A DNA stretch of 64,000 bases from Sinorhizobium glycinis (GTDB lineage: Bacteria; Pseudomonadota; Alphaproteobacteria; Rhizobiales; Rhizobiaceae). The position numbers and the translations under genes are program-made. The notes below the pieces were generated by a model that was given only the letters and a program-made list of their open reading frames with translations, did no database searches and was not told the DNA's origin. The stretch is taken from assembly GCF_001651865.1 (NCBI RefSeq), contig NZ_LPUX01000064.1, forward strand, positions 434,001 through 498,000, in the 5' to 3' direction. Of this stretch, positions 1 to 64,000 are shown one piece after another; positions within the stretch are counted from its first letter, which is position 1, and each line of letters opens with the position of its first letter.

Positions 1-1596
1 ATATTCCGAACTGTCGACGGAGTGGTGCTGGCCGTCGGTCAGCAGCACGCCGATATCGATCGCCTTGAAGCCGAGCGGGCCCTTGTCCATCGCCTCGCGG
101 GCGCCGGCTTCGACGGCCGGGATGAAGTTTCGCGGCACCGCGCCGCCCTTGACGGTTTCGGCAAAGGAGAACCCCTCGCCGCGCCCGTTCGGATGGACGC
201 TCAGCTTGACATCCGCGAACTGACCGGCTCCGCCGGTCTGCTTGCGATGGCGGTAGTGAACCTCCGCCGACTTGGAGATGGTCTCCCGATAGACCGGGCT
301 CGGCGGCCGCTCGCCGACCTCCACATGGAAGACATCGGAGAGCGTCCGGCAGATGTCGCGCAGGTGAACCGGCCCCTGGACGCTGACCAGTTGCGCGCCG
401 GTCCCCTCCTCCTGCGTGACCGTCAGGCCGCGGTCGGTTTCGGCGAGTTTTGCCAAGGTTTCGGAAAGCTTGTTCTCGTCGCGCTCGCTTTCCGGCACCA
501 GAATACGCTGGAGGATCGGGGTCGGCGGTGCCGTCCAGTCGGGCGGCGCGACCGTCGCATGGGGCGTCAGCAGGGCGGGAACCGTCAGGTGATCCGATTT
601 CACCGCCGCGAAAACCTGCCCGGCCACGGTGATGCCGCTCGCCATCGGCCGGCCGCTCGCCGGGTCCTGGAGCGCGCCGAGGCCGGCGCCGCCGAGCACC
701 GCTCCCTGCTTCACGCCGTTCTGCAGGGCGCGGGCGACAACCGTCTTGCCGACACTCTGCCGGTGGTAGGCGTGGAAGCTGACGGCCGTCAGCGTTGCCT
801 CGTCGATGCCGGCAGATGCGGCCAGGCGCTTGCGCAGCGCATCGGCGCGCGGCGCCTCGTGGCGCAGTGCCTTCATCAGCCGCATGATGCCGTTGCTGTG
901 GCTCGCCGCGCCAAGCAGCACCGGAATGATCCTGTTTTCGCTCAAAACCCGGGTCGAGATCGCATAGATCGTGTCGCTCGCCGGCTCGCGGTCCTCGATC
1001 AGTTCCTCCAGGAGCCAGTCGTCGAACTCCGAAAGATGCTCGAGCAGCTCGGACCGCGCCTCGTGCTCGCGCTCGATCGCGCTCTCGGGTATCTCGAAGA
1101 GCGAAGAGGTCTGGCCTTCGCGATAGCGCCAGGCGCGCTCCGAAATGAGGTCGCAGCTGCCGATGATCTTGTCGCCGTCGCGGATCGGGATTTGCCGCAG
1201 GACGAGCGGACGGCTGCAATAGTCCTGCAGCGCGGCGACGACGTCGCGCAGCCGGCCGCGCGGCTCGTCCATGCGGTTGACGAAGAGGATGCAGGGCGTG
1301 CCGGAGGCCTCGATCGCCCTGAGATAGGGGGCGGCGAGCACCGCCTCGTCGAGGACCGGCGAAACGCAGAGAACGCAGGCGTCGCTCGCCAGCAGCGCGT
1401 CCTGCGCATGGGCAAGCGCCTCGTTGTTGCCCGGCACGTCGAGAGCACACCAGGCCTCGCCGCCAAAATCAAATTCAGTGATGGATAGACCGTAAGGGGA
1501 AACTGACTTTTTCGGCTCGCCTTCCAGCGAGCCCAACCTTTCCACGAGCGTGGATTTTCCGATCTGCGAAGGACCAAGTACCGTAAAGCAGCGCAT
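1..1596 (-). CDS. Elongation factor G-like GTPase, C-terminus cut by window edge
   Basis: A paralogue of EF-G, probably a translational GTPase-like protein distinct from the housekeeping factor. Reading from ATG at 1596 gives 532 codons with no stop before the window edge. The N-terminus holds a P-loop (GPSQIGKST, residues 8-16), a DxxG-type DVPGN near residue 54 and an NRMD element where canonical EF-G has NKxD. Further on is the domain IV-type segment RKQTGGAGQFADV. A GGGAGG-type ribosome site (GAGGGAGGAA) lies just upstream. The altered G4 motif and loose switch regions fit the 'EF-G-like' branch of alphaproteobacteria. Substrate and role are unknown; family assignment is confident. Confidence 0.85.
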   Translation of the reverse strand, partial: MRCFTVLGPSQIGKSTLVERLGSLEGEPKKSVSPYGLSITEFDFGGEAWCALDVPGNNEALAHAQDALLASDACVLCVSPVLDEAVLAAPYLRAIEASGTPCILFVNRMDEPRGRLRDVVAALQDYCSRPLVLRQIPIRDGDKIIGSCDLISERAWRYREGQTSSLFEIPESAIEREHEARSELLEHLSEFDDWLLEELIEDREPASDTIYAISTRVLSENRIIPVLLGAASHSNGIMRLMKALRHEAPRADALRKRLAASAGIDEATLTAVSFHAYHRQSVGKTVVARALQNGVKQGAVLGGAGLGALQDPASGRPMASGITVAGQVFAAVKSDHLTVPALLTPHATVAPPDWTAPPTPILQRILVPESERDENKLSETLAKLAETDRGLTVTQEEGTGAQLVSVQGPVHLRDICRTLSDVFHVEVGERPPSPVYRETISKSAEVHYRHRKQTGGAGQFADVKLSVHPNGRGEGFSFAETVKGGAVPRNFIPAVEAGAREAMDKGPLGFKAIDIGVLLTDGQHHSVDSSEY

Positions 1597-1879
1597 CCGC
1601 GTTCCTCCCTCTACCGAATGACACTCTTAGGAAGATAGGATGCCCCTCTCGGAGGCAAAGTGCCAGAGATTGCTGTTTTTTCCTGGCGAGGGGTGACGAA
1701 AGGCCGGCCGACCGAGCCCAGGCAGTCCGGAATGTCGCGTTGCGGCTGTGCGCCGCGCCTGAAGGCCAGCGGGACGGCCGGTCGTATATTAGATATCAAT
1801 CATATTCGCCCAATCGACCTGCAACGCATCCATCCCTTCTGCGGATGCGTTCTGAAAATGGTGTTGACTGAAACCCGGA
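1597..1879. other. Intergenic region between the EF-G-like and HutC-type genes
   Basis: No convincing gene is seen here. It holds the 5' leader of the EF-G-like gene on the right-hand side of position 1596 and the 3' side of the HutC-type gene, including an AT-richer stretch around 1786-1806 and the hairpin at 1823-1851. Confidence 0.5.
1823..1851 (-). terminator. Hairpin 3' of the HutC-type gene
   Basis: Perfect 9-bp arms AACGCATCC / GGATGCGTT with an 11-nt loop, about 30 bp past the stop of the minus-strand regulator. There is no T-tract, so it may be an RNA-stabilising or Rho-assisted end rather than a classical terminator. Confidence 0.45.
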
Positions 1880-2632
1880 CTATCCGTTCGCGCCAGGTGC
1901 GAATTCGGCGACGAGTTCGTGCCGATCGCCGGGATAGGTGAGCCGCACGCTGGTGACGGGCGCGCCGCCGCTCCAGGTCCGCCGCTCGATCACCAGACAG
2001 GGGGCGCCGATCGCTATGTCCAGCGCCTGTGCCGCCTGGCGGCTCGCCGCCACGGCCCGGATTTTATGCTCGGCGGTGCTCCAGGGGATCTGGCCGAGCA
2101 GCCATGAGCCCGGCGCAACCGCATCGAAACGCTCGGTTTCGGCCTCCGGCACCGCCGCAAGGCTGATCAGCCGCTCTTCGAGGCAAAAGGGCCGGCCGCC
2201 GGCGAAATGCCGGCAGGTGATTTCCAGCAGGCGCGCCGAGGCCGGCAGATCGATTCGCGCCGAATCGCCCACCTTGACCTCGCGCAGCAAGCGTTCGTCG
2301 AGATGGTAGCCATAATCCAGACCGAGCGATTCGACCTCGAGCTTGACATCATGGATCTCCATGACCGCCGACTGGACGTGCGGAAAGGTGACATAGCTAC
2401 CGGATTTGCGCCGGCGTTCTATCAGGCCGCGCTTGACGAGATCGCTGAGCGCCTTGTTCACGGTCATCCGGGAGCAACCATATTGCTCCGTCAGCTCGTG
2501 CTCGTACGGAATCCGGTGGCCGGGCGGCCAGAGTCCCGAGAGAATGTTGCCCTCGACGTCGTTCAGGATTCTCTGGTGCAGCGACAGCTGCTCGGAACGG
2601 TCTCTATCCGCTGTAGGATGATCGTTGGAAAT
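1880..2632 (-). CDS. GntR-family regulator, HutC type (HTH + UTRA)
   Basis: A DNA-binding repressor of the HutC subfamily, which classically senses urocanate and represses histidine utilisation. The winged helix includes EQYGCSRMTVNKALSDL and is followed by a UTRA-type ligand domain. Reading from the first in-frame ATG (2467) would delete half of the HTH, because helix sequence (LHQRIL...WPPGHRIP) continues upstream to about 2632. There is no ATG, GTG or TTG between the HTH and the in-frame stop at 2666-2668, so ATT at 2632 (with GCGAGGG upstream) or CTG at 2656 must be used, or the gene is broken. No hut enzyme genes are adjacent, so its target here is uncertain. Confidence 0.8.
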   Translation of the reverse strand: MSNDHPTADRDRSEQLSLHQRILNDVEGNILSGLWPPGHRIPYEHELTEQYGCSRMTVNKALSDLVKRGLIERRRKSGSYVTFPHVQSAVMEIHDVKLEVESLGLDYGYHLDERLLREVKVGDSARIDLPASARLLEITCRHFAGGRPFCLEERLISLAAVPEAETERFDAVAPGSWLLGQIPWSTAEHKIRAVAASRQAAQALDIAIGAPCLVIERRTWSGGAPVTSVRLTYPGDRHELVAEFAPGANG

Positions 2633-2853
2633 GGCGCGGCCCTCGCTGATAACCAGCCCCGCACCTTAGCGATTTCCGTCGCCGGTGACAGCCCTACCGG
2701 GTGTGTGCCGTATCTTTCCTCTGTTCAGTGTCGGAAAGCGAAGCTCTGTCATTGGTCTCACCGACGAAGCGGCGGACAGATTGCAACCAACTTCACTTCT
2801 GCGTAGCATCGGCCCGAGCCTTTCCGATGAACCGGGGGAGGAGATCCTGCAGC

Positions 2854-3396
2854 ATGGCAAAGCTCGTCTACGCCTTGAACCAGTCCCTGGACGGGTATGT
2901 CGACCACACGGAATTTGCGCCCGATCCCGCGCTCTTTCGTCATTTCATCGACGATGTGCGCGGCCTGGCCGGCAGCGTGTACGGTCGCCGCATGTACGAG
3001 GTGATGCGGTACTGGGACGAGGATCGTTCTGAGTGGGACGCGGAGGAACGCGACTACGCGGCGGCGTGGCGGAGCCAACCGAAGTGGGTCGTGTCGCGCT
3101 CGTTGAACTCCGTGGGCCCGAACGCCACACTCGTTGGGGACGACATCGAGGCGGCGATACGCGGGCTGAAAGCTCGACTTGATGGAGAGATTGAAGTTGC
3201 CGGACCAGAGCTGGCGCGAAGCCTGACCGACCTCGGTCTTGTCGATGAGTATCGCCTGTACCTCCATCCCGTCGTGCTTGGTCGCGGCAAGCCGTTCTTC
3301 GCAGGGCCGCGGCCGCCGCTGCGCCTCGTGGCCAGCGATCGAATTGGCGAGGACGTGATTAGGTTAACATACGTTCCCGCAGCGTCGCGCGATTAG
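2854..3396 (+). CDS. RibD C-terminal / dihydrofolate reductase-like protein
   Basis: A 180-residue single-domain protein of the RibD-C/DHFR-like fold, cytosolic, probably an NADPH-dependent reductase of unknown substrate. Diagnostic segments are QSLDGYV near the N-terminus, YGRRMYEVM, and the C-terminal EVAGPELARSL...LHPVVLGRGKPFF typical of the family. ATG at 2854 is chosen because homologous sequence begins MAKLVYALNQ and a GGGGGAGGAGA ribosome site precedes it; upstream in-frame ATG/GTG codons give non-conserved residues. The gene directly abuts an IS5-type transposase remnant, so it may have arrived with mobile DNA. Confidence 0.85.
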   Translation: MAKLVYALNQSLDGYVDHTEFAPDPALFRHFIDDVRGLAGSVYGRRMYEVMRYWDEDRSEWDAEERDYAAAWRSQPKWVVSRSLNSVGPNATLVGDDIEAAIRGLKARLDGEIEVAGPELARSLTDLGLVDEYRLYLHPVVLGRGKPFFAGPRPPLRLVASDRIGEDVIRLTYVPAASRD

Positions 3397-3536
3397 CCCG
3401 AGGACCGCTTCTTCCCCAAGCTGAAGCATTTCCGCCGCGTCGCCACCCGCTATTTCAGGCTTGCTGCCAACTTCCTCGCCATGTCCAGCTCGCCGCAACG
3501 CGGCTGTGGCTGCGCGCCGGCTTACGGCCATACCAA
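3397..3536 (+). pseudogene. IS5-type transposase remnant (C-terminal ~45 residues, frameshifted)
   Basis: Straight after the preceding stop the plus strand reads PEDRFFPKLKHFRRVATRY, then RLAANFLAM. After a frameshift near 3483 it continues QLAATRLWLRA. This is the well-known C-terminal pattern of IS5/IS427-group DDE transposases (KLKHFRR-ATRYDK...FLA...A..I.WLR). The rest of the transposase and both inverted repeats are absent, so it is a scar. Assignment rests on motif memory and was not searched. Confidence 0.65.
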
Positions 3537-3550
3537 ACAGCAGCGCGCGG

Positions 3551-3566
3551 GTTGTCCGCGGACAAC
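3551..3566. promoter_or_regulatory. parS-like 16-bp palindrome upstream of repA
   Basis: Perfect palindrome GTTGTCCGCGGACAAC. It fits the GTTNNCNGCNGNNAAC pattern reported for repABC centromeres and lies 150 bp before repA. It could serve as a partition site, a RepB-dependent operator of the rep promoter, or both. Its core differs from the other four sites in the window. Confidence 0.65.
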
Positions 3567-3629
3567 TCTCAGGAGCGATATTCAAAACAATGCCGCGCTC
3601 TGAGCAAAGCGGGCCTATTTTCCAAGCGT

Positions 3630-3664
3630 TTGTCAATCAGCAACGAATCGGCGCATAGTATAAC
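3630..3664 (+). promoter_or_regulatory. Candidate repABC promoter
   Basis: TTGTCA at 3630-3635 is followed by an AT-rich CATAGTATAAC block at 3654-3664. This gives a plausible sigma-70-type promoter about 50 bp before repA, with spacing of 18 if CATAGT is the -10. RepABC operons are usually autorepressed by RepA/RepB here; the exact boxes are inferred. Confidence 0.4.
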
Positions 3665-3715
3665 TGCGCAGATTCGCTTCCATTGCCGGTTTTTGCGCAG
3701 TTTTCGGAGATCATG

Positions 3716-4912
3716 ATGTTGCAGCCGAGAGTCCAGAGCGTCGACGAGCAGGAGCACTTGCCCTCCCTGCTGGCTGCCGACGCTCAGGAACTTGCTCATC
3801 AACTGCAGGAACACCAAAAGAAGATCTTCTCTCCGACGGCCCAGAAGACCATGCGGCTCTTCAGCCCGGCGGAGGCCGCCGCCTTCATCGGAATCGGTGA
3901 AGGCTACCTGCGCCAGATCGCCTCAGAAGGCCACGGCCCCGAGCCGCTGTCAAACGGCCGGCGCATGTATGCGGTCGACGACATCGAGCGGATACGCCGC
4001 GTCCTCGACGAGGGCGCCAAGACGGGCAAATACATCCCGCATCGGCGGCCGGGCGAAAAGCTGCAGGTCATCTCGGTGATGAACTTCAAGGGCGGTTCAG
4101 GCAAGACGACCACTGCGGCGCACCTGTCGCAATATCTTGCGCTGCGCGGCTATCGCGTGCTGGCGATCGACCTCGATCCGCAGGCGTCGCTTTCGGCGCT
4201 TTTCGGCCATCAGCCGGAACTCGATGTGGGTGACGCCGAGACCCTTTATGGCGCCATTCGCTATGAGGCCCCTCGCCCGATCGCCGACGTGGTGCGCTCG
4301 ACCTATACGACGAATCTTCACTTGATCCCCGGCAATCTCGAATTGATGGAGTTCGAGCACGAGACGCCGAAGGCGATGATCGACGGATCGGCGGAGACGC
4401 TGTTCTTCGCGCGGATCGGCGAGGTGCTGACGGAGATCGAAAGCTTCTACGACATTGTCGTCATCGATTGCCCGCCGCAGCTCGGCTTCCTGACGATGTC
4501 GGCGCTCTGCGCCGCAACGTCGGTGCTCATCACCGTGCATCCGCAAATGCTCGACGTCATGTCGATGTCCCAGTTCCTGTCGATGACCAGCGAACTGATG
4601 GCCGTCGTCGAAAAGGCGGGCGGCCGCACCAGCTATGACTGGATGCGCTACCTCGTGACGCGCTTCGAACCGAATGACGGGCCCCAGAGCCAGATGACCG
4701 GCTTCATGCGGGCGATCTTCGGCAACCGGATGCTGCAGAATGCCATGGTGAAATCGACCGCCATCTCGGATGCCGGCGTCACGAAGCAGACGCTGTACGA
4801 GGTCGAGCGCTCGCAATTCATCCGCGGCACCTATGACCGGGCGATGGACTCCCTCTCGCTCGTCAATGCGGAGATCGAAGAGATGATCCGCAGCGTCTGG
4901 GGAAGGAAGTAA
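3716..4912 (+). CDS. repA: Plasmid partition ATPase RepA (ParA family)
   Basis: First gene of the repABC cassette: the Walker-type ATPase that segregates the replicon and, with RepB, autorepresses the operon. The 398-residue protein has an N-terminal MerR-like/winged HTH (about 48-70, FSPAEAAAFIGIGEGYLRQI). It also has the deviant Walker A KGGSGKTT (125-132), DLDPQAS (152-158) and an IDCPPQLG Walker B-like segment. ATG 3716 (MLQPRVQ) is preferred over the tandem ATG at 3713, because CGGAGA ends at 3710 and spacing is better. repB follows after 3 bp. Length and organisation are normal for the family. Confidence 0.97.
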   Translation: MLQPRVQSVDEQEHLPSLLAADAQELAHQLQEHQKKIFSPTAQKTMRLFSPAEAAAFIGIGEGYLRQIASEGHGPEPLSNGRRMYAVDDIERIRRVLDEGAKTGKYIPHRRPGEKLQVISVMNFKGGSGKTTTAAHLSQYLALRGYRVLAIDLDPQASLSALFGHQPELDVGDAETLYGAIRYEAPRPIADVVRSTYTTNLHLIPGNLELMEFEHETPKAMIDGSAETLFFARIGEVLTEIESFYDIVVIDCPPQLGFLTMSALCAATSVLITVHPQMLDVMSMSQFLSMTSELMAVVEKAGGRTSYDWMRYLVTRFEPNDGPQSQMTGFMRAIFGNRMLQNAMVKSTAISDAGVTKQTLYEVERSQFIRGTYDRAMDSLSLVNAEIEEMIRSVWGRK

Positions 4913-4915
4913 CCG

Positions 4916-5920
4916 ATGGCCCGCAAGAACCTGATCGGCATCTCCGACAGCCCGGCCGCTCCGCCCGACGGGGAACGGCCGGCCGTCGATCGGCCGATCG
5001 CCGGCCTTGCCCCGGCGCATCGAACCAATGCGCTTGTCGGCGGCATCACCAGATCTCTGTCGAACATCACCCAGAAGGTCGAGCGCGCCGAGGAGCTGGA
5101 GCGCCAGCTGGCGCAGGGTCACGCGATCGTCGAACTCGACCCGGCGCTGGTCGACGCGTCCTTCGTCATCGACCGGCTCGGCGTCACGACGGAAGCGCAG
5201 GCAGCACTGGTCCAGCAGATTCGCGACCACGGACAACAGGTGCCGATCCTGGTGCGACCGCACCCGGAGGCGGAAAACCGCTATCAGGTGGCCTATGGCC
5301 ACCGACGCCTTGCGGCCCTCCGCGAGATCGGCGGCAAGGTCAAGGCGGTCATTCGCGAGCTGAGCGACGACCAACTCGTGATCTCGCAGGGGCAGGAGAA
5401 CAACGCCCGCACCGATCTCTCTTTCATCGAGCGGTCGCTGTTCGCGAGCCGCCTCGAGGATCGCGGCTTTTCACGCGAAACCATCATGTCGGCCCTCGGT
5501 GTCGACAAGGCGGCGCTGTCGAAGATGATCACCGTCGTGCGCCGCCTGCCTGTCGAGGTCATCGAGGCGATCGGTGCCGCGCCTTCCTTCGGCCGTCGGC
5601 GCTGGATGGAACTGGCCGACCGGCTCGAGAACGACGGCCGGCGCGCCAAGGCGCTCTCGCACCTTCGGCAAAGCGCGTTCTCGGAAATGGACAGTGACCG
5701 GCGCTTCGAAAAGCTCTTCGCCTTTCTGGCCGAAACCAAGGCACGGGCTAGATCGGAGACCTGGCTGGCGCCCGACCGGACGCGTCCGGTGCGCATCCGC
5801 GACACCGATACCGAGACGACGCTCGCCTTCAGCAAGAAGGCGGCACCGGGCTTCGCAGAATTCGTGAGGCAGAGGCTCGATGCTCTCTACCTCGAATACC
5901 AACAGGAAACAGGAGATTAA
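4916..5920 (+). CDS. repB: Plasmid partition protein RepB (ParB family)
   Basis: Centromere-binding ParB-type protein, 334 residues, second gene of repABC. The ParB/Srx domain includes VPILVRPHP and the CTPase-type motif YGHRRLAAL (about 127-135), plus ENNARTDLS (161-169). It is followed by an HTH around 185-206 (FSRETIMSALGVDKAALSKM). It should bind the 16-bp palindromes found at five places in the window. The start is 3 bp after the repA stop, with GGAAGGAAG inside the repA end as ribosome site, indicating translational coupling. Confidence 0.97.
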   Translation: MARKNLIGISDSPAAPPDGERPAVDRPIAGLAPAHRTNALVGGITRSLSNITQKVERAEELERQLAQGHAIVELDPALVDASFVIDRLGVTTEAQAALVQQIRDHGQQVPILVRPHPEAENRYQVAYGHRRLAALREIGGKVKAVIRELSDDQLVISQGQENNARTDLSFIERSLFASRLEDRGFSRETIMSALGVDKAALSKMITVVRRLPVEVIEAIGAAPSFGRRRWMELADRLENDGRRAKALSHLRQSAFSEMDSDRRFEKLFAFLAETKARARSETWLAPDRTRPVRIRDTDTETTLAFSKKAAPGFAEFVRQRLDALYLEYQQETGD

Positions 5921-5929
5921 GCAGAGCAA

Positions 5930-5967
5930 AAGAAAAAGGCTTCCGAACGACTAGCGCTGCGGAAACC
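5930..5967 (-). terminator. Rho-independent terminator of the ctRNA
   Basis: On the minus strand the arms GGTTTCCG and CGGAAGCC pair over 8 bp (one G-T) around a 14-nt loop and are followed by TTTTTCTTTT. This stem-loop is also expected to be the active antisense domain. Confidence 0.85.
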
Positions 5968-5982
5968 CTTCTCTCGTGTAGC
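5930..5982 (-). ncRNA. Counter-transcribed RNA (ctRNA) of the repB-repC interval
   Basis: In repABC replicons a short antisense RNA from the repB-repC interval limits RepC synthesis and acts as an incompatibility determinant. Here the minus strand has TTGACA (6017-6012) and, after a 17-bp spacer, GAATCT (5994-5989). This puts the transcript start near 5982. A GC-rich hairpin and T-tract end it near 5930, giving about 53 nt, the usual size for this class. Promoter and ends are read from sequence; expression is inferred. Confidence 0.85.
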
Positions 5983-5988
5983 AACTTG

Positions 5989-6017
5989 AGATTCCCATTT
6001 CCGCGAATCAGTGTCAA
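5989..6017 (-). promoter_or_regulatory. ctRNA promoter
   Basis: TTGACA at 6017-6012 and GAATCT at 5994-5989, separated by 17 bp, on the strand opposite repC. The perfect -35 and correct spacing support a strong constitutive promoter. Confidence 0.75.
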
Positions 6018-6076
6018 GCGTTTTTGGCGTCGTTTCGGCGAACGGTTTTCTTTTGCCTTGGAAAAGGTGAAGAAAA

Positions 6077-7399
6077 ATGGAACGTGGAAGTGTGACGACG
6101 CCTTTCGGGCGCCGGGCGATGACGCTTGGCATGCTCGCAAGGCAGATCGCTGCCGGCGATAGTCCGCCGAAGCAGTCGGTCGACAAATGGAAATTGTTTC
6201 GCGCGGTCTGTGAAGCGAAGTCGGAGATCGGCGTCTCCGATCGCTCGCTCGCCGTGCTCAATGCACTGTTGAGCTTCTATCCCGGTGCCGAACTCTCGAG
6301 CGAAAACGGCCTCGTCGTGTTTCCCTCGAATGCGCAGCTTTCGCTTCGCACCCATGGCATGGCCGGCACGACGCTCCGCCGGCATCTCGCCTGCCTCGTC
6401 GACGCCGGGCTGATCGTCCGCCGCGACAGCCCGAACGGCAAGCGCTATGCCCGCAAGAGCCGCAATGGCGCAATCGGCGAAGCCTTTGGTTTCGACCTCG
6501 CACCACTGCTTGCCCGCGCCGACGAGTTCAGGGCCGCCGCCGCGAAGCTTGCCGCCGAACAGCAGCATCTGCGGCGCGTTCGCGAGCGGCTGAGCCTTTG
6601 CCGCCGCGACATAACCAAGCTCATCGAACTCAGCCGGGAAGTCATTCCCGATGCCGACTTCCAAGCCTTCGAAACGGAGTTCCACGCGCTGATTGCCGGT
6701 TGGCCGCGCAAGGCCCCGGTCGGAGTCTTCGAAGCCCTACTCGAAAAACTCGCAACGCTCCGCGACATCCTGACCAATCGATTGGAAATATTGCTGAATT
6801 CGCAAAAAACGGCCAGCAATGATCGCCAATATGGATGGCACAAACAGAATTCAGATCCAGACTCCAAATTTGAATCTGAACCGGGCTTGGGAAAAGGCGA
6901 GGGGGCCTGCCTGACGGACAATCCGAACCAAACGGAAAACGCCGCTGGAACAAGAAAACCGCGACACGAGAGCCTCAGCAACGGCCCTCCCCGGCCGCCG
7001 AACAGCTTCGTTCCGCCGACCGCGCCAGTCGAACGGTTTCGCCGTGAGATCCCCTTGCCCGCCGTTCTTGAGGCCTGCCCGCAAATTGCCGATTATGGAC
7101 CATCCGGCCGGGTGGCGAACTGGAAGGACCTGATGACTGCGGCAATTGTCGTGCGCACCATGCTCGATGTCAGCGCCGACGCCTACGAGGAGGCCTGCTC
7201 GGTGCTCGGCTACGAGAATGCCGCAACCGTCGTCGCCTGTATTCTCGAGAGAGCCGACCAGATCACTTCGCCGGGCGGATATCTCAGGGATCTGACCCGA
7301 CGCGCAAGGCTGCAGACCTTCACTATCGCACCGATGATCAGTGCGCTGAACCGAGCGCGGAGAGCGAGCATGCCAATGGCGGTTTGTCACGCGACATAA
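6077..7399 (+). CDS. repC: Replication initiator RepC
   Basis: Essential initiator of repABC replicons, 440 residues. The N-terminal replication domain shows FGRRAMTLGMLARQ and a winged-helix segment (MAGTTLRRHLACLVDAGLI). A low-complexity hinge follows, and the C-terminal RepC domain contains GRVANWKDLMTAA and SPGGYLRDLTRRA. AAGGTGA precedes ATG 6077. The extreme C-terminus (SALNRARRASMPMAVCHAT) is more divergent than is common. An AT-rich palindrome inside the gene is the probable origin. Translation should be controlled by the ctRNA in the leader. Confidence 0.96.
   Translation: MERGSVTTPFGRRAMTLGMLARQIAAGDSPPKQSVDKWKLFRAVCEAKSEIGVSDRSLAVLNALLSFYPGAELSSENGLVVFPSNAQLSLRTHGMAGTTLRRHLACLVDAGLIVRRDSPNGKRYARKSRNGAIGEAFGFDLAPLLARADEFRAAAAKLAAEQQHLRRVRERLSLCRRDITKLIELSREVIPDADFQAFETEFHALIAGWPRKAPVGVFEALLEKLATLRDILTNRLEILLNSQKTASNDRQYGWHKQNSDPDSKFESEPGLGKGEGACLTDNPNQTENAAGTRKPRHESLSNGPPRPPNSFVPPTAPVERFRREIPLPAVLEACPQIADYGPSGRVANWKDLMTAAIVVRTMLDVSADAYEEACSVLGYENAATVVACILERADQITSPGGYLRDLTRRARLQTFTIAPMISALNRARRASMPMAVCHAT
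6780..6880. other. Probable origin of replication (oriV) within repC
   Basis: A roughly 100-bp AT-rich stretch inside the GC-rich repC gene. It contains A-runs and ends in the inverted repeat TTCAGAT (6850-6856) / ATCTGAA (6874-6880). In studied repABC plasmids the origin maps to such an AT-rich block within repC. Confidence 0.6.
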
Positions 7400-7797
7400 A
7401 GCAGCCAATCGCCGAAGATGATGTTCAAGCTGGCAGCGCGTCTCGCCTACAGCACGGCGGGCGGTGCATGCCGCCATTGCTTCAGGAGAAGGAATATCAG
7501 ACACTTCAATCGACGGGGATTCGCGTAAGCCTTGGTTCCGATACCTGTTCTTAACGAATTTGCCGCTACCATAAGTCATTGATTGAAAAGCCGTCGCCAT
7601 CGCGAAGCGGAAGCTATCTCGCTGATAATTTCCGCCACTCGGATGAGCGTTCAGCCCAGCCGGCGGCGATGCCTCCAAGCCTCCCACACCTCGTCCAGGT
7701 CTTCAGGATGACTGATTGGCCGCTGGCTTAGATGAGCCAGTTCAGCGGCGCGTGGCTTTCCTTCGTGGCATGGTCACCGATGAGGAACGTTGCGGGT
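7400..7797. other. Region downstream of repC without a recognised gene
   Basis: About 400 bp with only short or shadow frames. No family was recognised in either strand. It leads into the first downstream parS-like site at 7798 and may be part of the centromere region. Confidence 0.4.
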
Positions 7798-7813
7798 GTT
7801 GACAGCTGTCAAC
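7798..7813. promoter_or_regulatory. parS-like site 1 downstream of repC
   Basis: Perfect 16-bp palindrome GTTGACAGCTGTCAAC, matching GTTNNCNGCNGNNAAC. It lies 17 bp beyond the stop of the glycosyltransferase gene and about 400 bp past repC. Confidence 0.85.
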
Positions 7814-7830
7814 CGGACCTGGACGAGCGA

Positions 7831-8667
7831 TCACTCGCGCCAGTGCTCGGCAACCCACGGGGTCGGCCGGATGTAATGCCGCAGATAGCGAAACGGGTTC
7901 CTCTCCCTTCGCTCGGGAGAAACCAGACCCCGGATATGGCCGAGCGGAGTGGCAGCGCGACCCTTGTGGCCGAACCGACCGTCGATCGCGTGCTGCGGCA
8001 AAAGCCCGCGCGGAAAGAGAACGATCCGGGCATCGGCGGGCAGGCGCGGCGCCAGATAGTAGTTCAGCGGGAACGGCCAGCGGCAGTCCTGGCGGAAATG
8101 CAGGACATGGCGCCGCGGGAAGAATTTTGCCCCGCCTGGCGCGTTGCGCGTGACGAAGCGCTGTTCGAACCGATACTCATCCGCCACGCCTTGGGGATCG
8201 GCGCGGAACTTCTCCTGCAACGATACGAGCTTGCCGACCGGGAAGCGGAACACCGACGTCTGCCCGAGCCGCTCGAAGGGCGTCGTCTGGTTGACGGCGA
8301 GCACCACGTCGTCGGGCCCGCCGACCTCGAAGAAGCTGTCGAGCGACCCGACGATCACCACGTCCAAGTCGAGGAACAGCACCGGTCCCTTGAGGCTGCC
8401 GAGTTTCGGTCCCCAGAGCCGCGCCTTCGGCCAGATGCCCTTGGTGTTCTTCGGCATCTCGACATCGAGCGGCGGCAGGTCCTCGCAGAGAATTTCCGGG
8501 CGCAGATTGTCGCGGCTGTCGGTGAAGCAGGTGAAGGTGAAGGGCGGCGTGATGTTGCGTGCCACCATGGCGTAGAGCCGGTTGATGAAGGGTGCGCCGT
8601 ATTTCGTGCCCCAGCTGATGCAGATCACCTGCTTGACGCCGCCGCTTGCTGCCAGAACGCTTGCCAT
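7831..8667 (-). CDS. Putative glycosyltransferase (nucleotide-sugar-dependent)
   Basis: A 278-residue cytosolic protein resembling small glycosyltransferases. It opens with a Rossmann-like VKQVICISWGTKYG, and FLDLDVVIVGSLD (DLD at 100-102) is a likely metal/nucleotide-sugar DxD motif. It ends without a membrane anchor. ATG 8667 (MASVLAAS) is chosen because GGAGAGAAG precedes it; a longer reading adds unrelated residues. The acceptor is unknown. It is notable that this gene sits between parS-like sites (one 17 bp after its stop, two upstream), inside the centromere region of the replicon. Confidence 0.75.
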   Translation of the reverse strand: MASVLAASGGVKQVICISWGTKYGAPFINRLYAMVARNITPPFTFTCFTDSRDNLRPEILCEDLPPLDVEMPKNTKGIWPKARLWGPKLGSLKGPVLFLDLDVVIVGSLDSFFEVGGPDDVVLAVNQTTPFERLGQTSVFRFPVGKLVSLQEKFRADPQGVADEYRFEQRFVTRNAPGGAKFFPRRHVLHFRQDCRWPFPLNYYLAPRLPADARIVLFPRGLLPQHAIDGRFGHKGRAATPLGHIRGLVSPERRERNPFRYLRHYIRPTPWVAEHWRE

Positions 8668-8867
8668 GAAAGCTTCTCTCCTGTGCCTGCGCAAAACGCC
8701 CGATGCGGTGCAGCGGCGAGGATCTTGCAGACGATCGATCAAAACCCTGGCGTCTTAAAGCAGGAATTGCCGACACCTGGCAAGATGTGCAGCCGAGGCT
8801 GGTGTCGCGGCGTCCGTCCAAGCGGTGGTGGGGGAGGGGCATCGTTGCCAGGCAGGCAAGGGGCGAA

Positions 8868-8883
8868 GTTGACAGCTGTCAAC
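8868..8883. promoter_or_regulatory. parS-like site 2
   Basis: Perfect 16-bp palindrome GTTGACAGCTGTCAAC, identical to the copies at 7798 and 8988. Confidence 0.85.
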
Positions 8884-8987
8884 AGCTGAAGAACAGGGCA
8901 ACGCAGATGTGAGAAGAACGCTCGGCGCGCGTTCCGCATCTCTCCCCGGGAACAGGATGCGATGTCACGTCAGGCCGAACCGACGCT

Positions 8988-9003
8988 GTTGACAGCTGTC
9001 AAC
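8988..9003. promoter_or_regulatory. parS-like site 3
   Basis: Perfect 16-bp palindrome GTTGACAGCTGTCAAC, 104 bp after site 2. The close pair could nucleate RepB spreading. Confidence 0.85.
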
Positions 9004-9176
9004 TCCATCAGCGGCCGCCGTTGACCGGCTCAGACGGGCGGTCGACGGCACCGGAATTGGGAGTGGGAAGCAATCCGATGTCCTCGGCGAAATTCCAGTG
9101 GGCAACGGCGCGCCTCCCTGTGACGGAAGGAAATTGCGTGTTAGCTTCCGTTTCAGCCAAAGGGTTTGTCTTTTTA

Positions 9177-10322
9177 ATGAGATACGAAACACCCGATCCG
9201 CTTCATCCAGCGCTGCTTCCCGGCTTGATCGCCGCGGAGGACGGGCTTGCCCGGCTTGATGAACGCGCCGCCCGCCATGCCGTTGCCGAGGGGTTTCGCG
9301 AACGCGGACAGTTCTTCGACGCGGCGGCGGCGCTCTGGGTGGCAGGCGAACTCGTCCATGTCGAGGACATCGTTCTACACGATTCGCACATGGATGCGCG
9401 AGCGCCTTCTCACGAATTGACGATCGCCCACGCGGTCTTGCGTGCCCGGCGCCGATTGGAACTGGCCGAGCCCGGCTGGGCGCTGACCTCGACCGGGCTG
9501 AATGCGCTGAGCGGAGAGCAGCGTGCGAATGAAGGACATACCGAAGCGCCGTCCATGCAGCCGGGTTGCGAAGAGGGACTCGAATCCGCGGATGACGCCG
9601 ATGACAATCCGCTCGCCAGCGAGTTCGCCGAGCTCGATGCGGCCTTAGCGCGATCGCAGCGGCTGCTGGATGACATCCACGTCGGAAGCCTCCCCGAAGC
9701 CGAGCCCCGGTCGTCGACGGAGAGGGCGGCATCGGAGCCTCCCGGCCAGCTCGGCCTGCTCTTCGACGAGGATTGGGACGAGGCGGCGCGGCTCGATGCC
9801 TGGCGTGGGGTGCTGGCCGCCGCCGATCAGCTGCCGGCCTGCCTCGGCGCCGCGGCCCTCTTCGATGCCTGGGAAAGGATCGAGCCGCTGCGCCGCCAGC
9901 ATTGGCTGGGCTCGCTGCTCGTCGGCGCCTATCTGCGCTCTCGCGGCAAGGTCGCTTCGCACGTGCTCGCCTTCAACATGGGGCTGAAGACGATCCGGCA
10001 TGAGCGGCGCCGCTCCAAGGACCGGCTGACGCGCCTCAATGCCTTTCTCGAGGCGATGACGGTCGCGGCCGATCTCGGGCTCAGGGAGCTCGACCGGCTG
10101 TCGCTCGCAAGGACGCAGATGGAGATGCGGATCAAGGACCGCCGCTCCAACAGCAACCTGCCGGGGCTCATCGACCTCGTCCTTTCCCGGCCGATCGTTT
10201 CGACGGCGATGATCGCCCGGCATCTCGGCGTCACCCAGCGCGGCGCCCTCAATCTGGTGCGCGAACTGGGCGTGCGCGAAATCACGGGCAGGGGGCGCTA
10301 TCGCGGCTGGGGCGTGATCTAG
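9177..10322 (+). CDS. DUF1612/HTH protein of the rhizobial plasmid y4cF / RHE_PE00001 type
   Basis: A 381-residue protein resembling a family found on rhizobial plasmids, often near repABC. An N-terminal helical part (LIAAEDGLARLDERAARH) leads to an acidic linker (about 120-190). A central DUF1612-like domain (LRRQHWLGSLLVGAYLRSRGKVASH) is followed by a C-terminal helix-turn-helix (STAMIARHLGVTQRGALNLV). ATG 9177 matches where homologous sequence should begin; an upstream in-frame ATG at 9078 would add 33 non-conserved residues. Function is unproven; DNA binding on the replicon is likely. Confidence 0.8.
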   Translation: MRYETPDPLHPALLPGLIAAEDGLARLDERAARHAVAEGFRERGQFFDAAAALWVAGELVHVEDIVLHDSHMDARAPSHELTIAHAVLRARRRLELAEPGWALTSTGLNALSGEQRANEGHTEAPSMQPGCEEGLESADDADDNPLASEFAELDAALARSQRLLDDIHVGSLPEAEPRSSTERAASEPPGQLGLLFDEDWDEAARLDAWRGVLAAADQLPACLGAAALFDAWERIEPLRRQHWLGSLLVGAYLRSRGKVASHVLAFNMGLKTIRHERRRSKDRLTRLNAFLEAMTVAADLGLRELDRLSLARTQMEMRIKDRRSNSNLPGLIDLVLSRPIVSTAMIARHLGVTQRGALNLVRELGVREITGRGRYRGWGVI

Positions 10323-10334
10323 AACAAGAAACCG

Positions 10335-10368
10335 GAAGCGCGCCGCGTGAATACGTTTGACGCGCTTC
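10335..10368. repeat. Short RIME-type hairpin, copy of the 26.38-26.42 kb element
   Basis: Arms GAAGCGCG (10335-10342) and CGCGCTTC (10361-10368) flank a 18-nt loop ccgcgtgaatacgtttga shared with the element at 26379-26423. It sits between convergent genes and overlaps the last two bases of the next gene, so it may act as a bidirectional transcription end. Confidence 0.7.
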
Positions 10369-10873
10369 AGGTCCGCCGCAGATTGATTTCGCTGGTCACG
10401 ACTCGCTTGCCCGAACTTGGGTCTTCATCGATCGTGCTCAGCCGCATGCCGTTCTCGCCGACTTTCTGCACGACCAGGCGCGCCCTGCGATCGCCATTCA
10501 CCTCTCTGGCCCAGCGGATGGTGAGATTGATCGCGTTGCCGCGCCGGCTCCCGGTCAAGGCAGATCGGCCGCCTCTCGGCCCGACATAGACGCCACTGTA
10601 CGTAGCGCCCTTCGATCTCAGATCCGCGCTGATCGAGCGCGATATGACGAGCAGGCCGCGGCAGGTGCCTTTCATCGACAAAGCCGAGCCATCCGCCTCC
10701 GAGTCGAAATTGCACGAAACATTGATCGGCGCCCGGTTGATGCGGGTCAGCACCATGCCGCTGCCGGTCCACTTGCCTTCGAGAGAATCGAGAAAGGCCG
10801 TCTCGTCGGCCAGAGCGGTGCCGGCGGTGCAGCAAAGCACGCCGAGTGTCAGCAAGAATTTTTGAAGCATCAT
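10367..10873 (-). CDS. Secreted hypothetical protein
   Basis: A 168-residue protein with a clear Sec signal peptide (MMLQKFLLTLGVLCCTAGTA, cleavage likely after ALA near 22), then a mature beta-rich domain starting DETAFLDSLEGKWTGSG. The mature start resembles small rhizobial periplasmic proteins of unknown function with a GKW-G-G opening. Cysteines at about 53 and 70 of the precursor could form a disulfide. No enzymatic motif is seen. It is monocistronic, with GAGGACGG upstream of the tandem ATG. Confidence 0.75.
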   Translation of the reverse strand: MMLQKFLLTLGVLCCTAGTALADETAFLDSLEGKWTGSGMVLTRINRAPINVSCNFDSEADGSALSMKGTCRGLLVISRSISADLRSKGATYSGVYVGPRGGRSALTGSRRGNAINLTIRWAREVNGDRRARLVVQKVGENGMRLSTIDEDPSSGKRVVTSEINLRRT

Positions 10874-10987
10874 TTTCGCCGTCCTCCCCTTCCGGACGAA
10901 ACGCTGGAACGGGGAGAACGGTGCATCGCGCCGAAGGTTCCGGCCTTTGGCGCTATTCTTGTTTCGGTCGCGCCGGCTGGTTCGATC

Positions 10988-11848
10988 TCATGCAAATTTC
11001 TTCGCGCCGGCAACGCAGGCGACGATCGCCAGCGTGGCGGCGAGCATCGTCCAGCTCACCGTTTCATCGAGCAAGGTCGCCGCCAGGGCGAGCCCGAAGA
11101 AAGGCTGCAGCAGCTGCAACTGGCCGACGGCGACGATGCCGCCCTGCGCCAGGCCGCGATACCAGAAGATGAAGCCGACAAGCATGCTGAACACCGAGAC
11201 ATAGCCGAGGCCGAGCCACGAGGCGGGACGCAAGTCGGCGAAGCTTACCGGCATGGTCGCAAGCGCCAGCCCCAGCATGGCGGGAAGCGACAGCACAAGC
11301 GCCCAGGAGATCACCTGCCAGCCGCCGAGCTTGCGCGACAGATTCGCACCCTCGGCATAGCCGAGACCGCAGACGAGGATTGCGGCAAGCATCAGGAGGT
11401 CGCCGACCGGCGAGGCGGAGAAACCCTGTCGCAGGGCGAAGCCGACGACGATGGCGCTGCCAAGGCCGGAAAACAGCCAGAAGACCGGACGCGGCCGCTC
11501 GCCGCCGCGCAGCACGCCGAAGAGTGCGGTTGCCAGCGGCAGCAGCCCGACGAAGACGATCGAGTGGGCGGAGGTCACGTGCCGGAGCGCCAGCGCCGTC
11601 AGCAGCGGGAAGCCGACGACGACGCCGAGCGACACGAGGCCAAGCGGCAGGAGGTCGCCGCGTTCCGGCCGCTTCTCGCGGAAGGCGAGGAGCAGGCCGA
11701 AGGCGAGCAGGCCGGCGATCGTCGCGCGCGCCACGGTCAGGAAGACCGGATCGAAATCCATCACCGCGATCCGCGTCGCCGGCAGCGAGCCCGAGAAAAT
11801 CAACACGCCCGCCATTCCGTTCAACCAGCCGCTCGTAATCCTGTCCAT
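10988..11848 (-). CDS. EamA-type (DMT) inner-membrane exporter
   Basis: A 286-residue drug/metabolite transporter with about ten hydrophobic helices in two EamA repeats. Examples are NGMAGVLIFSGSLPATR at the start and the second-repeat segment ASWLGLGYVSVFSMLVGFIF. AAGGAGCATCGC precedes ATG 11848. It is divergent from a MocR-type regulator with 115 bp between them, the common regulator-transporter arrangement, which suggests export or import of an amino acid-like or vitamin-B6-related compound. The substrate cannot be read from sequence. Confidence 0.85.
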   Translation of the reverse strand: MDRITSGWLNGMAGVLIFSGSLPATRIAVMDFDPVFLTVARATIAGLLAFGLLLAFREKRPERGDLLPLGLVSLGVVVGFPLLTALALRHVTSAHSIVFVGLLPLATALFGVLRGGERPRPVFWLFSGLGSAIVVGFALRQGFSASPVGDLLMLAAILVCGLGYAEGANLSRKLGGWQVISWALVLSLPAMLGLALATMPVSFADLRPASWLGLGYVSVFSMLVGFIFWYRGLAQGGIVAVGQLQLLQPFFGLALAATLLDETVSWTMLAATLAIVACVAGAKKFA

Positions 11849-11924
11849 GCGATGCTCCTTTTTGCCCCTTATCGGTTTGACCTGTATCCGCTGAGGTGGC
11901 TGGCGCTTCCAGATACGGTAGAGT

Positions 11925-11942
11925 ACAGTTCCGCCGAACTGT
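11925..11942. promoter_or_regulatory. Inverted-repeat operator between MocR and EamA genes
   Basis: ACAGTTC (11925-11931) and GAACTGT (11936-11942) form 7-bp perfect arms around 4 bp. It lies 21 bp before the MocR-type start and is a likely site for the regulator. Confidence 0.5.
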
Positions 11943-11963
11943 CATGGGAGGGGGCCGGTACGG

Positions 11964-13361
11964 ATGAGACCTCAGAGCGCAGATGCCGACGGCGAGACGC
12001 TGATCGCCAGGGTCATGGCGACAGTCCGGAACCGGATTTCAGGGCGCACGCTCACGCCCGGTGCGCGGCTGCCGTCGATCCGCGCTTCCGCGACGAGCCT
12101 GAAAGTTTCGAAGTCGACCGTGGTCGAGGCATATGAGCGGCTGGCGGCGGAGGGACTGATCCGCTCGCGGCCCGGTTCGGGCTTCTTCGTCGCTGCGCCG
12201 CTGGCGCCCTTGTCGCTTGCCGAAATCGGTCCGCGCGTCGAGCGCGAGGTCGATCCCTTGTGGATCTCGCGCCAGGCGCTCGAGGCGGACGGCGATGTCC
12301 TGAAGCCCGGCTGCGGTTGGCTTCCCGCCTCGTGGATGCCGGAAGAGGGGTTGCGGCGTGCCTTGCGGACGGTGGCGCGCGGCCGTGCCGCGACGCTCGT
12401 CGAATACGGCACGCCGCTCGGGTTGCTGCCGCTCCGCCAACTGCTCGCGCGCCGCCTGGCGCAGCACGGCATCGAGGCCTCGCCGGAGCAGGTCATGCTG
12501 ACGGAATCCGGCACCCAGGCGATAGACCTGCTCTGCCGATTTCTCGTCGAGCCGGGCGACGCGGTGCTCGTCGACGATCCGTGCTACTTCAATTTTCACG
12601 CGCTCCTGCGGGCGCATCAGGCAAAAATCGTCGGCATCCCCTACACGCCGGCAGGCTCCGACATCGACTGCTTTGCCGCAGCGCTTCAGGAGCACCGGCC
12701 GCGGCTCTACATCACCAATTCCGCCCTCCACAATCCGACCGGCGCGACGCTGTCGCCGCTTGTCGCCCATCGCCTCTTGAAGCTCGCCGAACAGTTCGGG
12801 CTGACCATCGTCGAGGACGACATCTTCGCCGATTTCGAGGAGGTGACGGCGCCGCGGCTCGCCGCCTTCGACGGGCTCGAGCGGGTCGTGCATATCGGCA
12901 GCTTCTCGAAGTCGCTGTCGGCGGCGGTGCGCTGCGGCTTCATCGCGCCGCCCCGCGGCTGGATCGAGCCGCTCACCGACCTCAAGATCGCCACGAGCTT
13001 CGGCGCTGCGGGATTTTCCGCCGAGCTGGTGCTGACGCTCCTGAAGGATGGCAGCTATCGCAAGCACATGGAGACGGTGCGGCAGCGGCTGTCGCGGGCG
13101 ATGGCCGGGACGATCGCCAGGCTCCGTCAGATCGGGATCGAGCCGTGGATCGAGCCGCAGGCGGGCATGTTCGTCTGGTGCCGACTGCCGGACGGCATCG
13201 ACGCGGCGCAACTCGCCAGAAGGGCGCTTGCCGAAAACATCGTGCTCGCCCCCGGCAACGTCTTCAGCCAGGCGCAGACGGCCGGAAATTTCCTGCGCTT
13301 CAACGTGGCACAATGCGAGGACGAGCGGCTGTTCCGGGAGCTTGCGGGGCTGATGGGGTAG
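11964..13361 (+). CDS. MocR-type regulator (GntR HTH fused to PLP aminotransferase fold)
   Basis: A 465-residue PLP-dependent transcription regulator. An N-terminal GntR winged helix (TPGARLPSIRASATSLKVSK, then STVVEAYERLAAEGLI) is joined to a fold-type I aminotransferase domain. That domain has NPTGATLSP, a VEDDIFADF segment and the PLP lysine in GSFSKSLSAAVRCGF. It probably controls the divergent EamA exporter in response to an amino compound bound to PLP. GGGAGGG precedes ATG 11964. Length is standard for the family. Confidence 0.92.
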   Translation: MRPQSADADGETLIARVMATVRNRISGRTLTPGARLPSIRASATSLKVSKSTVVEAYERLAAEGLIRSRPGSGFFVAAPLAPLSLAEIGPRVEREVDPLWISRQALEADGDVLKPGCGWLPASWMPEEGLRRALRTVARGRAATLVEYGTPLGLLPLRQLLARRLAQHGIEASPEQVMLTESGTQAIDLLCRFLVEPGDAVLVDDPCYFNFHALLRAHQAKIVGIPYTPAGSDIDCFAAALQEHRPRLYITNSALHNPTGATLSPLVAHRLLKLAEQFGLTIVEDDIFADFEEVTAPRLAAFDGLERVVHIGSFSKSLSAAVRCGFIAPPRGWIEPLTDLKIATSFGAAGFSAELVLTLLKDGSYRKHMETVRQRLSRAMAGTIARLRQIGIEPWIEPQAGMFVWCRLPDGIDAAQLARRALAENIVLAPGNVFSQAQTAGNFLRFNVAQCEDERLFRELAGLMG

Positions 13362-13428
13362 CCGCCGTGCAATGCCGGTCCTCAGCCGGTCTTCGTTGAT
13401 GGTTTTGTGATGCGCATACGCGACGAAG

Positions 13429-14328
13429 CTAACGCAGCAGCTGCTCCCGCGCCACCGTCGTCACCTCGCGCGTGAAGTCGGCGAGCCGATCGGCGGCAAG
13501 GCGGTTCACCTGCCAATAGAGCGGAACGTCCAACGGCGTGTCGGGGATCAGTTCGACCAGCCGTCCGGAGTCGAGATGCTGGCGCGCCAGCTGGGTCGGA
13601 TTCATGCACCATCCCATGCCTGAAAGGCTGGCATCGAGGAAACTCTGCGTCGATGGCAGCCAGTGGGTCGGATAGGCGACGTCTTTTCCGAGCGCCTGCC
13701 GTATCCACCGGCTTTGCAGCCTGTCCTTCTGGTTGAAGGTCAGGGCAGGGGCGTTGGCGATCGCCTCCGGGGTGACGCCGTCTGCAAAGTGCCGGGCAAC
13801 GAAATCGGGGCTCGCCGTCGCGTGGTAGCGAAGGGCGCCGAGCGACAGGCGCCGGCATCCCTGGATCGGCTTTTCCAGGCTGGTGACGGCGGCGATCACC
13901 CGCCCCCGCCGCAGCCACTCGGCGGTATGGTCCTCGTCGTCGAGCGCGATATTCAGCAGATATTCCGAGCGTTTGGCGAAGCGCGATATGGCCGCGACGA
14001 ACCACGTGCCGAGGCTGTCGGCGCTGGCCGCGACGTGAAGCGTCACCCTCTGCTTCGGTTCGCCGGGATCGACAAGGGCCGGCAGGTGCTCGAACAGCTC
14101 GCTTTCGAGCATGCCGACAGTCTCCATGTGCCGGCAGAGCCATGCTCCCTTTTCCGTCGCGGTACAGGGGTTGCCCCGGGCGATGAGCACGGTGCCGAGG
14201 CGTTCCTCGAGCTGCTTCACCCGTTGCGAGACCGCCGAAGGCGTGACGTTCAGCATGCCCGCGGCCTTTTCGAAACTGCCTGTCTGAACGACGGCCGAGA
14301 CGGCGCGGAGGGCGGAATAGTCGAGCAT
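13429..14328 (-). CDS. LysR-family regulator, LysG/ArgP type
   Basis: A 299-residue LysR protein whose N-terminal HTH (SFEKAAGMLNVTPSAVSQRVKQLE broken over 20-43) and ALSLGALRY-type effector domain match LysG/ArgP (IciA) regulators of basic amino acid export. It is divergent from a LysE-type exporter with 102 bp between them, the arrangement known from LysG-LysE and ArgP-ArgO, so it should activate that gene when lysine, arginine or similar accumulates. The intergenic ATTAGTTTCGCTTAAT at about 14332-14347 is a candidate binding site. Confidence 0.9.
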   Translation of the reverse strand: MLDYSALRAVSAVVQTGSFEKAAGMLNVTPSAVSQRVKQLEERLGTVLIARGNPCTATEKGAWLCRHMETVGMLESELFEHLPALVDPGEPKQRVTLHVAASADSLGTWFVAAISRFAKRSEYLLNIALDDEDHTAEWLRRGRVIAAVTSLEKPIQGCRRLSLGALRYHATASPDFVARHFADGVTPEAIANAPALTFNQKDRLQSRWIRQALGKDVAYPTHWLPSTQSFLDASLSGMGWCMNPTQLARQHLDSGRLVELIPDTPLDVPLYWQVNRLAADRLADFTREVTTVAREQLLR

Positions 14329-14430
14329 GGATTAGTTTCGCTTAATCAGGATCAGCAACATTAACTAGCCTGAATCCGCCCGCCGCGATAGCGGAAACGC
14401 TCACCTCAGGACGGGAGCGCCGCGCCAGGC

Positions 14431-15039
14431 ATGAGTTTTTCGATATATGTGACGGGTCTCCTGATGGGGCTCAGCCTGATCGTCGCGATTGGCGCGCAGA
14501 ATGCATTCGTCCTGCGCCAGGGCCTGCGCAACGAGCACGTCTTCGCCGTCTGCCTGGCATGCGGCTTGTCCGATACCTTGCTGATCGTGCTGGGCGTTAC
14601 CAGTTTCCGGCACGTCGCCACGCTGCTGCCCTGGCTCGATCCGGTCATGCGCTATGGCGGGGCGGCCTTCCTGATCTGGTATGGAGCAAGGAACCTCTAT
14701 TCCGCCTTGCGGTCGTCCGGCGCGCTGGCGGCCGCGGAGGCGCGGCCGTCGAGCTTCCGGCAGACGCTTGCCACCTGCCTGGCGCTGACCTGGCTCAACC
14801 CGCATGTCTATCTCGACACGGTTGTGCTGCTCGGAACGATCTCGACCCGATTTCCCGGACAGGAGGTTGCGTTCACCACCGGCGCGGTAACGGCCTCCTT
14901 CCTGTTCTTCTTTGCGCTCGGCTACGGCGCGACTTGGCTGCGGCCGGTCTTCCTCAAACCGTCGGCCTGGCGCGTGCTGGAAACCCTTATTGCCTTTACG
15001 ATGTGGATGATCGCCTCCAAACTGTTGCGCGGGGCGTGA
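14431..15039 (+). CDS. LysE/ArgO-type basic amino acid exporter
   Basis: A 202-residue inner-membrane protein with about six hydrophobic helices. It has the LysE hallmark GLSLIVAIGAQNAFVLRQG near the N-terminus and NPHVYLDTVVLLGT in the middle. It probably exports L-lysine, L-arginine or analogues. The divergent LysG/ArgP-type regulator supports this. No strong ribosome site is seen, only ACGGGAG about 13 bp upstream. Confidence 0.92.
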   Translation: MSFSIYVTGLLMGLSLIVAIGAQNAFVLRQGLRNEHVFAVCLACGLSDTLLIVLGVTSFRHVATLLPWLDPVMRYGGAAFLIWYGARNLYSALRSSGALAAAEARPSSFRQTLATCLALTWLNPHVYLDTVVLLGTISTRFPGQEVAFTTGAVTASFLFFFALGYGATWLRPVFLKPSAWRVLETLIAFTMWMIASKLLRGA

Positions 15040-15055
15040 CCGCGTCCTGATCTGA

Positions 15056-16396
15056 TCACGTCAGGCGCCGGCCATCTGACGGGACTCGCGGCGCTGTAGC
15101 AGTCCGCTCTTCCGCACCGGTTACCTCGACCGGTGTCTTCATGATGATCTCGCGCGGGTCTGGCATCGAAATGCCGGCCGCCTCGAACGCGTCCCAGAGG
15201 GCCATGAACACCTGGCCGCGGATGTTCGTCAGTCCGTTCGCCGGATCGGAGATCCAGAACCGGAGCTTGAAACCCAGCGACGATCCGCCGAAGCCGGTCA
15301 GCCAGCAGACCGGTTCGGCATAGGCGCTGGCGACCCGCGGAATGGTCTTGGCGGTTTCGATCGCCAGGCGCGCCACCTCGTGCGGATCGCTGCTGGGGGA
15401 AACCTCGAAGCCCACGTCGATGCGGACATAGTCGCTGGAAAACGACCAGTTCACCACCTGCTTGGAAATGAAGTCCTCGTTGGGGATCAGGTATTCCTTG
15501 CCGTCCCTGGTGATGACCGAGACGAAGCGCGAGCGGAGGTCCCGGACCGAGCCGAAGGTTTCCCCGAGGGTGATCGTGTCGCCCGGCTTGATCGACTTGT
15601 CGAGGAGGATGATGATCCCGGAAATGAAGTTCGACACCACCTTCTGCAGGCCGAAGCCGATGCCGACGCCGACGGCGCCCGAAAAGACGGTGAGCGCGGT
15701 GAGGTCGATGCCCGTCGCCGAGAGCGCAATGGTGCCGGCTAGCACGATTAGGCCGATCTTGATCAGCTTGCTGATCAGCACTTTCAGCGACGGCGTCAGG
15801 TCGGCGGATTTCTGGACCCAGTTCGACGACATGTTGCCGAGGAGGATGGCAAGCCAGATCATCGCCGCGGACAAGAGGACCGCCTTCAACACGAGCAGCA
15901 TCGAAAGGCGGACGGCGCCGAGATTGACGGCAACGCTGTCGAGCGCCATCAGCACCGGGCGGTCCAGGCCGAGCGCGTAGAGCGCGAAATAGAGCCAGCC
16001 GATAACCGCGACGACGCGCGCCAGCATCTGGTTGCGGATGATGCGGGTGAGCACCGCGATGATGAACCAGGCGGCGACAAGCGTCAGCACCGTGCCCACC
16101 AGCCAGCGATAGGACGGCCAGCCGTAGCGCGACAGCACGACATCGGCGATCCACAGCCAGGCGATCAGGAACAGCCATTTGAGCCGCCGCATGAAGGCGA
16201 TGATGACGCGCAGCAGGTCCGGGTTTCCCTTGATCGTCCGGGCCCGAGCCTCCAGCGCCGGCTCGATGCGTTTCGCAAGCAGGCCGGAAGCGAAGTAGCC
16301 GATGGCGATCAGGGCAAACTGATAGAGCGTCCATTCGTTGATGAGGAACGTCTGGAGCCACGATGCGGCAACGTTGAGCGCTTCGACGAAATCCAT
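15056..16396 (-). CDS. MscS-family mechanosensitive channel
   Basis: A 446-residue inner-membrane channel. Several hydrophobic segments cover the first 250 residues. They are followed by the pore-lining and beta-domain signature SGAVGVGIGFGLQKVVSNF and LLDKSIKPGDTI, with a cytoplasmic C-terminal domain to about 430. The extra N-terminal helices place it among the larger MscS paralogues such as those with eleven helices rather than E. coli MscS (286 residues). It probably acts in osmotic downshock. Its 3' end converges with the LysE-type gene, 16 bp apart. Confidence 0.93.
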   Translation of the reverse strand: MDFVEALNVAASWLQTFLINEWTLYQFALIAIGYFASGLLAKRIEPALEARARTIKGNPDLLRVIIAFMRRLKWLFLIAWLWIADVVLSRYGWPSYRWLVGTVLTLVAAWFIIAVLTRIIRNQMLARVVAVIGWLYFALYALGLDRPVLMALDSVAVNLGAVRLSMLLVLKAVLLSAAMIWLAILLGNMSSNWVQKSADLTPSLKVLISKLIKIGLIVLAGTIALSATGIDLTALTVFSGAVGVGIGFGLQKVVSNFISGIIILLDKSIKPGDTITLGETFGSVRDLRSRFVSVITRDGKEYLIPNEDFISKQVVNWSFSSDYVRIDVGFEVSPSSDPHEVARLAIETAKTIPRVASAYAEPVCWLTGFGGSSLGFKLRFWISDPANGLTNIRGQVFMALWDAFEAAGISMPDPREIIMKTPVEVTGAEERTATAPRVPSDGRRLT

Positions 16397-16584
16397 CGGA
16401 ATTCTCTTGGCGATCTGCCTGCTGATGTTCCGGGCGAGGGAACAAGCAGCCGACGTCGGGCGTCCGAAGGGACGCGCGGCACAGTCGTATAACTGGCCGG
16501 GGAGGGGATTTGTTCATTCCGCCCCACCTCAGTCTGCGCCTGTGGCGTCGCCTCGCCACCGGCCGAAGGAGGGCGGCGAACCAA

Positions 16585-16630
16585 ACCCCTTCTGGCAGCC
16601 TGCCGGCCATCTCCCCCACAAGGGGGGAGA
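16585..16630 (+). repeat. Rhizobial mosaic repeat, copy a
   Basis: Contains ccggccatctcccccacaag and a following ggggggaga, which folds as a hairpin (CTCCCCC / GGGGGAG). The same core recurs inverted at 16715 and, with variations, at 21092, 21230, 34004 and 34129. Confidence 0.7.
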
Positions 16631-16714
16631 ATATGTGCGGCCGGCACCTCGCTCCCACCGATACGCTGCTGCAAGTGGAAAGCTCCGATTGAGGCGAGGG
16701 CGTGCCACATCTGG

Positions 16715-16756
16715 TCTCCCCCCTTGTGGGGGAGATGGCCGGCAGGCCAGAGGGGG
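16715..16756 (-). repeat. Rhizobial mosaic repeat, copy b
   Basis: Inverted relative to copy a: cttgtgggggagatggccgg plus flanking GC-rich bases. Together with copy a it could form a long stem enclosing about 85 bp. Confidence 0.7.
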
Positions 16757-16864
16757 TTGCTTCGGCCGAGCCCAAGAGGAGGCCAGGTGTCATCCGCCTG
16801 TCATCTTCCGGTGATGTTTATCCAGACTCAAGTTCGTCGGAATCGCAGTTCGTTAACCGGATAA

Positions 16865-18022
16865 ATGATGCTGATTTTTTTCGCTGCCGGTGCATTCCTC
16901 GCCATCAATCTGTTGAGCCTGATGATTGCGGGCTGGCGTATCTGGCCTCGTCTCGGCCCTCAGCCGCGGACGACCTATCGGCCTCCCGTCTCGATCGTGA
17001 TCCCGCTCTGTGGGCGCGAGGAATTTTCCTGCGAGACGCTCGAGAGCGTGTTTCGCCTGGATTGGCCGGACTACGAAGTCATCTTCTGCGTCGCCGACGG
17101 GAAGGATGCGGTGGTGCCGCTGATTAAGGACGTGCGTCGGCGCCACCCGGCCGTTCCCGCCGCCATTCTCGTCGGCGACGACCGGATCAGCGCCAATCCC
17201 AAGCTGAACAACTGCGTGAAGGGCTGGAACGCGGCTTCGCATGAATGGGTGGTTCTCGCCGATTCGAACGTCCTGATGCCGGCCGATTATCTCGTTCGGC
17301 TGATGGCGGCGTGGCGGCCCGAGTCGGGGCTCGTCTGCTCGACGCCGCTCGGGTCGCGTCCACATGGGTTCTGGGCGGAGGTCGAATGCGCCTTCCTCAA
17401 CGCCCACCAGGCGCGCTGGCAATATGCCGGCGAAGCCCTCGGCTTCGGCTTTGCGCAGGGCAAGAGCATGCTCTGGCGCAAGAGCTTGCTCGATGCCAAC
17501 GGCGGCATCCAGGCCCTGGCGGCGGAGATCGCCGAGGATGCGGCCGCGACGAAACTGGTGAGAAGCCTCGGCCTGAAGGTGCATCTGGTTTCCGCGCCGT
17601 TCGAACAGCCGCTCGGCATCAGGACATTTCGCGAGGTCTGGGCCCGCCAGTGCCGCTGGGCGAGGCTGCGGCGCGTGACCTTTCCCCAGTTCTTCGGCCC
17701 GGAAATCCTGGCCGGCGTCGTGCCGCCGCTCCTGCTGGCGGCGATCGCCGCCACCGCTGCCGGCCACAGCCTGCTCACCGCCGCCGCTCTTGTCGCAACC
17801 GCCGCCTACCTGCCGGAACTCGTCCTCGTCCATCGGAAGAACTGGCATCTCTCCCGCTGGTCGCTCGTCGCCATGCTGACGCGCGACCTGTTGCTGCCGA
17901 TCATCTGGGTTCGCAGCTGGCTCGCCGGCAGCGCCGATTGGCGCGGCAACAGGATGTCGATCGGTTCGCAGGAGTCGCGGCTTGAGACAGGCGCGCTGCC
18001 GCCGCTGGTGAGTACGTCGTAA
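16865..18022 (+). CDS. GT21-type glycosyltransferase (ceramide glucosyltransferase/HpnI-like)
   Basis: A 385-residue membrane-associated glycosyltransferase. An N-terminal hydrophobic anchor (about 3-22) is followed by a GT-A domain with VSIVIPLCGREEF, the acidic pair ADSNVL and AEIAEDAAA, and the RQCRWARL element (QxxRW type). It ends with C-terminal hydrophobic segments. This set fits family GT21, whose members glycosylate ceramide or act on hopanoid precursors (HpnI). No hopanoid genes are next to it, so a sphingolipid- or glycolipid-related acceptor is an inference. ATG 16865 or the next codon ATG may be used. Confidence 0.85.
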   Translation: MMLIFFAAGAFLAINLLSLMIAGWRIWPRLGPQPRTTYRPPVSIVIPLCGREEFSCETLESVFRLDWPDYEVIFCVADGKDAVVPLIKDVRRRHPAVPAAILVGDDRISANPKLNNCVKGWNAASHEWVVLADSNVLMPADYLVRLMAAWRPESGLVCSTPLGSRPHGFWAEVECAFLNAHQARWQYAGEALGFGFAQGKSMLWRKSLLDANGGIQALAAEIAEDAAATKLVRSLGLKVHLVSAPFEQPLGIRTFREVWARQCRWARLRRVTFPQFFGPEILAGVVPPLLLAAIAATAAGHSLLTAAALVATAAYLPELVLVHRKNWHLSRWSLVAMLTRDLLLPIIWVRSWLAGSADWRGNRMSIGSQESRLETGALPPLVSTS

Positions 18023-18046
18023 GGGCGGCGGTGGGGGTGGGCGCGG

Positions 18047-18214
18047 CTATGCCGGCAAAGGTGGAGCAACGACCGCTTGTGGCGCAATCCGATCATGGTC
18101 GAGGTAACCTTCCGGCCCAAAGCGGACGTGCTTCTGATCCGATTGAACTCTAACTGACAGCCCGTTGCGGTTGTTTGCGCTGTAGTCTTCCTTACCATCA
18201 GCCGTCAAAGTCAT
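18047..18214 (-). CDS. Possible small protein (55 residues)
   Basis: An open frame from ATG 18214 to TAG, beginning MTLTADGKEDYSANNRNGLS and ending AVVAPPLPA. It is hydrophilic, with no signal or membrane segment. GGCGGGG next to the ATG is a weak ribosome site. Composition looks protein-like (few rare residues, charged/polar balance), but I recognise no family and it could be chance. Confidence 0.35.
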   Translation of the reverse strand: MTLTADGKEDYSANNRNGLSVRVQSDQKHVRFGPEGYLDHDRIAPQAVVAPPLPA

Positions 18215-18264
18215 CCCCGCCGGACGACGTGATAAAGGCCAAACGAATGTCAGAGATGCGGCCT

Positions 18265-18945
18265 TCAGTGTCGGAGGCTGCCGGCAGCGGCGAGCATCTC
18301 CGCCGCGTTTGGAAAGATGGAGAGGCTGTTCGGCCCGTCGCGCGCTTCAATTTGCACCCAGCGAACGATGCCGTCGGCGTCGATGAGGAAGTGCCCGACA
18401 AGCTGTGTGGGGTGGCTTGCGAAGATGGCATGATCAACTTCATTAAGCTCGAAGCCGTCCTGGGCGTTGAGTACGGTATTGGCCGCCATTGGATGTAGCG
18501 CTTCCGGCAATTCGCCCGTCGGGTTAATGCGAGCGGCCTCGAATTGCTCGATGCTTGCCCGATAGGGCCATACAGGCTGCTCGAGACTGTCTTCGGGCAG
18601 GAACTCGGCGCGCGGGACGCCGAAGGCCCGGTGCGTGGAGCAATCCTGGTCACATAGGAGCACGGCCGGCGTCGGCCGGTGCCCGAAATATATGCGGGCG
18701 CGCTCCACCGGCGTGTTGATCACGGCAACAGTTTCCACCCCCGCGGCGCGCAGGGCAGGCTGTAGGCCACCGAGCTGTCCCACCTGCCGCCGGCAGAACG
18801 GGCAGTGCAACCCGCGGAAGAAGGCGATCAGAAACGGGTGACCGTGGAGGCTGGCGAGAGAAACCGTTCCTTCTTGATTTGCCGACGGAAGCGCGAAGGC
18901 GGGCGCGCATTCCCCTGGTTGCAGCGGGCGTATCTGGTCTCCCAT
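18265..18945 (-). CDS. Peroxiredoxin-like (AhpC/TSA, redoxin-fold) protein
   Basis: A 226-residue thioredoxin-fold protein. The mature fold begins PGECAPAFALPSANQEGTVS and contains FFRGLHCPFCRRQVGQL (about 43-59), with a CPFC pair where peroxiredoxins have the peroxidatic cysteine region. A later domain carries HFLIDADGIVRWVQIEARDG. It probably reduces peroxides or acts as a thiol oxidoreductase in the cytosol. AAAGGACAG precedes ATG 18945. No partner reductase is adjacent. Confidence 0.82.
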   Translation of the reverse strand: MGDQIRPLQPGECAPAFALPSANQEGTVSLASLHGHPFLIAFFRGLHCPFCRRQVGQLGGLQPALRAAGVETVAVINTPVERARIYFGHRPTPAVLLCDQDCSTHRAFGVPRAEFLPEDSLEQPVWPYRASIEQFEAARINPTGELPEALHPMAANTVLNAQDGFELNEVDHAIFASHPTQLVGHFLIDADGIVRWVQIEARDGPNSLSIFPNAAEMLAAAGSLRH

Positions 18946-19088
18946 GGCATCTGTCCTTTGCTAGGCGTTCAGGTGAATGCTGGGCTTGATCCAAGTCCAA
19001 TACCTATCACGCCACGGCACCACTCGCTATGTTCACGGTGCAAATCAGCTCGAGGTGCGAACCTTCAGAAGTCTTGCGACGGCGGCAA

Positions 19089-19114
19089 TGTCCCCTTTTG
19101 GCGCAAAGGGGACA
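19089..19114. terminator. Strong GC-rich hairpin after the quinate/shikimate operon
   Basis: Perfect 10-bp arms TGTCCCCTTT / AAAGGGGACA with a 6-nt loop, 40 bp past the last gene of the minus-strand operon. There is no T-tract, so it is more likely a 3' stabiliser or repeat-type hairpin than an intrinsic terminator. Confidence 0.5.
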
Positions 19115-19154
19115 TAGGCCGAAGGGCCAAATCCAAATGCCTCGCCCACCCCCC

Positions 19155-21044
19155 TCAATCCTTCGGCAACCCCTCCGGCCGCAAATGCTTCTTCAGCGCC
19201 GCAATCCTGAAGATCGCGTTGGCGGCGCCGTAGCCGCGGTAGCCCCTCCGTTCGATGATCTCGAAGAAGAAGCCTTCGCCATAGGTCGGGCTGTAGAGCT
19301 GGAAAAACTCGCCCCTGTCGTCGCGGTCGTAGAGGATGTTTTCCGCCTTCAGCCGCTCGACCAGTTCGGGGTCGAGGCCGAAGCGGGCCTCGACGTCGTC
19401 ATAGTAGTTGGGCGAGATCGGCAGGGCCCGAAAACCGTTCGCCCTGAGGGCGGCCGCGGTCGCGAAGATGTCGTCGGTGGCGAAGGCGAGGTGCTGGACG
19501 CCGGAGCCGAAGGTTTCGGCGATGAAGCGGCCGGCGAGCGTGTTGCGGTTCTCCGCGCCGTTCAGCGTCAGGCGCAGCGTGCCGGCGTCATTTTCGACGA
19601 CCTGGCTGCGGACGATGCCGGCCGGGTCGATGATGTCGACCATCGGCGTCTTCCGGGTGTCGAGCAATGAGGTGTAGAAGAGCAGCCAGGTCAGCAATTC
19701 TTCGTATTTGACCGTCTGGGCGACGTGGTCGATGGCGGTGAGGCCGGCGGGTGCCGCCGGGGCGTCATCGGTCACCGGATCGAATTCGATCTCCCAGATC
19801 TTCGCGAGCTCGGATTTGTCGTCGAGGAAATAGATGAGGCCGCCGCCGACACCGCGGATCGCCGGGACCAGGAGTTCCCCCGGCCCGACCGCCTGTTCGA
19901 AGGGCTCGGCGCCGAGCGCCCGCGCCCGTTCTGCAGTCGCTGCCGCATCGTCGACCAGCAGGCCGAAGGCGTAAGCCGAAGTGCCATGCACCAGATAGGA
20001 GGCACTGGCGAAGCCTTCGCGCTCGGTATTGATCACCAGGTTGATCGACCCCTGGCGGTAGACGAGCACCTGTTTCGTCCGGTGCCGCGCGGCCTTCTGG
20101 AAGCCGATCGTGCGGATCAGCGCTTCGAGCTCGACCGCTTCCTCTTCCGAGGCGGTGAACTCGACGAAGGCGACGCCCTTCACATCGACGCGCGGCGGCA
20201 TCGCCGGAACCGGCAGCCGGATGTCCGGTTCGGCGCGCTTCACCTGGTCGCCGAGATAGATCAGCGAGCGGTAGCCGTCGACGGCGATCGCATTGGCGTT
20301 GCCGCCGCGGAACTGGTCGTTGAAGATTTCGAGCGACAGGTAGCCGTCATAGCCGGTCGCCGCCACCGCGCGGGTGAACTCGGTCACCGGCAGGTCGCCC
20401 TCGCCCGGCATGTTGCGGAAATGCCGGCTCCAGTAGAGCAGGTCCATGTCGATCAGCGGCGCATCGGCGAGCTGGACGATGAAGATCTTTTCCTTCGGGA
20501 TCGAGCGGATCGAATTGACCTCGATCTTGCGCGACAGCGTATGGAAGCTGTCGAGGATCAGCCCGATATTCGGATGGTCGGCCCGCCGGACGATCTCCCA
20601 GGCGTCGCGGTGGTCGCTGATATGGCGGCCCCAGGCGAGCGCCTCGTAGCCGACGCGCAAGCCGCGTTTGGCGGCGCGTTCGCCGAGCTCGCGGAAATCG
20701 GCGGCGGCCCGGTCGATGCCGCCGAGTGCGGCCGGCGAGACGTTCGAGCAGACGAGGACGAGGTCGGTGCCGAGCTCCTGCATCAGGTCGAACTTGCGCT
20801 CGGCCCGGTCGAAGGTGCGCGTCCTCAAGGGTTCCGGCATGCCTTCGAAGTCGCGGAACGGCTGGAACAGGCTGATCTCCAGGCCGAAGTCGCGCACCAT
20901 CCGGCCGACCTCGCGCGGGCTCTCGTCGAAGGCGAGGAAGTCGTTCTCGAATATCTCGACGCCGTCGAAGCCGGCCTTGGCGATGGCGCGCAGCTTGTCG
21001 CTCAGGTCGCCGCTCAAGGAAACTGTCGCTATCGAGGTCTTCAT
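19155..21044 (-). CDS. quiC: 3-dehydroshikimate dehydratase (bifunctional TIM-barrel + HPPD-like)
   Basis: A 629-residue two-domain protein of the QuiC1/QsuB type. The N-terminal sugar-phosphate isomerase/AP-endonuclease barrel (about 1-290) has KAGFDGVEIFENDFL, GYEALAWGRH, LILDSFHTLSR and GYLSLEIFND. It converts 3-dehydroshikimate to protocatechuate. The C-terminal half (about 300-620) is a vicinal-oxygen-chelate, HPPD-like region (GVQHLAFATDDIFATAAALR; QLYSPTYGEGFFFEIIERRG). GAGGACAGGACG precedes ATG 21044. It is the last gene of the TRAP-dehydrogenase operon, which supports quinate/shikimate breakdown toward the beta-ketoadipate pathway. Confidence 0.9.
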   Translation of the reverse strand: MKTSIATVSLSGDLSDKLRAIAKAGFDGVEIFENDFLAFDESPREVGRMVRDFGLEISLFQPFRDFEGMPEPLRTRTFDRAERKFDLMQELGTDLVLVCSNVSPAALGGIDRAAADFRELGERAAKRGLRVGYEALAWGRHISDHRDAWEIVRRADHPNIGLILDSFHTLSRKIEVNSIRSIPKEKIFIVQLADAPLIDMDLLYWSRHFRNMPGEGDLPVTEFTRAVAATGYDGYLSLEIFNDQFRGGNANAIAVDGYRSLIYLGDQVKRAEPDIRLPVPAMPPRVDVKGVAFVEFTASEEEAVELEALIRTIGFQKAARHRTKQVLVYRQGSINLVINTEREGFASASYLVHGTSAYAFGLLVDDAAATAERARALGAEPFEQAVGPGELLVPAIRGVGGGLIYFLDDKSELAKIWEIEFDPVTDDAPAAPAGLTAIDHVAQTVKYEELLTWLLFYTSLLDTRKTPMVDIIDPAGIVRSQVVENDAGTLRLTLNGAENRNTLAGRFIAETFGSGVQHLAFATDDIFATAAALRANGFRALPISPNYYDDVEARFGLDPELVERLKAENILYDRDDRGEFFQLYSPTYGEGFFFEIIERRGYRGYGAANAIFRIAALKKHLRPEGLPKD

Positions 21045-21091
21045 CGTCCTGTCCTCGCTTCTAGATTGCGATATCGGGAGGCGGGCGTGAT

Positions 21092-21136
21092 ACCCCCCTC
21101 TGCCCTGCCGGGCATCTCCCCCGCAAGGGGGGAGAT
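21092..21136 (+). repeat. Rhizobial mosaic repeat, copy c
   Basis: Variant gccgggcatctcccccgcaa followed by ggggggaga; it is inverted relative to copy d at 21230. It separates the dehydrogenase and dehydratase genes within the operon. Confidence 0.7.
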
Positions 21137-21229
21137 CGCCGAGCTGCGGGCTCCCCGTTCCCTCTCATCGGCAAGGCTAGCCTCAGCCAGCCCCTTGCGG
21201 GAGTTGCGTTGGCGGCGGCGCCTCCTGCC

Positions 21230-21277
21230 AATCTCCCCCCTTGTGGGGGAGATGCCCGGCAGGGCAGAGGGGGGTGC
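21230..21277 (-). repeat. Rhizobial mosaic repeat, copy d
   Basis: Inverted partner of copy c (cttgtgggggagatgcccgg). The c-d pair encloses about 95 bp and lies in an operon-internal gap of 260 bp. Confidence 0.7.
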
Positions 21278-21303
21278 CTCCGCGAAGCCAACCGATCAAA
21301 TCC

Positions 21304-22164
21304 TCACCCGGTCATCGCCTTGAAATGCTCGAGCATGCGCGCCGCATCCGGTTCGAGCCCGGTGAACAGGCGGAAGGCGCCGACCGCCTGGAACACCGCC
21401 ATGCCGCCGCCGTCGAGGGTGCGGCAGCCGCGCCGCCTGGCTTCCTTGAGCAGCGCCGTTTCGAGCGGGAAATAGACGATCTCGGCGACCCAGTGGCGCG
21501 GCGCGAGGAAATCGGCGTCGAGCGGCAGCCCGGGATATTTCGCCATGCCGGTTGGCGTCGCATGGATCAGCCCTGCCGCCTCCCGCATCGCCGCGGCGAG
21601 ATCCGTGCCGGCGGTGATTTCGGCTTCGGGAAAGAGCGGTGCAAGCATCTCGGCGAGCGCCTCGGCCCGTTCCGGCTCGCGGTCGAAGACGGCAAGCTGG
21701 CGCAGGCCGAGCGAGAGGCCCGCATAGGCCGTCGCGACGCCGGCGCCGCCGGCGCCGAGCTGCACGGCGGCGGAAAGGTCGGCGTCCGGCAGGCCGCGCC
21801 TGAATCCTTCGGCAAAACCCCACCAGTCGGTGTTGTGGCCATAACGCCGCCCGCCCTTCAGCACCACGGTGTTGACGGCGCCGAGCCGCCGCGCGTCGGG
21901 GGCAAGCTCGTCGAGATGGGCAATCACCGCCTGCTTGCAGGGATGCGTGATGTTGAGACCGGCGAGCCCGCGGGTTTGCGCATCGGCGAGCAGCCGCGGC
22001 AGATCGCCTTCCGTGGCGCCGAGCGCCTGCAGATCGATCAGCTCGTACTGATAGCTGAGCCCCTGGGCGGCGCCCTCGGCCATATGCATCGCCGGGGTCA
22101 GCGAGGCCTGGATGCCGGCGCCGATCAGGCCGGCCTTCAAGGGTCTTACAAGCGTTTCGGTCAT
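21304..22164 (-). CDS. Quinate/shikimate dehydrogenase (AroE family)
   Basis: A 286-residue NAD(P)-dependent dehydrogenase. The substrate-binding N-terminus KAGLIGAGIQASLTPAMHM has a Q/S where biosynthetic AroE has the SxS pair. NITHPCKQAVIAHLDELAP holds the catalytic lysine, NTDWWG the conserved Asp, and QLGAGGAGVATAYA the dinucleotide fold. These features fit catabolic quinate/shikimate dehydrogenases. ATG 22164 (MTETLVRP) is preferred; ATG 22188 is possible. It lies between TRAP transporter genes and the dehydroshikimate dehydratase, matching quinate/shikimate to 3-dehydroquinate or 3-dehydroshikimate oxidation. Confidence 0.88.
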   Translation of the reverse strand: MTETLVRPLKAGLIGAGIQASLTPAMHMAEGAAQGLSYQYELIDLQALGATEGDLPRLLADAQTRGLAGLNITHPCKQAVIAHLDELAPDARRLGAVNTVVLKGGRRYGHNTDWWGFAEGFRRGLPDADLSAAVQLGAGGAGVATAYAGLSLGLRQLAVFDREPERAEALAEMLAPLFPEAEITAGTDLAAAMREAAGLIHATPTGMAKYPGLPLDADFLAPRHWVAEIVYFPLETALLKEARRRGCRTLDGGGMAVFQAVGAFRLFTGLEPDAARMLEHFKAMTG

Positions 22165-22243
22165 GTTTTCCGGTTCCACTTTGTCCATCCCGTCGCGCTT
22201 CGTCCGGCCCGCCCGTTGGACGGACCGGTAACTCGGCTGGTTG

Positions 22244-23260
22244 TTACTGGCCGCGTGCCGCGCCGATCTCCTTGAAGAGCGCCTGCACCGTTTCGGTGCC
22301 GATCTCGGCGCTGAACTTCTCGATCACCGGCTTGACGGCATCGCGCAGCTTCTGCGTCTCCTCGGGGCTGAGTTCGCTCACCTCCATGCCGGTCTTCTTG
22401 ATTTCCTCAAGCGCCTCGGCGTCCTTTTCGCGCGAGACCTTGCGCTGGAAGTCGCGAGCTTCGGTCGCGGCCGACTGCAGCACGCCCTTCTCCTCGTCGT
22501 TCAGCCCGTCCCAGAACTTCTTGCTGACCAGCACGATCTGCGGGTTGTACTGGTGACGGGTCAGCGTCATATACTTCTGCACTTCATAGAACTTGGCGTT
22601 GAGGATGTTGGCGGCCGGGTTCTCCTGCCCGTCGACCGTTCCGGTCTCGAGCGCCGTATAGAGTTCGGTGTAGGGCAGCGGCACGGCATTGGCCCCGAGC
22701 GTGTTGAAGATTTCAAGCGGGATCGGCGACTGGACCGTGCGGATCTTCAGGCCCTTGATGTCCTCGAGCTTGGTCACCGGATGGCGATTGTTGGTGAGGT
22801 TGCGGAAGCCGAGCTCCCAATAGCCGAGCCCGACGAGGCCGGTATCGGGCAGCAGCTTCATCAGGCTCTCGCCGAAGGGACCGTCCATCACCTTGTCGGC
22901 TTCCTCGCCGCTGTTGAACAGGAAGGGAAGGTCGACGGCGCCGAACTGCTTGACGTTGTTGGCGAGGATGCCGGCGTTCAGCACCGTCATCTCGATGACG
23001 CCGCCCTGCAGCGCCGAGACCGTCTGGACGTCGCCGCCGAGCGTGCCGCCCGGGAACAGCTTGACCTCGATCTTGCCGCCGCTCTTTTCCTTCACCAGTT
23101 CGGCGAATTTCTCCATGCCGGTCACCTGCGGGTGACCCTTGTTGTTGGCCGAAGCGAACTTCAGCGAGTGTTCGCGGATCTCCGCGAGCGTCGGCCCGGC
23201 GGTCAGCAGGGCGAGCGGCAAGGCGATGCCCAATGCCAGTTTCGTCAGTCTATTCAACAT
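22244..23260 (-). CDS. TRAP transporter solute-binding protein (DctP family)
   Basis: A 338-residue periplasmic receptor of a tripartite ATP-independent transporter. A Sec signal peptide (MLNRLTKLALGIALPLALLT..., cleavage near 26) is followed by a DctP fold. Typical segments are HPQVTGMEKFAELVKEKSGGKIEVKLFPGGTLG (read in parts), LKIRTVQSPIPLEIFNTLGA and the specificity-helix region GTVDGQENP. GGGAGGAAAAC precedes ATG 23260. Operon position between the permease genes and two quinate/shikimate enzymes suggests a hydroaromatic acid ligand, which is inference. Confidence 0.93.
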   Translation of the reverse strand: MLNRLTKLALGIALPLALLTAGPTLAEIREHSLKFASANNKGHPQVTGMEKFAELVKEKSGGKIEVKLFPGGTLGGDVQTVSALQGGVIEMTVLNAGILANNVKQFGAVDLPFLFNSGEEADKVMDGPFGESLMKLLPDTGLVGLGYWELGFRNLTNNRHPVTKLEDIKGLKIRTVQSPIPLEIFNTLGANAVPLPYTELYTALETGTVDGQENPAANILNAKFYEVQKYMTLTRHQYNPQIVLVSKKFWDGLNDEEKGVLQSAATEARDFQRKVSREKDAEALEEIKKTGMEVSELSPEETQKLRDAVKPVIEKFSAEIGTETVQALFKEIGAARGQ

Positions 23261-23377
23261 GTTTTCCTCCCAGGGTTGGACCGGTACTCCCACCGGCCGT
23301 GTTGAATGCGTGAAAGTCAGTGTGTGTCCTGCCGCATTTGTGCGACGTCAGGTGATTTCACCTGACTGCAAAAATTC

Positions 23378-24658
23378 TCAGTGCCCGAACCAGGAGACCG
23401 GAACGGTCACCAGCTCAGGGAACAGCACGAGCAGGAAAAGAACGATCAGCTCGGCGACCAGGAAGGGCATGACGCCCTTCATCAGGTCTTCCATCGACAG
23501 CTTCGAGACGCCGCAGATGACGTTCAAGACCGTGCCGACCGGCGGCGTGATGAGGCCGATCGAATTGTTGATGATGAACAGCACGCCGAAATAGACCGGG
23601 TCGATGCCCGCCTGCTTGATGATCGGCATCAACACCGGCGTCATCACCAGGATGGTCGGCGTCATGTCCATGGCGGTGCCGACGACGACGATCAGGGCCA
23701 TGATGGCGATGAGCAGCGCCGTCTGGTTGTCCATCAGTGGTTCGACGAGGGCGGCAAGCGCGCCGGGCACGTCGGCGACGGTGATCAGCCAGGCCGAGAC
23801 CGCGGCGCAGGCGACCAGGAACATGACGACGGCGGTGATCTTGGCGGCCGCGACGAAGACGTGGAAGAGCTGGGCGGGCGGCAGTTCGCGATAGACGACC
23901 ATCGCGACGAAGAGCGAATAGACGGCTGCAACGACGCCCGCTTCCGTCGGCGTGAAGACGCCGAACTTCAGGCCGACGATGATGATCACCGGCAGCATGA
24001 GTGCCCAGATGCTGTCGGCGAGGGCCTTGAGGCGCACCGCGCCGCTCTCCCTTGGCGGCAGCTCGAACTGCTCCTTGCGGGCGACGAGGAACCAGGTGAT
24101 GCAAAGTGCCGCGGCGATCATCAGCCCGGGGAAGATGCCGGCGAGGAACAGCTTGGTGATCGAGACGCCGCCGACGACGCCATAGAGGATGAAGCCGATC
24201 GACGGCGGAATGATCGGGCCGATGATCGAGGCAGACGCCAGCAACCCGCCGGCGCGTGCCGCGTCGTGGCCGCTCTTCAGCATCATCGGCAGGAGCAGCG
24301 CGCCGAGGGCGGCCGCGTCGGCGACGGCCGAGCCCGACAGGCTGGAGAGAATGCAGGCGGCGAAGATCGCCACGAAGCCGAGGCCGCCGCGGATATGGCC
24401 GACCATCGCCATCGCCAGCGCGACGATGCGGCGCGAAAGGCCGCCGGTGTTCATCACTTCGCCGGCGAGCAGGAAGAAGGGCACCGCCATCAGCGGAAAG
24501 CTGTCGGCGCCGTTCAAGACGTTCTGGGCGACGATCTGCGCATCGAAGAGGCCGAGATAGAGCATCAACGCCACGCCGCTCAAGATGAGGGCGAAGGCGA
24601 TCGGCACGCCGAGCGCCATGGGACCGAGCAGTGCGCCGAGGAAGATCGATACGGTCAT
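23378..24658 (-). CDS. TRAP transporter large permease (DctM family)
   Basis: A 426-residue inner-membrane permease with about twelve hydrophobic segments. DctM hallmarks include VPIAFALILSGVALML, AVPFFLLAGEVMNTGGLS, FVAIFAACILSSLSGSAVADA and IIPPSIGFILYG. It moves the bound solute with Na+ or H+ symport. GAGGAGGCGACC precedes ATG 24658, 10 bp after the small permease. It is followed by the receptor gene. Confidence 0.95.
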   Translation of the reverse strand: MTVSIFLGALLGPMALGVPIAFALILSGVALMLYLGLFDAQIVAQNVLNGADSFPLMAVPFFLLAGEVMNTGGLSRRIVALAMAMVGHIRGGLGFVAIFAACILSSLSGSAVADAAALGALLLPMMLKSGHDAARAGGLLASASIIGPIIPPSIGFILYGVVGGVSITKLFLAGIFPGLMIAAALCITWFLVARKEQFELPPRESGAVRLKALADSIWALMLPVIIIVGLKFGVFTPTEAGVVAAVYSLFVAMVVYRELPPAQLFHVFVAAAKITAVVMFLVACAAVSAWLITVADVPGALAALVEPLMDNQTALLIAIMALIVVVGTAMDMTPTILVMTPVLMPIIKQAGIDPVYFGVLFIINNSIGLITPPVGTVLNVICGVSKLSMEDLMKGVMPFLVAELIVLFLLVLFPELVTVPVSWFGH

Positions 24659-24668
24659 GGTCGCCTCC

Positions 24669-25232
24669 TCAGTGTTTCGCAGAGACTGGCCCGAGGGCGG
24701 GCGAGGGAATTTCGTCGAGGGCAACCTCGTCCTCGCTGTCACGCACCAGTTCGGCGGTCGTCACGTCGATGCGGCCGGTGGCGATGGCGAAAGCGTCGGA
24801 AATGAGGATCAGGAAGGCCGGAATGCCGAAGGCAAGGCCCGCACCATAGAAGAAGCCCATGGAAAGGCCGGTCGCGGGCGCACCGACATGAAGGTTGATC
24901 AGCGTCTGCGCCCAGCTGCCGCTGATCATCAGCCAGGTCGCATAGAGCATCAGCGCGTGGCCCAGGAGCACGGCGACCTTCGCTCCGAACGGCGGCAGTC
25001 GCTTGATCAGCGTATCGACACCGAGATGGCCGTGTTCGCGCATGGCGACGACGGCGCCGAGAAATGTCAGCCAGACGAAGAAGATGCGCGACAGCTCCTC
25101 GGAGACCGTGATGCCCTGGTTGAAGGCGTAGCGCAGGACGACATTGCCGAAGACGAGCACGACCATGCCGGCCAGCAGCAGGGCGATCGTCACCTTCAGC
25201 GCGAAGAAATAGAAATCGATGATGCGGGTCAT
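24669..25232 (-). CDS. TRAP transporter small permease (DctQ family)
   Basis: A 187-residue four-helix membrane protein and first gene of the five-gene minus-strand operon. The family pattern is seen in VFGNVVLRYAFNQGITVSEE and WLTFLGAVVAMREHGHLGVD. GGGAGGAGCGC precedes ATG 25232. The upstream 290 bp shared with the divergent TetR gene should hold the operon promoter and operator. Confidence 0.94.
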   Translation of the reverse strand: MTRIIDFYFFALKVTIALLLAGMVVLVFGNVVLRYAFNQGITVSEELSRIFFVWLTFLGAVVAMREHGHLGVDTLIKRLPPFGAKVAVLLGHALMLYATWLMISGSWAQTLINLHVGAPATGLSMGFFYGAGLAFGIPAFLILISDAFAIATGRIDVTTAELVRDSEDEVALDEIPSPALGPVSAKH

Positions 25233-25360
25233 GCGCTCCTCCCAAGCGACAGGCGAGCTCTCGCAGACGTGTTTGCGCGAGCTTCTCTCTCCCCAATGCC
25301 GGGCATTCGCCCGGCGAGCCGACCCGCGCTCCTCCGCGTCTCCGGCAATATTCCTAAAAT

Positions 25361-25378
25361 GTACTAACTAGTTCGGAT
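25361..25378. promoter_or_regulatory. Palindromic operator candidate for the TetR regulator
   Basis: A perfect AACTAGTT palindrome (25366-25373) inside gtactaactagttcggat. It lies between the divergent TetR and dctQ starts and is the only clear symmetric site in the 290-bp gap. Confidence 0.55.
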
Positions 25379-25525
25379 GTCAAGTGACTTGCTATTGAAA
25401 GGACGGGCCAAGGTGAATATGTCTTGATGCATCGCCTGGGAGAGGGGCCTCCGGCTCGACCTGCAAAAGCGGGCATTAAGGTCGACGGAACAAGGGCTTG
25501 TGGAAGAGCGGGGCAGCGCGCGACG

Positions 25526-26188
25526 ATGGCCGAACGGCAGATAAACGGCAGGAAAAACGATCCGGCGAGAACGCAGGAAGACATTCTCGAGGTGGCGACG
25601 GAGGAGTTCTCCACCCACGGCCTGGCCGGGGCGAGGGTGGACGCCATCGCCGAAAAGACCCGCACCTCGAAGCGGATGATCTACTACTATTTCGGCAGCA
25701 AGGAAGCGCTCTATCTCGCCGTGCTCGAGCGCTCCTACCGCAAGATCCGCACCCTCGAGGCGGATCTGGCGCTTGCCAACCTGCCGCCCGAACAGGCGCT
25801 CCGCACGCTGATCGCCACCACCTTCGACCATGACGAGGCCAATCCCGACTTCGTCCGCCTCGTCAGCATAGAGAACATCCACCACGCCGCCCACATGCTG
25901 CGCTCCGAGGCGATCCGCGAGTTGAACGTCTCGGTGATCCAGACCATCGATGCCATCGTCCAGCGCGGCCTTGCCGACGGCACCTTCCGCCGCAAGGCCG
26001 ACCCGATCGACATCCACATGCTGATCAGCGCCTTCTGCTTCTTCCGCGTCTCGAACCGCTACACCTTCGGCACGATCTTCCGCCGCGACCTCTCCGAACC
26101 GGCGACGATCGGGCGGCACCGCACGATGATCGCTGATGCGGTGGTGAGCTACCTGAAGGACGAAGAGGGGGGCGAGTCGCGTCAATAA
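25526..26188 (+). CDS. TetR-family regulator
   Basis: A 220-residue repressor. The N-terminal HTH reads ILEVATEEFSTHGLAGARVD, then IAEKTRTSKRMIYYYFGSKE. The C-terminal ligand domain carries LVSIENIHHAAHMLRSEAIR. ATG 25526 (MAERQING) is chosen because the HTH sits about 25 residues in, as usual. It is divergent from the TRAP/quinate-shikimate operon, so it probably represses that operon until substrate or protocatechuate is present. There is no strong ribosome site. Confidence 0.88.
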   Translation: MAERQINGRKNDPARTQEDILEVATEEFSTHGLAGARVDAIAEKTRTSKRMIYYYFGSKEALYLAVLERSYRKIRTLEADLALANLPPEQALRTLIATTFDHDEANPDFVRLVSIENIHHAAHMLRSEAIRELNVSVIQTIDAIVQRGLADGTFRRKADPIDIHMLISAFCFFRVSNRYTFGTIFRRDLSEPATIGRHRTMIADAVVSYLKDEEGGESRQ

Positions 26189-26319
26189 GACAGCAAGCGG
26201 TTGCCGCTCGACAGGTTAGTATCGTCCCGGGGGCGGCCAGTGTAGGCCGAGCATCGCCGCGGTGATGAAACGCTCTCGTGGCGAAGAACTGGGTTTTCGC
26301 TTCGGGTCCTGACTCTAAC

Positions 26320-26423
26320 GCATGTCGCCCAAAAGTGCGCTGCGGTTTTGGGACGACGACATGCAAGAAAACAAGGACCTAAAGCGCGCCGCGTGAATAC
26401 GTTTGAATGAGGACGCGCTTTAG
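26320..26423. repeat. RIME-type intergenic mosaic element
   Basis: Two hairpins in series. The first is GCATGTCG (26320-26327) with inner CCCAAAA / TTTTGGG and closing CGACATGC (26357-26364). The second is CTAAAGCGCG (26379-26388) / CGCGCTTTAG (26414-26423). The second hairpin loop shares ccgcgtgaatacgtttga with the element at 10335. Such elements are scattered in rhizobial genomes. Confidence 0.75.
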
Positions 26424-26530
26424 AACTCCCACGGCGAAACGAGGTCGAGCCCGGTCGATCGAAAGTCCTCGATGTTACGCGTGGCAAGCCGGCCGCCGTT
26501 CACCCGTGCGATGGCGCCGGGCCGCAAGAG
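26420..26530 (-). pseudogene. VapC (PIN-domain toxin) C-terminal remnant
   Basis: The minus strand reads ARVNGGRLATRNIEDFRSTG, then LDLVSPWEF and a stop. The LATRN-x-DF...G-x-x-L-x-x-PWE pattern is the usual end of type II VapC ribonuclease toxins. The catalytic N-terminal acidic residues and the VapB antitoxin gene are missing. Upstream, the frame passes into unrelated sequence, so no functional toxin is made. Confidence 0.7.
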
Positions 26531-26540
26531 GAAAGCCGTG

Positions 26541-26625
26541 TCAATCCTCCTCGACGAAGACCTCCTCGCGCTTGGCCTCTGGCAGGAAGACGATGACGAG
26601 GACGGCGGCGGCGATGGCGATCTGG
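26541..26625 (-). pseudogene. TctA-type permease C-terminal remnant
   Basis: Minus-strand frame ending IAIAAAVLVIVFLPEAKREE, then VFVEED and a stop. It closely resembles the end of the intact tctA at 30482 (VVVFLPAVKAKREEVFVEED) but lacks three residues and has other substitutions. It is therefore a tail of a related paralogue, or a diverged duplicate, not a simple copy. Confidence 0.7.
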
Positions 26626-26827
26626 CGCGTCCATGACGCAAGGGGATTGCCACTCGGCGGGTTAACTCGGGACGCCCGCACGGCCTGCGCGGCATGTCAC
26701 AGACTACGTCCGGCGCCCCTAAAATGTTACTGGACTCATCCAACCGCATGGCGGACGATCTGCTTTTAAGAAGACTCTTGTTAAAGGATCGATATTTAAG
26801 AATTCGCATGAACAATCGTGCCATGAC

Positions 26828-26857
26828 AAAGCCCGCCATTTGGCGGGCTTTGTTTTG
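26828..26857 (+). terminator. Orphan intrinsic terminator
   Basis: Arms AAAGCCCGCC and GGCGGGCTTT (10 bp, 4-nt loop) followed by gtttt on the plus strand. No plus-strand gene precedes it, so it may end an unannotated small RNA. It could also serve the minus-strand gene ending at 26912. Confidence 0.75.
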
Positions 26858-26911
26858 ATCGCTCAAGCGTTCGAAATTGGCCTCACATGGAGCTGACTTT
26901 CTGAGATCGAC

Positions 26912-27157
26912 TTACCTGTATGCTTGCTCCGATGCCTGGTCCTGACGGAGACAGAACGCCCGCGCGGCCGCGAGCAGCGTGTCTTCGTTCAATGGATAAC
27001 GCCGGAACTCGCCCATCAGAAAATCGGCAAGCCCCTGAACCCTTGGCCCCGTTCGGGGAATTCCGAACTCGATACAAACCGTCTCGTATACGCGCCGCAG
27101 AGCGGTCACTTCGGCCTCGCTCAGAGCTGCAACGATATCATTCGAGTACCCGCGCAT
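26912..27157 (-). CDS. Small hypothetical protein (81 residues)
   Basis: Second gene of a two-gene minus-strand unit; ATG 27157 is 2 bp after the upstream stop, so translation is probably coupled. It is a soluble, helical protein beginning MRGYSNDIVAALSEAEVTAL and ending LRQDQASEQAYR. No catalytic motif or known domain was recognised. The protein-like composition and operon spacing argue that it is real. Confidence 0.6.
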   Translation of the reverse strand: MRGYSNDIVAALSEAEVTALRRVYETVCIEFGIPRTGPRVQGLADFLMGEFRRYPLNEDTLLAAARAFCLRQDQASEQAYR

Positions 27158-27159
27158 CG

Positions 27160-27408
27160 CTAATCTGAAGCCTCTTGTGGGTTATTGAGAATGCGCAGCG
27201 CTCGCGCTGCATTTTTGGGACTGAGGCCGACCATTTCCCAGGGGCCTATCTTTGCGGCCTCTCCGGTAAAGACATGATAGATCGTATACGTCCCGTCTCC
27301 CTCGAAACGGCGACCATATCGATAAAGCCGTCCAGATCTATCGGGAGCCCCACCTTCCGATTCCCAGACGCTAATGGTGAGCGCGTGTTCTTCGTGTTTG
27401 CTTTTCAT
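27160..27408 (-). CDS. Small hypothetical protein (82 residues)
   Basis: Starts at ATG 27408 with GGAGGAGAGCAAAG just upstream, an excellent ribosome site. The sequence MKSKHEEHALTISVWESEGG continues to a compact alpha/beta domain (GRRFEGDGTYTIYHVFTGEA). No signal or membrane segment. I do not recognise the family. It forms a likely operon with the 81-residue gene. Confidence 0.65.
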   Translation of the reverse strand: MKSKHEEHALTISVWESEGGAPDRSGRLYRYGRRFEGDGTYTIYHVFTGEAAKIGPWEMVGLSPKNAARALRILNNPQEASD

Positions 27409-27451
27409 CTTTGCTCTCCTCCGGGCGGCTCGCCTGTGCGACAAGGGCTCG

Positions 27452-27670
27452 TTAGTGAAGGGGCGTCATGCCCCATTCGATTGGCTCCAGATTGTCTTCA
27501 GTGCTCACGCGCTCTTGCCCGAGTTCATCATTGCGGAGCCGATATTGAGGCGAGTTGTCCCTCAACGGGAGTTTGGCGGTTATGCGATAGGTCTCCGCCG
27601 CGCGGGGCGAAATATTTTCTCGATCTCTAAGCCGAACTGACAGACCGATTGGGAATCGATGGTTGCGCAT
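27452..27670 (-). CDS. Small hypothetical protein (72 residues), rhizobial type
   Basis: The sequence MRNHRFPIGLSVRLRDRENI, then a middle ending SPQYRLRNDELGQERVSTED, resembles a short protein seen repeatedly in rhizobia (beta-rich, SH3-like pattern RF-xG-SVRL...YRIRNDxExHERVxxEDNL). The function is unknown. AAGGCGA precedes ATG 27670. It shares orientation with neighbours but is separated by about 40 bp on one side and 12 bp on the other. Confidence 0.65.
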   Translation of the reverse strand: MRNHRFPIGLSVRLRDRENISPRAAETYRITAKLPLRDNSPQYRLRNDELGQERVSTEDNLEPIEWGMTPLH

Positions 27671-27681
27671 GGATTGTCGCC

Positions 27682-27969
27682 TTACAACTTGGGTGACGGT
27701 GCGTTAGCGGCGCTGTGACGGTCGACTGCGATGAGGCGTTCAAGCTCCTCGGGAGCGATTGCCACCAGACGCATTCGGTATTTGCTCTCGGCCGTGGCCG
27801 GCAGCTTGATAAACGTCGCTACACGGCGATAAGCCAGCCAGGATATGCCTTCGATCAACTCCTCGTCCTCATCGACTTCATAGTCGCCCGGAGGCACCAT
27901 CTCGTCGAGATCTGGAATCCAGAACGGTTCATCGAAATGCACTCTTCGGTGTCTGGTTCGGGCAAACAT
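27682..27969 (-). CDS. Small hypothetical protein (95 residues)
   Basis: Begins MFARTRHRRVHFDEPFWIPD with AGGAGGCAAC upstream of ATG 27969. An acidic middle (DYEVDEDEELIEGISWLAYR) and a hydrophobic-to-charged end follow. No known domain is recognised, though similar short proteins occur in rhizobial accessory regions. It is the first of four consecutive small minus-strand genes. Confidence 0.65.
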   Translation of the reverse strand: MFARTRHRRVHFDEPFWIPDLDEMVPPGDYEVDEDEELIEGISWLAYRRVATFIKLPATAESKYRMRLVAIAPEELERLIAVDRHSAANAPSPKL

Positions 27970-28585
27970 GTTGCCTCCTTCCTGTCGCGAACGGGGTTCG
28001 CGGGTTCAGCCATAATCGGGCTGGGTTGGCTCCGGTGCAGGGAGCAGTCGCTCTGGCCCTTCGCGCATTGCCGCATGGCGGAAGCCTACGGCTCCTTTGC
28101 ACTTGAGGATATTCAGGATCGATGATCGGTGAGTTTGGCGGGTCTGCAGCCTCTGACGAAGCAAAAAGCCAAGCTGGCCTTGGAACGACGCTCAATTTAT
28201 ATGCTGTGATTGTGGCTTTCGTGAGATTATTTTTAATTTAAAGCCCCACCTGCTGAAAAAAGTATCTGGCTGCGGATCGTCATTATATACAACGATAAAA
28301 TATCTCTCGGAAAGAAAGGTTGTAGATGCGAGAAAATTACCCGTATTCCAAAGAAGTATATTTCGTCTGTAGTTTAAACAGTTGTTTACATTAACTATTT
28401 TAAGGTTCAGGGTGAAATATCGGATTGCCAGGGAGCTTCTGGTCCGAGCGCCGGCCTGCAACGATCCCGATAATCGTCTGGTCACCAAGTGCCGGAGGGC
28501 TCTCGACAAGTTCAGCCCGAACTGCAGCCGCTCATTATCCCGGAGGCGCAGCGACGCTGCGTTTGGAGTCACTTAGGAGGCTTCT
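27970..28585. other. AT-rich intergenic region
   Basis: A 600-bp region between divergent small genes. The part from about 28190 to 28420 is markedly AT-rich compared with the rest of the window. The single long frame across it (minus strand, 28192-28572) has an unlikely composition, so I call no gene. It may hold promoters or imported DNA. Confidence 0.5.
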
Positions 28586-28708
28586 GTGAAAAACTTCATT
28601 CCCGCCAGTTTCCAGAGCTATGATTACACGCGTGTGATCGTCTGGCTTGCCTTTATTCTCGCAATTGCCGTGGTTGTCTATTCCGCCCTGTTCGGAAGCA
28701 TCCTCTAA
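28586..28708 (+). CDS. Small single-pass membrane protein (40 residues)
   Basis: GTG 28586 is preceded by AGGAGG with 5-bp spacing. The 40-residue product starts VKNFIPASFQSYDYTRVIVW and continues as a hydrophobic helix LAFILAIAVVVYSALFGSIL to the stop. It has one probable transmembrane segment with a short polar N-terminus, a common plan for regulatory or accessory membrane peptides. Strong initiation site and helix make it convincing despite size. Partner unknown. Confidence 0.7.
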   Translation: MKNFIPASFQSYDYTRVIVWLAFILAIAVVVYSALFGSIL

Positions 28709-28865
28709 TCGTCTGGTCGATGCTTGTTTACAAAGCGGTGCCCGTCTCCGAGAACGCGGTTGCTATTTCGATGGCAAAGGCGCAAGGTCCAACCTTCAGT
28801 AGCATATGTCACGGGCGCTACTGCTTGAGGGCTAGACACCCCAGCCCCAACCGAAGGAGGACGTG

Positions 28866-29168
28866 ATGTCTTCCACCGTCTGCTGCGTATCGCCTTCTGA
28901 CCGTGAAATGATCCTTTCAGTCTTGGACGATGCTGGCTACGACGCCAGTGTCCTTGTCGAGGATCCGCGATTCTTTAACACGGCCGCATTGCTTGTAACG
29001 AAACTGTTCTTGGCGGGTGTCGACTCCCGATCGGGACTGGCGGCGAAGCTCGAATATCAACTGGGCAAAGCTGGCAGGCACAGACAACCGGGCACTTCGA
29101 CGCTGCCGCGCTATGCAATCCAGGGTCTTCCTCTCGAGCTACAGTCGCAACTCCGCGAGCAACAATAA
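28866..29168 (+). CDS. Small hypothetical protein (100 residues)
   Basis: GAAGGAGG at 28853-28860 precedes ATG 28866 (GTG 28863 is too close). The soluble protein MSSTVCCVSPSDREMILSVL continues with VTKLFLAGVDSRSGLAAKLE and ends in a polar tail. No domain was recognised; part of the orphan-gene patch. Confidence 0.6.
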   Translation: MSSTVCCVSPSDREMILSVLDDAGYDASVLVEDPRFFNTAALLVTKLFLAGVDSRSGLAAKLEYQLGKAGRHRQPGTSTLPRYAIQGLPLELQSQLREQQ

Positions 29169-29536
29169 GGCTTGGGTTAGTCCGAGCTTGTCGATCACGC
29201 CGATCGGAAGTGGGCTGTTTCCTTTTCAATCCGCGAACGTGCTTTGTCCGCCCGCCGGAAGCGCTGTCGGCGGCCTGATGCTTTCGGCATAGTGCCGCTT
29301 TGATCGGACGGTTGCAGAACAGGAGGTCGGACTGGCGGCATGACTTAAATCCTACTGCATGTTTCCTAATCGTAGCCGATTTAAGGATAAGAACATGCAG
29401 CGATGCAAAGTGCTACAGTGTCCTTTGTGCGTCTGAAAAGACGCACGGCGCTGTAGGTCCGCGTCCATTCAACGTCCCTTCTGGCTATGACACATCCAAG
29501 CGCGGGGCGGAAACCAGCACAGACGAGGTCAAGCCT
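29169..29536. other. Intergenic region carrying a RIME-like element
   Basis: No gene was recognised; the only structured element is the repeat at 29355-29456 described separately. Confidence 0.5.
29355..29456. repeat. RIME-like element, copy A
   Basis: Begins with CTGCATGTT (29355-29363) paired to AACATGCAG (29392-29400). A second structure has CTACAG (29413-29418) / CTGTAG (29451-29456) enclosing GTGCGTCT / AGACGCAC with a GAAA loop. Copy B at 32544-32650 shares the same order and the block gcaaagtgctacag. Confidence 0.8.
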
Positions 29537-29752
29537 ATGCAAAAATTCACAGTCGTCATCATGAAAGAGTTCGAGGCCGACACTGCCGAGGAGGCCGCCT
29601 TGCTCATGTATCAGGAACTGGCCACGGGGCCGGCACCTCTGCATTATTCGGTCACGGACGAGACAGGGAATGCTAGCGATCTGACGCTCGACCGCGCAAA
29701 GGCCGATGAGTTCGCCAGTGTCGATCACACGGCGGATCCGGGCAACTGGTGA
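29537..29752 (+). CDS. Small acidic hypothetical protein (71 residues)
   Basis: ATG 29537 begins MQKFTVVIMKEFEADTAEEA. The protein is acidic, beta-alpha in pattern, and ends VDHTADPGNW. GACGAGGTC lies upstream. Resembles short proteins that carry a 'FEADTAEEAA' pattern in rhizobial accessory DNA, but I assign no function. Confidence 0.6.
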   Translation: MQKFTVVIMKEFEADTAEEAALLMYQELATGPAPLHYSVTDETGNASDLTLDRAKADEFASVDHTADPGNW

Positions 29753-29878
29753 TCGACGAGGCGCATTCATGCTGCTGTCGTGTGCTGTGGCATGGGTGGA
29801 GAAAAACGCTTGGCTCCCTATTTCGCAGGGTAGCGGATGGGAAAAGGCCGAACTTCCTCAAAGAGAAAGGAACACGCA

Positions 29879-30352
29879 ATGGCAAAGAACACGATTTGCC
29901 TCTGGTACGACAACGACGCCGAGGATGCCGCTCGCTTCTATTCTGAGATCTTCCCGGACAGCAGGGTGAGTGCCGTTTTCCGTGCGCCCAGTGACTTCCC
30001 GTCCGGCAAGGAGGGGGACGTGTTGACGGTCGAATTCACGGTCGCGGGCATCCCTTGTCTCGGCCTGAACGGAGGCCCCGCCTTCAAGCACAACGAAGCC
30101 TTCTCGTTCCAGATCGCAACCGACGATCAGGAGGAGACCGACCGCTACTGGAATGCCATCGTCGGCAATGGCGGTCAGGAGAGCGCCTGCGGCTGGTGCA
30201 AGGACAAGTGGGGGATCTCCTGGCAAATCACCCCGCGCGTATTGACCGACGCGCTGGCGGCCGGCGGCGACGAAGCAAAGCGCGCCTTCGAGGCCATGAT
30301 GACGATGAGGAAAATCGACGTCGCCGCCATCGAGGCGGCACGGCGCGGTTGA
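29879..30352 (+). CDS. VOC-family protein (PhnB/3-dmu-9_3-mt type)
   Basis: A 157-residue vicinal-oxygen-chelate fold protein. The family opening AKNTICLWYDNDAEDAARFY, then a segment GIPCLGLNGGPAFKHNEAFS and a C-terminal WCKDKWGISWQITPRVL, are typical of PhnB-like glyoxalase-fold proteins. Substrate unknown; members range from demethylubiquinone-methyltransferase-annotated proteins to resistance-like proteins. AAAGGA precedes ATG 29879. It is monocistronic. Confidence 0.88.
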   Translation: MAKNTICLWYDNDAEDAARFYSEIFPDSRVSAVFRAPSDFPSGKEGDVLTVEFTVAGIPCLGLNGGPAFKHNEAFSFQIATDDQEETDRYWNAIVGNGGQESACGWCKDKWGISWQITPRVLTDALAAGGDEAKRAFEAMMTMRKIDVAAIEAARRG

Positions 30353-30481
30353 CGCTCCACTGCGGCCTGCAATCGCCGGCAGAGCCTTTCGGCTGGCCGC
30401 CGCTGGCCGATGGCTCTATAACAAAGCGGCCCCGCGTCTGGAAAGGCGCGGAGCCGCAATGGCTGTCTAGGAACCCTCTCC

Positions 30482-31987
30482 TCAATCCTCCTCGACGAAA
30501 ACCTCCTCGCGCTTGGCCTTGACGGCCGGCAGGAAGACGACGACGAGGACGATTGCGGCGATCAGCAACAGTGCGGCACTGATCGGCCGGGTGACGAAGG
30601 TGGTCGGGTCGCCGCGCGAGAGAATCATGGCGCGCCTCAAGTTCTCCTCGAGCAGCGGGCCGAGCACGAAGCCGAGAAGCAGCGGTGCCGGCTCGCAGCG
30701 CAGCTTCAGGAGCAGGTAGCCGACAAGGCCGAAGAAGGCGACGGCATAGAGGTCGTAGACGTTGGAATTGACGCTGTAGACCCCGATCGAGCAGAAGGCC
30801 ATGATGATCGGGAAAAGCACGAAATAGGGGATCTTCAGGAGTTTTACCCAGAGCCCGATCAGCGGCAGGTTCAGGACGACGAGCATCAGGTTGCCGATCC
30901 ACATCGAGGCGATGATGCCCCAGAAGAGGGCCGGCTGTTCCGTCGCGACGTTCGGGCCGGGCACGATGCCCTGGATGATCATCGCGCCGATCATCAGCGC
31001 CATGACCGGGTTGGCCGGAATGCCGAGGGTCAAGAGCGGGATGAAGGAGGTCTGCGCCCCGGCATTGTTGGCGCTTTCCGGTCCGGCGACGCCGGCAATG
31101 GCGCCGCGGCCGAATTCCTCGGGCCGGTCGGAGATGCGCTTTTCCACCGTATAGGAGGCGAAGGCGGCGAGGATGGCGCCGCCGCCCGGCAGCACGCCGA
31201 GCGCCGAGCCGATCACCGTGCCGCGGATCACCGGTGCGAACATCCGCTTGAAGTCCTCCTTCGTCGGCAGGAGTTCGCTGACCCTCGCCATCAGCACTTC
31301 GCGGGTCTTCTCGCTTTCGAGGTTGCGCAGGATCTCGGCAATGCCGAAGACGCCGACCGCGAGCGCGACGAAATTGAGGCCGTCGGCATATTCCCGAATG
31401 CCGAGGGTGAAGCGCGGCGTGCCGGTATAGATGTCGGTGCCGACAAGGCCGAGCAGCAGGCCGAGCGCCACCATCGCCAGCGCCTTGACGACCGAGCCGT
31501 GCGCGAGCGCGACGGAGGAGACGAGGCCGACGATCATCAGCGAGAAATATTCGGCGGCGCCGAATTCCAGCGCGATCGCGGTCAAGGGCGGCGCGAAGAG
31601 GGCGACGAGGAAGGTCGAGACCGTGCCGGCGAAGAACGAACCGAGCGCGGCGATCGCCAGCGCGGTGCCGGCGCGGCCGTTGCGGGCCATCTGGTAGCCG
31701 TCGATGGCGGTGACAGCGGAGGAGGATTCGCCCGGCATGTTGATGAGGATGGCCGTGGTCGAGCCGCCATATTGGGCGCCGTAATAGATGCCGGCGAGCA
31801 TGATCAGCGAGGAGACCGGCTCGAGCTGGAAGGTGATCGGCAGCAGCATGGCGATGGTCGCCGTGGCGCCGATGCCGGGAAGCACGCCGATCAGCGTGCC
31901 GAGCAGGACGCCGATCAGGCAGAAGAGCAGGTTCGCCGGCGAACCGGCGGTGGCGAAGCCGAGGGCAAGATTGCTGAAGAGATCCAT
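30482..31987 (-). CDS. tctA: Tripartite tricarboxylate transporter large permease (TctA)
   Basis: A 501-residue inner-membrane permease with about twelve hydrophobic helices. Family hallmarks are NLLFCLIGVLLGTLIGVLPG, YGGSTTAILINMPGESSSAV and LPGGGAILAAFASYTVEKRI. With TctB and TctC it takes up citrate or another carboxylate by ion symport. It is the last gene of tctC-tctB-tctA, 10 bp after tctB. The protein ends FLPAVKAKREEVFVEED, which is echoed by the remnant at 26541. Confidence 0.95.
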   Translation of the reverse strand: MDLFSNLALGFATAGSPANLLFCLIGVLLGTLIGVLPGIGATATIAMLLPITFQLEPVSSLIMLAGIYYGAQYGGSTTAILINMPGESSSAVTAIDGYQMARNGRAGTALAIAALGSFFAGTVSTFLVALFAPPLTAIALEFGAAEYFSLMIVGLVSSVALAHGSVVKALAMVALGLLLGLVGTDIYTGTPRFTLGIREYADGLNFVALAVGVFGIAEILRNLESEKTREVLMARVSELLPTKEDFKRMFAPVIRGTVIGSALGVLPGGGAILAAFASYTVEKRISDRPEEFGRGAIAGVAGPESANNAGAQTSFIPLLTLGIPANPVMALMIGAMIIQGIVPGPNVATEQPALFWGIIASMWIGNLMLVVLNLPLIGLWVKLLKIPYFVLFPIIMAFCSIGVYSVNSNVYDLYAVAFFGLVGYLLLKLRCEPAPLLLGFVLGPLLEENLRRAMILSRGDPTTFVTRPISAALLLIAAIVLVVVFLPAVKAKREEVFVEED

Positions 31988-31997
31988 GATTCGTCTC

Positions 31998-32459
31998 CTA
32001 GAACCGGGCCCAGGGGCCGAAGCGTTCGAAGGGCAGGTTCAGGCCGTAGCTGAAGACGACGACCGAGAAGATCGCTAGCCCCAGCGAAACGGCGATTGCC
32101 CAGAGCGGCTTCATGCGGTGCGAGGCGAAGCAGGCGATCAACGACGTCAGGAAGACGGCCGGCACGAAGCCCAGTCCGCGTACCGTCAGCCCGAAGAAAA
32201 TCGGTGCCGGCAGGATGAAGAACATGCCGCGGATGGCGATCGGTCCCATCGGCTCGCCGTGAACGCGGGCCGACTGCACCAGGATGACGACGCCGAGCAG
32301 CGTCAGGACGGCCGAGAGCAGCAGCGGGAAATAACCGGGACCCATCCGGAAGGCGGTGCCGATTTCGAGCCCGAAGGACTGCCAGGCGAAGAAAAGACCG
32401 ACGGCCGTCAGGATACTCCCGCACAGCGCGTTGGTGGTATCGAAGGAGATGGCTTTCAT
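31998..32459 (-). CDS. tctB: Tripartite tricarboxylate transporter small permease (TctB)
   Basis: A 153-residue membrane protein with four hydrophobic segments. The family pattern appears in GLEIGTAFRMGPGYFPLLLS. ATG 32459 (MKAISFDTT) is chosen because the protein begins there in the family; the longer frame adds a basic tail. A good ribosome site is lacking (AATGGGGACAAG). It partners tctA and tctC. Confidence 0.9.
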   Translation of the reverse strand: MKAISFDTTNALCGSILTAVGLFFAWQSFGLEIGTAFRMGPGYFPLLLSAVLTLLGVVILVQSARVHGEPMGPIAIRGMFFILPAPIFFGLTVRGLGFVPAVFLTSLIACFASHRMKPLWAIAVSLGLAIFSVVVFSYGLNLPFERFGPWARF

Positions 32460-32543
32460 CTTGTCCCCATTTTTGTTGTTTCGGACGCGGCCGCGGCGTC
32501 CCGGTTTTTGGCGATGTCCTCGCTTTTTGTCCGGCTCGAGCTG

Positions 32544-32650
32544 CTGCACGTTTTCTTAAATCGGAGCCGGTTCAAGGATAAAAACATGCGGCATTGCAAA
32601 GTGCTACAGCGAACCCTTCTTGTGTCTGAACAGACGCGGGGCGCCGTAGC
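32544..32650. repeat. RIME-like element, copy B
   Basis: Parallel to copy A at 29355: ctgcacgtt...aacatgcgg, the shared block gcaaagtgctacag, then TGTCTGaaCAGACG and a closing gcgccgtag. Direct repeat in the same orientation about 3.2 kb apart, with about 75% visible identity. Confidence 0.75.
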
Positions 32651-32665
32651 GGGGTCCTGCGGAAA

Positions 32666-32681
32666 GTTGACGGCTGTCAAC
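32666..32681. promoter_or_regulatory. Distant parS-like site inside the tct operon
   Basis: GTTGACGGCTGTCAAC, one base from the perfect palindrome at 7798, 8868 and 8988. It fits GTTNNCNGCNGNNAAC and lies about 25 kb from repB. Confidence 0.7.
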
Positions 32682-32806
32682 TCTTAGGGGGCCACCGATC
32701 GATTTCTCCGACCGGCCGCTGCCCCACAGCGCGACCGGTCGGAGGCGATGCCGCTGCCGACCGCCCCTGTTTGAGAACGTATTTGGCAGCAGCTCGCGGG
32801 AGCCGA

Positions 32807-33784
32807 TCAGTCGGCGTACTGGCCGGCCGCCTCGATCACCGGCTTCCAGCGGGCGATCTCGCTTTCAAGCTTGGCCTTCAGCGCTGCCGGGGTCGCATCG
32901 GCTTCGCTCGACGGCTCGGTGCCGAGTTCTGCGAAGCGGGCCGCGACGTTCTCGTCCTTGAGAGCCTTCTGCAGCGACTTGGACAGGCGATCGGTGACCT
33001 CTGCGGGCGTCCCCTTCGGCGCATAGATGCCGTGCCAGATGCCGACCTGGAAGCCCTGAAGACCGGCTTCTTCAGCCGTCGGCAGGTCCGGGAAGATCTT
33101 CAGCCGCTTCGGCGAGGTCACGGCATAGGCCTTGATCGTGCCGCCCTGGATCTGCTTCGTCGTGTTGGTCGTCTGGTCGCACATGATATCCACCTGGCCG
33201 CCGAGGAGATCGGTCATCGCCGGGCCGGTGCCCTTGTAGGGCACTGTCGTCAGCTGCGTGTCGATGGCGTCCATGAACATCATGCCGCAGAGATGCGAGG
33301 CGGCGCCGATGCCGGCATTGGCGACCGTCACCGTATCCTTGTTGGCCTTGGCGTATTCGATCAGCCCCTTGAGATCTGTCGGTTCGAAATCCTTGCGGGC
33401 GACGATGGTCATCGGCACCTCGGTGACGAGGCCGACATATTCGAAGGCGTTCAGCGTGTCATAGGCGAGCTTGCGATAGAGCGTCGCGCTGGTCGCCATG
33501 CCGATATGGTGCAAGAGGACCGTGTAGCCGTCGGGATCGGCCTGGGCGACGCGGCCCGCACCGAGCGTGCCGCCGGCGCCGCCGACGTTCTCGACGATGA
33601 TCTGCTGGCCGAGGTCCTTCGACATGGATTCGGCGACGAGGCGGGCGACCGTATCGGTCGGGCCGCCGGCCGAGAAGGGCACCACCATGGTGATCGTGCG
33701 CTCCGGATAGGTTTGGGCGCTGGCCGAAGCGGCAAACAGGGAAACGGCGGCGACGGCGCCCAGAAGCGCGTTCAAAATTTTCAT
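32807..33784 (-). CDS. tctC: Tripartite tricarboxylate transporter solute-binding protein (TctC/Bug family)
   Basis: A 325-residue periplasmic receptor. The signal peptide MKILNALLGAVAAVSLFAAS is cleaved near ASA/Q, and the mature protein opens with YPERTITMVVPFSAGGPTDT and VENVGGAGGTLGA, the Bug/TctC signature. GGGAGGAAAAA precedes ATG 33784. The ligand is probably a carboxylate; the exact one is unknown. It heads the operon, separated from tctB by 347 bp. Confidence 0.94.
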   Translation of the reverse strand: MKILNALLGAVAAVSLFAASASAQTYPERTITMVVPFSAGGPTDTVARLVAESMSKDLGQQIIVENVGGAGGTLGAGRVAQADPDGYTVLLHHIGMATSATLYRKLAYDTLNAFEYVGLVTEVPMTIVARKDFEPTDLKGLIEYAKANKDTVTVANAGIGAASHLCGMMFMDAIDTQLTTVPYKGTGPAMTDLLGGQVDIMCDQTTNTTKQIQGGTIKAYAVTSPKRLKIFPDLPTAEEAGLQGFQVGIWHGIYAPKGTPAEVTDRLSKSLQKALKDENVAARFAELGTEPSSEADATPAALKAKLESEIARWKPVIEAAGQYAD

Positions 33785-34003
33785 TTTTTCCTCCCGGATG
33801 ACTTTGTCCACCAGCCGGCACGGTTCCTCCCGCCGGTCCTGGTTGCACCCATTAGCAAACGGGATTTTACCACAGACAACCGCCGTCTGCGGCGGTTTCG
33901 CGCATTTGTCGCGCGAGCGGCGGGGCGATGGGTGGATTCGGAAACAAAAGCGCGTGGCGATGGGTGGATCTCCACCCATTTGGCTCAGGCGTGGCAAGCC
34001 GAA

Positions 34004-34041
34004 ACGCCCCTCCCCAACCCCTCCCCACAAGGGGAGGGGCT
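34004..34041 (+). repeat. Mosaic repeat, copy e
   Basis: cccctccccacaaggggagg core, with another ccccaaccc block before it; it folds on itself and is inverted relative to copy f. Confidence 0.6.
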
Positions 34042-34128
34042 TCGATGCCGTGCCGACTCCCTCTCTTTTTCTTTACCTTTGGAGCCATTTCGTAGGAGTC
34101 GGAAAGGGAAGAGGGTGCCGCGAGTATA

Positions 34129-34161
34129 CCCCTCCCCCTTGTGGGGAGGGGTTGGGGAGGG
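34129..34161 (-). repeat. Mosaic repeat, copy f
   Basis: Inverted copy of e (cccttgtggggaggggttgg), about 90 bp away. The e-f pair could form a long hairpin after the pseudouridine synthase gene. Confidence 0.6.
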
Positions 34162-34188
34162 TCATGTTGCGTGCGAATCGGCTGCCCG

Positions 34189-35010
34189 TCAAAGTCCCGT
34201 GCGCCGTCTCAGATACTCGACCTCCACGTCCGTCAGCGGTCGGCTTGCCCCCTTCGGGAGGTCGCCGAGGCCGATCTCGCCGATCGAGACACGGATGAGC
34301 CGCAGGCATTCGAAACCGAGCGCGTCCAGCATGCGGCGAATCTGCCGGTTGCGCCCTTCCTGCAGCTCGACCTCGATCCAGGAGGTCTTGTCGCCGCTCC
34401 TCAGGCCGCGAACATGCGTGGCTTTGAGCACCTCGCCGCCCTCGCTGACCCCGCCCATCATCGCCTGTGTCGATGCCTCATCGAGAAGACCGCGAAGCTG
34501 GACGTGGTAGATCTTGCCGATATGGGTGGTGGGATCGAGGAGGCGCTGGGCCAGCACCGTATCGTTGGTGAAGAGCAACAACCCTTCGCTCGCCTTGTCC
34601 AAACGGCCAACCGGCGAGAGAAAGCGGGCATCGGCCTCGGCGAGACAATTGAACACCGTCGGCCGCCCCTCCGGGTCGTCGCGCGTCGTCACGACGCCGC
34701 GCGGCTTGTTCAGCATCAGGTAGACCTTCGCCTCGGCCGCGATCGCGGTTCCGTCGACGGCGATCCGGTCCCTGTCGATGTCGACCCAGTGCGAAAGGTC
34801 GGTCGTCTTCCGGCCGCCGACGCTGACGCGGCCCTCGGCAATCAGCTTTTCCGCCTGCGTGCGCGAGCAGTAGCCGAGCTTGGAGAGCGCCCGGGCGAGG
34901 GTGACGCGCCTGCCGGCCTCCGCACCGATCCTTGCTTCATCGACTCGCCTTTTCGCCGAAGGACGGCCCTGCTTCACCCGACTGTCTCCGCGTCGTTGCC
35001 AGAGTTCCAT
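34189..35010 (-). CDS. S4-domain rRNA pseudouridine synthase (RsuA/RluB family)
   Basis: A 273-residue RNA-modifying enzyme. A basic N-terminus leads to an S4 RNA-binding domain (VTLARALSKLGYCSRTQAEK). The catalytic domain holds YLMLNKPRGVVTT and the catalytic-Asp motif SPVGRLDKASEGLLLF. The C-terminal region ELQEGRNRQIRRMLDALGFE is typical of RluB/RluE/RsuA. It probably isomerises uridine in 16S or 23S rRNA. ATG 35010 is the first convincing start; the upstream frame is not family-like and no strong ribosome site is seen. Confidence 0.9.
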   Translation of the reverse strand: MELWQRRGDSRVKQGRPSAKRRVDEARIGAEAGRRVTLARALSKLGYCSRTQAEKLIAEGRVSVGGRKTTDLSHWVDIDRDRIAVDGTAIAAEAKVYLMLNKPRGVVTTRDDPEGRPTVFNCLAEADARFLSPVGRLDKASEGLLLFTNDTVLAQRLLDPTTHIGKIYHVQLRGLLDEASTQAMMGGVSEGGEVLKATHVRGLRSGDKTSWIEVELQEGRNRQIRRMLDALGFECLRLIRVSIGEIGLGDLPKGASRPLTDVEVEYLRRRTGL

Positions 35011-35178
35011 CTGACACAATCCGCGTTGCGGGACCAGAGGAGATAGCCGTCGATTGTCGTCGCTTTGAGGTGAAGACCACAAGTGGTAATCTTGCTGCAG
35101 ACTTGTTTGAGGGGGGCCGTCTCGGAAAGGCACTTTAAAGCGGATGCCTTCTCCGATACCGAGGGGGAGACGCGGATC

Positions 35179-36555
35179 ATGCGCAAGTCAATTCTAGGGG
35201 GCATGGCTGCCCTGGCAGCCTCGGCGCTGCTGCAGTTCGGGAACACGTCGCTCATTTCGCCGGCCCTCGCCCAAGAAACGCCCGCTCCACCCGGGCAGCA
35301 GCAGGCTGCGCCCGAACCGCTGAGCGATGAGGAGCTTGAGGTGCTCGTCGCCCCGATCGCGCTCTATCCGGATGAACTGGTGGCGCTCGTCTCTGCAGCG
35401 TCGCTCTACCCGCTGCAGATCGTCGAGGCGGAACGGTTTCTCGAAGCCCGCAAGAAGAAGCCCGAGCTGAAACCGAAGGAAAGCTGGGACGGCAGCATCA
35501 TCTCGCTCTTGAACTATCCCGAGATCGTCAAGATGATGAGCGAGGACCTCGAATGGACGCAGGCCTTCGGCGAGGCGATCGCCAATCAGCAGAAGGACGT
35601 TTTGATCGCCATCCAGCAACTGCGCGACGAGGCGGTGGCCAAGGACATCATCGAGACCGACGACAAGATCAAGGTGGTCGAGGAGGGTGACAACATCATC
35701 ATCCAGTCGGCGAACCCGGAAGTCATCTACGTGCCGCAGTATCCGCCGGAGATGCTTTACGAGCCGGACTACGCGCCGGTGCCGATCGATTACTATGACG
35801 ACCCCTATCCCGCCTATTGGTATCCGGGCGCGGCCTTCTTCGCCGGCGCCGTCACCGGCGCGATCTTCGGCGCCATCGTCGACTGGGACGATTGGGGCGT
35901 GTGGGGTGGCCGCTGGGACGGCGACATCGATGTCGACTGCAACAAGTGCTTCAACGACATCGACTTCGACGGCAAGGTCAACTTCAACGACATCGACTGG
36001 AAGAATGTCGACCGCAGCAAGATCAGCTTCGATCGCGACCAGCTCCAGAAATTCGACCGGTCGAGCATCAAGAACAACATCAAGGCCAGGGGCGACAACA
36101 ACCTGCGCAACCGCGCGGCCGCGATCAACCGCGATCGGCCGCAAGCGCGACCGGGCGGCGGGGGCGGTGAGCTCAAGGATGTGCGCAAGAGCACACTCGA
36201 GGGCCTGAAGGCCCAACCGAGACGCGAAGCCGCGGCACGGCCCGGCGGCCGGACGGCGGCGAAGGCAAAGGCTGGCGGCGGCAAGCCGAGCGTCAACCGT
36301 CCAAAGGGCCAGAAGTCTTCGGTCAACCGGCCGGCCGGCAAGAAGAAGATGGCGGCGAAGGCGCAGAACCGGCCCAAAAAGCCCTCGGGCCTCGGCAACG
36401 TCAACACCGGCCGGCGCGAGGTGGCCTCGTCGCGGCGCGGCGGCCACAGCATGGGCGGCGGCCATCGTGGCGGCGGACGGCCGCAGATGAGCCGCGGCGG
36501 TGGCAGACCGCCGATGGCGCGCGGCGGCGGCCGCGGTGGCGGGCGCAGACGGTGA
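35179..36555 (+). CDS. DUF3300 family secreted protein
   Basis: A 458-residue exported protein. The signal peptide (MRKSILGGMAALAASALLQF..., cleavage near ALA/Q at 32) is followed by the DUF3300 domain (about 55-270) with LSDEELEVLVAPIALYPDEL, VIYVPQYPPEMLYEPDYAPV and an Asp-rich run. That run includes NDIDFDGKVNFNDIDWKNVD. The C-terminal 120 residues are Arg/Gly/Lys-rich and low complexity (GRRR end). Function unknown; surface or envelope role inferred. It is linked to the following DUF2950 gene, a pairing I have seen described for this family. GGGGGAGACG precedes ATG 35179. Confidence 0.85.
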   Translation: MRKSILGGMAALAASALLQFGNTSLISPALAQETPAPPGQQQAAPEPLSDEELEVLVAPIALYPDELVALVSAASLYPLQIVEAERFLEARKKKPELKPKESWDGSIISLLNYPEIVKMMSEDLEWTQAFGEAIANQQKDVLIAIQQLRDEAVAKDIIETDDKIKVVEEGDNIIIQSANPEVIYVPQYPPEMLYEPDYAPVPIDYYDDPYPAYWYPGAAFFAGAVTGAIFGAIVDWDDWGVWGGRWDGDIDVDCNKCFNDIDFDGKVNFNDIDWKNVDRSKISFDRDQLQKFDRSSIKNNIKARGDNNLRNRAAAINRDRPQARPGGGGGELKDVRKSTLEGLKAQPRREAAARPGGRTAAKAKAGGGKPSVNRPKGQKSSVNRPAGKKKMAAKAQNRPKKPSGLGNVNTGRREVASSRRGGHSMGGGHRGGGRPQMSRGGGRPPMARGGGRGGGRRR

Positions 36556-36572
36556 GGGAGGGGAGCACGACG

Positions 36573-37520
36573 ATGACCAGGCTTTTGCACGGACTGCTGC
36601 TCGGATCGGTCCTCTCGCTTGCGCTCGCCATTGCACCGGGCGATGCCGCGCTTGCGCAGGCACAGCCGCCGGACATCGATGACTATGCCGCGGCCGACGA
36701 CCCGCCCGCCTTCGACGATCCGGCCAAGGCGGTGGAGGCCTTCAAGGAGCGGCTTGCCGCCAATGATTTCGACGGCCTTGCGAAGCTTCTCGGCCTCGAC
36801 GCGGCAAAGGTCCGCACCGGCGAGGACGCGATGGAAACCTTCGCGCAGATTCGCGAAGGCGCGGCCCGCAATGTCCGGGTGCGCGAAATCGAGGGCCGCA
36901 AGGTTATCGAGGTCGGCGACCGGCTCTGGCCGCTGCCGTTCCCGATCAGCAAGGGCGAGGACGGCAAGTGGGCCTTCGATACCCATGTGGGGCTCGAGGA
37001 GATCGTCAACCGGCGTGTCGGCGAGAACGAACTCGAGGCGATCGAGACGGTGCGCGCCTATGTCGAGGCGCAGAAGGACTATGCATCTCGGGACCGCGAC
37101 GCCGACGGCGTCCTCGAATACGCCCAGAGGCTGATCAGCAGCGAGGGCCAGACCGACGGGCTGTACTGGCCGGCCGGCGCGGGCGAGGAGACAAGCCCGG
37201 TCGGCGACGCGATCAACGAGGCGGCGCTCGAGAAGGCAAAGGCCGGCGAGGGCTATTTCGGCTACCGCTACCGCATCGTGACCTCGCAAGGCGACAACAT
37301 CGCCGGCGGCAGACACGACTATGTCATCAACGGCAACATGATCGCCGGCTTCGCGCTGATCGCCTGGCCGGTCGCCTATGCCGAAACGGGCGTCAAGACG
37401 TTCGTCGTCAACCAGCAGGGCATCGTCTACGAGAGGGATCTCGGGGCCAGCACCGAGGCGATCGTGCCGTTCATCGACCGCTTCGATCCGGACGACAAGT
37501 GGACCGTGGTGAGCGATTAA
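36573..37520 (+). CDS. DUF2950 family secreted protein
   Basis: A 315-residue exported protein. Its signal peptide is MTRLLHGLLLGSVLSLALAI with cleavage near ALAQAQ. The DUF2950 domain runs over the rest and contains LPFPISKGEDGKWAFDTHVG, YFGYRYRIVTSQGDNIAGG and FALIAWPVAYAETGVKTFVV. It starts 17 bp after the DUF3300 gene, with GAGGGGAGC upstream. The two likely work together in the envelope. Catalytic role unknown. Confidence 0.87.
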   Translation: MTRLLHGLLLGSVLSLALAIAPGDAALAQAQPPDIDDYAAADDPPAFDDPAKAVEAFKERLAANDFDGLAKLLGLDAAKVRTGEDAMETFAQIREGAARNVRVREIEGRKVIEVGDRLWPLPFPISKGEDGKWAFDTHVGLEEIVNRRVGENELEAIETVRAYVEAQKDYASRDRDADGVLEYAQRLISSEGQTDGLYWPAGAGEETSPVGDAINEAALEKAKAGEGYFGYRYRIVTSQGDNIAGGRHDYVINGNMIAGFALIAWPVAYAETGVKTFVVNQQGIVYERDLGASTEAIVPFIDRFDPDDKWTVVSD

Positions 37521-37566
37521 ATCAGGCCGGAAGCTGCTCCGCAGACTTGCTGCAAATTGCCCCTCT

Positions 37567-37609
37567 CCTCGGGTTTGACCCTGGGCTTGACCCAGGGCTC
37601 GACCCGAGG
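37567..37609. repeat. Nested inverted repeat downstream of the DUF2950 gene
   Basis: Outer arms CCTCGGGT (37567-37574) / ACCCGAGG (37602-37609) and inner CCCTGGG / CCCAGGG, joined by ttga-type spacers. It is a typical rhizobial cctcgggcttgacccgagg-type hairpin and may end transcription of both flanking convergent genes. Confidence 0.6.
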
Positions 37610-37690
37610 ACTAGTGGTGGGCCTGGCGTGCGATTGACCAAATGATGCGTTCCCTCGGTAGGCTGTCCGTAGCCTATGCTGTCGTCGCGC

Positions 37691-38167
37691 CTATCGTCGC
37701 GTCGACTGTTTCGTTCCGGTCCGAGTCGCAAGCACGTTTCGGATCGAAAAGCTCGAATGGATGCGCGAAACCCCCGGAAGGGCGGAAAGGATCTCCTTGT
37801 GAATGCGCTCGAACTCGCCGGCATTGGCGACTTCGACACGCAGCAAATAGTCCGATCCACCGGTCATCAGGAAGCACTCCTTTATTTCGGGGTGCCTTCG
37901 CACGGCGGCCTCGAACCGATCGAGGTAGTCCTCCGTCTGACGATCCAGCGTGATGTTGATGATGACAGCAATGGTGGCTTCGACGTTGGATGTATCCACC
38001 AGTGCGGTGTAACCACGGATAACGCCGGCCTGCTCCATCAGCTTTATTCGTCTGAGACAGGCCGATGGCGAAAGCCCGACTTCCGTGGCCAGGCTGGCAT
38101 TGCTGCGTCGCGCATCCAGCCGCAGGAGCCGAAGGATACTACGGTCTATCGCGTCAAGTGCATTCAT
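37691..38167 (-). CDS. Lrp/AsnC-family regulator of the D-amino-acid locus
   Basis: A 158-residue Lrp-type regulator. An N-terminal HTH (DAIDRSILRLLRLDARRSNA and LSPSACLRRIKLMEQAGVI) is followed by the RAM ligand domain (VIINITLDRQTEDYLDRFEA; GGSDYLLRVEVANAGEFERI). It is divergent from alr-dadA-ridA, so by analogy with DadR it should activate that operon in response to alanine or another amino acid. The 125-bp intergenic gap is AT-richer than the genes. Confidence 0.92.
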   Translation of the reverse strand: MNALDAIDRSILRLLRLDARRSNASLATEVGLSPSACLRRIKLMEQAGVIRGYTALVDTSNVEATIAVIINITLDRQTEDYLDRFEAAVRRHPEIKECFLMTGGSDYLLRVEVANAGEFERIHKEILSALPGVSRIHSSFSIRNVLATRTGTKQSTRR

Positions 38168-38292
38168 TGCAGATCATGCCAATTCTTCTTCGTTTCCTTC
38201 AAAGATCATGGTTTGACGCAACGATCAATCACTTTTTCCTCGGCAATTTCACGATCGTTTCACTAAGCTCCCCGTCAACGCGGGAGGCCGGC

Positions 38293-39426
38293 ATGGACGG
38301 GACTATACAGGCAGGCAGGCAAGGCGGGTCGACGGTCAGGGGCGGCGCATCGGGCTACCTGACCGTCGACCTCGCGGCCCTTGCTCGCAACTACGAAAAA
38401 CTCTCGGGGGAGGTTGCCCCAGCTCGCGCTGCGGCAGTCGTCAAGGCCGATGCCTACGGGCTTGGTGCAGGCCAGGTCGGCGCCAAGCTACATGCCCAAG
38501 GCTGCCGGGATTTCTTCGTTGCCCAATTTGTCGAGGCGGTTCGGTTGCGACCGCATCTGCCCGGCGATGCGCAGATATTCGTGTTGAATGGCCTGCAACC
38601 CGGCAACGAACCCGGCTGCGCGCAGCAGGGCATCATCCCGGTCATCAATTCGATGGAACAGTGGCAGCGATGGTCCGCTATGGCACAGGCGCTGGGCCGC
38701 GCGTTGCCGGGCGTGCTGCAATTCGATACCGGCATGTCGCGCCTCGGCCTGCCGCAGGAGGAGCGGGCGGCCCTTGCCGCCGCACTTCGAGTTGGCGGAA
38801 TGGTCGATGTGCTCTTCATCATGAGCCACCTCGCCTCCGCCGACGACGTCGAGAGCGAGCAGAACCTCAGCCAACTTGCCGAGATGACGCGCATCGCACG
38901 GCAGTTCTCCGGCTTCGACGTATCCTTTGCCAACTCGGGCGGCATATTTCTCGGTGGCGACTATCACGGCGTGGTTGCTCGCCCCGGCATCGCGCTCTAT
39001 GGCGGCGCGCCGACTGCCGGCGTGCCGAACCCCATGGAACCGGTCGTGCGGCTCGATGTCGCCGTCGTGCAGACGCGCACTGTCCCGGCCGGCGCGCGCG
39101 TCGGCTACAGCGGCACCCATGTCGCAGCGTTCGAAACCCGGCTCGCAACCATCGCCGCTGGTTATGCCGATGGCCTGCCGCGCAGCCTGAGCGGCAAGGG
39201 GGCAGTCTACTGCGACGGCGTGCGCTTGCCGATTGTTGGCCGCGTGTCCATGGACAGCATCACCATCGATATCACTGGGCTTCCTGCCGATCGGCTCACG
39301 CTCGGCAGCCTCGTGGAGGTCCTCGGGCCCCATCAGTCGCTCGACGACCTCGCTCGCGACGCCGGGACCATTTCCTACGAAATCCTGACCGGCCTCGGTC
39401 ATCGCTACGAGCGCCAGTACCGCTGA
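38293..39426 (+). CDS. alr: Alanine racemase
   Basis: A 377-residue PLP enzyme interconverting L- and D-alanine, probably the catabolic DadX-type. The PLP lysine lies in [15 protein letters not shown] (K51), and [19 protein letters not shown] and [14 protein letters not shown] complete the active-site set. It has about 20 extra N-terminal residues with low complexity. ATG 38293 is preceded by GGGAGGCC. It heads the operon with D-amino-acid dehydrogenase and RidA. Confidence 0.95.
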
Positions 39427-39451
39427 CGCCTTCTTTCCCAGTGAGGACATC

Positions 39452-40702
39452 ATGAAAGTCATCGTTCTCGGCGCCGGCATTGTCGGTGTCACCTCGGCCT
39501 ACCAGCTTGCCAAGGCAGGTCATGAGGTGACCGTCATCGACCGCCAGTCCGGGCCTGCCTTGGAGACGAGCTTCGCCAACGCCGGCGAAGTCTCCTTCGG
39601 CTACTGCTCGCCCTGGGCTGCGCCCGGCATACCGATGAAGGCGATCAAGTGGCTGTTCATGGAGCATGCACCGCTGATCCTGCGTCCGAAGATCGATGCC
39701 GCCATGCTATGCTGGATGGTCAGGATGCTCTCGAACTGCACATCCGGGCGCTATGCGATCAACAAGAGCCGCATGCTGCGGCTTGCCGACTACAGCCGCA
39801 TCTCGCTCGCAGCGCTGCGCACTGAAACCGGCATTGCCTATGACGAGCGCATGCAGGGCACGCTGCAATTGTTCCGAACGCAGCAGCAACTCGATGCGTC
39901 CGGTAAGGACGTCAAGGCGCTCGCAGCCGACGGCATTCCCTACGAAGTGCTGGACCGCGATGGCTGCATCCGCGTCGAGCCGGCGCTGAAGCATGTACGC
40001 GACAAGATCGTTGGCGGCCTGCTGACACCGAAGGACGAGACCGGCGATTGCTTCAAATTCACCAACGCCTTGGCCAAGAAGGCGGACGAGCTCGGTGTAC
40101 GCTTCAACTACGGCAGCATCATTCGGGGTCTCGATGTGGAAGGCAGTCGCATACGAGGCGTCATCACCGCGCACGGAACGTTGCAGGCCGATGCCGTGGT
40201 AGTGGCGCTTGGCAGCTTCTCCCCGCTCCTCGTCAGACCGCACGGTATCCGTCTGCCGGTCTATCCGGTCAAAGGCTATTCGCTGACGATCCCGATCACC
40301 GACGCCGCACGCGCGCCGGAATCGACCGTCATGGACGAGACCTTCAAGATCGCTATTACCCGGCTCGGAGATCGCATCCGCGTTGGCGGCATGGCGGAGA
40401 TCTCCGGCTACACCAACGATCTCGGCGAGCCCCGCCGCCTGACGCTCCAACACTCCGTCACCGACCTCTTCCCGGGCGGCGACGTATCGAAAGCCAGTTT
40501 CTGGTCGGGCCTTCGCCCGATGACGCCGGATGGTACCCCGGTGATCGGTCCGACGAAGGTCGCCGGTCTCTATCTCAATACCGGTCACGGCACGCTCGGC
40601 TGGACAATGAGTTCAGGCTCGGCCCGGGTAATCGCCGATCTCGTCAGCGGCCGCAAGCCGGAGATCGACGCCACCGACCTTGCGATCGCCCGCTATGCGT
40701 GA
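39452..40702 (+). CDS. dadA: D-amino acid dehydrogenase small subunit type
   Basis: A 416-residue membrane-linked FAD flavoprotein oxidising D-alanine and other D-amino acids to 2-oxo acids and ammonia. The N-terminal Rossmann motif is [21 protein letters not shown]. Later are AFANAGEVS-like [20 protein letters not shown] and the C-terminal [19 protein letters not shown], all DadA hallmarks. GAGGA precedes ATG 39452, 25 bp after alr. The product imines are probably handled by the next gene. Confidence 0.95.
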
Positions 40703-40738
40703 GCGGCCCTACTCAACCACTTATCGAGGAGACAAACG

Positions 40739-41116
40739 ATGATCCAGGAAATCCACACGAACGACGCGCCGGGCGCTGTCGGTCCCTTCTCGCAGGCGAT
40801 CAAGGTCGGCAACCTGCTGTTCGTCTCCGGCCAGCTCCCCATCGATCCGGAGACCGGCGAGTTCAACTCGGACGACGCAATCGCACAGGCCGATCAGTGC
40901 CTCAAAAACCTCGCCGCCATCGCCGCCGCCGCCGGTACAAGCCTTGCCAACACCGTCAAGACGACAGTTCTCCTGACCGATCTCGGGCATTTCGCGGAGA
41001 TCAACAAGGTCTACGCGGGCTTCTTCGTCAAGCCGTTCCCCGCACGCGCCTGCTATGAGGTCAGCGCCCTTCCGAAGGGTGCGAAGGTCGAGATCGAGGC
41101 TATAATAGCCCTTTGA
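40739..41116 (+). CDS. RidA family enamine/imine deaminase
   Basis: A 125-residue YjgF/RidA-fold trimer subunit. The segments APGAVGPFSQAIKVGNLLFV, SGQLPIDPETGEF and PFPARACYEVSALPKGAKVE contain the active-site arginine (PAR) and YEV set. It hydrolyses reactive 2-iminopropionate-type intermediates made by DadA. CGAGGAGACAAACG precedes ATG 40739. It ends the dad operon. Confidence 0.95.
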   Translation: MIQEIHTNDAPGAVGPFSQAIKVGNLLFVSGQLPIDPETGEFNSDDAIAQADQCLKNLAAIAAAAGTSLANTVKTTVLLTDLGHFAEINKVYAGFFVKPFPARACYEVSALPKGAKVEIEAIIAL

Positions 41117-41220
41117 GTGGCTTGGACAACGTTGTTGTGCATACGTCGAAAAACGGCCATGACATACCCGCGCTGCGTGACTGGCTGTTCGAGCAGCGCC
41201 GGTGAGATCGCCAGGCCCAT

Positions 41221-41964
41221 CTACGGCTGGGGGGCCTTTACCATCGTCCCCCCGCCTGCCGCCTGATCCGTCGGAAATACCTCGACGCGCGCCACGTCGA
41301 CATGAGCGGGAAGATCGATGACGTCGGCGATGATCCGGGCGATATGTTCCGGTTCGATCGCACGATAGCCGTCATAGAGAACGGCATCGGCACGGTCGTC
41401 GGCGATGGCGCTGCGATAAAGCGCGGTACGCACGCGCCCCGGCACGATTTCGCTGACACGGACGGAGGTGCCCAGGAGGTCGCATCTCAGATTGTCGCAA
41501 AACAGGCTGAGACCCGCCTTCGAGGGACCATAGGCGCCCATGTTGGGATAGGCCGCCTGGCCGCCGCTCGACCCGATGAAGATCAGATGCCCGCGCCGCC
41601 GCGTCACCATCCCGGGGAGGAACGCCCTGGTAAGATGCATCGGCGCCTTCAGGTTGACGTCGATCATTGCGTCGATTTCGGCGGGCTCTATTTCGTGAAA
41701 GAGCGCCCGCGTCGAAAGGATGCCGGCATTGTTGACGAGAATATCGACATCGATGCCGGAAAGCGCCCGGCCGATTGTCGCGGTATCGCGTACGTCGGCT
41801 GTGATCGTTCGCGCGCCCGTCCCTTCCGCAAGTTCTGCTAGCGCACGCTCGTTGCGACCGACCGCATAGACTTCCAGACCGCGTGCCCGCAATGCCGGCA
41901 CAATCGCCTTTCCAATGCCGCTGGTCGCACCGGTGACCAAAGCGACCCGATCACGCTCAGACAT
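41221..41964 (-). CDS. SDR-family oxidoreductase
   Basis: A 247-residue classical short-chain dehydrogenase. It has the dinucleotide motif [15 protein letters not shown], the catalytic Ser (FIGSSGG) and Y-x3-K (AYGPSKAG). The substrate is unknown; members include serine/3-hydroxyacid dehydrogenases (YdfG type). It overlaps the upstream SDR gene by 8 bp, so the two are co-translated. Confidence 0.9.
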
Positions 41965-42706
41965 AGATGTAGCCTCCGCTCACGACCACATTTTCGCCGG
42001 TGGCATAGGTATTTCGGTGGGAAGCCATCATCACGATCCATTCGGCCATTTCGGACGGCTCGGCGGCCCGACCCAACGCGCTTGCCTTGGCAAGCTCCGG
42101 CAGGAAGCCGAGTTCCTTGGCACGGTCGGTGGCGAAACCGGCGGGAGCCACGGAATTGACGAGGATCTGGTCCTTTGCGCATTCCTGCGCGAAGGATTTC
42201 GTCAGGCTGACAACCGCTGCCTTGGTGGCAGCGTAGTGGGCGTTCTGCGGGTGCGCCTTGAAGGCATCGACGGAGGTCACATTGACGATGCGACCCGTCA
42301 CCTCGGGGAGGTTCACATGTTCGCGCATATGGCGGACCGCCGCCACCATCATGTGATAGGTACCCTTGACGTTGACCGCGTTCTCGAGATCCCACTCTTC
42401 GTCGGTGATGTCGAGAATTGGCTTGCGCGGATAGATGGCTGCGGAATTAACCAACACGTGAACGCGTCCGAGCTGTCCGGCGATCTCGCCGAAACCCCGA
42501 TGGGCAGTCTCGGCCCGGGAAATATCGGCGACGGCAGTGGCGACCTCTGCACCCAGTTCCTGCAATGCCCTCGCTGCCGACGCGAGAAGTTCGGGATTGC
42601 GGTCGATGAGTCCGATCTTGGTCGCTCCCTGCGAAATCATCAGCTTTGCCGTGACCAGGCCGAGGCCGGATGCGCCACCGACGATCACGGTCGTGAGATT
42701 TTTCAT
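41957..42706 (-). CDS. SDR-family oxidoreductase
   Basis: A 249-residue short-chain dehydrogenase. It has the dinucleotide motif [20 protein letters not shown] (an NNAG variant), Ser in VNVTSVDAF and the YAATKAAV active site. Charge after beta-2 (IDRN) suggests NAD(H). The partner SDR overlaps its 3' end. The pair sits downstream of a class IV aminotransferase gene on the same strand, so they may reduce or oxidise its 2-oxo acid or hydroxyl product; this is inference. Confidence 0.88.
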
Positions 42707-42837
42707 TGTTCACCTCGCTTCGCCCTCAGGCGATTTCCTGTGGTTGATCTGAATGACAATTCTGCCGAGGCGGCGTGTCCGACAGGCGCCGCCGCAGATT
42801 TCAGCGGGATGGTCAGGCGCAGTTTTCGCGCGCCCAG

Positions 42838-43728
42838 TCAGTAGATCCTCGTGAGTTCGCGGGTCAGGGGACCGGTCGTGCCGGCGCCGATCGTGTGGCC
42901 GTCGATCCGGGTGACCGGCGTCACGCCGCCGAGCGTTCCCGTGAGGAAAGCCTCGTCTGCGGAATAGGCCTGGGCCAGTGTGAAATCGAGCTGGCGCGCA
43001 GGCCCGAGATGGCGTGAGAAAAGGTCAAGAACACGCCCCCTCGTGATGCCGTTGAAGCTGTATTTTCCCGTCGAAGTCCATAGCTCGCCCTTGCGGACAA
43101 TGAAGAAGTTCGTCGAGTTGCAACTTGCCACGAAGCCGAGCGGATCGAGCATCAGCGCCTCGTCGGCACCTGCCGCGATCGCCTGGATCAATGCCTGGAT
43201 CAGATTGAGCCGACTGTGGGAGTTGAGGCGAAGATCGAATACATCAGGCGTACTGCAGCGATAGGAAGAGGTGAAGAGCGTCAAGCCCTTGTCCGACGCA
43301 TTGAACCTGGGCGCCTTCAGTTTGGCAACGATCACCATCGTCGGCCCGCCGATCGTGAAACGGGGATCCTGGTTGGGTGTCGCCTTGCGGCCCCGCGTGA
43401 CCATCAGGCGAACATGCGCACCATCGGCGAAACCGTTTCTGGCGCAGGTCTCCATGATCGCCGCCACCACTTCCCCGCGCGTCATGCCGAGATCCAGGCT
43501 GATGACCCTGGCTCCCTCGAAGAGCCGGTCCATGTGGAGATCCACAGACAGTAGCGAACCATTGACGAGGCGCAATCCCTCCCAGACCCCGTCGCCTAGC
43601 ACGAAGCCGCTGTCGAATACCGATACCGACGCCTCGTCGCGGTGAACGAAGGCACCATTGAGATAGACCAGCACATCTTCGTTCCTGGCGTCGCCGCTAT
43701 AGCCCTGCGCGCTCTGATAATTCTGCAT
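42838..43728 (-). CDS. Class IV aminotransferase (D-amino acid / branched-chain type)
   Basis: A 296-residue fold-type IV PLP-protein. Recognisable parts are VYLNGAFVHRDEASVSVFDS, GFVLGDGVWEGLR, a middle NSHSRLNLIQALIQAIAAGA, CNSTNFFIVRKGELW and the PLP-phosphate loop ITRGRVLDL. In relatives that I recall, the segment is LNSHSKLN with the Schiff-base lysine; here the codon is CGG (Arg). If that alignment is right, ordinary transamination is unlikely. ATG 43728 is used; a longer start at 43773 is possible. It is divergent from a GntR gene. Confidence 0.82.
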   Translation of the reverse strand: MQNYQSAQGYSGDARNEDVLVYLNGAFVHRDEASVSVFDSGFVLGDGVWEGLRLVNGSLLSVDLHMDRLFEGARVISLDLGMTRGEVVAAIMETCARNGFADGAHVRLMVTRGRKATPNQDPRFTIGGPTMVIVAKLKAPRFNASDKGLTLFTSSYRCSTPDVFDLRLNSHSRLNLIQALIQAIAAGADEALMLDPLGFVASCNSTNFFIVRKGELWTSTGKYSFNGITRGRVLDLFSRHLGPARQLDFTLAQAYSADEAFLTGTLGGVTPVTRIDGHTIGAGTTGPLTRELTRIY

Positions 43729-43777
43729 TACCCCATGGCCCTCTTGTCGTCCTTCCTCCGAACGCTTTCGCATGCTA

Positions 43778-43787
43778 TTGTTGACAA
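43778..43787. promoter_or_regulatory. GntR operator candidate
   Basis: TTGTTGACAA forms a palindrome TTGT-tg-ACAA in the 165-bp gap between divergent GntR and class IV aminotransferase genes. It also overlaps a possible TTGACA -35. Confidence 0.45.
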
Positions 43788-43893
43788 TCGATCATCGACG
43801 CCGACAATGCAAGGAGATTTTCCTGCGCTTGCGATTTCCCTTTCCGAGCCGCTTCGGCTAAATGGAATTCGAAAGCCGAACCGAGGGCACCGC

Positions 43894-44568
43894 ATGCGAC
43901 CCGTCAAGAAACAGACCTTCCGGGAACAGATCGTCGATGAATTGAAGGCGGCCATCATGTCCGGCCGGATGGCACCCGGCAGCCCAATCTCGGAAGCGGA
44001 TCTCGCGGTCCACTTCGGCGTCAGCCGCGGACCGCTTCGTGAGGCTTTGCGCCACCTGATCGAGGAGGGATTTCTTGTCGCCGTACCCTATACCGGCACG
44101 CGCGTGCTCGACCTGACCCTCGAGGACCTGCGTGAAATCTCCTCATTGCGCACCGAACTCGAGATCTTCGCTTTCAAGCTTGTCTGGCCCAGGCGGGATG
44201 CGGCCTTCGGTGCCGAGCTTGCCGCCCGATGCGAGGCGCTGAAGGCATGCAGCCGGGCGGGCGACGGAGAGGCCAGCATCGCGACAGAACTGGCGCTCCA
44301 CTCCTTCGTCTTCGAGACCTGCGGCCACCGCCTGCTGCTCGATACATGGCAGCGGTTGAAAGGCCGCCTGCAGCTTTACTGGGCGACCCATCATCGTGCC
44401 CACGATCGGCGCGTTCCCGAAATCGATGCGCATGACCGCTACGTGGCGCTGGCGATCGGCAACGACTTCGATGCCCTAGCGGAGGAAATCCGCAACCATA
44501 TGAAGCAGGGCCTCGAGCGCACCGAACGCTTCGTCATGGCGCAATTACCCGCACACAGGAGCGCCTGA
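43894..44568 (+). CDS. GntR-family regulator, FCD subclass (FadR type)
   Basis: A 224-residue repressor. The winged helix carries GSPISEADLAVHFGVSRGPL and REALRHLIEEGFL; the C-terminal FCD domain has LREISSLRTELEIFAFKLV and metal-type His residues (ELALHSFVFETCGHRLL). It is divergent from the aminotransferase-SDR unit, and the D-2-hydroxyacid dehydrogenase gene follows on the same strand after 122 bp. Either may be its target. ATG 43894 is chosen from where the HTH begins. Confidence 0.88.
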   Translation: MRPVKKQTFREQIVDELKAAIMSGRMAPGSPISEADLAVHFGVSRGPLREALRHLIEEGFLVAVPYTGTRVLDLTLEDLREISSLRTELEIFAFKLVWPRRDAAFGAELAARCEALKACSRAGDGEASIATELALHSFVFETCGHRLLLDTWQRLKGRLQLYWATHHRAHDRRVPEIDAHDRYVALAIGNDFDALAEEIRNHMKQGLERTERFVMAQLPAHRSA

Positions 44569-44638
44569 AGCCAGGACGCGGCAACTCCCGTCTGTGGTAG
44601 CGCCAGTTCGCCCAAACAAATGGGCTTGGCCTTCTCAC

Positions 44639-44667
44639 AACATATATGTTAGCACTTGTATTCTAAC
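44639..44667. promoter_or_regulatory. Palindromic sites before the FAD/Fe-S dehydrogenase gene
   Basis: AACATATATGTT (44639-44650) is a perfect 12-bp palindrome. It overlaps GTTAG (44648-44652), whose inverted partner CTAAC is at 44663-44667. They lie 24-52 bp before ATG 44691 and are good operator candidates for one of the two flanking GntR regulators. Confidence 0.5.
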
Positions 44668-44690
44668 TTTCGACTGAGTGGTCGTGCGCC

Positions 44691-47600
44691 ATGATTCCAC
44701 GCCTTACCTCCACCGCCGCGATCGCGCTGCCGGAGCCGGACCTGTTCGGCGCCTTGATCGAGGGCGGCTTTTCCGGTGACGTCGACGGGCGCGCCGGCGG
44801 GCGCATCGTGTCGGCGACCGACAATTCGATCTACCAGGTCACGCCGATGGGGATCCTGTTTCCCAGGAATGCGGAGGACCTCTGCATCATCGCCCGGGTC
44901 CTGAGCCAGCCCCGCTTTCGGCGGATCGTGATCGCCCCGCGCGGGGGCGGCACCGGCACCAACGGCCAGGCATTGACCCCGGGTGTGGTCGTCGATTGCT
45001 CCCGCCACATGAACCGCATCCTCGAGATCGACCCGGTCCGCCGCGTGGCGCGCGTGGAGGCCGGCGTCGTGAAGGACCAGCTCAACCGGGCGCTAGAGGA
45101 GCACGGCTTGTTCTTCGCGCCGGAACTTTCGACATCCAATCGTGCCACGATCGGCGGCATGATCTCCACCGACGCCTGCGGCCAGGGTTCCTGCCTCTAC
45201 GGCAAGACCAGCAACCATGTCCTGGGATTGCGGGTGGTACTGATGGACGGCACCGATATCTGGTCTCGCCCGATGGACGACGCTGCCCTGGACGAAGCCT
45301 GCCGGCGCAGCGACCGCCTTGGCGAGGTCTATCGCACCGTGGAGCAGATAACCCGCGAGAAGCGTGAAGAGATCGCGAAGGTCTTTCCCGATCTCAACCG
45401 GTACATGACCGGATACGACCTCGCCCATGTGCGGCGCGGCGATGGCAGTTTCGATCTGAACGCCGTCCTCTGCGGTTCCGAAGGCACGTTGGCGATGATC
45501 GCCGAGGCGGAGCTGAATCTCCTGCCGATCCCTAAGCGCTCCGCGCTGTTCAATATCCGCTACGACGACTTCAACACCGCACTCGAAGACGCACGCACGC
45601 TCACCGCATTGGGTGTCGCCTCGGTCGAAACGGTCGACGAGAAGGTGTTGCGGCTCGCCAGGGGCGACATCGTCTGGGCCGGCATATCGCGCTTCTTTCC
45701 CGACGATGCGGGCAGTCCCGCCAACGGTATCAACATCGTCGAGGTGCTCGCCGACGATGCGAACGAACTGGACCGAAAGATTGCAGCCGTGACGCGCGCG
45801 CTCGACCATGGAGACATGCGGCACAAGGGTTACACGGTCGCGCGGGAGAATGCCGAGGTGGAGGCGATCTGGTCGATGCGCAAGCGCGCGGTAGGCCTGC
45901 TGGGCAATGTCGACGGGCCGGTGAGGCCGCTTGCCTTTGTCGAAGACACCGCCGTGCCGCCGGAAAATCTCGCACCCTATATCCGCGAGTTCCGCGCGCT
46001 TCTCGATGCCGAGGGTCTCTCCTATGGGATGTTCGGCCATGTCGATGCCGGCGTCCTGCATGTCCGTCCGGCCCTCGACCTCACCCGGGCCGAGCATCAG
46101 GCGATGATCCGCCGCGTCAGCGATGCCGTGGTCAAGCTCACCCGCAAATATTGCGGCGTGCTGTGGGGCGAACATGGCAAGGGCGTGCGTTCCGAATATG
46201 TGCCCGAATTCTTCGGCCCGCTCTATCCGGACCTGCAGGCCATCAAGGCCGCCTTCGACCCGGAAAACCGGCTCAATCCCGGCAAGATCGCCACACCGGA
46301 CGGCACGCCGCTCCTCAAGATCGACGAAGTGCCGTTGCGGGGGGCGTTCGACCGGACGATCGGCGACGACATCCGCAACGCGTTCGACAATGCAGCCTAT
46401 TGCAACGGCAACGGCGCCTGCTTCGACTTCGACGCCACAAGCCCGATGTGTCCTTCCTACAAGGCCACGCGCGACCGGCGCTACTCCCCCAAGGGGCGCG
46501 CGTCGCTGATGCGCGAATGGCTGCGCCTCCTGTCGGCGGCAAGGATCGACCCGCGCAACGAGGCTGCTCGCCAGACGACCGCCAGGAGCATTCTCACCCT
46601 GCCGCTCCGCGCCTGGAACACGCTCAATCCGGCCAATCGGGACGATTTCTCCCACGAGGTGCGGGCGGCCATGGACACATGCCTCGCCTGCAAGGCCTGC
46701 GCCGGCCAGTGTCCGGTGAAAGTCAGCGTACCCGCGTTTCGTTCGAAGTTTCTGGAGCTTTACCATGGCCGTTATCTTCGGCCGTTCAAGGATCCTGTCG
46801 TGGCCACGATCGAGACCATGCTGCCCCTGATGGCGAAGGTCAGGCCATTTTACAATTTTGCTGTCGGCTCGGCGGCCGGGCGATATCTGCTGCACCGGCT
46901 CGGCCTGACCGCGCTGCCGGCGATGCCAGCGCTCTCGCTCGAGCGGGAAGCAAAGGCGCTCGGCGTCGAGGTCGCGACGGTGGAACGCATCGCGGCTCTT
47001 CCGGCCGAGGCGCGGGCGAGAGCGGTCGTCCTTGTCCCCGACGCCTTCACCGCCCGTTTCGATCCGGGCGTCGCCGTTTCAGCACTGAATCTCGCCTGCA
47101 AGCTCGGCCTGACACCCTATCTCGCCGCTCGGCATGACAACGGCAAGGCACTGCATGTTCATGGCTACCTCCGGGCGTTCCGCAGGACGGCGTCCAGGAC
47201 GGCGGCATATCTCGACCAGCTATCAGGTCTTGGGGTGACGCTCGTCGGTCTCGATCCGTCGATGACACTGACCTTTCGCAGCGAATATGCCGCCTGGCAA
47301 TGCACACGGACCAAGGCCCGGGTCCTGCTGCCGCAGGAATGGTTGCGGCAGTATCTTTCCCGGATTGATGCTGCGAAACCGGCCGACCGAAAGCGCCTTC
47401 TCTTACTCCCGCACTGTACAGAGCGCACCAATGCCGCGGCCAGCCTCGCGGATTGGCGCGCAGTGTTTGATGCCGCGGGCACGGATCTCGAGATCGCCGA
47501 GACCGGCTGTTGCGGCATGGCTGGCACATTCGGACACGAAGTTCGAAACCGCGACATGTCTGAAAGGCTTTACGCCATGAGCTGGAAGCGACATGTCGAC

Positions 47601-47732
47601 CGGACAGGCGGGGACCAGGTAGTGATGGCGACCGGCTATTCCTGCCGGTCTCAGGCCAAGGAAATCGACGGCAAGGCGCTGGTTCATCCGATCTCCGTTC
47701 TTGAGTCCATCCTCGACAGGACAGAGGATTGA
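44691..47732 (+). CDS. FAD-binding and 4Fe-4S 2-hydroxyacid dehydrogenase (D-2-hydroxyglutarate dehydrogenase, YdiJ-like)
   Basis: A 1013-residue fusion. The FAD-binding type 4 domain (about 50-230) has APRGGGTGTNGQ (82-93) and FAPELSTSNRATIGG. The FAD-oxidase C-terminal domain includes GMFGHVDAGVLHVRP and GEHGKG. A cysteine-rich ferredoxin-like part has a first set near 570 (CNGNGACFDFDATSPMCPSY) and CLACKACAGQCP near 663. A CCG-type end is TGCCGMAGTFGHE near 940. YdiJ-type proteins oxidise D-2-hydroxyglutarate or D-lactate and feed electrons to quinone. Context with amino-acid catabolism fits removal of D-2-hydroxy acids. GntR gene downstream. Confidence 0.92.
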   Translation: MIPRLTSTAAIALPEPDLFGALIEGGFSGDVDGRAGGRIVSATDNSIYQVTPMGILFPRNAEDLCIIARVLSQPRFRRIVIAPRGGGTGTNGQALTPGVVVDCSRHMNRILEIDPVRRVARVEAGVVKDQLNRALEEHGLFFAPELSTSNRATIGGMISTDACGQGSCLYGKTSNHVLGLRVVLMDGTDIWSRPMDDAALDEACRRSDRLGEVYRTVEQITREKREEIAKVFPDLNRYMTGYDLAHVRRGDGSFDLNAVLCGSEGTLAMIAEAELNLLPIPKRSALFNIRYDDFNTALEDARTLTALGVASVETVDEKVLRLARGDIVWAGISRFFPDDAGSPANGINIVEVLADDANELDRKIAAVTRALDHGDMRHKGYTVARENAEVEAIWSMRKRAVGLLGNVDGPVRPLAFVEDTAVPPENLAPYIREFRALLDAEGLSYGMFGHVDAGVLHVRPALDLTRAEHQAMIRRVSDAVVKLTRKYCGVLWGEHGKGVRSEYVPEFFGPLYPDLQAIKAAFDPENRLNPGKIATPDGTPLLKIDEVPLRGAFDRTIGDDIRNAFDNAAYCNGNGACFDFDATSPMCPSYKATRDRRYSPKGRASLMREWLRLLSAARIDPRNEAARQTTARSILTLPLRAWNTLNPANRDDFSHEVRAAMDTCLACKACAGQCPVKVSVPAFRSKFLELYHGRYLRPFKDPVVATIETMLPLMAKVRPFYNFAVGSAAGRYLLHRLGLTALPAMPALSLEREAKALGVEVATVERIAALPAEARARAVVLVPDAFTARFDPGVAVSALNLACKLGLTPYLAARHDNGKALHVHGYLRAFRRTASRTAAYLDQLSGLGVTLVGLDPSMTLTFRSEYAAWQCTRTKARVLLPQEWLRQYLSRIDAAKPADRKRLLLLPHCTERTNAAASLADWRAVFDAAGTDLEIAETGCCGMAGTFGHEVRNRDMSERLYAMSWKRHVDRTGGDQVVMATGYSCRSQAKEIDGKALVHPISVLESILDRTED

Positions 47733-47758
47733 AGGGGAATCGGGCGGCAAGCGCCGGT

Positions 47759-47771
47759 CTTATCTGATAAG
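47759..47771. promoter_or_regulatory. 13-bp palindrome before the GntR gene
   Basis: CTTATCTGATAAG is a perfect inverted repeat around a central T, 29 bp upstream of ATG 47801. It is probably the autoregulatory operator of this GntR protein. Confidence 0.5.
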
Positions 47772-47800
47772 TGACACAGGGAACCTCTGCAGGAAGCGCC

Positions 47801-48526
47801 ATGACCATCATCGCCCCACGCGGCAATCTTGCTCAGATCGTTGTCGGCACTCTGACCGAACGGCTGGATTGCGGCGTCTACCCGCCTGGGGAAAAGATGC
47901 CGTCGAGCGCCGAGTTGTGCGAGGAGTTCGGCGTTTCCCGCACGGTCATGCGGGAAGCTCTCGCCTCATTGAAGATCGCGGGGCGCGTCGTGGCGCGGCA
48001 GGGATCCGGCGTCTTCGTACTGGAGCGGGACAGTCGCGCCATTCATTTCGATGCCGGCCGGATCGAGGACATCCGGTCGGCGATGGATATCCTGGAACTG
48101 CGGCTTGGCGTCGAAATGCAGTCGGTTGCCCTCGCGGCTGCGCGGCGTACGCCGGAAGCGCTTACGGAAATTGCCCGCACGTATGATGCGATGACCGTCC
48201 TCGAATCCGACGAGGTCGAATCAGAGGCCAAGGCCGACTTCGCATTTCACATGGCAATCGCGAAGGCAACGCGCAATCCGCATTTCCCGCGCTTGCTCGA
48301 GGCACTCATGGGGGAAATAAACTCCGAGCTGCTGATGAAGCTCAGGCAGTCCGGCGGGTCGCGTTCGAATTTCGTGAACAAGATCAAGCGCGAGCATGCG
48401 ATGATTCTGTCAGCCATAACCCAGCGCGATGAAAAGGGTGCGCAAAGTGCCCTCTACGACCATCTCGCCACCAGTCTTAACCGGTACCGAACCTTGCTAG
48501 ACGAGGCCAACCGCGAACCGGCCTGA
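47801..48526 (+). CDS. GntR-family regulator, FCD subclass
   Basis: A 241-residue repressor. The winged helix is YPPGEKMPSSAELCEEFGVS and RTVMREALASLKIAGRVVAR; the FCD domain runs from about 90 (DAGRIEDIRSAMDILELRLG, FAFHMAIAKATRNPHF). AGGAAGCGCC precedes ATG 47801, which is chosen over GTG-type upstream starts. It lies 68 bp after the FAD/Fe-S dehydrogenase gene, with its own palindrome in between. Probable target: the adjacent catabolic genes. Confidence 0.9.
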   Translation: MTIIAPRGNLAQIVVGTLTERLDCGVYPPGEKMPSSAELCEEFGVSRTVMREALASLKIAGRVVARQGSGVFVLERDSRAIHFDAGRIEDIRSAMDILELRLGVEMQSVALAAARRTPEALTEIARTYDAMTVLESDEVESEAKADFAFHMAIAKATRNPHFPRLLEALMGEINSELLMKLRQSGGSRSNFVNKIKREHAMILSAITQRDEKGAQSALYDHLATSLNRYRTLLDEANREPA

Positions 48527-48597
48527 AGCAGCATTCGATGACCGTCCTTGACCGGCAGCACTTGCTCCTCGCGGGCATTTCAATCGAAGCAATGCGC

Positions 48598-48618
48598 CAA
48601 TGAGATATTATCTCATTG
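48598..48618. promoter_or_regulatory. 21-bp perfect palindrome
   Basis: Arms CAATGAGATA / TATCTCATTG around a central T. It lies in the gap after the GntR gene, within 60 bp of a decayed GntR reading frame. It is a strong candidate operator, perhaps orphaned. Confidence 0.55.
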
Positions 48619-48653
48619 CAATTCCAGACCACGAATAAACCATCGAGATTTTT

Positions 48654-48760
48654 TCAATCCCGGCGACCCGCCTCTCGAATGACCGTCCGGCTTACGCCCA
48701 GCTCAGCGGCCAATTGATTGAGCGCAGGCAGCCGGTCGCCGGCCGGGATTCCGCTGGAGG
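48654..48760 (-). pseudogene. GntR HTH fragment
   Basis: The minus strand reads GIPAGDRLPALNQLAAELGV, then SRTVIREA and soon a stop. This is a near-consensus GntR winged helix (PxGDRLP...LAxxLGVSRxxVREA). The N-terminus and the whole ligand domain are absent. It abuts the stop of the truncated SDR. Confidence 0.65.
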
Positions 48761-48767
48761 GCTGCTG

Positions 48768-49228
48768 TCAGTCCCTGATGGGATTGCCGCGCATATAGGA
48801 CGCGTACGGAGCCTGTACCAGCCAACCTGCATCCACCGGCAGCATCACGCCTGTGATCGATGCCGCTTTTTGTGAACACAGGAACCAGGCCGCCTCTGCG
48901 ATATGCTCCGGTTCGACGAAAGCGCGCAGGGCCGTGGTCGCCTTGATCTCCTCGGGATTGCGCAGGCCCTGGGCGATCTTGTCCCTGAGGCCATCCGACA
49001 TCGTATATCCCGGCGCGATCCCGTTGACTCGCACCCCGTGGGGGCCGAGCTCGGCGGCAAGCATCTGCGTCAGGGAAAGAACGGCCGCCTTGCCCGCCGT
49101 GTAGGCCGGCAATGACAGTGGCGCAAAGCTTGCGAGCGAACCGATGTTGAGGATGGCTCCCCGACCTGCCGCCTTCAGTGCGCGGCCAAAAACCTGGCAG
49201 GCGATGAGCGTGCCATTGTAGTTCGTCT
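48768..49228 (-). pseudogene. SDR oxidoreductase, N-terminally truncated
   Basis: The minus strand gives about 150 residues of a classical SDR: NYNGTLIACQVFGRALKAAG, ILNIGSLASFAPLSLPAYTA, GKAAVLSLTQMLAAELGPHG and an intact C-terminus SITGVMLPVDAGWLVQAPYA. The catalytic Ser, Tyr and Lys are present. The first third with TGxxxGIG and NNAG is missing, because sequence upstream of about 49228 is unrelated. An internal ATG (49112) exists, but the product could not bind NAD(P). Confidence 0.75.
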
Positions 49229-49315
49229 CCCATAGGCGACGATGTAGTAGGGCATGGAGAACTGCAGGCCGAGTTCGGTATCGCGCGAGAAGGTCCCACC
49301 CGAAGACTTCAAAGT
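49229..49315 (-). pseudogene. Possible fragment of an ABC amino-acid-type binding protein
   Basis: In one minus-strand frame: SSGGTFSRDTELGLQFSMPY then YIVAYG. The FS-x-PYY pattern resembles family 3 solute-binding proteins. Only about 28 residues remain; the assignment is tentative. Confidence 0.3.
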
Positions 49316-49566
49316 TAAATGAGAGCGCGCTGCCCCGAACTTCGCGGAAACCACACTCGCCCCACCCTTTGACCGTTTGCCTAAAAATCAGGGCCGGTTC
49401 TTCTGCGCGGAGCGGACTAGATCAGAGGAAAATCGCGCCTCCTCACTGCGCTACGAGAGTGCAACAGACGACGGATGGGCGAAATCAAGAAAGGGTGCGA
49501 GATAGACAAGATTTGCTTTTCGCCGGCGCCGCGCAGCCCAGGAGGCGGGAGGGGCGACGAGACAGA
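49316..49566. other. Unassigned sequence downstream of the LysR gene
   Basis: I recognised no gene or repeat. The minus-strand LysR gene ends at 49567, and no clear terminator is seen. Confidence 0.4.
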
Positions 49567-50520
49567 TCAGGACCGCGATGTGGACGGCCCGGTCCTTGTG
49601 GTAGACGTCCAGTCTTCCCTGCTGATCCAGTCACAGAATGCGGAGATTATCTTCACGCGCTTATGAGAGCGCGGCACGACAAGATAGAACCCCGGGACAT
49701 CCTTCTCGCTCATCGATTTCAATGCGTCGATGCCGAAAGGCGCCACGAGGCTGCCATCCCTGATATCGGCCATGGCGTCCAATACCGAGACGAGCCCGAC
49801 GCCGATGCCGGAGATGGCGCCGCGGCGCATGGTGGCGGCGTCGTGGAATTCGATTTCGCTTGCGATCTCCGGCGCTTCCAGCCCCAGATGCTGGAGGACC
49901 TTGTACCAGAGGTCGCGCGCCATGACGGGATGCAGCAATGTCAGCCGGGTAAGATCGGCGGGAGAGCTGATCTGCTTTGCGAGATCCGGCGAGCAGCAGA
50001 TTATCTTGGGATCGCGCATCACGAGCTTGACGTCGTAGTCTTTCCAGTTGCCGAAGCCCCACTGTATGGAAACGTCCACCTCGTCCGCGGCAAAATCCCG
50101 AACGCTGATCATGGTGGTGATGCGGATATCCGCCCCCGGCATCAGTTGACGGAACTTCTCCAGCCGTTCCATGAGGTAGCGGGTGGCGAAGTAGGGGCTG
50201 ACATTGATGTTGATGCGATTGCGATAGGTGGAATTCGTGACCCGCCGGATTCCCTCGGTGAATTCGTCGAAGCCCGCCTCGATGAAATGCGAGAGGACTA
50301 TCGCCTGTTCCGTCGGCTCGATCACCCGCGCCTTGCGCTCGAACAGCGGCACGTGGAGGATGTCCTCGAGCAACTTGATCTGCTGGCTCACGGCCTGAGG
50401 CGTGACAAGCAACTCGTCCGCTGCGCTTCGGAAGCTACCCTGGCGCATGACTGCCCAAAACGCTCGAAGTGCGTTCAACGGCGGAAGCCGGGTGTGCTGT
50501 CCGGACAAGCTGCTCTCCAA
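49567..50520 (-). CDS. LysR-family regulator (GcvA-like)
   Basis: A 317-residue LysR-type protein. The N-terminal HTH has LPPLNALRAFWAVMRQGSFR and SAADELLVTPQAVSQQIKLL, followed by the effector domain (ININVSPYFATRYLMERLEK). The opening 'LPPLNALRAF' is typical of GcvA-like regulators. It lies 50 bp after the frameshifted FAD oxidase gene on the same strand, so it is the last gene of, or just behind, the hyu catabolic operon and probably controls it. The C-terminus is Ser/Thr-rich. Confidence 0.9.
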   Translation of the reverse strand: MESSLSGQHTRLPPLNALRAFWAVMRQGSFRSAADELLVTPQAVSQQIKLLEDILHVPLFERKARVIEPTEQAIVLSHFIEAGFDEFTEGIRRVTNSTYRNRININVSPYFATRYLMERLEKFRQLMPGADIRITTMISVRDFAADEVDVSIQWGFGNWKDYDVKLVMRDPKIICCSPDLAKQISSPADLTRLTLLHPVMARDLWYKVLQHLGLEAPEIASEIEFHDAATMRRGAISGIGVGLVSVLDAMADIRDGSLVAPFGIDALKSMSEKDVPGFYLVVPRSHKRVKIISAFCDWISREDWTSTTRTGPSTSRS

Positions 50521-50570
50521 CTACGATTTCGCATGCCGTGGACCACCTGCGAGAGGTGGGCCATAGCCGG

Positions 50571-51775
50571 TTATATCACAGCCTTCTCGATGAAAGGACG
50601 GTTCTCGACGATCCGCTCATAACCCACTTCCCTGAGATCGAGCGACCGATACTCGTCGTAGATGATCAGTTCGGAGACGCCGCGTCCGGCGGCCGGCCCC
50701 TGCTGGAGCCCGTGGCCGGAAAATCCGTTGGCAAAGACGAAATTCCTCACTTCGGGATGACGCCCGACGACCAGGTTGTGGTCGAGCCTGTTGAAGTCGT
50801 AGTGACCGGCCCATTGATTGATCACCTTGACGGCCTCGAAACTAGCCGACCGTTCTGCGAGTGTCGGCCAGATGATATCCTCGAACTCTTCGTAACGGGG
50901 CTCGAAATCGTCCCAGTCGACCGCCGGATCCTCGACCGGAGCGCAACCGGTCAGGAAGAAGCGGCCCTCCGGGCGGCAGAAAACGCCCGTCGGGTCGATC
51001 ATCAGCGGCAATCGGCCGTGATTGACGTTCGCCGTGCCTTCGGGAGACTTCGCGCAGTCGATGACGAACAGGGTGCGCTTCCGCGGTTCGACCGGAACGT
51101 CGAGACCGGCCATGCGGCGGTGAGCGCCGCACGCGGTCCCGAGCAGTTGACGATCGTGCCCGCCCTGACCTTCTGTCCCGACTTCAGCGTCACCGAGTTC
51201 ACCCTGTCACCCGCGCGACCGATGCCGACGACTTCGTCGGTGACATATTCCACACCGAGCGACCGCGCCTTGTTCTTGAAACCGTACATCAGGCCGGTGT
51301 TGTTGAACCAGCCTTCGCCTGAGCGTCCGTAGGATGCAAGCTCGATGTCGCCGACATTGAGGTGCGGGAAGGCGTCGGCAAGTTCGGCACGGCTCCAAAG
51401 CACGACATCGGCGCCACAGGAAATCTGCGCGTCATGGTTTTCCTTGAGGATCTGCGCCTGTTCCTGTGTGTTGGCCAGGAACAGATAGCCGCCGGAATGA
51501 AAGGCAAGATCAGGCTTGTCGTCGCCGACCTGCATCAGATCGCCGAAATTGCGGATGACGTCGGACCCGTATTGGCTGATCTTCACGTTGATCGGATTGG
51601 AGAACTGTGTCCGGATCGAGGAGGACGACAGGGACGTCGACGCCTTCAGATAGGTCGGATCCCTCTCGACCACCAGGACCGAGCCAGTGAAGTCCGGGTT
51701 GGCGCTGAGATAGTAGGCAACGGCGGAGCCGATTACGGCGCCGCCGACGATTATCACGTCATAGCTTTCTTTCAT
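50571..51775 (-). pseudogene. FAD-dependent oxidoreductase (DAO family), frameshifted
   Basis: A D-amino-acid/sarcosine oxidase-like flavoprotein split into two frames. The first part starts MKESYDVIIVGGAVIGSAVA (ATG 51775) and runs to NCSGPRAALTAA. The second continues MAGLDVPVEPRKRTLFVIDC and ends FIEKAVI. The frames join at about 51113-51117, where one base appears to be missing; adding one gives 402 codons and an uninterrupted family-like sequence. Its start overlaps the uronate-dehydrogenase-like gene (ATGA). Either a recent mutation or a sequencing error; if real, the enzyme is lost. Confidence 0.85.
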
Positions 51776-52590
51776 TTCGATGCCTCGTCGTCGGGATGGC
51801 CGATATCGACGAACCACCCACCCAGGTAAAACGCAGCTGGAGCCTTCGGGTCGAGCGGGGGCTTCTGCGCTTCGACCGCGGCGCGGAAACGCTCGGTATT
51901 GTCCTGCGGCAGGTAGCCGAGATGACCCGCCTTCGAATTGTCGACGGGCTTCAGGCTGTTGTCGGACATTCCGAAGCTGATCGTATGGCCGACGCGCGGC
52001 GCGGTCAGGCTCGCGGTCACCAGGCGAACACAATCGTCGAAGGAAAGCCAGGACCACAGCATGCGGCGGTCCGCTGGCTCGGGGAACGAGGAGAAGATGC
52101 GCAGGCACACGCTCTCGAGCCCGAACTTGTCCCAGTAGAACCGGCTCAGCGACTCGACGAAGCACTTCGAGACGCCATAGAGGCTGTCCGGCCGAACCGG
52201 CGCGTCCGTATCGATATGCGCCTCGAGCGTATGGTAGCCGATCGCATGGACCGATGACGCATAGACGACGCGTCTCGCGCCGTTCTTCCGCGCTCCCTCG
52301 TAGATATTGTACGAACCGCGAATATTGGAGTCGAGGATCGTTTCCCAGGCGGTTTCGAGCGGCGCGCCACCGAAATGAACGATCGCATCGACGCCTTGCG
52401 TGGCCTTCAACACGGCATCGGCGTCGGCGAGGTCGAACACCATGGCCTCTTCGTTCGGCTGCAGGTCCCGGACTTCGGTTCGATCGGCGAGGCGCAATCT
52501 GTTCGCCAGGGGAGCGAGGCCCCGGCGAAGTTCGGTTCCAAGACGCCCGGCGGCGCCGGTGATCAGAAGGGTATCGTAAGGTTTTGTCAT
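51772..52590 (-). CDS. NAD-dependent epimerase/dehydrogenase, uronate dehydrogenase-like
   Basis: A 272-residue extended SDR. It has LLITGAAGRLGTELRRGLAP, a charged position after beta-2 (LADRTE), ASSVHAIGYHTL and the catalytic LYGVSKCFVESLSRFYWDKF. The pattern matches bacterial uronate dehydrogenases (Udh), which oxidise glucuronate or galacturonate to aldarolactone. Here the neighbours are lactam/hydantoin-type genes, so another cyclic or hydroxy substrate is possible. It overlaps the FAD oxidase gene by 4 bp and follows the aminotransferase by 13 bp. Confidence 0.87.
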   Translation of the reverse strand: MTKPYDTLLITGAAGRLGTELRRGLAPLANRLRLADRTEVRDLQPNEEAMVFDLADADAVLKATQGVDAIVHFGGAPLETAWETILDSNIRGSYNIYEGARKNGARRVVYASSVHAIGYHTLEAHIDTDAPVRPDSLYGVSKCFVESLSRFYWDKFGLESVCLRIFSSFPEPADRRMLWSWLSFDDCVRLVTASLTAPRVGHTISFGMSDNSLKPVDNSKAGHLGYLPQDNTERFRAAVEAQKPPLDPKAPAAFYLGGWFVDIGHPDDEASK

Positions 52591-52603
52591 TCTTGAGTTC
52601 CCA

Positions 52604-53809
52604 TCAGGGCCTGAGTTCTGCGACGGCGACCCCTATGCGCTTCACCGCCTCGGCCAGCGCGTCTTCGGACGTGGCGGTCGATATGCGGAAGAACGGGGAA
52701 AGACCGTAGGCAGTGCCGGGAACAGCGGCTACATGACCGACCTCAAGAAGATACTTCGCCACAGCCACGTCATCCTCGAGGGTCTGACCTGAAGGCGTTT
52801 TCGCACCGATAAGCGCAGCACAGCCGATATAGGCGTAAAACGCGCCCTCCGGCGGATCGAGTGTCAGCGCGTCGATCCTGGCGATGCCCTCGACGACGAG
52901 ATTGCGCCGGCGCTCGAAAGCGGCGCAGAATTTCGACACATCCTCCTGAGGTCCCTCCAGCGCCGCGCGCGCGGCGATCTGTGCCGGCGCGGATACGGAC
53001 GTGCAGGATTGGCTCTGGATGGTTCCCATCGCCTTGATGAGGTCCTTCGGGCCCGCCGCATAGCCGACGCGCCAGCCGGTCATCGCATAGGCCTTCGACA
53101 TGCCGTTGACGATCAGCGTCCGGTCGCGCAGGTCCGGGCAGGCGGTGCCGAAGGACACAAACTTGCGGCCATCGAATATGATGTGCTCGTAGATCTCGTC
53201 GGAGAGGATCATGACGCCGGGATGCTTCGCGAGCACCGCGCCCAGTGCCTTGAGCTGCGCTTCGCTGTAGACCGCACCGGAGGGATTGCCAGGCATGTTC
53301 AGGAACAGCCAGCGGGTCTTTTCGGTGATTGCGTTTTCCAGAACTTCCGGCGTGAGCCTGAAACCCGCTGCCGCGGGGCAGGCCGGGGTCACGGGAACAC
53401 CGTCGAAGAGCTTCACCATTTCCGGATAGGAGACGAAGTAGGGCGCGGGAAGAATGACTTCGTCACCCGCCTCGACAGTCGCCATCAGGGCGTTGAAGAT
53501 GATCTGCTTGGCGCCGTTCGCCACGGCGATCTCATCGATTGCGTAGTCGAGTCCGTTTTCGCGCTTGAACTTGCCGGCAATGGACTTCCTGAGGTCCGGA
53601 GTCCCGAGGGATGCCGTGTAGAGCATTCGCTCGCAGCGCGCGGCCTCGAATGCCGCTTCGGTTATATGCGCGGGAGCCGGAAAGTCCGGCTCTCCGAGGC
53701 CGAGGTCGATGACATCGACACCTGTTGCCGCCAGATCCTTGGCAGCCTGCGACACGGCCATGGATGCCGATGGCTTGACCGCCGAAAGCCGGCTTGCGAT
53801 ATGGCTCAT
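52604..53809 (-). CDS. Class I/II PLP aminotransferase (aspartate/aromatic type)
   Basis: A 401-residue fold-type I aminotransferase. GEPDFPAPAHITEAAFEAAR, NMPGNPSGAVYSEAQLKALG, LSDEIYEHIIFDG and the PLP lysine in VNGMSKAYAMTGWRVGYAAG form a complete active-site set, with the carboxylate-binding FFRISTATS at the end. It converts an amino acid to its 2-oxo acid using an unknown acceptor. ATG 53809 overlaps the HyuB stop by one base (TGATG), so it is tightly coupled to the hydantoinase-type genes. Confidence 0.93.
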   Translation of the reverse strand: MSHIASRLSAVKPSASMAVSQAAKDLAATGVDVIDLGLGEPDFPAPAHITEAAFEAARCERMLYTASLGTPDLRKSIAGKFKRENGLDYAIDEIAVANGAKQIIFNALMATVEAGDEVILPAPYFVSYPEMVKLFDGVPVTPACPAAAGFRLTPEVLENAITEKTRWLFLNMPGNPSGAVYSEAQLKALGAVLAKHPGVMILSDEIYEHIIFDGRKFVSFGTACPDLRDRTLIVNGMSKAYAMTGWRVGYAAGPKDLIKAMGTIQSQSCTSVSAPAQIAARAALEGPQEDVSKFCAAFERRRNLVVEGIARIDALTLDPPEGAFYAYIGCAALIGAKTPSGQTLEDDVAVAKYLLEVGHVAAVPGTAYGLSPFFRISTATSEDALAEAVKRIGVAVAELRP

Positions 53810-55425
53810 CACTTCTTCTCCGTCATGTATCCCTTGGACAGATCCTCGGCCCTGGCTTCGGCCGAACGCTCGGCAGGATTGCCGAAGCCGCCGCCGCCCG
53901 GCAGTTCCAGCACCAGGCGGCGACCGCTCGGTACATGTTGCCAGCCCTTGGGCCTGAGCTTCGTGCCGTCGTCCAGCCTGGCTGAACCCGGCGCGCCGTT
54001 CTCTCCGCCGTTCCGGCCACGCGCCGGCGTCGAAATGCGATCGAACATTGCCGAGAAGTCGAACTCGTGGCCATCGGCGGGGGCGATTTCGATGATCTGC
54101 CCGAGACCGCCGCGATACTTGCCCGCGCCGCCGGAATCGGGCCTGAGTTCCTTGCGCCAGACAACGATCGGGCCGGTCTGCTCGGTTGCCTCGATCGGCA
54201 TGGTGTGAACGCCGGAGGGAAAGGCCGTGGACGACAGCCCGTCGAGGCCGGGACGCGCACCCATGCCGCCGGAGTTGAACATCAGCACCTCGGCACGCCG
54301 GCCCGTCTGTCCGGCGACGGGGCGCGCGGAAATGTGAATGTTCCACAATGCGGCCGCCCCTTCGGCGAGAATCTGCCCGGGAAGCGCCTGGGCAAGCGCG
54401 CCCAGGACAAGGTCGGGCACCATATGGCCGATGACGTGTCTCACGGAAACCGGAGCCGGACGCTCCGCGTTCAGGATATTGGTCGGCGAAGAGACGTTGA
54501 ATGCAGCCAACGATGCGGCATTGTTGGGAATGTCAGGCGCGACGACACATTTCAGCGCATAGGACGCATAGGCCTTGGTGTAGATCAGCGGGACATTGAT
54601 GCCCCAGCGGCTCATTGGGGCGGTGCCGGAGAAATCGACATTGATGCCGGTGTCCGTGATGGTGACTTTCGCGGCGAGCCTGATCTGCTCGTCATAGCCG
54701 TCGGTCAGCATCTCGTTCGACCAGGCACCCTTGGGCAGGCCTGCGATGCGTTCCGCCGTCGCGGCGCGGGTGCGCGACAGGATGAAGTCGCCGAGCGTGT
54801 CGAGATTGTCGTAGCCGACTTCTTCGAGCATCTCGAGCAGCCGCTTGTGACCGACGTCGTTGCAGGCGGCGAGCGAGAAGAAGTCGCCGATCACCTGGTT
54901 GGGTTCGCGTACGTTGAGGCGCAGGACCTTCAGGAGATCCTTGTTGACGACGCCGCGTTCGGCAAACTTCATGATCGGGATCTGAATCCCCTCTTCATAG
55001 ACCGACTTGCCGTCTGCGCCGAAGCCGCGGCCGCCGACATCGACAACGTGCGCCGTGCAGGCGAAGAAGCCGATCAGTTCGTCACCCCTGAACGACGGCG
55101 AGACCATCGTGATGTCGTGCAGGTGACCCGTGCCCTTCCAGGGATCGTTGGTCACATAAGTGTCGCCCGGATACATTTCTTCGCGAGGAATCTCGTTGAT
55201 GAAATGCAGTACGGCCTCGGCCATCGTGTTGACGTGACCGGGCGTTCCGGTCACGGCCTGCGCGAGCATTTCTCCCGTGGCATTGTAGACCCCCGCCGAC
55301 AGGTCGCCTGCTTCACGCACCGAGGTCGAGAATGCTGTCCGCAGGAGGGTCAGCGCCTGTTCCTCGACAACCGAGATCAGGCGGTTCCACATGACCTGCA
55401 TACGGATTTCATTGATGTCGCTCAT
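53809..55425 (-). CDS. HyuB-type subunit (hydantoinase B/oxoprolinase family)
   Basis: A 538-residue protein of the HyuB family, partner of the adjacent HyuA. Recognisable parts are MQVMWNRLISVVEEQALTLL, GTPGHVNTMAEAVLHFINEI, GDTYVTNDPWKGTGHLHDIT and GGMGARPGLDGLSSTAFPSG. Together HyuAB enzymes hydrolyse ATP to open cyclic amides (hydantoins, 5-oxoproline, caprolactam) or carboxylate ketones. Start is 3 bp after the HyuA stop. The real substrate is not readable from sequence. Confidence 0.93.
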   Translation of the reverse strand: MSDINEIRMQVMWNRLISVVEEQALTLLRTAFSTSVREAGDLSAGVYNATGEMLAQAVTGTPGHVNTMAEAVLHFINEIPREEMYPGDTYVTNDPWKGTGHLHDITMVSPSFRGDELIGFFACTAHVVDVGGRGFGADGKSVYEEGIQIPIMKFAERGVVNKDLLKVLRLNVREPNQVIGDFFSLAACNDVGHKRLLEMLEEVGYDNLDTLGDFILSRTRAATAERIAGLPKGAWSNEMLTDGYDEQIRLAAKVTITDTGINVDFSGTAPMSRWGINVPLIYTKAYASYALKCVVAPDIPNNAASLAAFNVSSPTNILNAERPAPVSVRHVIGHMVPDLVLGALAQALPGQILAEGAAALWNIHISARPVAGQTGRRAEVLMFNSGGMGARPGLDGLSSTAFPSGVHTMPIEATEQTGPIVVWRKELRPDSGGAGKYRGGLGQIIEIAPADGHEFDFSAMFDRISTPARGRNGGENGAPGSARLDDGTKLRPKGWQHVPSGRRLVLELPGGGGFGNPAERSAEARAEDLSKGYMTEKK

Positions 55426-55428
55426 GGA

Positions 55429-57501
55429 TCAGCGCCCTTTCCGGACAAGTAGGATTGTGCCGTCCGCCTGGATGACGGCGTCAAAGGGCGACGTGACGAC
55501 GGTCGAGGTTTCCCGCTCGGCGATCACGGCAGGACCGGCAACGCGGGCGCCCGGCTGCAGCGTGTGGCGCGGCACGATGGCGGTCTTCATTTCGGCGCCG
55601 AAAGCCGGATCGAACACGGTGCGCGTCGAGGGAACGTCCCCTGGAGATCCTTCCGTTTCCAGCGAGAAGGTCTCGCCTTCGGGCCGGACATCCTGCGCCT
55701 TTACCGACCAGGTGACGAACTGGATTTCCGGGCCTTCGACGGCGCGGCCGAAAAACTGCGCGTAGCGGGTCTTGAACGCTTCCTCGATCATCCCGCGGTC
55801 CGCGGTCGTGAACTCACGATCCGGCAGCGGGACCGGGATTTCCCAGCCCTGGCCCGCATAGCGCATGAAGGCGGTCACTTCGCGAAGGATCTCGCCGTCC
55901 GTACCGGCGCGGACAAAGCCTTCTGCCGTAGTCTTGAGGTCGTCGAGCATGGTGTTGATCGCGCAGACGTCGAATTCCGACAGCCCGATGATCTTGGTGG
56001 CGAGTGCCTCGTAGCCGAAGGGCGCTTTCAGGAAGCCGATGGCCGACCCGACCCCAGCTCCCTGCGGGATCAGGCACTGGTCCACGTTGAGCTTCTCGCA
56101 CAGGCGCGCCGCATGCAGCGGCGCGGCACCGCCAAAGGCGATCATGATGTTGTCGGAAATGTTCTTGCCATTTTCGACCGCATGCACGCGGGCGGCATTG
56201 GCCATGTTCTCGTCGACCACCTCGACGATGCCGAAGGCGGCAGCCTGCGGGGCGAGCCTGAGCTTCTCGCCCACGTCCCGCCCGATCGCCGCGACGGCGT
56301 TTTCCACGGAAAGCTTGATCTTGCCGCCGGCGAAATTGTCGGGGTCGAGCTTGCCGAGCACGAGATCCGCATCCGTGATGGCCGGACGCGTTCCCCCGCG
56401 CTGGTAGCAGGCGGGGCCCGGCTCGGAAGCCGCCGACTCCGGTCCCGCCTGGATGCGGCCCATGGCATCCACCCAGGCGATGGAACCGCCGCCGGCGCCG
56501 ATTTCGATCATCTCGATCACCGGAATGGAGATCGGCATGCCCGAGCCCTTGCAGAAGCGATAGGTGCGCGCCACCTCGAAGGTGCGCGCCGTGTGCGGCT
56601 GATAGTCCTCGATCAGGCAGATCTTGGCGGTCGTGCCGCCCATGTCATAGGACACGACGCGGTCGAGGCCGAAACGCCGCGCGATATCGGCTGCGAAGAT
56701 CGCGCCGCCTGCCGGCCCGGATTCGACGAGACGCACCGGGAACTCCGAAGCCGTCTCGACGGATATGAGGCCGCCGCCCGAATGAATCATGAAGACGGGG
56801 CATCCGGCACCCATCTCCTTCAACCTGACCTGCAGGCGCGAAAGGTAATCGGCCATCTGGGGGCGTACATAGGCGTTGGCGCAGACCGTGTTGAAGCGCT
56901 CGAATTCCCGCATCTGCGGGGAAACCTCAGACGAGATCGAGATCGGGATGGAGAGCTTCCGCGACAGGATTTCGCGAGCGCGCTCCTCATGTGCCGGGTT
57001 CATGTAGGAATGGATGAAGCCGATCGCCACCGCGCCGAAACCGCGTTCGGCGATGACATCCGCCAGGGCTTCCAGCGCCGCTTCGTCAAGTGGCTGAAGC
57101 TCCCTGCCCTGCGCGTCGATGCGGCCCTTGACCGGGAAGCGATCCTCGCGCGGGATGAGTAGCGTCGGCAGCACGAGACTCAGGTCGTACTGCTCGAAGC
57201 GGTTCTCCGTGCGCATCTCGATGACGTCGCGGAAGCCTTCGGTGGTGACGAGCGCCGTCCTCGCGCCACGGCGCTCGATCAGGGCGTTGGTTGCCAGCGT
57301 CGTTCCGTGGATGACGATGGCGATGTCCTTCGGCGCTATGCCCGCATCCCTGCAGACAATCTCGATACCATCGAGGATTGCCTGTTCCGGAGCGGAATAG
57401 TTCGTCAGCACCTTGGTCGAGAACAAGGTCCCCCTCACGTCGAGCGCGATGTCGGTGAAGGTGCCGCCGATATCGGCCCCAAGGCGAATGTCTTGTGTCA
57501 T
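55429..57501 (-). CDS. HyuA-type subunit (hydantoinase/oxoprolinase ATPase)
   Basis: A 690-residue ATP-binding HyuA subunit. The N-terminal phosphate loop is GADIGGTFTDIALDVRG, then IHGTTLATNALIERRGARTA and SYDMGGTTAKICLIEDY (acetate-kinase/actin-like ATPase fold). The middle reads GPACYQRGGTRPAITDADLV and the C-terminal segment GAAPLHAARLCEKLNVDQCL. It overlaps the ThDP-enzyme gene by 4 bp and is followed by HyuB. The pair forms an ATP-dependent ring-opening enzyme. Confidence 0.94.
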   Translation of the reverse strand: MTQDIRLGADIGGTFTDIALDVRGTLFSTKVLTNYSAPEQAILDGIEIVCRDAGIAPKDIAIVIHGTTLATNALIERRGARTALVTTEGFRDVIEMRTENRFEQYDLSLVLPTLLIPREDRFPVKGRIDAQGRELQPLDEAALEALADVIAERGFGAVAIGFIHSYMNPAHEERAREILSRKLSIPISISSEVSPQMREFERFNTVCANAYVRPQMADYLSRLQVRLKEMGAGCPVFMIHSGGGLISVETASEFPVRLVESGPAGGAIFAADIARRFGLDRVVSYDMGGTTAKICLIEDYQPHTARTFEVARTYRFCKGSGMPISIPVIEMIEIGAGGGSIAWVDAMGRIQAGPESAASEPGPACYQRGGTRPAITDADLVLGKLDPDNFAGGKIKLSVENAVAAIGRDVGEKLRLAPQAAAFGIVEVVDENMANAARVHAVENGKNISDNIMIAFGGAAPLHAARLCEKLNVDQCLIPQGAGVGSAIGFLKAPFGYEALATKIIGLSEFDVCAINTMLDDLKTTAEGFVRAGTDGEILREVTAFMRYAGQGWEIPVPLPDREFTTADRGMIEEAFKTRYAQFFGRAVEGPEIQFVTWSVKAQDVRPEGETFSLETEGSPGDVPSTRTVFDPAFGAEMKTAIVPRHTLQPGARVAGPAVIAERETSTVVTSPFDAVIQADGTILLVRKGR

Positions 57502-59174
57502 GCTGTTTCCTTTGCAGAAAGCGCGGCCTCTCGCATCTGGCTCAGCGTCTGGCGTGGGGTGAGAGCCTCGGGCGAGATGTCCAGATCGAGCAGTGCCCCT
57601 GTCCTGGAAGCGCGAGCGCGCTCGAAAGCGGCGGGGAAATCGGCCGTTGAGCCAACCCGCTCCGCGTGAAAGCCGTATGACTTTGCAAGAGCCACAAAAT
57701 CCGGGTTGATCATCGTCGTGCCGGAGACGCGTGCGGGATAGTGACGCTCCTGGTGCGCGCGGATCGTCCCGTAGATGCCGTTGTTGAGCAGCAGGATGAT
57801 CGGCTGCGCATCGTGCTGGAGCGCGGTTGCCAGTTCCTGGCAGTTCATCTGGAAGTCGCCGTCGCCGGCAAAACAGACCACGGTGCGCTCGGGATGGGCG
57901 ACCTTGGCGGCCACCGCGGCCGGAACGCCATAGCCCATCGCGCCCGATTGCGGGGCGAGAAGGCGCGCCTTGGGGCCGAACCTGAAGAACTTGTTCGGCC
58001 AGACCGTGAAGTTGCCAGCGCCATTGGTGAGGATCACGTCATCCGGCAAAATGTCGTTCAGGAGGGCCGTGACCTTGCCCATATCGACCGGCGAAGGCAG
58101 GTCGGGGAGATCGAAACCCTTTTCATAGGCAAGCCGTCCCTCGGCGCGCCATTCCGCCCATCCGCCCTTGACCGGTTCGAGAGCGCCCAGCGCTTCTGCG
58201 AAGGCGTTCGGGCCTGCATGAATGCCGAGCGCCGGTCGATAGACCTTGCCGATCTCCAGGTCCGAACCGTGGACATGAACGATCTGCTGGCGAGGCTGGG
58301 GCACCTGGAACAGAGTGTAGCCGTCCGTGGAATTCTCCCCGAAGCGGTTGTTGATCGCGAGGACGACATCGGCGGCGCGCAGCAGTTCCTTGACCGAGGC
58401 AACCATGCCGACGCCGGCCTCGCCACAGTAGGTCGACGAGGCGTTGTCGTACTGGTCCTGGTAACGGAAGACGGAGACGACAGGAATGTCGGAGGCCTCG
58501 GCAAAGCGCTGGACCGCAGCCATGGAGCCCTCGGACCAGTTGCATCCGCCGTACATGATGACCGGCCGCGTGGCGCCGGCCAGCATCTCCCGCAGGCGTT
58601 GCATGGCCGAAGCAGACGGCGCGGGCTCGGAGAGTTCGATTGGACCGGCAAGAGGCTCGGCCCCGGTGAGACACGTCAGCATGTCCTCGGGCAGCGCGAT
58701 CACGACGGGGCCGGGACGGCCCGAAACGGCCATGGTCCAGGCGCGTGACATGATTTCCGGAATTCGATCGACGTCGTCGATCTCGACGGCCCATTTGGCC
58801 ATGGTGCCGAAAACCGCCTTGTAATCCACTTCCTGAAAGGCTTCGCGCCCTTTCATGTCGGTGCCGACCTGGCCGACGAAGAGCAGCATCGGCGCAGAAT
58901 CCTGCATGGCCGTATGGACGCCGATGGAGGCATTGGTGGCTCCCGGGCCGCGCGTGACGAAGCAGATCCCGGGCAGGCCGGTCAGCTTGCCGTAGGCGGC
59001 GGCCATGAATGCCGCTCCGCCCTCGTTGCGGCAAAGGATGTAGTCGAGACGACCAGCGGTGTCGTGCAGCGCGTCGAGCACCGCCAGATAGCTTTCGCCG
59101 GGCACGCCAAAACTCTTCGTCGCACCAAGCGCCAAGAGGCATTCGACGAGAAGCTGCCCTCCATTACGTTGCAT
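57498..59174 (-). CDS. Thiamine diphosphate-binding enzyme (acetolactate synthase/decarboxylase-like)
   Basis: A 558-residue ThDP-dependent enzyme of the pyruvate-oxidase/acetolactate-synthase fold. The catalytic Glu is E51 in RNEGGAAFMAAAYGKLTG, the middle domain starts near 190, and the ThDP/Mg motif is FAGDGDFQMNCQELATALQH with LLLNNGIYG. Unlike acetolactate synthases it has no companion small subunit nearby. It probably decarboxylates or ligates a 2-oxo acid made by the aminotransferase or FAD oxidase. AGGAACACAACG precedes ATG 59174, and the HyuA start overlaps its 3' end. Confidence 0.9.
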   Translation of the reverse strand: MQRNGGQLLVECLLALGATKSFGVPGESYLAVLDALHDTAGRLDYILCRNEGGAAFMAAAYGKLTGLPGICFVTRGPGATNASIGVHTAMQDSAPMLLFVGQVGTDMKGREAFQEVDYKAVFGTMAKWAVEIDDVDRIPEIMSRAWTMAVSGRPGPVVIALPEDMLTCLTGAEPLAGPIELSEPAPSASAMQRLREMLAGATRPVIMYGGCNWSEGSMAAVQRFAEASDIPVVSVFRYQDQYDNASSTYCGEAGVGMVASVKELLRAADVVLAINNRFGENSTDGYTLFQVPQPRQQIVHVHGSDLEIGKVYRPALGIHAGPNAFAEALGALEPVKGGWAEWRAEGRLAYEKGFDLPDLPSPVDMGKVTALLNDILPDDVILTNGAGNFTVWPNKFFRFGPKARLLAPQSGAMGYGVPAAVAAKVAHPERTVVCFAGDGDFQMNCQELATALQHDAQPIILLLNNGIYGTIRAHQERHYPARVSGTTMINPDFVALAKSYGFHAERVGSTADFPAAFERARASRTGALLDLDISPEALTPRQTLSQMREAALSAKETA

Positions 59175-59207
59175 CGTTGTGTTCCTGTCTATCGCGAGTT
59201 CGAATGG

Positions 59208-59795
59208 TCACGGTTTGGGCACGGGCTGGAATCCCGATCCCGACAAAAGTGAAAGCGCTTCTTCGCCCAACTGCTGGGACGTGTGATTTTCAAAGGCAAG
59301 GTAGTGAACCGAGACACCGGTGTTCGAAATCTCGCTCCGGAGCGCGTGCGCAAGGCCATTGACGGCCGATGCGACGGTTCTCTCAATCAGGCTTGCCGCT
59401 CCGGATTCCTCAGGCGAAACCATGAGAAGCGCGCCTTGCCGACGCGCAATCATCGAAGGCAAAACGGCCCGCGTCAGGTGGATCGTCGCGGAAAGGTTAA
59501 CCTCCAGGGCCATGTCGATGTCCGCTTCCGAAAGATTGAGGAAGCGCGCTTTGTCGGGCCATCGAAGCGCGGAGTGAACAAGCACATCCGGTTCCATGCC
59601 TTCAACGACGAAGCGCACATAGTCGCGGTCGGTCAAATCCATCGCCATCGGAACGATGCCATGATTGGCACGCATTTCCTCAAGCACGACTCGATCACGC
59701 CCGAGAGCATGCACCTCCCATCCCGCGTCAGCGAGCGTGGCCGCGATCACGCGCCCGGGGGCCCGCGTCGCCCCCGTAACAAGTGCTTTGGTCAT
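59208..59795 (-). CDS. SDR-like protein with altered catalytic residues
   Basis: A 195-residue Rossmann-fold protein, first gene of the operon. The N-terminus MTKALVTGATRAPGRVIAAT lacks the central glycine of TGxxxGxG. NNAG is replaced by HSALRW, and the Y-x3-K segment reads LIERTVASAVNGLAHALRSE with no Tyr or Lys at the expected positions. It is also shorter than typical SDRs (about 250). It may therefore bind a ligand or nucleotide without redox activity. GGGAGTTCGTGTG precedes ATG 59795. Confidence 0.75.
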   Translation of the reverse strand: MTKALVTGATRAPGRVIAATLADAGWEVHALGRDRVVLEEMRANHGIVPMAMDLTDRDYVRFVVEGMEPDVLVHSALRWPDKARFLNLSEADIDMALEVNLSATIHLTRAVLPSMIARRQGALLMVSPEESGAASLIERTVASAVNGLAHALRSEISNTGVSVHYLAFENHTSQQLGEEALSLLSGSGFQPVPKP

Positions 59796-60026
59796 CACAC
59801 GAACTCCCATGAGGCGACTGAAGAATGACAACAGGCATCGCCGGGAGAAATCAAGAAATTGCGCCGTTCGGCAAGTTCTGCTTGTCCCTCTGCTCATGCC
59901 TTGGCTTTCAACGAAAATTGTTCCATTTCCCTCCGGCGTGTTTGTTGAGGTCTTCGGGACGACCAGCAGATGCGCCGCCGAGGTGGCCGGCAGGCCGGAT
60001 GGGGGGCTGATTGCCGCGCTCTTGTC
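59796..60026. other. Upstream region of the hyu operon
   Basis: A 230-bp gap between the SDR-like start and the end of the MarR gene, both minus strand. It should contain the hyu operon promoter, but no obvious -35/-10 or operator was identified. A partial mosaic-repeat piece (gaggtggccggcaggccgga) is near 59980-60000. Confidence 0.45.
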
Positions 60027-60611
60027 CTACAGCGTCGTCGCGGCGCGCGCCGATTGCTCGTAGGCGCCGGAGAGGAAGCGCAGCACGGCGGCGATTTCCG
60101 AGAGGGTTTCTTCCGAGGGGCGGGCCTTGGCGGTCGAGGCGACCAGCAGGCGCTCGCGGATCTGCGCGTAGCGTCCGCAGGCTTCGGCGCCCTTCGGGGT
60201 GATGCGGACGGTCTTTTCCTTGCCCTGTCTGCCGGTCGTCACCAGGCCGGCCGCCTCGAGCTTGCGGATCGCATAGGCCGCGACATGCGTGTCCTCGATG
60301 TCGAGAACGAGGCAGATGTCGGAAAGCTTCTTTCCACGGTCACGGTGACGGATGGTGTGCAGGATCATGATTTCCATCGGCGAGAGGCCGGGAATGCCGG
60401 CGGCCGCCATGCAACGCGCCATCCAGCGGTGGAAGGCGTGCGAAGCGAGGATCAGGCCGTATTCCACTTCGGAAAGCCCCGGCGAGCCGCCTTCGGCAAG
60501 GTGAGCCGACGAAACGATCGGGCCGATGGCGGAGACCGGCTTCAGATGGTCGGGCAGTCCGGTCTCGGCCCAGTCCCGCTTTTCGTGGTCTTGCTCCCGC
60601 TTCCTGCTCAT
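60027..60611 (-). CDS. MarR-type winged-helix regulator
   Basis: A 194-residue dimeric repressor. The winged helix lies in PGLSPMEIMILHTIRHRDRG, then LSDICLVLDIEDTHVAAYAI and KLEAAGLVTTGRQGKEKTVR. The AGGAG site is 7 bp before ATG 60611; GTG 60617 is too close. It is divergent from the 5-oxoprolinase-type gene, and a 29-bp near-palindrome lies between the two, so it probably controls that gene and itself. Similar 'winged helix DNA-binding protein' genes flank hydantoinase genes in other rhizobia. Confidence 0.88.
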   Translation of the reverse strand: MSRKREQDHEKRDWAETGLPDHLKPVSAIGPIVSSAHLAEGGSPGLSEVEYGLILASHAFHRWMARCMAAAGIPGLSPMEIMILHTIRHRDRGKKLSDICLVLDIEDTHVAAYAIRKLEAAGLVTTGRQGKEKTVRITPKGAEACGRYAQIRERLLVASTAKARPSEETLSEIAAVLRFLSGAYEQSARAATTL

Positions 60612-60640
60612 CGGCACACTCCTGACCTGCTCGACGACAA

Positions 60641-60669
60641 CATTTTATCGACAAATTGTCAATAAAATG
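60641..60669. promoter_or_regulatory. MarR operator candidate (29-bp imperfect palindrome)
   Basis: Arms CATTTTATcGACAA and TTGTCaATAAAATG around a central A; only one arm position is unpaired. It is centred about 45 bp from the MarR start and 60 bp from the oxoprolinase start. An AT-rich 29-bp symmetric site of this kind is what a MarR dimer pair would bind. Confidence 0.75.
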
Positions 60670-60715
60670 CTCTTATCGGCTCGTGCGGAAAGTTCATTTG
60701 AGCGAGGAGAGACGG

Positions 60716-63700
60716 ATGGCCGGCACTTGGGACTTCTGGGTGGACCGCGGCGGCACCTTCACCGACGTGATCGGCCGCGATCCCGAAGGCCGATTGCACG
60801 CCCTCAAGGTGCTTTCCGAGAATCCCGGCGCCTATCGGGACGCCGCCGTCCACGGCATCCGGCTGCATCTCGGCCTTGCCGCCGGCGAGCCGGTGCCGCC
60901 GGGGCTGATCGGCGAGGTCCGGATGGGTACCACTGTCGCCACCAATGCGCTGCTGGAGCGCAAGGGGGAGCGGCTGGCGCTCATCACGACGCGCGGCTTC
61001 CGCGATGGTCTGAGGATCGGCTACCAGGAGCGCAAGAAGATTTTCGCGACCGAAATCATCAAGCCGGAGGCGCTCTATTCGGACGTCGTCGAGCTCGACG
61101 AGCGGGTGCTTGCGGACGGGACGATCGAGCGACCGCTCGACGAAGAGGCGGCACGGCAGGCGCTCGAAGCTTTGAAGGCGAAAGGATACAGCGCGGTCGC
61201 GATCGTCTTCATGCACGCCTACCGGTATCCCGATCACGAGGCGGCCGTCGCCCGCGTCGCCCGCGCCATCGGCTTCGAGCAGGTCTCGGTCAGCCACGAG
61301 GTCTCGCCGCTCGTCAAATATGTCGGCCGCGGCGACACGACGGTCGTCGACGCCTATCTCTCGCCGGTGCTCGGCCGCTATGTGGCGCAGGTGTCGGAGG
61401 AGCTCGATGTTGCGCGATCCGGCGCCCGGCTGATGTTCATGATGTCGTCCGGCGGTCTGACGGCGGCGGACCTGTTCCAGGGCAAGGACGCGATCCTTTC
61501 CGGGCCGGCCGGCGGCGTCGTCGGTCTTGCGAGGACCGGCGAGGCGGCCGGCTTCGACCGGGTCATCGGCTTCGACATGGGCGGCACCTCGACCGACGTC
61601 GCCCATTTCGACGGCGAATACGAACGCGCCTTCGAGACGGAAGTCGCCGGCGTGCGCGTCCGGGCGCCGATGATGCTGATCCACACGGTCGCCGCCGGCG
61701 GCGGTTCGATCCTCCATTTCGACGGCGAACGCTTCCGCGTCGGGCCCGATTCGGCCGGTGCCAACCCAGGCCCGGCCTGCTACCGTAACGGCGGGCCGCT
61801 CGCCGTCACCGACGCCAATGTCATGGTCGGCAAGCTGATGCCGGAGCATTTTCCGGCGATCTTCGGGCCTGAGCAGAACCTGCCGCTAGACGTCGAAACG
61901 GTCCGGGCGCGTTTTGCCGCGCTCGCCGCCGAGATCGGCGACGGCCGCAGCGCGGAAGACGTCGCAGACGGCTTCATCCGGATCGCCGTCGCCAACATGG
62001 TCGAGGCGATCAAGAAAATTTCCGTGCAGCGCGGCTACGACGTGACGCGCTATGCGCTGAACTGCTTCGGCGGCGCCGGCGGCCAGCACGCCTGCCTCGT
62101 CGCCGACGCGCTCGGCATGAGGAGCATTCTCCTGCACCCGATGTCGGGGCTGCTCTCCGCCTACGGCATGGGTCTCGCCGATATCCGCGCGACGCGGCAG
62201 AAGGCGCTCGGCGTGGCGCTCGACGATGCCGCACCGCAAGCGCTCGCCAAACTCGGGGCGGAACTGCAGGTCGAATGCCTCGCGGAACTTGACGCCCAGG
62301 GGATTGGCCGTGACCGTATCCGCACGCATCTGCGCGCCCATATCCGCTACGCCGGTACGGATACGGTGCTCGCCGTCGCGGCGAGCTTCCCGGACCATGA
62401 CGATGCGCCGCGCCTGCGCGCCGAATTCGAGACGCTGCACAGGCGCCGCTTCGGCTTCGTCGCCGAGAACAAGCCGCTGGTGATCGATGCCGTCGAGGTC
62501 GAGACGGTGGGCGGCGGGGCTGCGCAGATGGAGGCGGACGGTCTCCCGACCATCTCCGGGGAGGGGGCCGTTCGCCGGAAAACCCGCTTCTATTCGCAAG
62601 GCGAATTCCATGACGCGCCGGTGGCGCTGCGCTCGGAGATCAAGCCGGGGCAACGGCTGGCGGGACCGGCGATCATCGTCGAAGCGAACCAGACGATCAT
62701 CGTCGAGGATGGCTGGCAGGCCGAGTTGACGGCCAGGGACCACATCGTGCTGAAGCGCATCAAGCCACTGCCCGAGCGCACGGCGGTCGGCACCAGGGCC
62801 GACCCGGTGATGCTGGAGATCTTCAACAACCTCTTCATGTCGATCGCCGAGCAGATGGGCGTGACGTTGCAGAACACCGCCTATTCGGTGAACATCAAGG
62901 AGCGCCTCGATTTCTCCTGCGCGGTCTTCGACAACAAAGGCAATCTCGTCGCCAACGCGCCGCATATGCCCGTGCATCTCGGCTCGATGGATGCGTCGGT
63001 CGCGACCGCGATCCGCGAGAACCCGGTGATCCATCCGGGCGACGTGTTCCTGATCAACGCGCCCTACAACGGCGGCACGCATCTGCCGGACCTGACGGTC
63101 TGCACGCCGGTCTTCGACGACGAGGGCCGCGCGATCCGCTTCTGGGTGGCAAGCCGTGGCCACCACGCCGATATCGGCGGCATTTCGCCCGGTTCGATGT
63201 CGCCGCTCGCCACCAATATCGAGGAGGAAGGCGTCTATATCGACAATTTCAAGCTGATCGACCGGGGCCGCTTCTCCGAGGAGGAGCTGGAGACGTTGCT
63301 CAACGGCGCGCGCTACCCGGTGCGCAACATCCTCCAGAACGTCAACGACCTGAAAGCCCAGGTTGCCGCCAACGAGAAGGGGGTGGCGGAACTGAAGAAG
63401 ATGATCGCCCTGTTCGGCGAGGACGTCGTCGAGGCCTATATGGGCCACGTCCAGGACAATGCGGCCGAAAGCGTGCGCCGCGTGCTCGACCAGCTGAGCG
63501 ACGGCGAGTTCTCCTACGAGATGGACCAGGGCTGCCGGATCGTCGCGAAGATTACGATCGATCGCGAGAGGCGCGAGGCGACGGTCGATTTCACCGGCAC
63601 GTCGGCGCAGCGTTCGGACAACTTCAATGCGCCGGGGCCGGTGACCCGCGCGGCGGTGCTCTATGTCTTCCGGGTGCTGGTCGAGGCCGATATCCCGATG

Positions 63701-64000
63701 AATGCCGGCTGCCTCAGGCCGATCCGTATCGTCATCCCCGAAGGCACGATGCTTTCGCCGCGCTATCCGGCGGCCGTCGTCGCCGGCAATGTCGAGGTGA
63801 GCCAGGCGGTGACCAATTGCCTGTTCGGCGCTGTCGAGGCGCAGGCCGCAGCGCAGGGGACGATGAACAACCTGACCTTCGGCAACGCGAGCTACCAGTA
63901 TTACGAGACGATCTGCTCCGGCGCGCCGGCCGGGCCAGGCTATAATGGCGCTGACGCGGTTCACACCCACATGACCAATTCGCGGCTCACCGATCCGGAA
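60716..64000 (+). CDS. Fused 5-oxoprolinase / hydantoinase (HyuA-HyuB in one chain), partial
   Basis: Open for 1095 codons from ATG 60716 to the window edge. The HyuA half (about 1-680) has [60 protein letters not shown] and [17 protein letters not shown]. The HyuB half begins near 697 ([20 protein letters not shown]) and includes [20 protein letters not shown] and [20 protein letters not shown]. This is the layout of eukaryotic-type 5-oxoprolinase (OplAH), which cleaves 5-oxo-L-proline to glutamate with ATP. GCGAGGAGAGACGG precedes the start. The C-terminus is outside the window. Confidence 0.93.

Follow-up and report, generated by a model that had tools for sequence, protein, structure and literature searches.

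Related systems

The oxidative uronate pathway runs through uronate dehydrogenase (UDH), a lactone step, KdgD and 2-oxoglutarate semialdehyde dehydrogenase. An operon in a 64,000-nucleotide stretch of Sinorhizobium glycinis DNA (hereafter the window) is like this pathway in that it encodes a UDH family member, that its relatives carry KdgD and a related aldehyde dehydrogenase (ALDH), and that the proposed end product is the same. It is unlike it in having HyuAB and a predicted ring nitrogen in place of the lactone steps and, in the window type, a ThDP enzyme and a putative D-2-hydroxyglutarate intermediate. In the Pseudomonas route for lysine and hydroxylysine, the imine opens as a semialdehyde that is oxidised without ATP, and neither HyuAB nor a UDH homologue is known to take part. 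According to the accessible parts of the papers cited here and below, pipecolate and 2-aminoadipate intermediates liken lysine catabolism to the pathway proposed here, and hydroxylysine is said to follow the lysine routes on the authority of Friede and Henderson 1976 (PMC12930750).

The caprolactam pathway of Pseudomonas jessenii resembles the operon in that an ATP-dependent HyuAB-type lactamase (CapAB) is followed by an aminotransferase (PMC6061476), and CapAB has phosphate motifs and a metal tetrad in common with the HyuAB of the window (PMC8453981). However, its lactam bears no carboxylate, its aminotransferase acts on 6-aminohexanoate, neither a UDH homologue nor a ThDP enzyme nor a D-2-hydroxyacid dehydrogenase is mentioned in the accessible text, and the equivalog cut-offs for CapAB lie well above the scores of HyuAB in the window. 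The azepane route proposed for Gulosibacter molinativorax likewise leads from a cyclic amine via a hydroxy-amine to a lactam by means of a dehydrogenase, with HyuAB as one ring-opening candidate, but it starts with a hydroxylation, has another dehydrogenase candidate, and its validated ring opener is caprolactone-hydrolase-like (PMC9477822). Hydantoinase A/B encoded near opine genes on Ti plasmids has been proposed as a lactam opener beside transporter genes (PMC6733357, PMC8554961); a UDH homologue and a ThDP enzyme go unmentioned in the accessible sections, and the HyuB of pTiS4 (NC_011982), among the 60 of 328 records listed, is 29.4% identical. The first-pass annotation of the window held that no known pathway has all of the operon's parts. 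This was not refuted, as a search of the open-licence literature, within the text it covered, returned no paper describing the set.

An operon with one apparently broken gene

The enzyme operon and the adjoining regulator gene lie on the minus strand and are read from position 59,795 downward (open reading frame calls, with families assigned by Pfam and NCBIfam). In this order, they encode a short-chain dehydrogenase (SDR0; 59208..59795; Pfam adh_short, 70.6 bits), a ThDP-dependent enzyme proposed to be a 2-oxo acid decarboxylase (57498..59174; NCBIfam PRK08199), HyuA, the predicted ATP-binding subunit of an ATP-dependent lactamase (55429..57501; Pfam Hydantoinase_A), HyuB, its predicted metal-binding subunit (53809..55425; Pfam Hydantoinase_B, 485.5 bits), a class I aminotransferase of the aspartate-aminotransferase B type (52604..53809; PRK06107, PDB 6f35), a UDH homologue proposed to be a hemiaminal dehydrogenase (51772..52590; PDB 6mfh, 3rft and 3ay3), an FAD oxidase of the DAO / sarcosine oxidase kind (50571..51775; Pfam DAO in each of its two parts) and a LysR-type regulator (49567..50520; Pfam LysR_substrate and HTH_1). 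The ThDP and HyuA genes overlap by 4 bases, as do the UDH and FAD oxidase genes, and the HyuB and aminotransferase genes by 1 base, while the remaining gaps among the enzyme genes measure 3, 13 and 33 bases.

The seven-gene operon described earlier was borne out in its gene order, families and tight spacing, and was corrected in two members. SDR0 is a variable first gene, not a core part, as just 9 of 53 loci that combine the ThDP and HyuA genes have a match with 45% identity or more. The FAD oxidase is not a single open frame: residues 1-220 are read from 51775 and residues 221-401 in another frame from 51116, near which the frame is broken. It is intact in four aligned relatives, and a genome search at E 1e-20 found no second copy.

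Family assignments and conserved motifs

The best NCBIfam model for HyuA was the caprolactamase alpha subunit, yet the scores of HyuA and HyuB (456.3 and 168 bits) fall short of the CapA and CapB equivalog cut-offs of 1000 each, so that neither is assigned to caprolactamase proper. Both HyuA phosphate motifs, DxGGTxTD and DMGGT, are present (as DIGGTFTD and DMGGT, with D10 and D286) and occur in all 54 relatives compared; the adenosine motif GxxPGP reads ASEPGP, its strict form being found in 29 and its relaxed form in 54 of the 54. By alignment, HyuB has counterparts of the CapB metal tetrad at D41, H101, D104 and H126, and all 52 relatives compared contain the four metal-ligand motifs. Work on caprolactamase found that mutating the aspartates of the phosphate site lowered product formation significantly and that mutating the metal ligands abolished activity, according to the accessible part of the report (PMC8453981). 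The earlier suggestion that HyuAB opens cyclic amides with ATP is supported by these motifs and ligands, which point to an ATP-dependent lactam-opening enzyme. Several other roles were considered and set aside. The best NCBIfam models were caprolactamases and not carboxylases of the acetone/acetophenone type; no racemase, carbamoylase or creatininase family was among the operon matches listed, as hydantoin or creatinine use would lead one to expect; and conversion of 5-oxoproline to glutamate alone would need no dedicated aminotransferase, ThDP enzyme or D-2-hydroxyacid dehydrogenase. Catabolism of auxin or oxindole, suggested by the lactam ring and a nearby MarR, was rejected as well, since the operon lacks a dioxygenase and its terms were united in none of the open-licence papers.

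The protein first annotated as uronate-dehydrogenase-like is, by alignment, a full-length UDH homologue. It matched PDB entries 6mfh (E 7.1e-78), 3rft (5.2e-71) and 3ay3 (1.4e-75; titled NAD-dependent epimerase/dehydratase) nearly end to end, from residue 7 to residues 262-269 of 272. The alignment includes YGVSK, of which Y138 and K142, corresponding to the Tyr-x-x-x-Lys that we take to be the catalytic pair of uronate dehydrogenases, are conserved in at least 95% of 51 sequences. Two motifs have changed, GGVSVE of uronate dehydrogenases to GGAPLE and ASSNH to ASSVH, and the substrate may therefore be other than a uronate.

Among the 25 models listed for the ThDP enzyme, only that of the PRK08199 subfamily, which names no function, was matched above its cut-off (764.7 bits, cut-off 539); acetolactate synthase TIGR00118 (338.8 of 538.35) and guanidino-oxopentanoate decarboxylase (238.7 of 500) were not. 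The protein is 74-90% identical in 7 relatives. The class I aminotransferase reached 513.7 bits with PRK06107 (cut-off 617) and is closest to the aspartate aminotransferase B of PDB 6f35 (E 1.9e-130). For the FAD oxidase the nearest solved structure was 1y56_B, listed as sarcosine oxidase, which we take to be the beta subunit of L-proline dehydrogenase.

The gene set recurs in other genomes

We collected 87 loci with the ThDP gene, 80 from a scan with the ThDP enzyme and 7 from a megablast with the whole operon. HyuA is present in 53 and absent from 34, and matches for the other genes were counted within the fetched flanks. HyuB, the UDH homologue and the aminotransferase occur in 53, 48 and 46 of the 53 loci with HyuA versus 0, 1 and 1 of the 34 without it, which argues that the association is not due to chance; LysR accompanies 47 of the 53. 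The ThDP-scan loci with HyuA, taken alone, gave similar counts (UDH homologue 41/46, aminotransferase 39/46). The set, whose search in other genomes had been suggested as a check, thus recurs, mostly in alphaproteobacteria, with hosts that include Mesorhizobium, Sinorhizobium and Paracoccus and also, by name, Roseobacter kin and Halomonas. Most likely, it is a conserved and horizontally spread catabolic unit. More than half of the 53 loci carry two SDRs and a D-2-hydroxyacid dehydrogenase of YdiJ or GlcD type nearby. This dehydrogenase was found in the flanks of 31/53 loci with HyuA (YdiJ in 4, GlcD type in 27) versus 1/34 without; by genus the counts are 12/22 versus 1/20, for genus sets that overlap and are not independent, and in the ThDP-scan loci alone 26/46.

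An FAD oxidase was found in 28 of the 53 loci, together with the aminotransferase in 26 and without a class I aminotransferase in 2; five loci lack both (two of them, L098 and L099, are cut off soon after HyuB). The loci that lack one or the other leave room for both enzymes performing the same deamination, a point against the pathway proposed below. What the sequences themselves show is the families, the motifs, which genes keep company, and that relatives carry other lower halves. The Paraburkholderia locus L072 has the order ALDH-GlcD-ThDP-aminotransferase without HyuAB, UDH or FAD oxidase, while in L041, L170, L176, L179 and L181 HyuAB is joined by an FAD oxidase and a UDH homologue but by neither a ThDP nor an aminotransferase gene. 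The upper and lower halves of the pathway are thus separable. In place of the ThDP gene, relatives carry KdgD, which exceeds the TIGR03249 equivalog cut-off of 373.95 in L122 (412.6) and L173 (393.1), or an HpaI/GarL-type aldolase (L179). Both kinds of enzyme take hydroxylated 2-oxo diacids, and the KdgD reaction needs a C6 dihydroxy 2-oxo acid.

Proposed pathway

We tentatively favour a catabolic module for a carboxylated, ring-shaped secondary amino acid, most likely a hydroxylated pipecolate, with 5-hydroxypipecolate as the best single guess. We infer every reaction, the reaction order and the substrate. The FAD oxidase would oxidise the C-N bond of the ring, and the resulting cyclic imine would hydrate to a hemiaminal; the UDH homologue, with NAD, would oxidise the hemiaminal carbon in the manner of uronic acid C1, yielding a lactam acid; and HyuAB with ATP would open this to a dicarboxylic amino acid, 2-amino-5-hydroxyadipate. 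The aspartate-type aminotransferase could convert this to 5-hydroxy-2-oxoadipate, the ThDP enzyme decarboxylate the latter to 2-hydroxyglutarate semialdehyde, and an ALDH (some relatives encode one close to the operon, this genome away from it) produce 2-hydroxyglutarate. The D-isomer would be oxidised to 2-oxoglutarate by YdiJ, or by a GlcD-type enzyme with ETF. Speaking for this scheme are the near end-to-end UDH alignment, the HyuAB motifs, the aminotransferase family, the YdiJ score, the D-2-hydroxyacid dehydrogenases near the operon (L169 adds EtfA, EtfB and ETF-QO), the separable halves, the KdgD and aldolase of relatives, and the occurrence of hydroxypipecolates in plants. The scheme agrees with the earlier suggestions that the aminotransferase makes a 2-oxo acid and that the ThDP enzyme decarboxylates it, both of which are supported as inferences. 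It retains the FAD oxidase and HyuAB of the earlier proposal and reverses their order, the oxidase more likely acting before HyuAB, with the UDH homologue, to make the lactam.

For relatives with KdgD, 4,5-dihydroxypipecolate fits as the substrate. A more doubtful generalisation is that hydroxylated pipecolates are handled as nitrogen analogues of uronic acids in an 'aza-uronate' pathway: the UDH homologue would make a lactam, HyuAB would replace the lactonase, and the hydroxyl positions would choose among three exchangeable lower halves (ThDP with D-2-hydroxyglutarate, KdgD, or aldolase). Several plants that bear hydroxypipecolates are legumes. Their occurrence in plants is reported in the accessible part of PMC6271146; the name 5-hydroxypipecolic acid was absent from the open-licence papers matched for a legume context. 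If right, this reading would identify genes for the breakdown of these plant non-protein amino acids in Mesorhizobium, Sinorhizobium, Paracoccus and Roseobacter kin, a nitrogen-ring substrate for a UDH homologue, and a substrate for a widespread HyuAB clade so far named by resemblance alone; as it predicts a lower half for each hydroxylation pattern, it is testable enzyme by enzyme.

Several observations count against the hydroxypipecolate reading. The model for the L-pipecolate oxidase AmaA (NF050086) matched the FAD oxidase of L041 very weakly (20.3 bits, cut-off 600) and that of L037 not at all. A whole FAD oxidase was missing from the fetched flank of 20 of the 48 loci with a UDH homologue; 16 of these 20 are Mesorhizobium, and two (L068, L092) keep an oxidase fragment beside the UDH gene. 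No aminotransferase was seen in the context of L179, and ALDH is found in only 14/53 loci and EtfB in 3/53. An order-level survey retrieved contexts for 20 of 51 HyuB matches, eight of which were read gene by gene; 8 of the 20 were without a match to the UDH homologue, FAD oxidase, aminotransferase, ThDP enzyme or KdgD.

Alternative explanations

The same enzyme logic would apply to a five-membered ring, with a hydroxyproline-like substrate passing through 4-hydroxy-5-oxoproline, 4-hydroxyglutamate and malate semialdehyde to D-malate. The FAD oxidase's closeness to 1y56_B suits this idea, which we nevertheless judge distinctly unlikely, since KdgD of the relatives requires its C6 substrate. 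Some D-2-hydroxyglutarate dehydrogenases accept D-malate, but the YdiJ enzymes of E. coli and P. ananatis, both of those tested, act on D-2-hydroxyglutarate and refuse D-malate, as far as the accessible text goes, which favours a six-membered ring (PMC9504171). An improbable alternative is catabolism of opine lactams or N-substituted pyroglutamates, with lactam opening by HyuAB, opine cleavage by the FAD oxidase and processing of the fragments by the remaining enzymes. To our knowledge, no UDH homologue has an opine role; the hosts, with Roseobacter kin and Halomonas among them, and the identity of the pTiS4 HyuB given above also speak against it. In its favour are the Aap- or Liv-type transporters near the operon in 27/53 loci and the proposal, in the accessible text, that the Ti-plasmid enzymes, whose genes adjoin transporter genes, act on succinamopine lactams and rideopine lactam (PMC6733357, PMC8554961).

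Two further alternatives concern the placing of individual enzymes. If an imported lactam were opened directly by HyuAB, the FAD oxidase and aminotransferase would be alternative deaminases, as loci with one and not the other allow, and the UDH homologue would come in at a later stage, with a sugar-like product as its substrate. L122 and L128, two KdgD loci whose 19.6 kb contain neither an FAD oxidase nor a UDH homologue, fit such an order and count against hydroxypipecolate. We consider it rather unlikely, as oxidase and aminotransferase occur together in 26/53 loci and the five loci without ThDP listed above pair FAD oxidase and UDH homologue with HyuAB in the absence of an aminotransferase. 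It also seems unlikely that the ThDP enzyme is a carboligase or general 2-oxo acid enzyme loosely tied to the pathway. Its nearest solved structures are acetolactate synthases, and orthologues stand alone: in the 24 genomes searched among the 34 loci with no HyuA beside the ThDP gene, none encodes a HyuA of more than 60% identity and six have one at 52-60%. The substrate may thus be broader, which weighs against the hydroxypipecolate reading, and in L079, L096 and L105 an FAD oxidase lies near the stand-alone gene without HyuAB. Arguing for a firmer tie, L072 has the ThDP gene between GlcD and the aminotransferase even without HyuAB, and L127 has an annotated ThDP protein, below the 60% identity threshold, placed differently within the same operon, which would fit a need for the step as such.

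Flanking genes

As the first-pass annotation observed, the operon in the window has no transporter gene. That this absence is a trait of the system is not supported, since an amino-acid ABC transporter neighbours the operon in the seven plasmid relatives with annotation; it probably reflects a local loss. At the site of the Liv-type transporter of Shinella relatives, the window has a C-terminal SDR fragment (48768..49112, minus strand; Pfam adh_short_C2), and a search of the window with the L034 Liv and DMT proteins found nothing at E 1e-3. Taken with the broken FAD oxidase frame, the missing transporter suggests that the module may be decaying in this genome; its operon copy appears damaged. 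A kynureninase gene adjoins the L034 operon; as it was not seen in six other annotated relatives, we treated it as a mere neighbour.

A conserved SDR pair on the minus strand could set the hydroxyl configuration. SDRa (41957..42706) is 83-87% identical in L034, L035, L037 and L047 (83.5% in the last) and present in 32/53 loci with ThDP and HyuA genes, and SDRb (41221..41964) in 30/53. Beside the pair lies a class IV aminotransferase gene, a possible accessory (42838..43773, minus strand; Pfam Aminotran_4); L062 and L066, which both lack the class I aminotransferase, encode proteins 50% and 51% identical to its product. The YdiJ-type D-2-hydroxyglutarate dehydrogenase is encoded on the plus strand (44691..47732), 2.8 kb past the FAD oxidase gene, and exceeds the NF049975 equivalog cut-off (1462 bits, cut-off 1350); L034, L035, L037 and L055 likewise have YdiJ close to the operon. 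Conserved with it is a FadR/GntR-type regulator (47771..48526, plus strand; NCBIfam LldR, 100.3 bits, below the cut-off of 311), of which a 64-67% identical protein is encoded beside YdiJ in L034, L035 and L037.

A gene set that accompanies HyuA

The operon runs on the minus strand down from 59,795 in the order SDR, ThDP enzyme, HyuA, HyuB, class I aminotransferase, uronate dehydrogenase (UDH) homologue, FAD oxidase and LysR, with its enzyme genes overlapping or almost abutting. The FAD oxidase reading frame is broken: as matched to a relative, residues 1-220 lie at 51,775-51,116 and residues 221-401 follow in another frame from 51,116. This gene is unbroken in all four aligned relatives, and a whole-genome search revealed no second copy at E 1e-20. 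The break may reflect a true loss or an assembly error.

Megablast recovered the operon block at no less than 80% coverage in nine records, all of them plasmids from Shinella, Paracoccus and Rhizobium. A ThDP alignment scan of GTDB genomes confirmed 491 relatives, of which the best 80 loci were used. With seven plasmid loci found by whole-operon similarity and one locus lacking the ThDP gene (L041; such handles denote compared loci in other genomes), 88 loci were scanned and 87 compared. All locus counts rest on identity thresholds set by ourselves and cover roughly 10-12 kb of flanking sequence, less at contig ends. HyuA was present at 53 of the 87 ThDP loci, in each case with HyuB (53/53). 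These 53 loci carried the UDH homologue (48), LysR (47), aminotransferase (46), the SDR pair SDRa (32) and SDRb (30), a YdiJ or GlcD-type dehydrogenase (31), FAD oxidase (28), ALDH (14), the first SDR (9) and EtfB (3), but never KdgD; Aap-type transporters occurred at 23 and Liv-type at 4. The 34 ThDP loci without HyuA held the FAD oxidase three times and the UDH homologue, aminotransferase, YdiJ/GlcD type and ALDH once each, and LysR, SDRa, SDRb, Aap, Liv, EtfB, KdgD and the first SDR at none. Counting only the 46 HyuA-positive loci from the ThDP scan gave UDH homologue 41, aminotransferase 39, YdiJ/GlcD 26, FAD oxidase 21 and ALDH 10.

The link of these genes with HyuA stays after collapsing by genus: the UDH homologue was found in 19/22 HyuA-positive versus 1/20 HyuA-negative genera (p 6.1e-8), YdiJ/GlcD in 12/22 versus 1/20 (p 6.4e-4) and an ABC transporter in 9/22 versus 0/20 (p 1.5e-3), with genus labels assigned by hand, some MAG labels lumped and certain genera occurring in both sets. 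In a Halomonas locus (L055), YdiJ, ALDH, SDRa and SDRb, the full operon and EtfB lie within 21.7 kb. The ThDP orthologue itself is patchy, being found in 18 of 297 family genomes, S. glycinis among them, and in none of the four same-genus genomes listed.

The first-pass annotation had called the operon undescribed. Full-text searches of open-licence papers on hydantoinase, the compounds or UDH brought up none that describes the gene set. The enzyme families are all known already; the gene combination and the proposed substrate class have, as far as we have seen, not been described before. Hydroxylysine work by Friede and Henderson (1976) is cited and briefly mentioned in a passage of PMC12930750.

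Features of the enzymes

HyuA keeps both phosphate motifs of ATP-dependent lactamases and HyuB its four metal ligands; the HyuA adenosine motif reads ASEPGP here and has the strict form in 29 of 54 relatives. In caprolactamase, phosphate-site aspartate mutants gave significantly less product and metal-ligand mutants were inactive, as stated in a portion of PMC8453981. Because both subunits score far under the caprolactamase equivalog cut-offs, the HyuAB substrate is probably one other than caprolactam. The UDH homologue aligns with solved uronate dehydrogenases across almost its full length, with YGVSK instead of YGLSK and two altered positions in loops of a kind that touches the sugar in those enzymes. 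The aminotransferase is closest to aspartate aminotransferase B, and the ThDP enzyme belongs to PRK08199, a family that names no function. YdiJ (44691-47732, plus strand) lies above its equivalog cut-off; according to a section of PMC9504171, YdiJ of E. coli and that of P. ananatis accepted D-2-hydroxyglutarate alone among the acids assayed, one of which was D-malate.

Alternative lower halves and the proposed pathway

Loci of Sinorhizobium meliloti (L122) and Ensifer (L128) contain FadR, RidA, an ABC transporter, HyuA, HyuB, aminotransferase, KdgD and ALDH, without the two upper genes (FAD oxidase and UDH homologue). The row from HyuAB to ALDH lies on plasmids (L122:6881-14404 and L128:6886-14383). 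Two further loci, L173 and L174, combine FadR, RidA, aminotransferase, HyuB, HyuA and KdgD, L173 with an aldehyde-dehydrogenase-family gene as well. In both L122 and L173, KdgD scores above the equivalog cut-off. The ALDH proteins encoded in L122 and in the ThDP-type locus L037 have 2-oxoglutarate semialdehyde dehydrogenase as their top model, each with a score below cut-off. FAD oxidase, UDH homologue and HyuAB occur without ThDP gene or aminotransferase in L041, L170, L176, L179 and L181; L179 comprises HyuA, HyuB, FAD oxidase, an HpaI/GarL-type aldolase (319.2, below the cut-off of 368.8), UDH homologue and SDR. HyuAB and the UDH homologue are found in L171 and L172, where a nearby DHDPS-family gene meets no cut-off, and L169 is of full ThDP type with GlcD, EtfA, EtfB and ETF-QO. 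A lower-half-like row of consecutive ALDH, GlcD, ThDP and aminotransferase genes in Paraburkholderia diazotrophica (L072:7126-12845) had no match to HyuAB, UDH or FAD oxidase at that locus. Among 20 order-level contexts, the UDH homologue appeared in 10, FAD oxidase and aminotransferase in 6 each, ThDP in 4 and KdgD in 2, and 8 had none of these five.

KdgD acts on 5-dehydro-4-deoxyglucarate, which is 2-oxo-4,5-dihydroxyadipate, and GarL-type aldolases split the same kind of acid. An aminotransferase ahead of KdgD therefore points to 2-amino-4,5-dihydroxyadipate as its substrate; the corresponding lactam is 4,5-dihydroxy-6-oxopipecolate. In the KdgD type this lactam would be opened to the amino acid, which would then pass through the aminotransferase to KdgD. 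Upstream, the FAD enzyme would oxidize the ring C-N bond, giving a hemiaminal, and the UDH homologue would oxidize this ring hemiaminal, a nitrogen analogue of a uronic acid. In the ThDP type, decarboxylation would lead to 2-hydroxyglutarate semialdehyde, with D-2-hydroxyglutarate dehydrogenase as the endpoint. This version fits 5-hydroxypipecolate, since a substrate without a 4-hydroxyl would allow no aldol or KdgD step and its decarboxylation would yield 2-hydroxyglutarate semialdehyde. Calliandra, Julbernardia, Gymnocladus, Lathyrus and Baphia are legumes. Hydroxypipecolates are reported from all five in part of PMC6271146; its text has the Baphia compound inhibiting beta-glucosidase, and the title it cites has glucuronidase as the inhibited enzyme. 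For azepane, a proposed route likewise has a dehydrogenase convert a cyclic hydroxy-amine and names HyuAB among the candidate openers; the enzyme validated there on caprolactam was another one (PMC9477822, in excerpt).

Several distributions speak against this pathway, among them the lack of the two upper genes in the KdgD loci L122 and L128. In 24 searched genomes the ThDP gene occurs with no HyuA above 60% identity (6 of the 24 have HyuA at 52-60%), and its product may thus serve more broadly. A whole FAD oxidase is absent from 20 of the 48 loci with a UDH homologue, 16 of them Mesorhizobium. Since a fragment of it persists next to the UDH gene in two of those 20 loci, some have lost the oxidase, and another oxidase or another order may apply there. 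The FAD oxidase occurs without a class I aminotransferase at two loci; both genes are missing at five others, of which two are cut by contig ends. Strongly conserved ThDP orthologues without HyuA nearby were also seen in L049, L051, L067, L070, L073 and others (Rhodobacterales-type, Aurantimonas).

Transporter and flanking genes

The operon had been noted to contain no transporter. In a Shinella locus (L034), two transporters come after LysR, first a DMT and next a Liv-type ABC transporter, and then FadR, YdiJ and SDRa. LysR, FadR (47771-48526, plus strand), YdiJ and the SDR pair (41221-42706) are all kept in the window, a C-terminal SDR fragment sits between LysR and FadR, and the L034 Liv and DMT proteins have no counterpart in the window at E 1e-3; from this arrangement, the absent transporter looks like a local loss. 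Outside the window, the S. glycinis genome holds matches to ALDH (81%), EtfA (83%) and EtfB (90%), with no further gene of the set seen in those stretches; the best genomic match to the transporter binding protein is only 47%.

Alanine racemase, D-amino acid dehydrogenase and RidA genes (38065-41116) adjoin the SDR pair, and RidA is present in KdgD-type loci too. A second, fused HyuA-HyuB gene (60656-64000, running past the window end), one of three Hydantoinase_B matches in the genome, diverges from a MarR-like regulator (60027-60617). By eye, a repABC-like set lies at 3683-7399, so this contig of 849 kb could be a megaplasmid or chromid. At 30482-34030 lie the gene for a tripartite tricarboxylate transporter receptor (TctC) and, by eye, those for TctA and TctB. 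A sugar-isomerase/HPPD-type fusion and a shikimate-dehydrogenase-like gene at 19155-25232, with TRAP-type transporter genes by eye, suggest use of quinate or shikimate.
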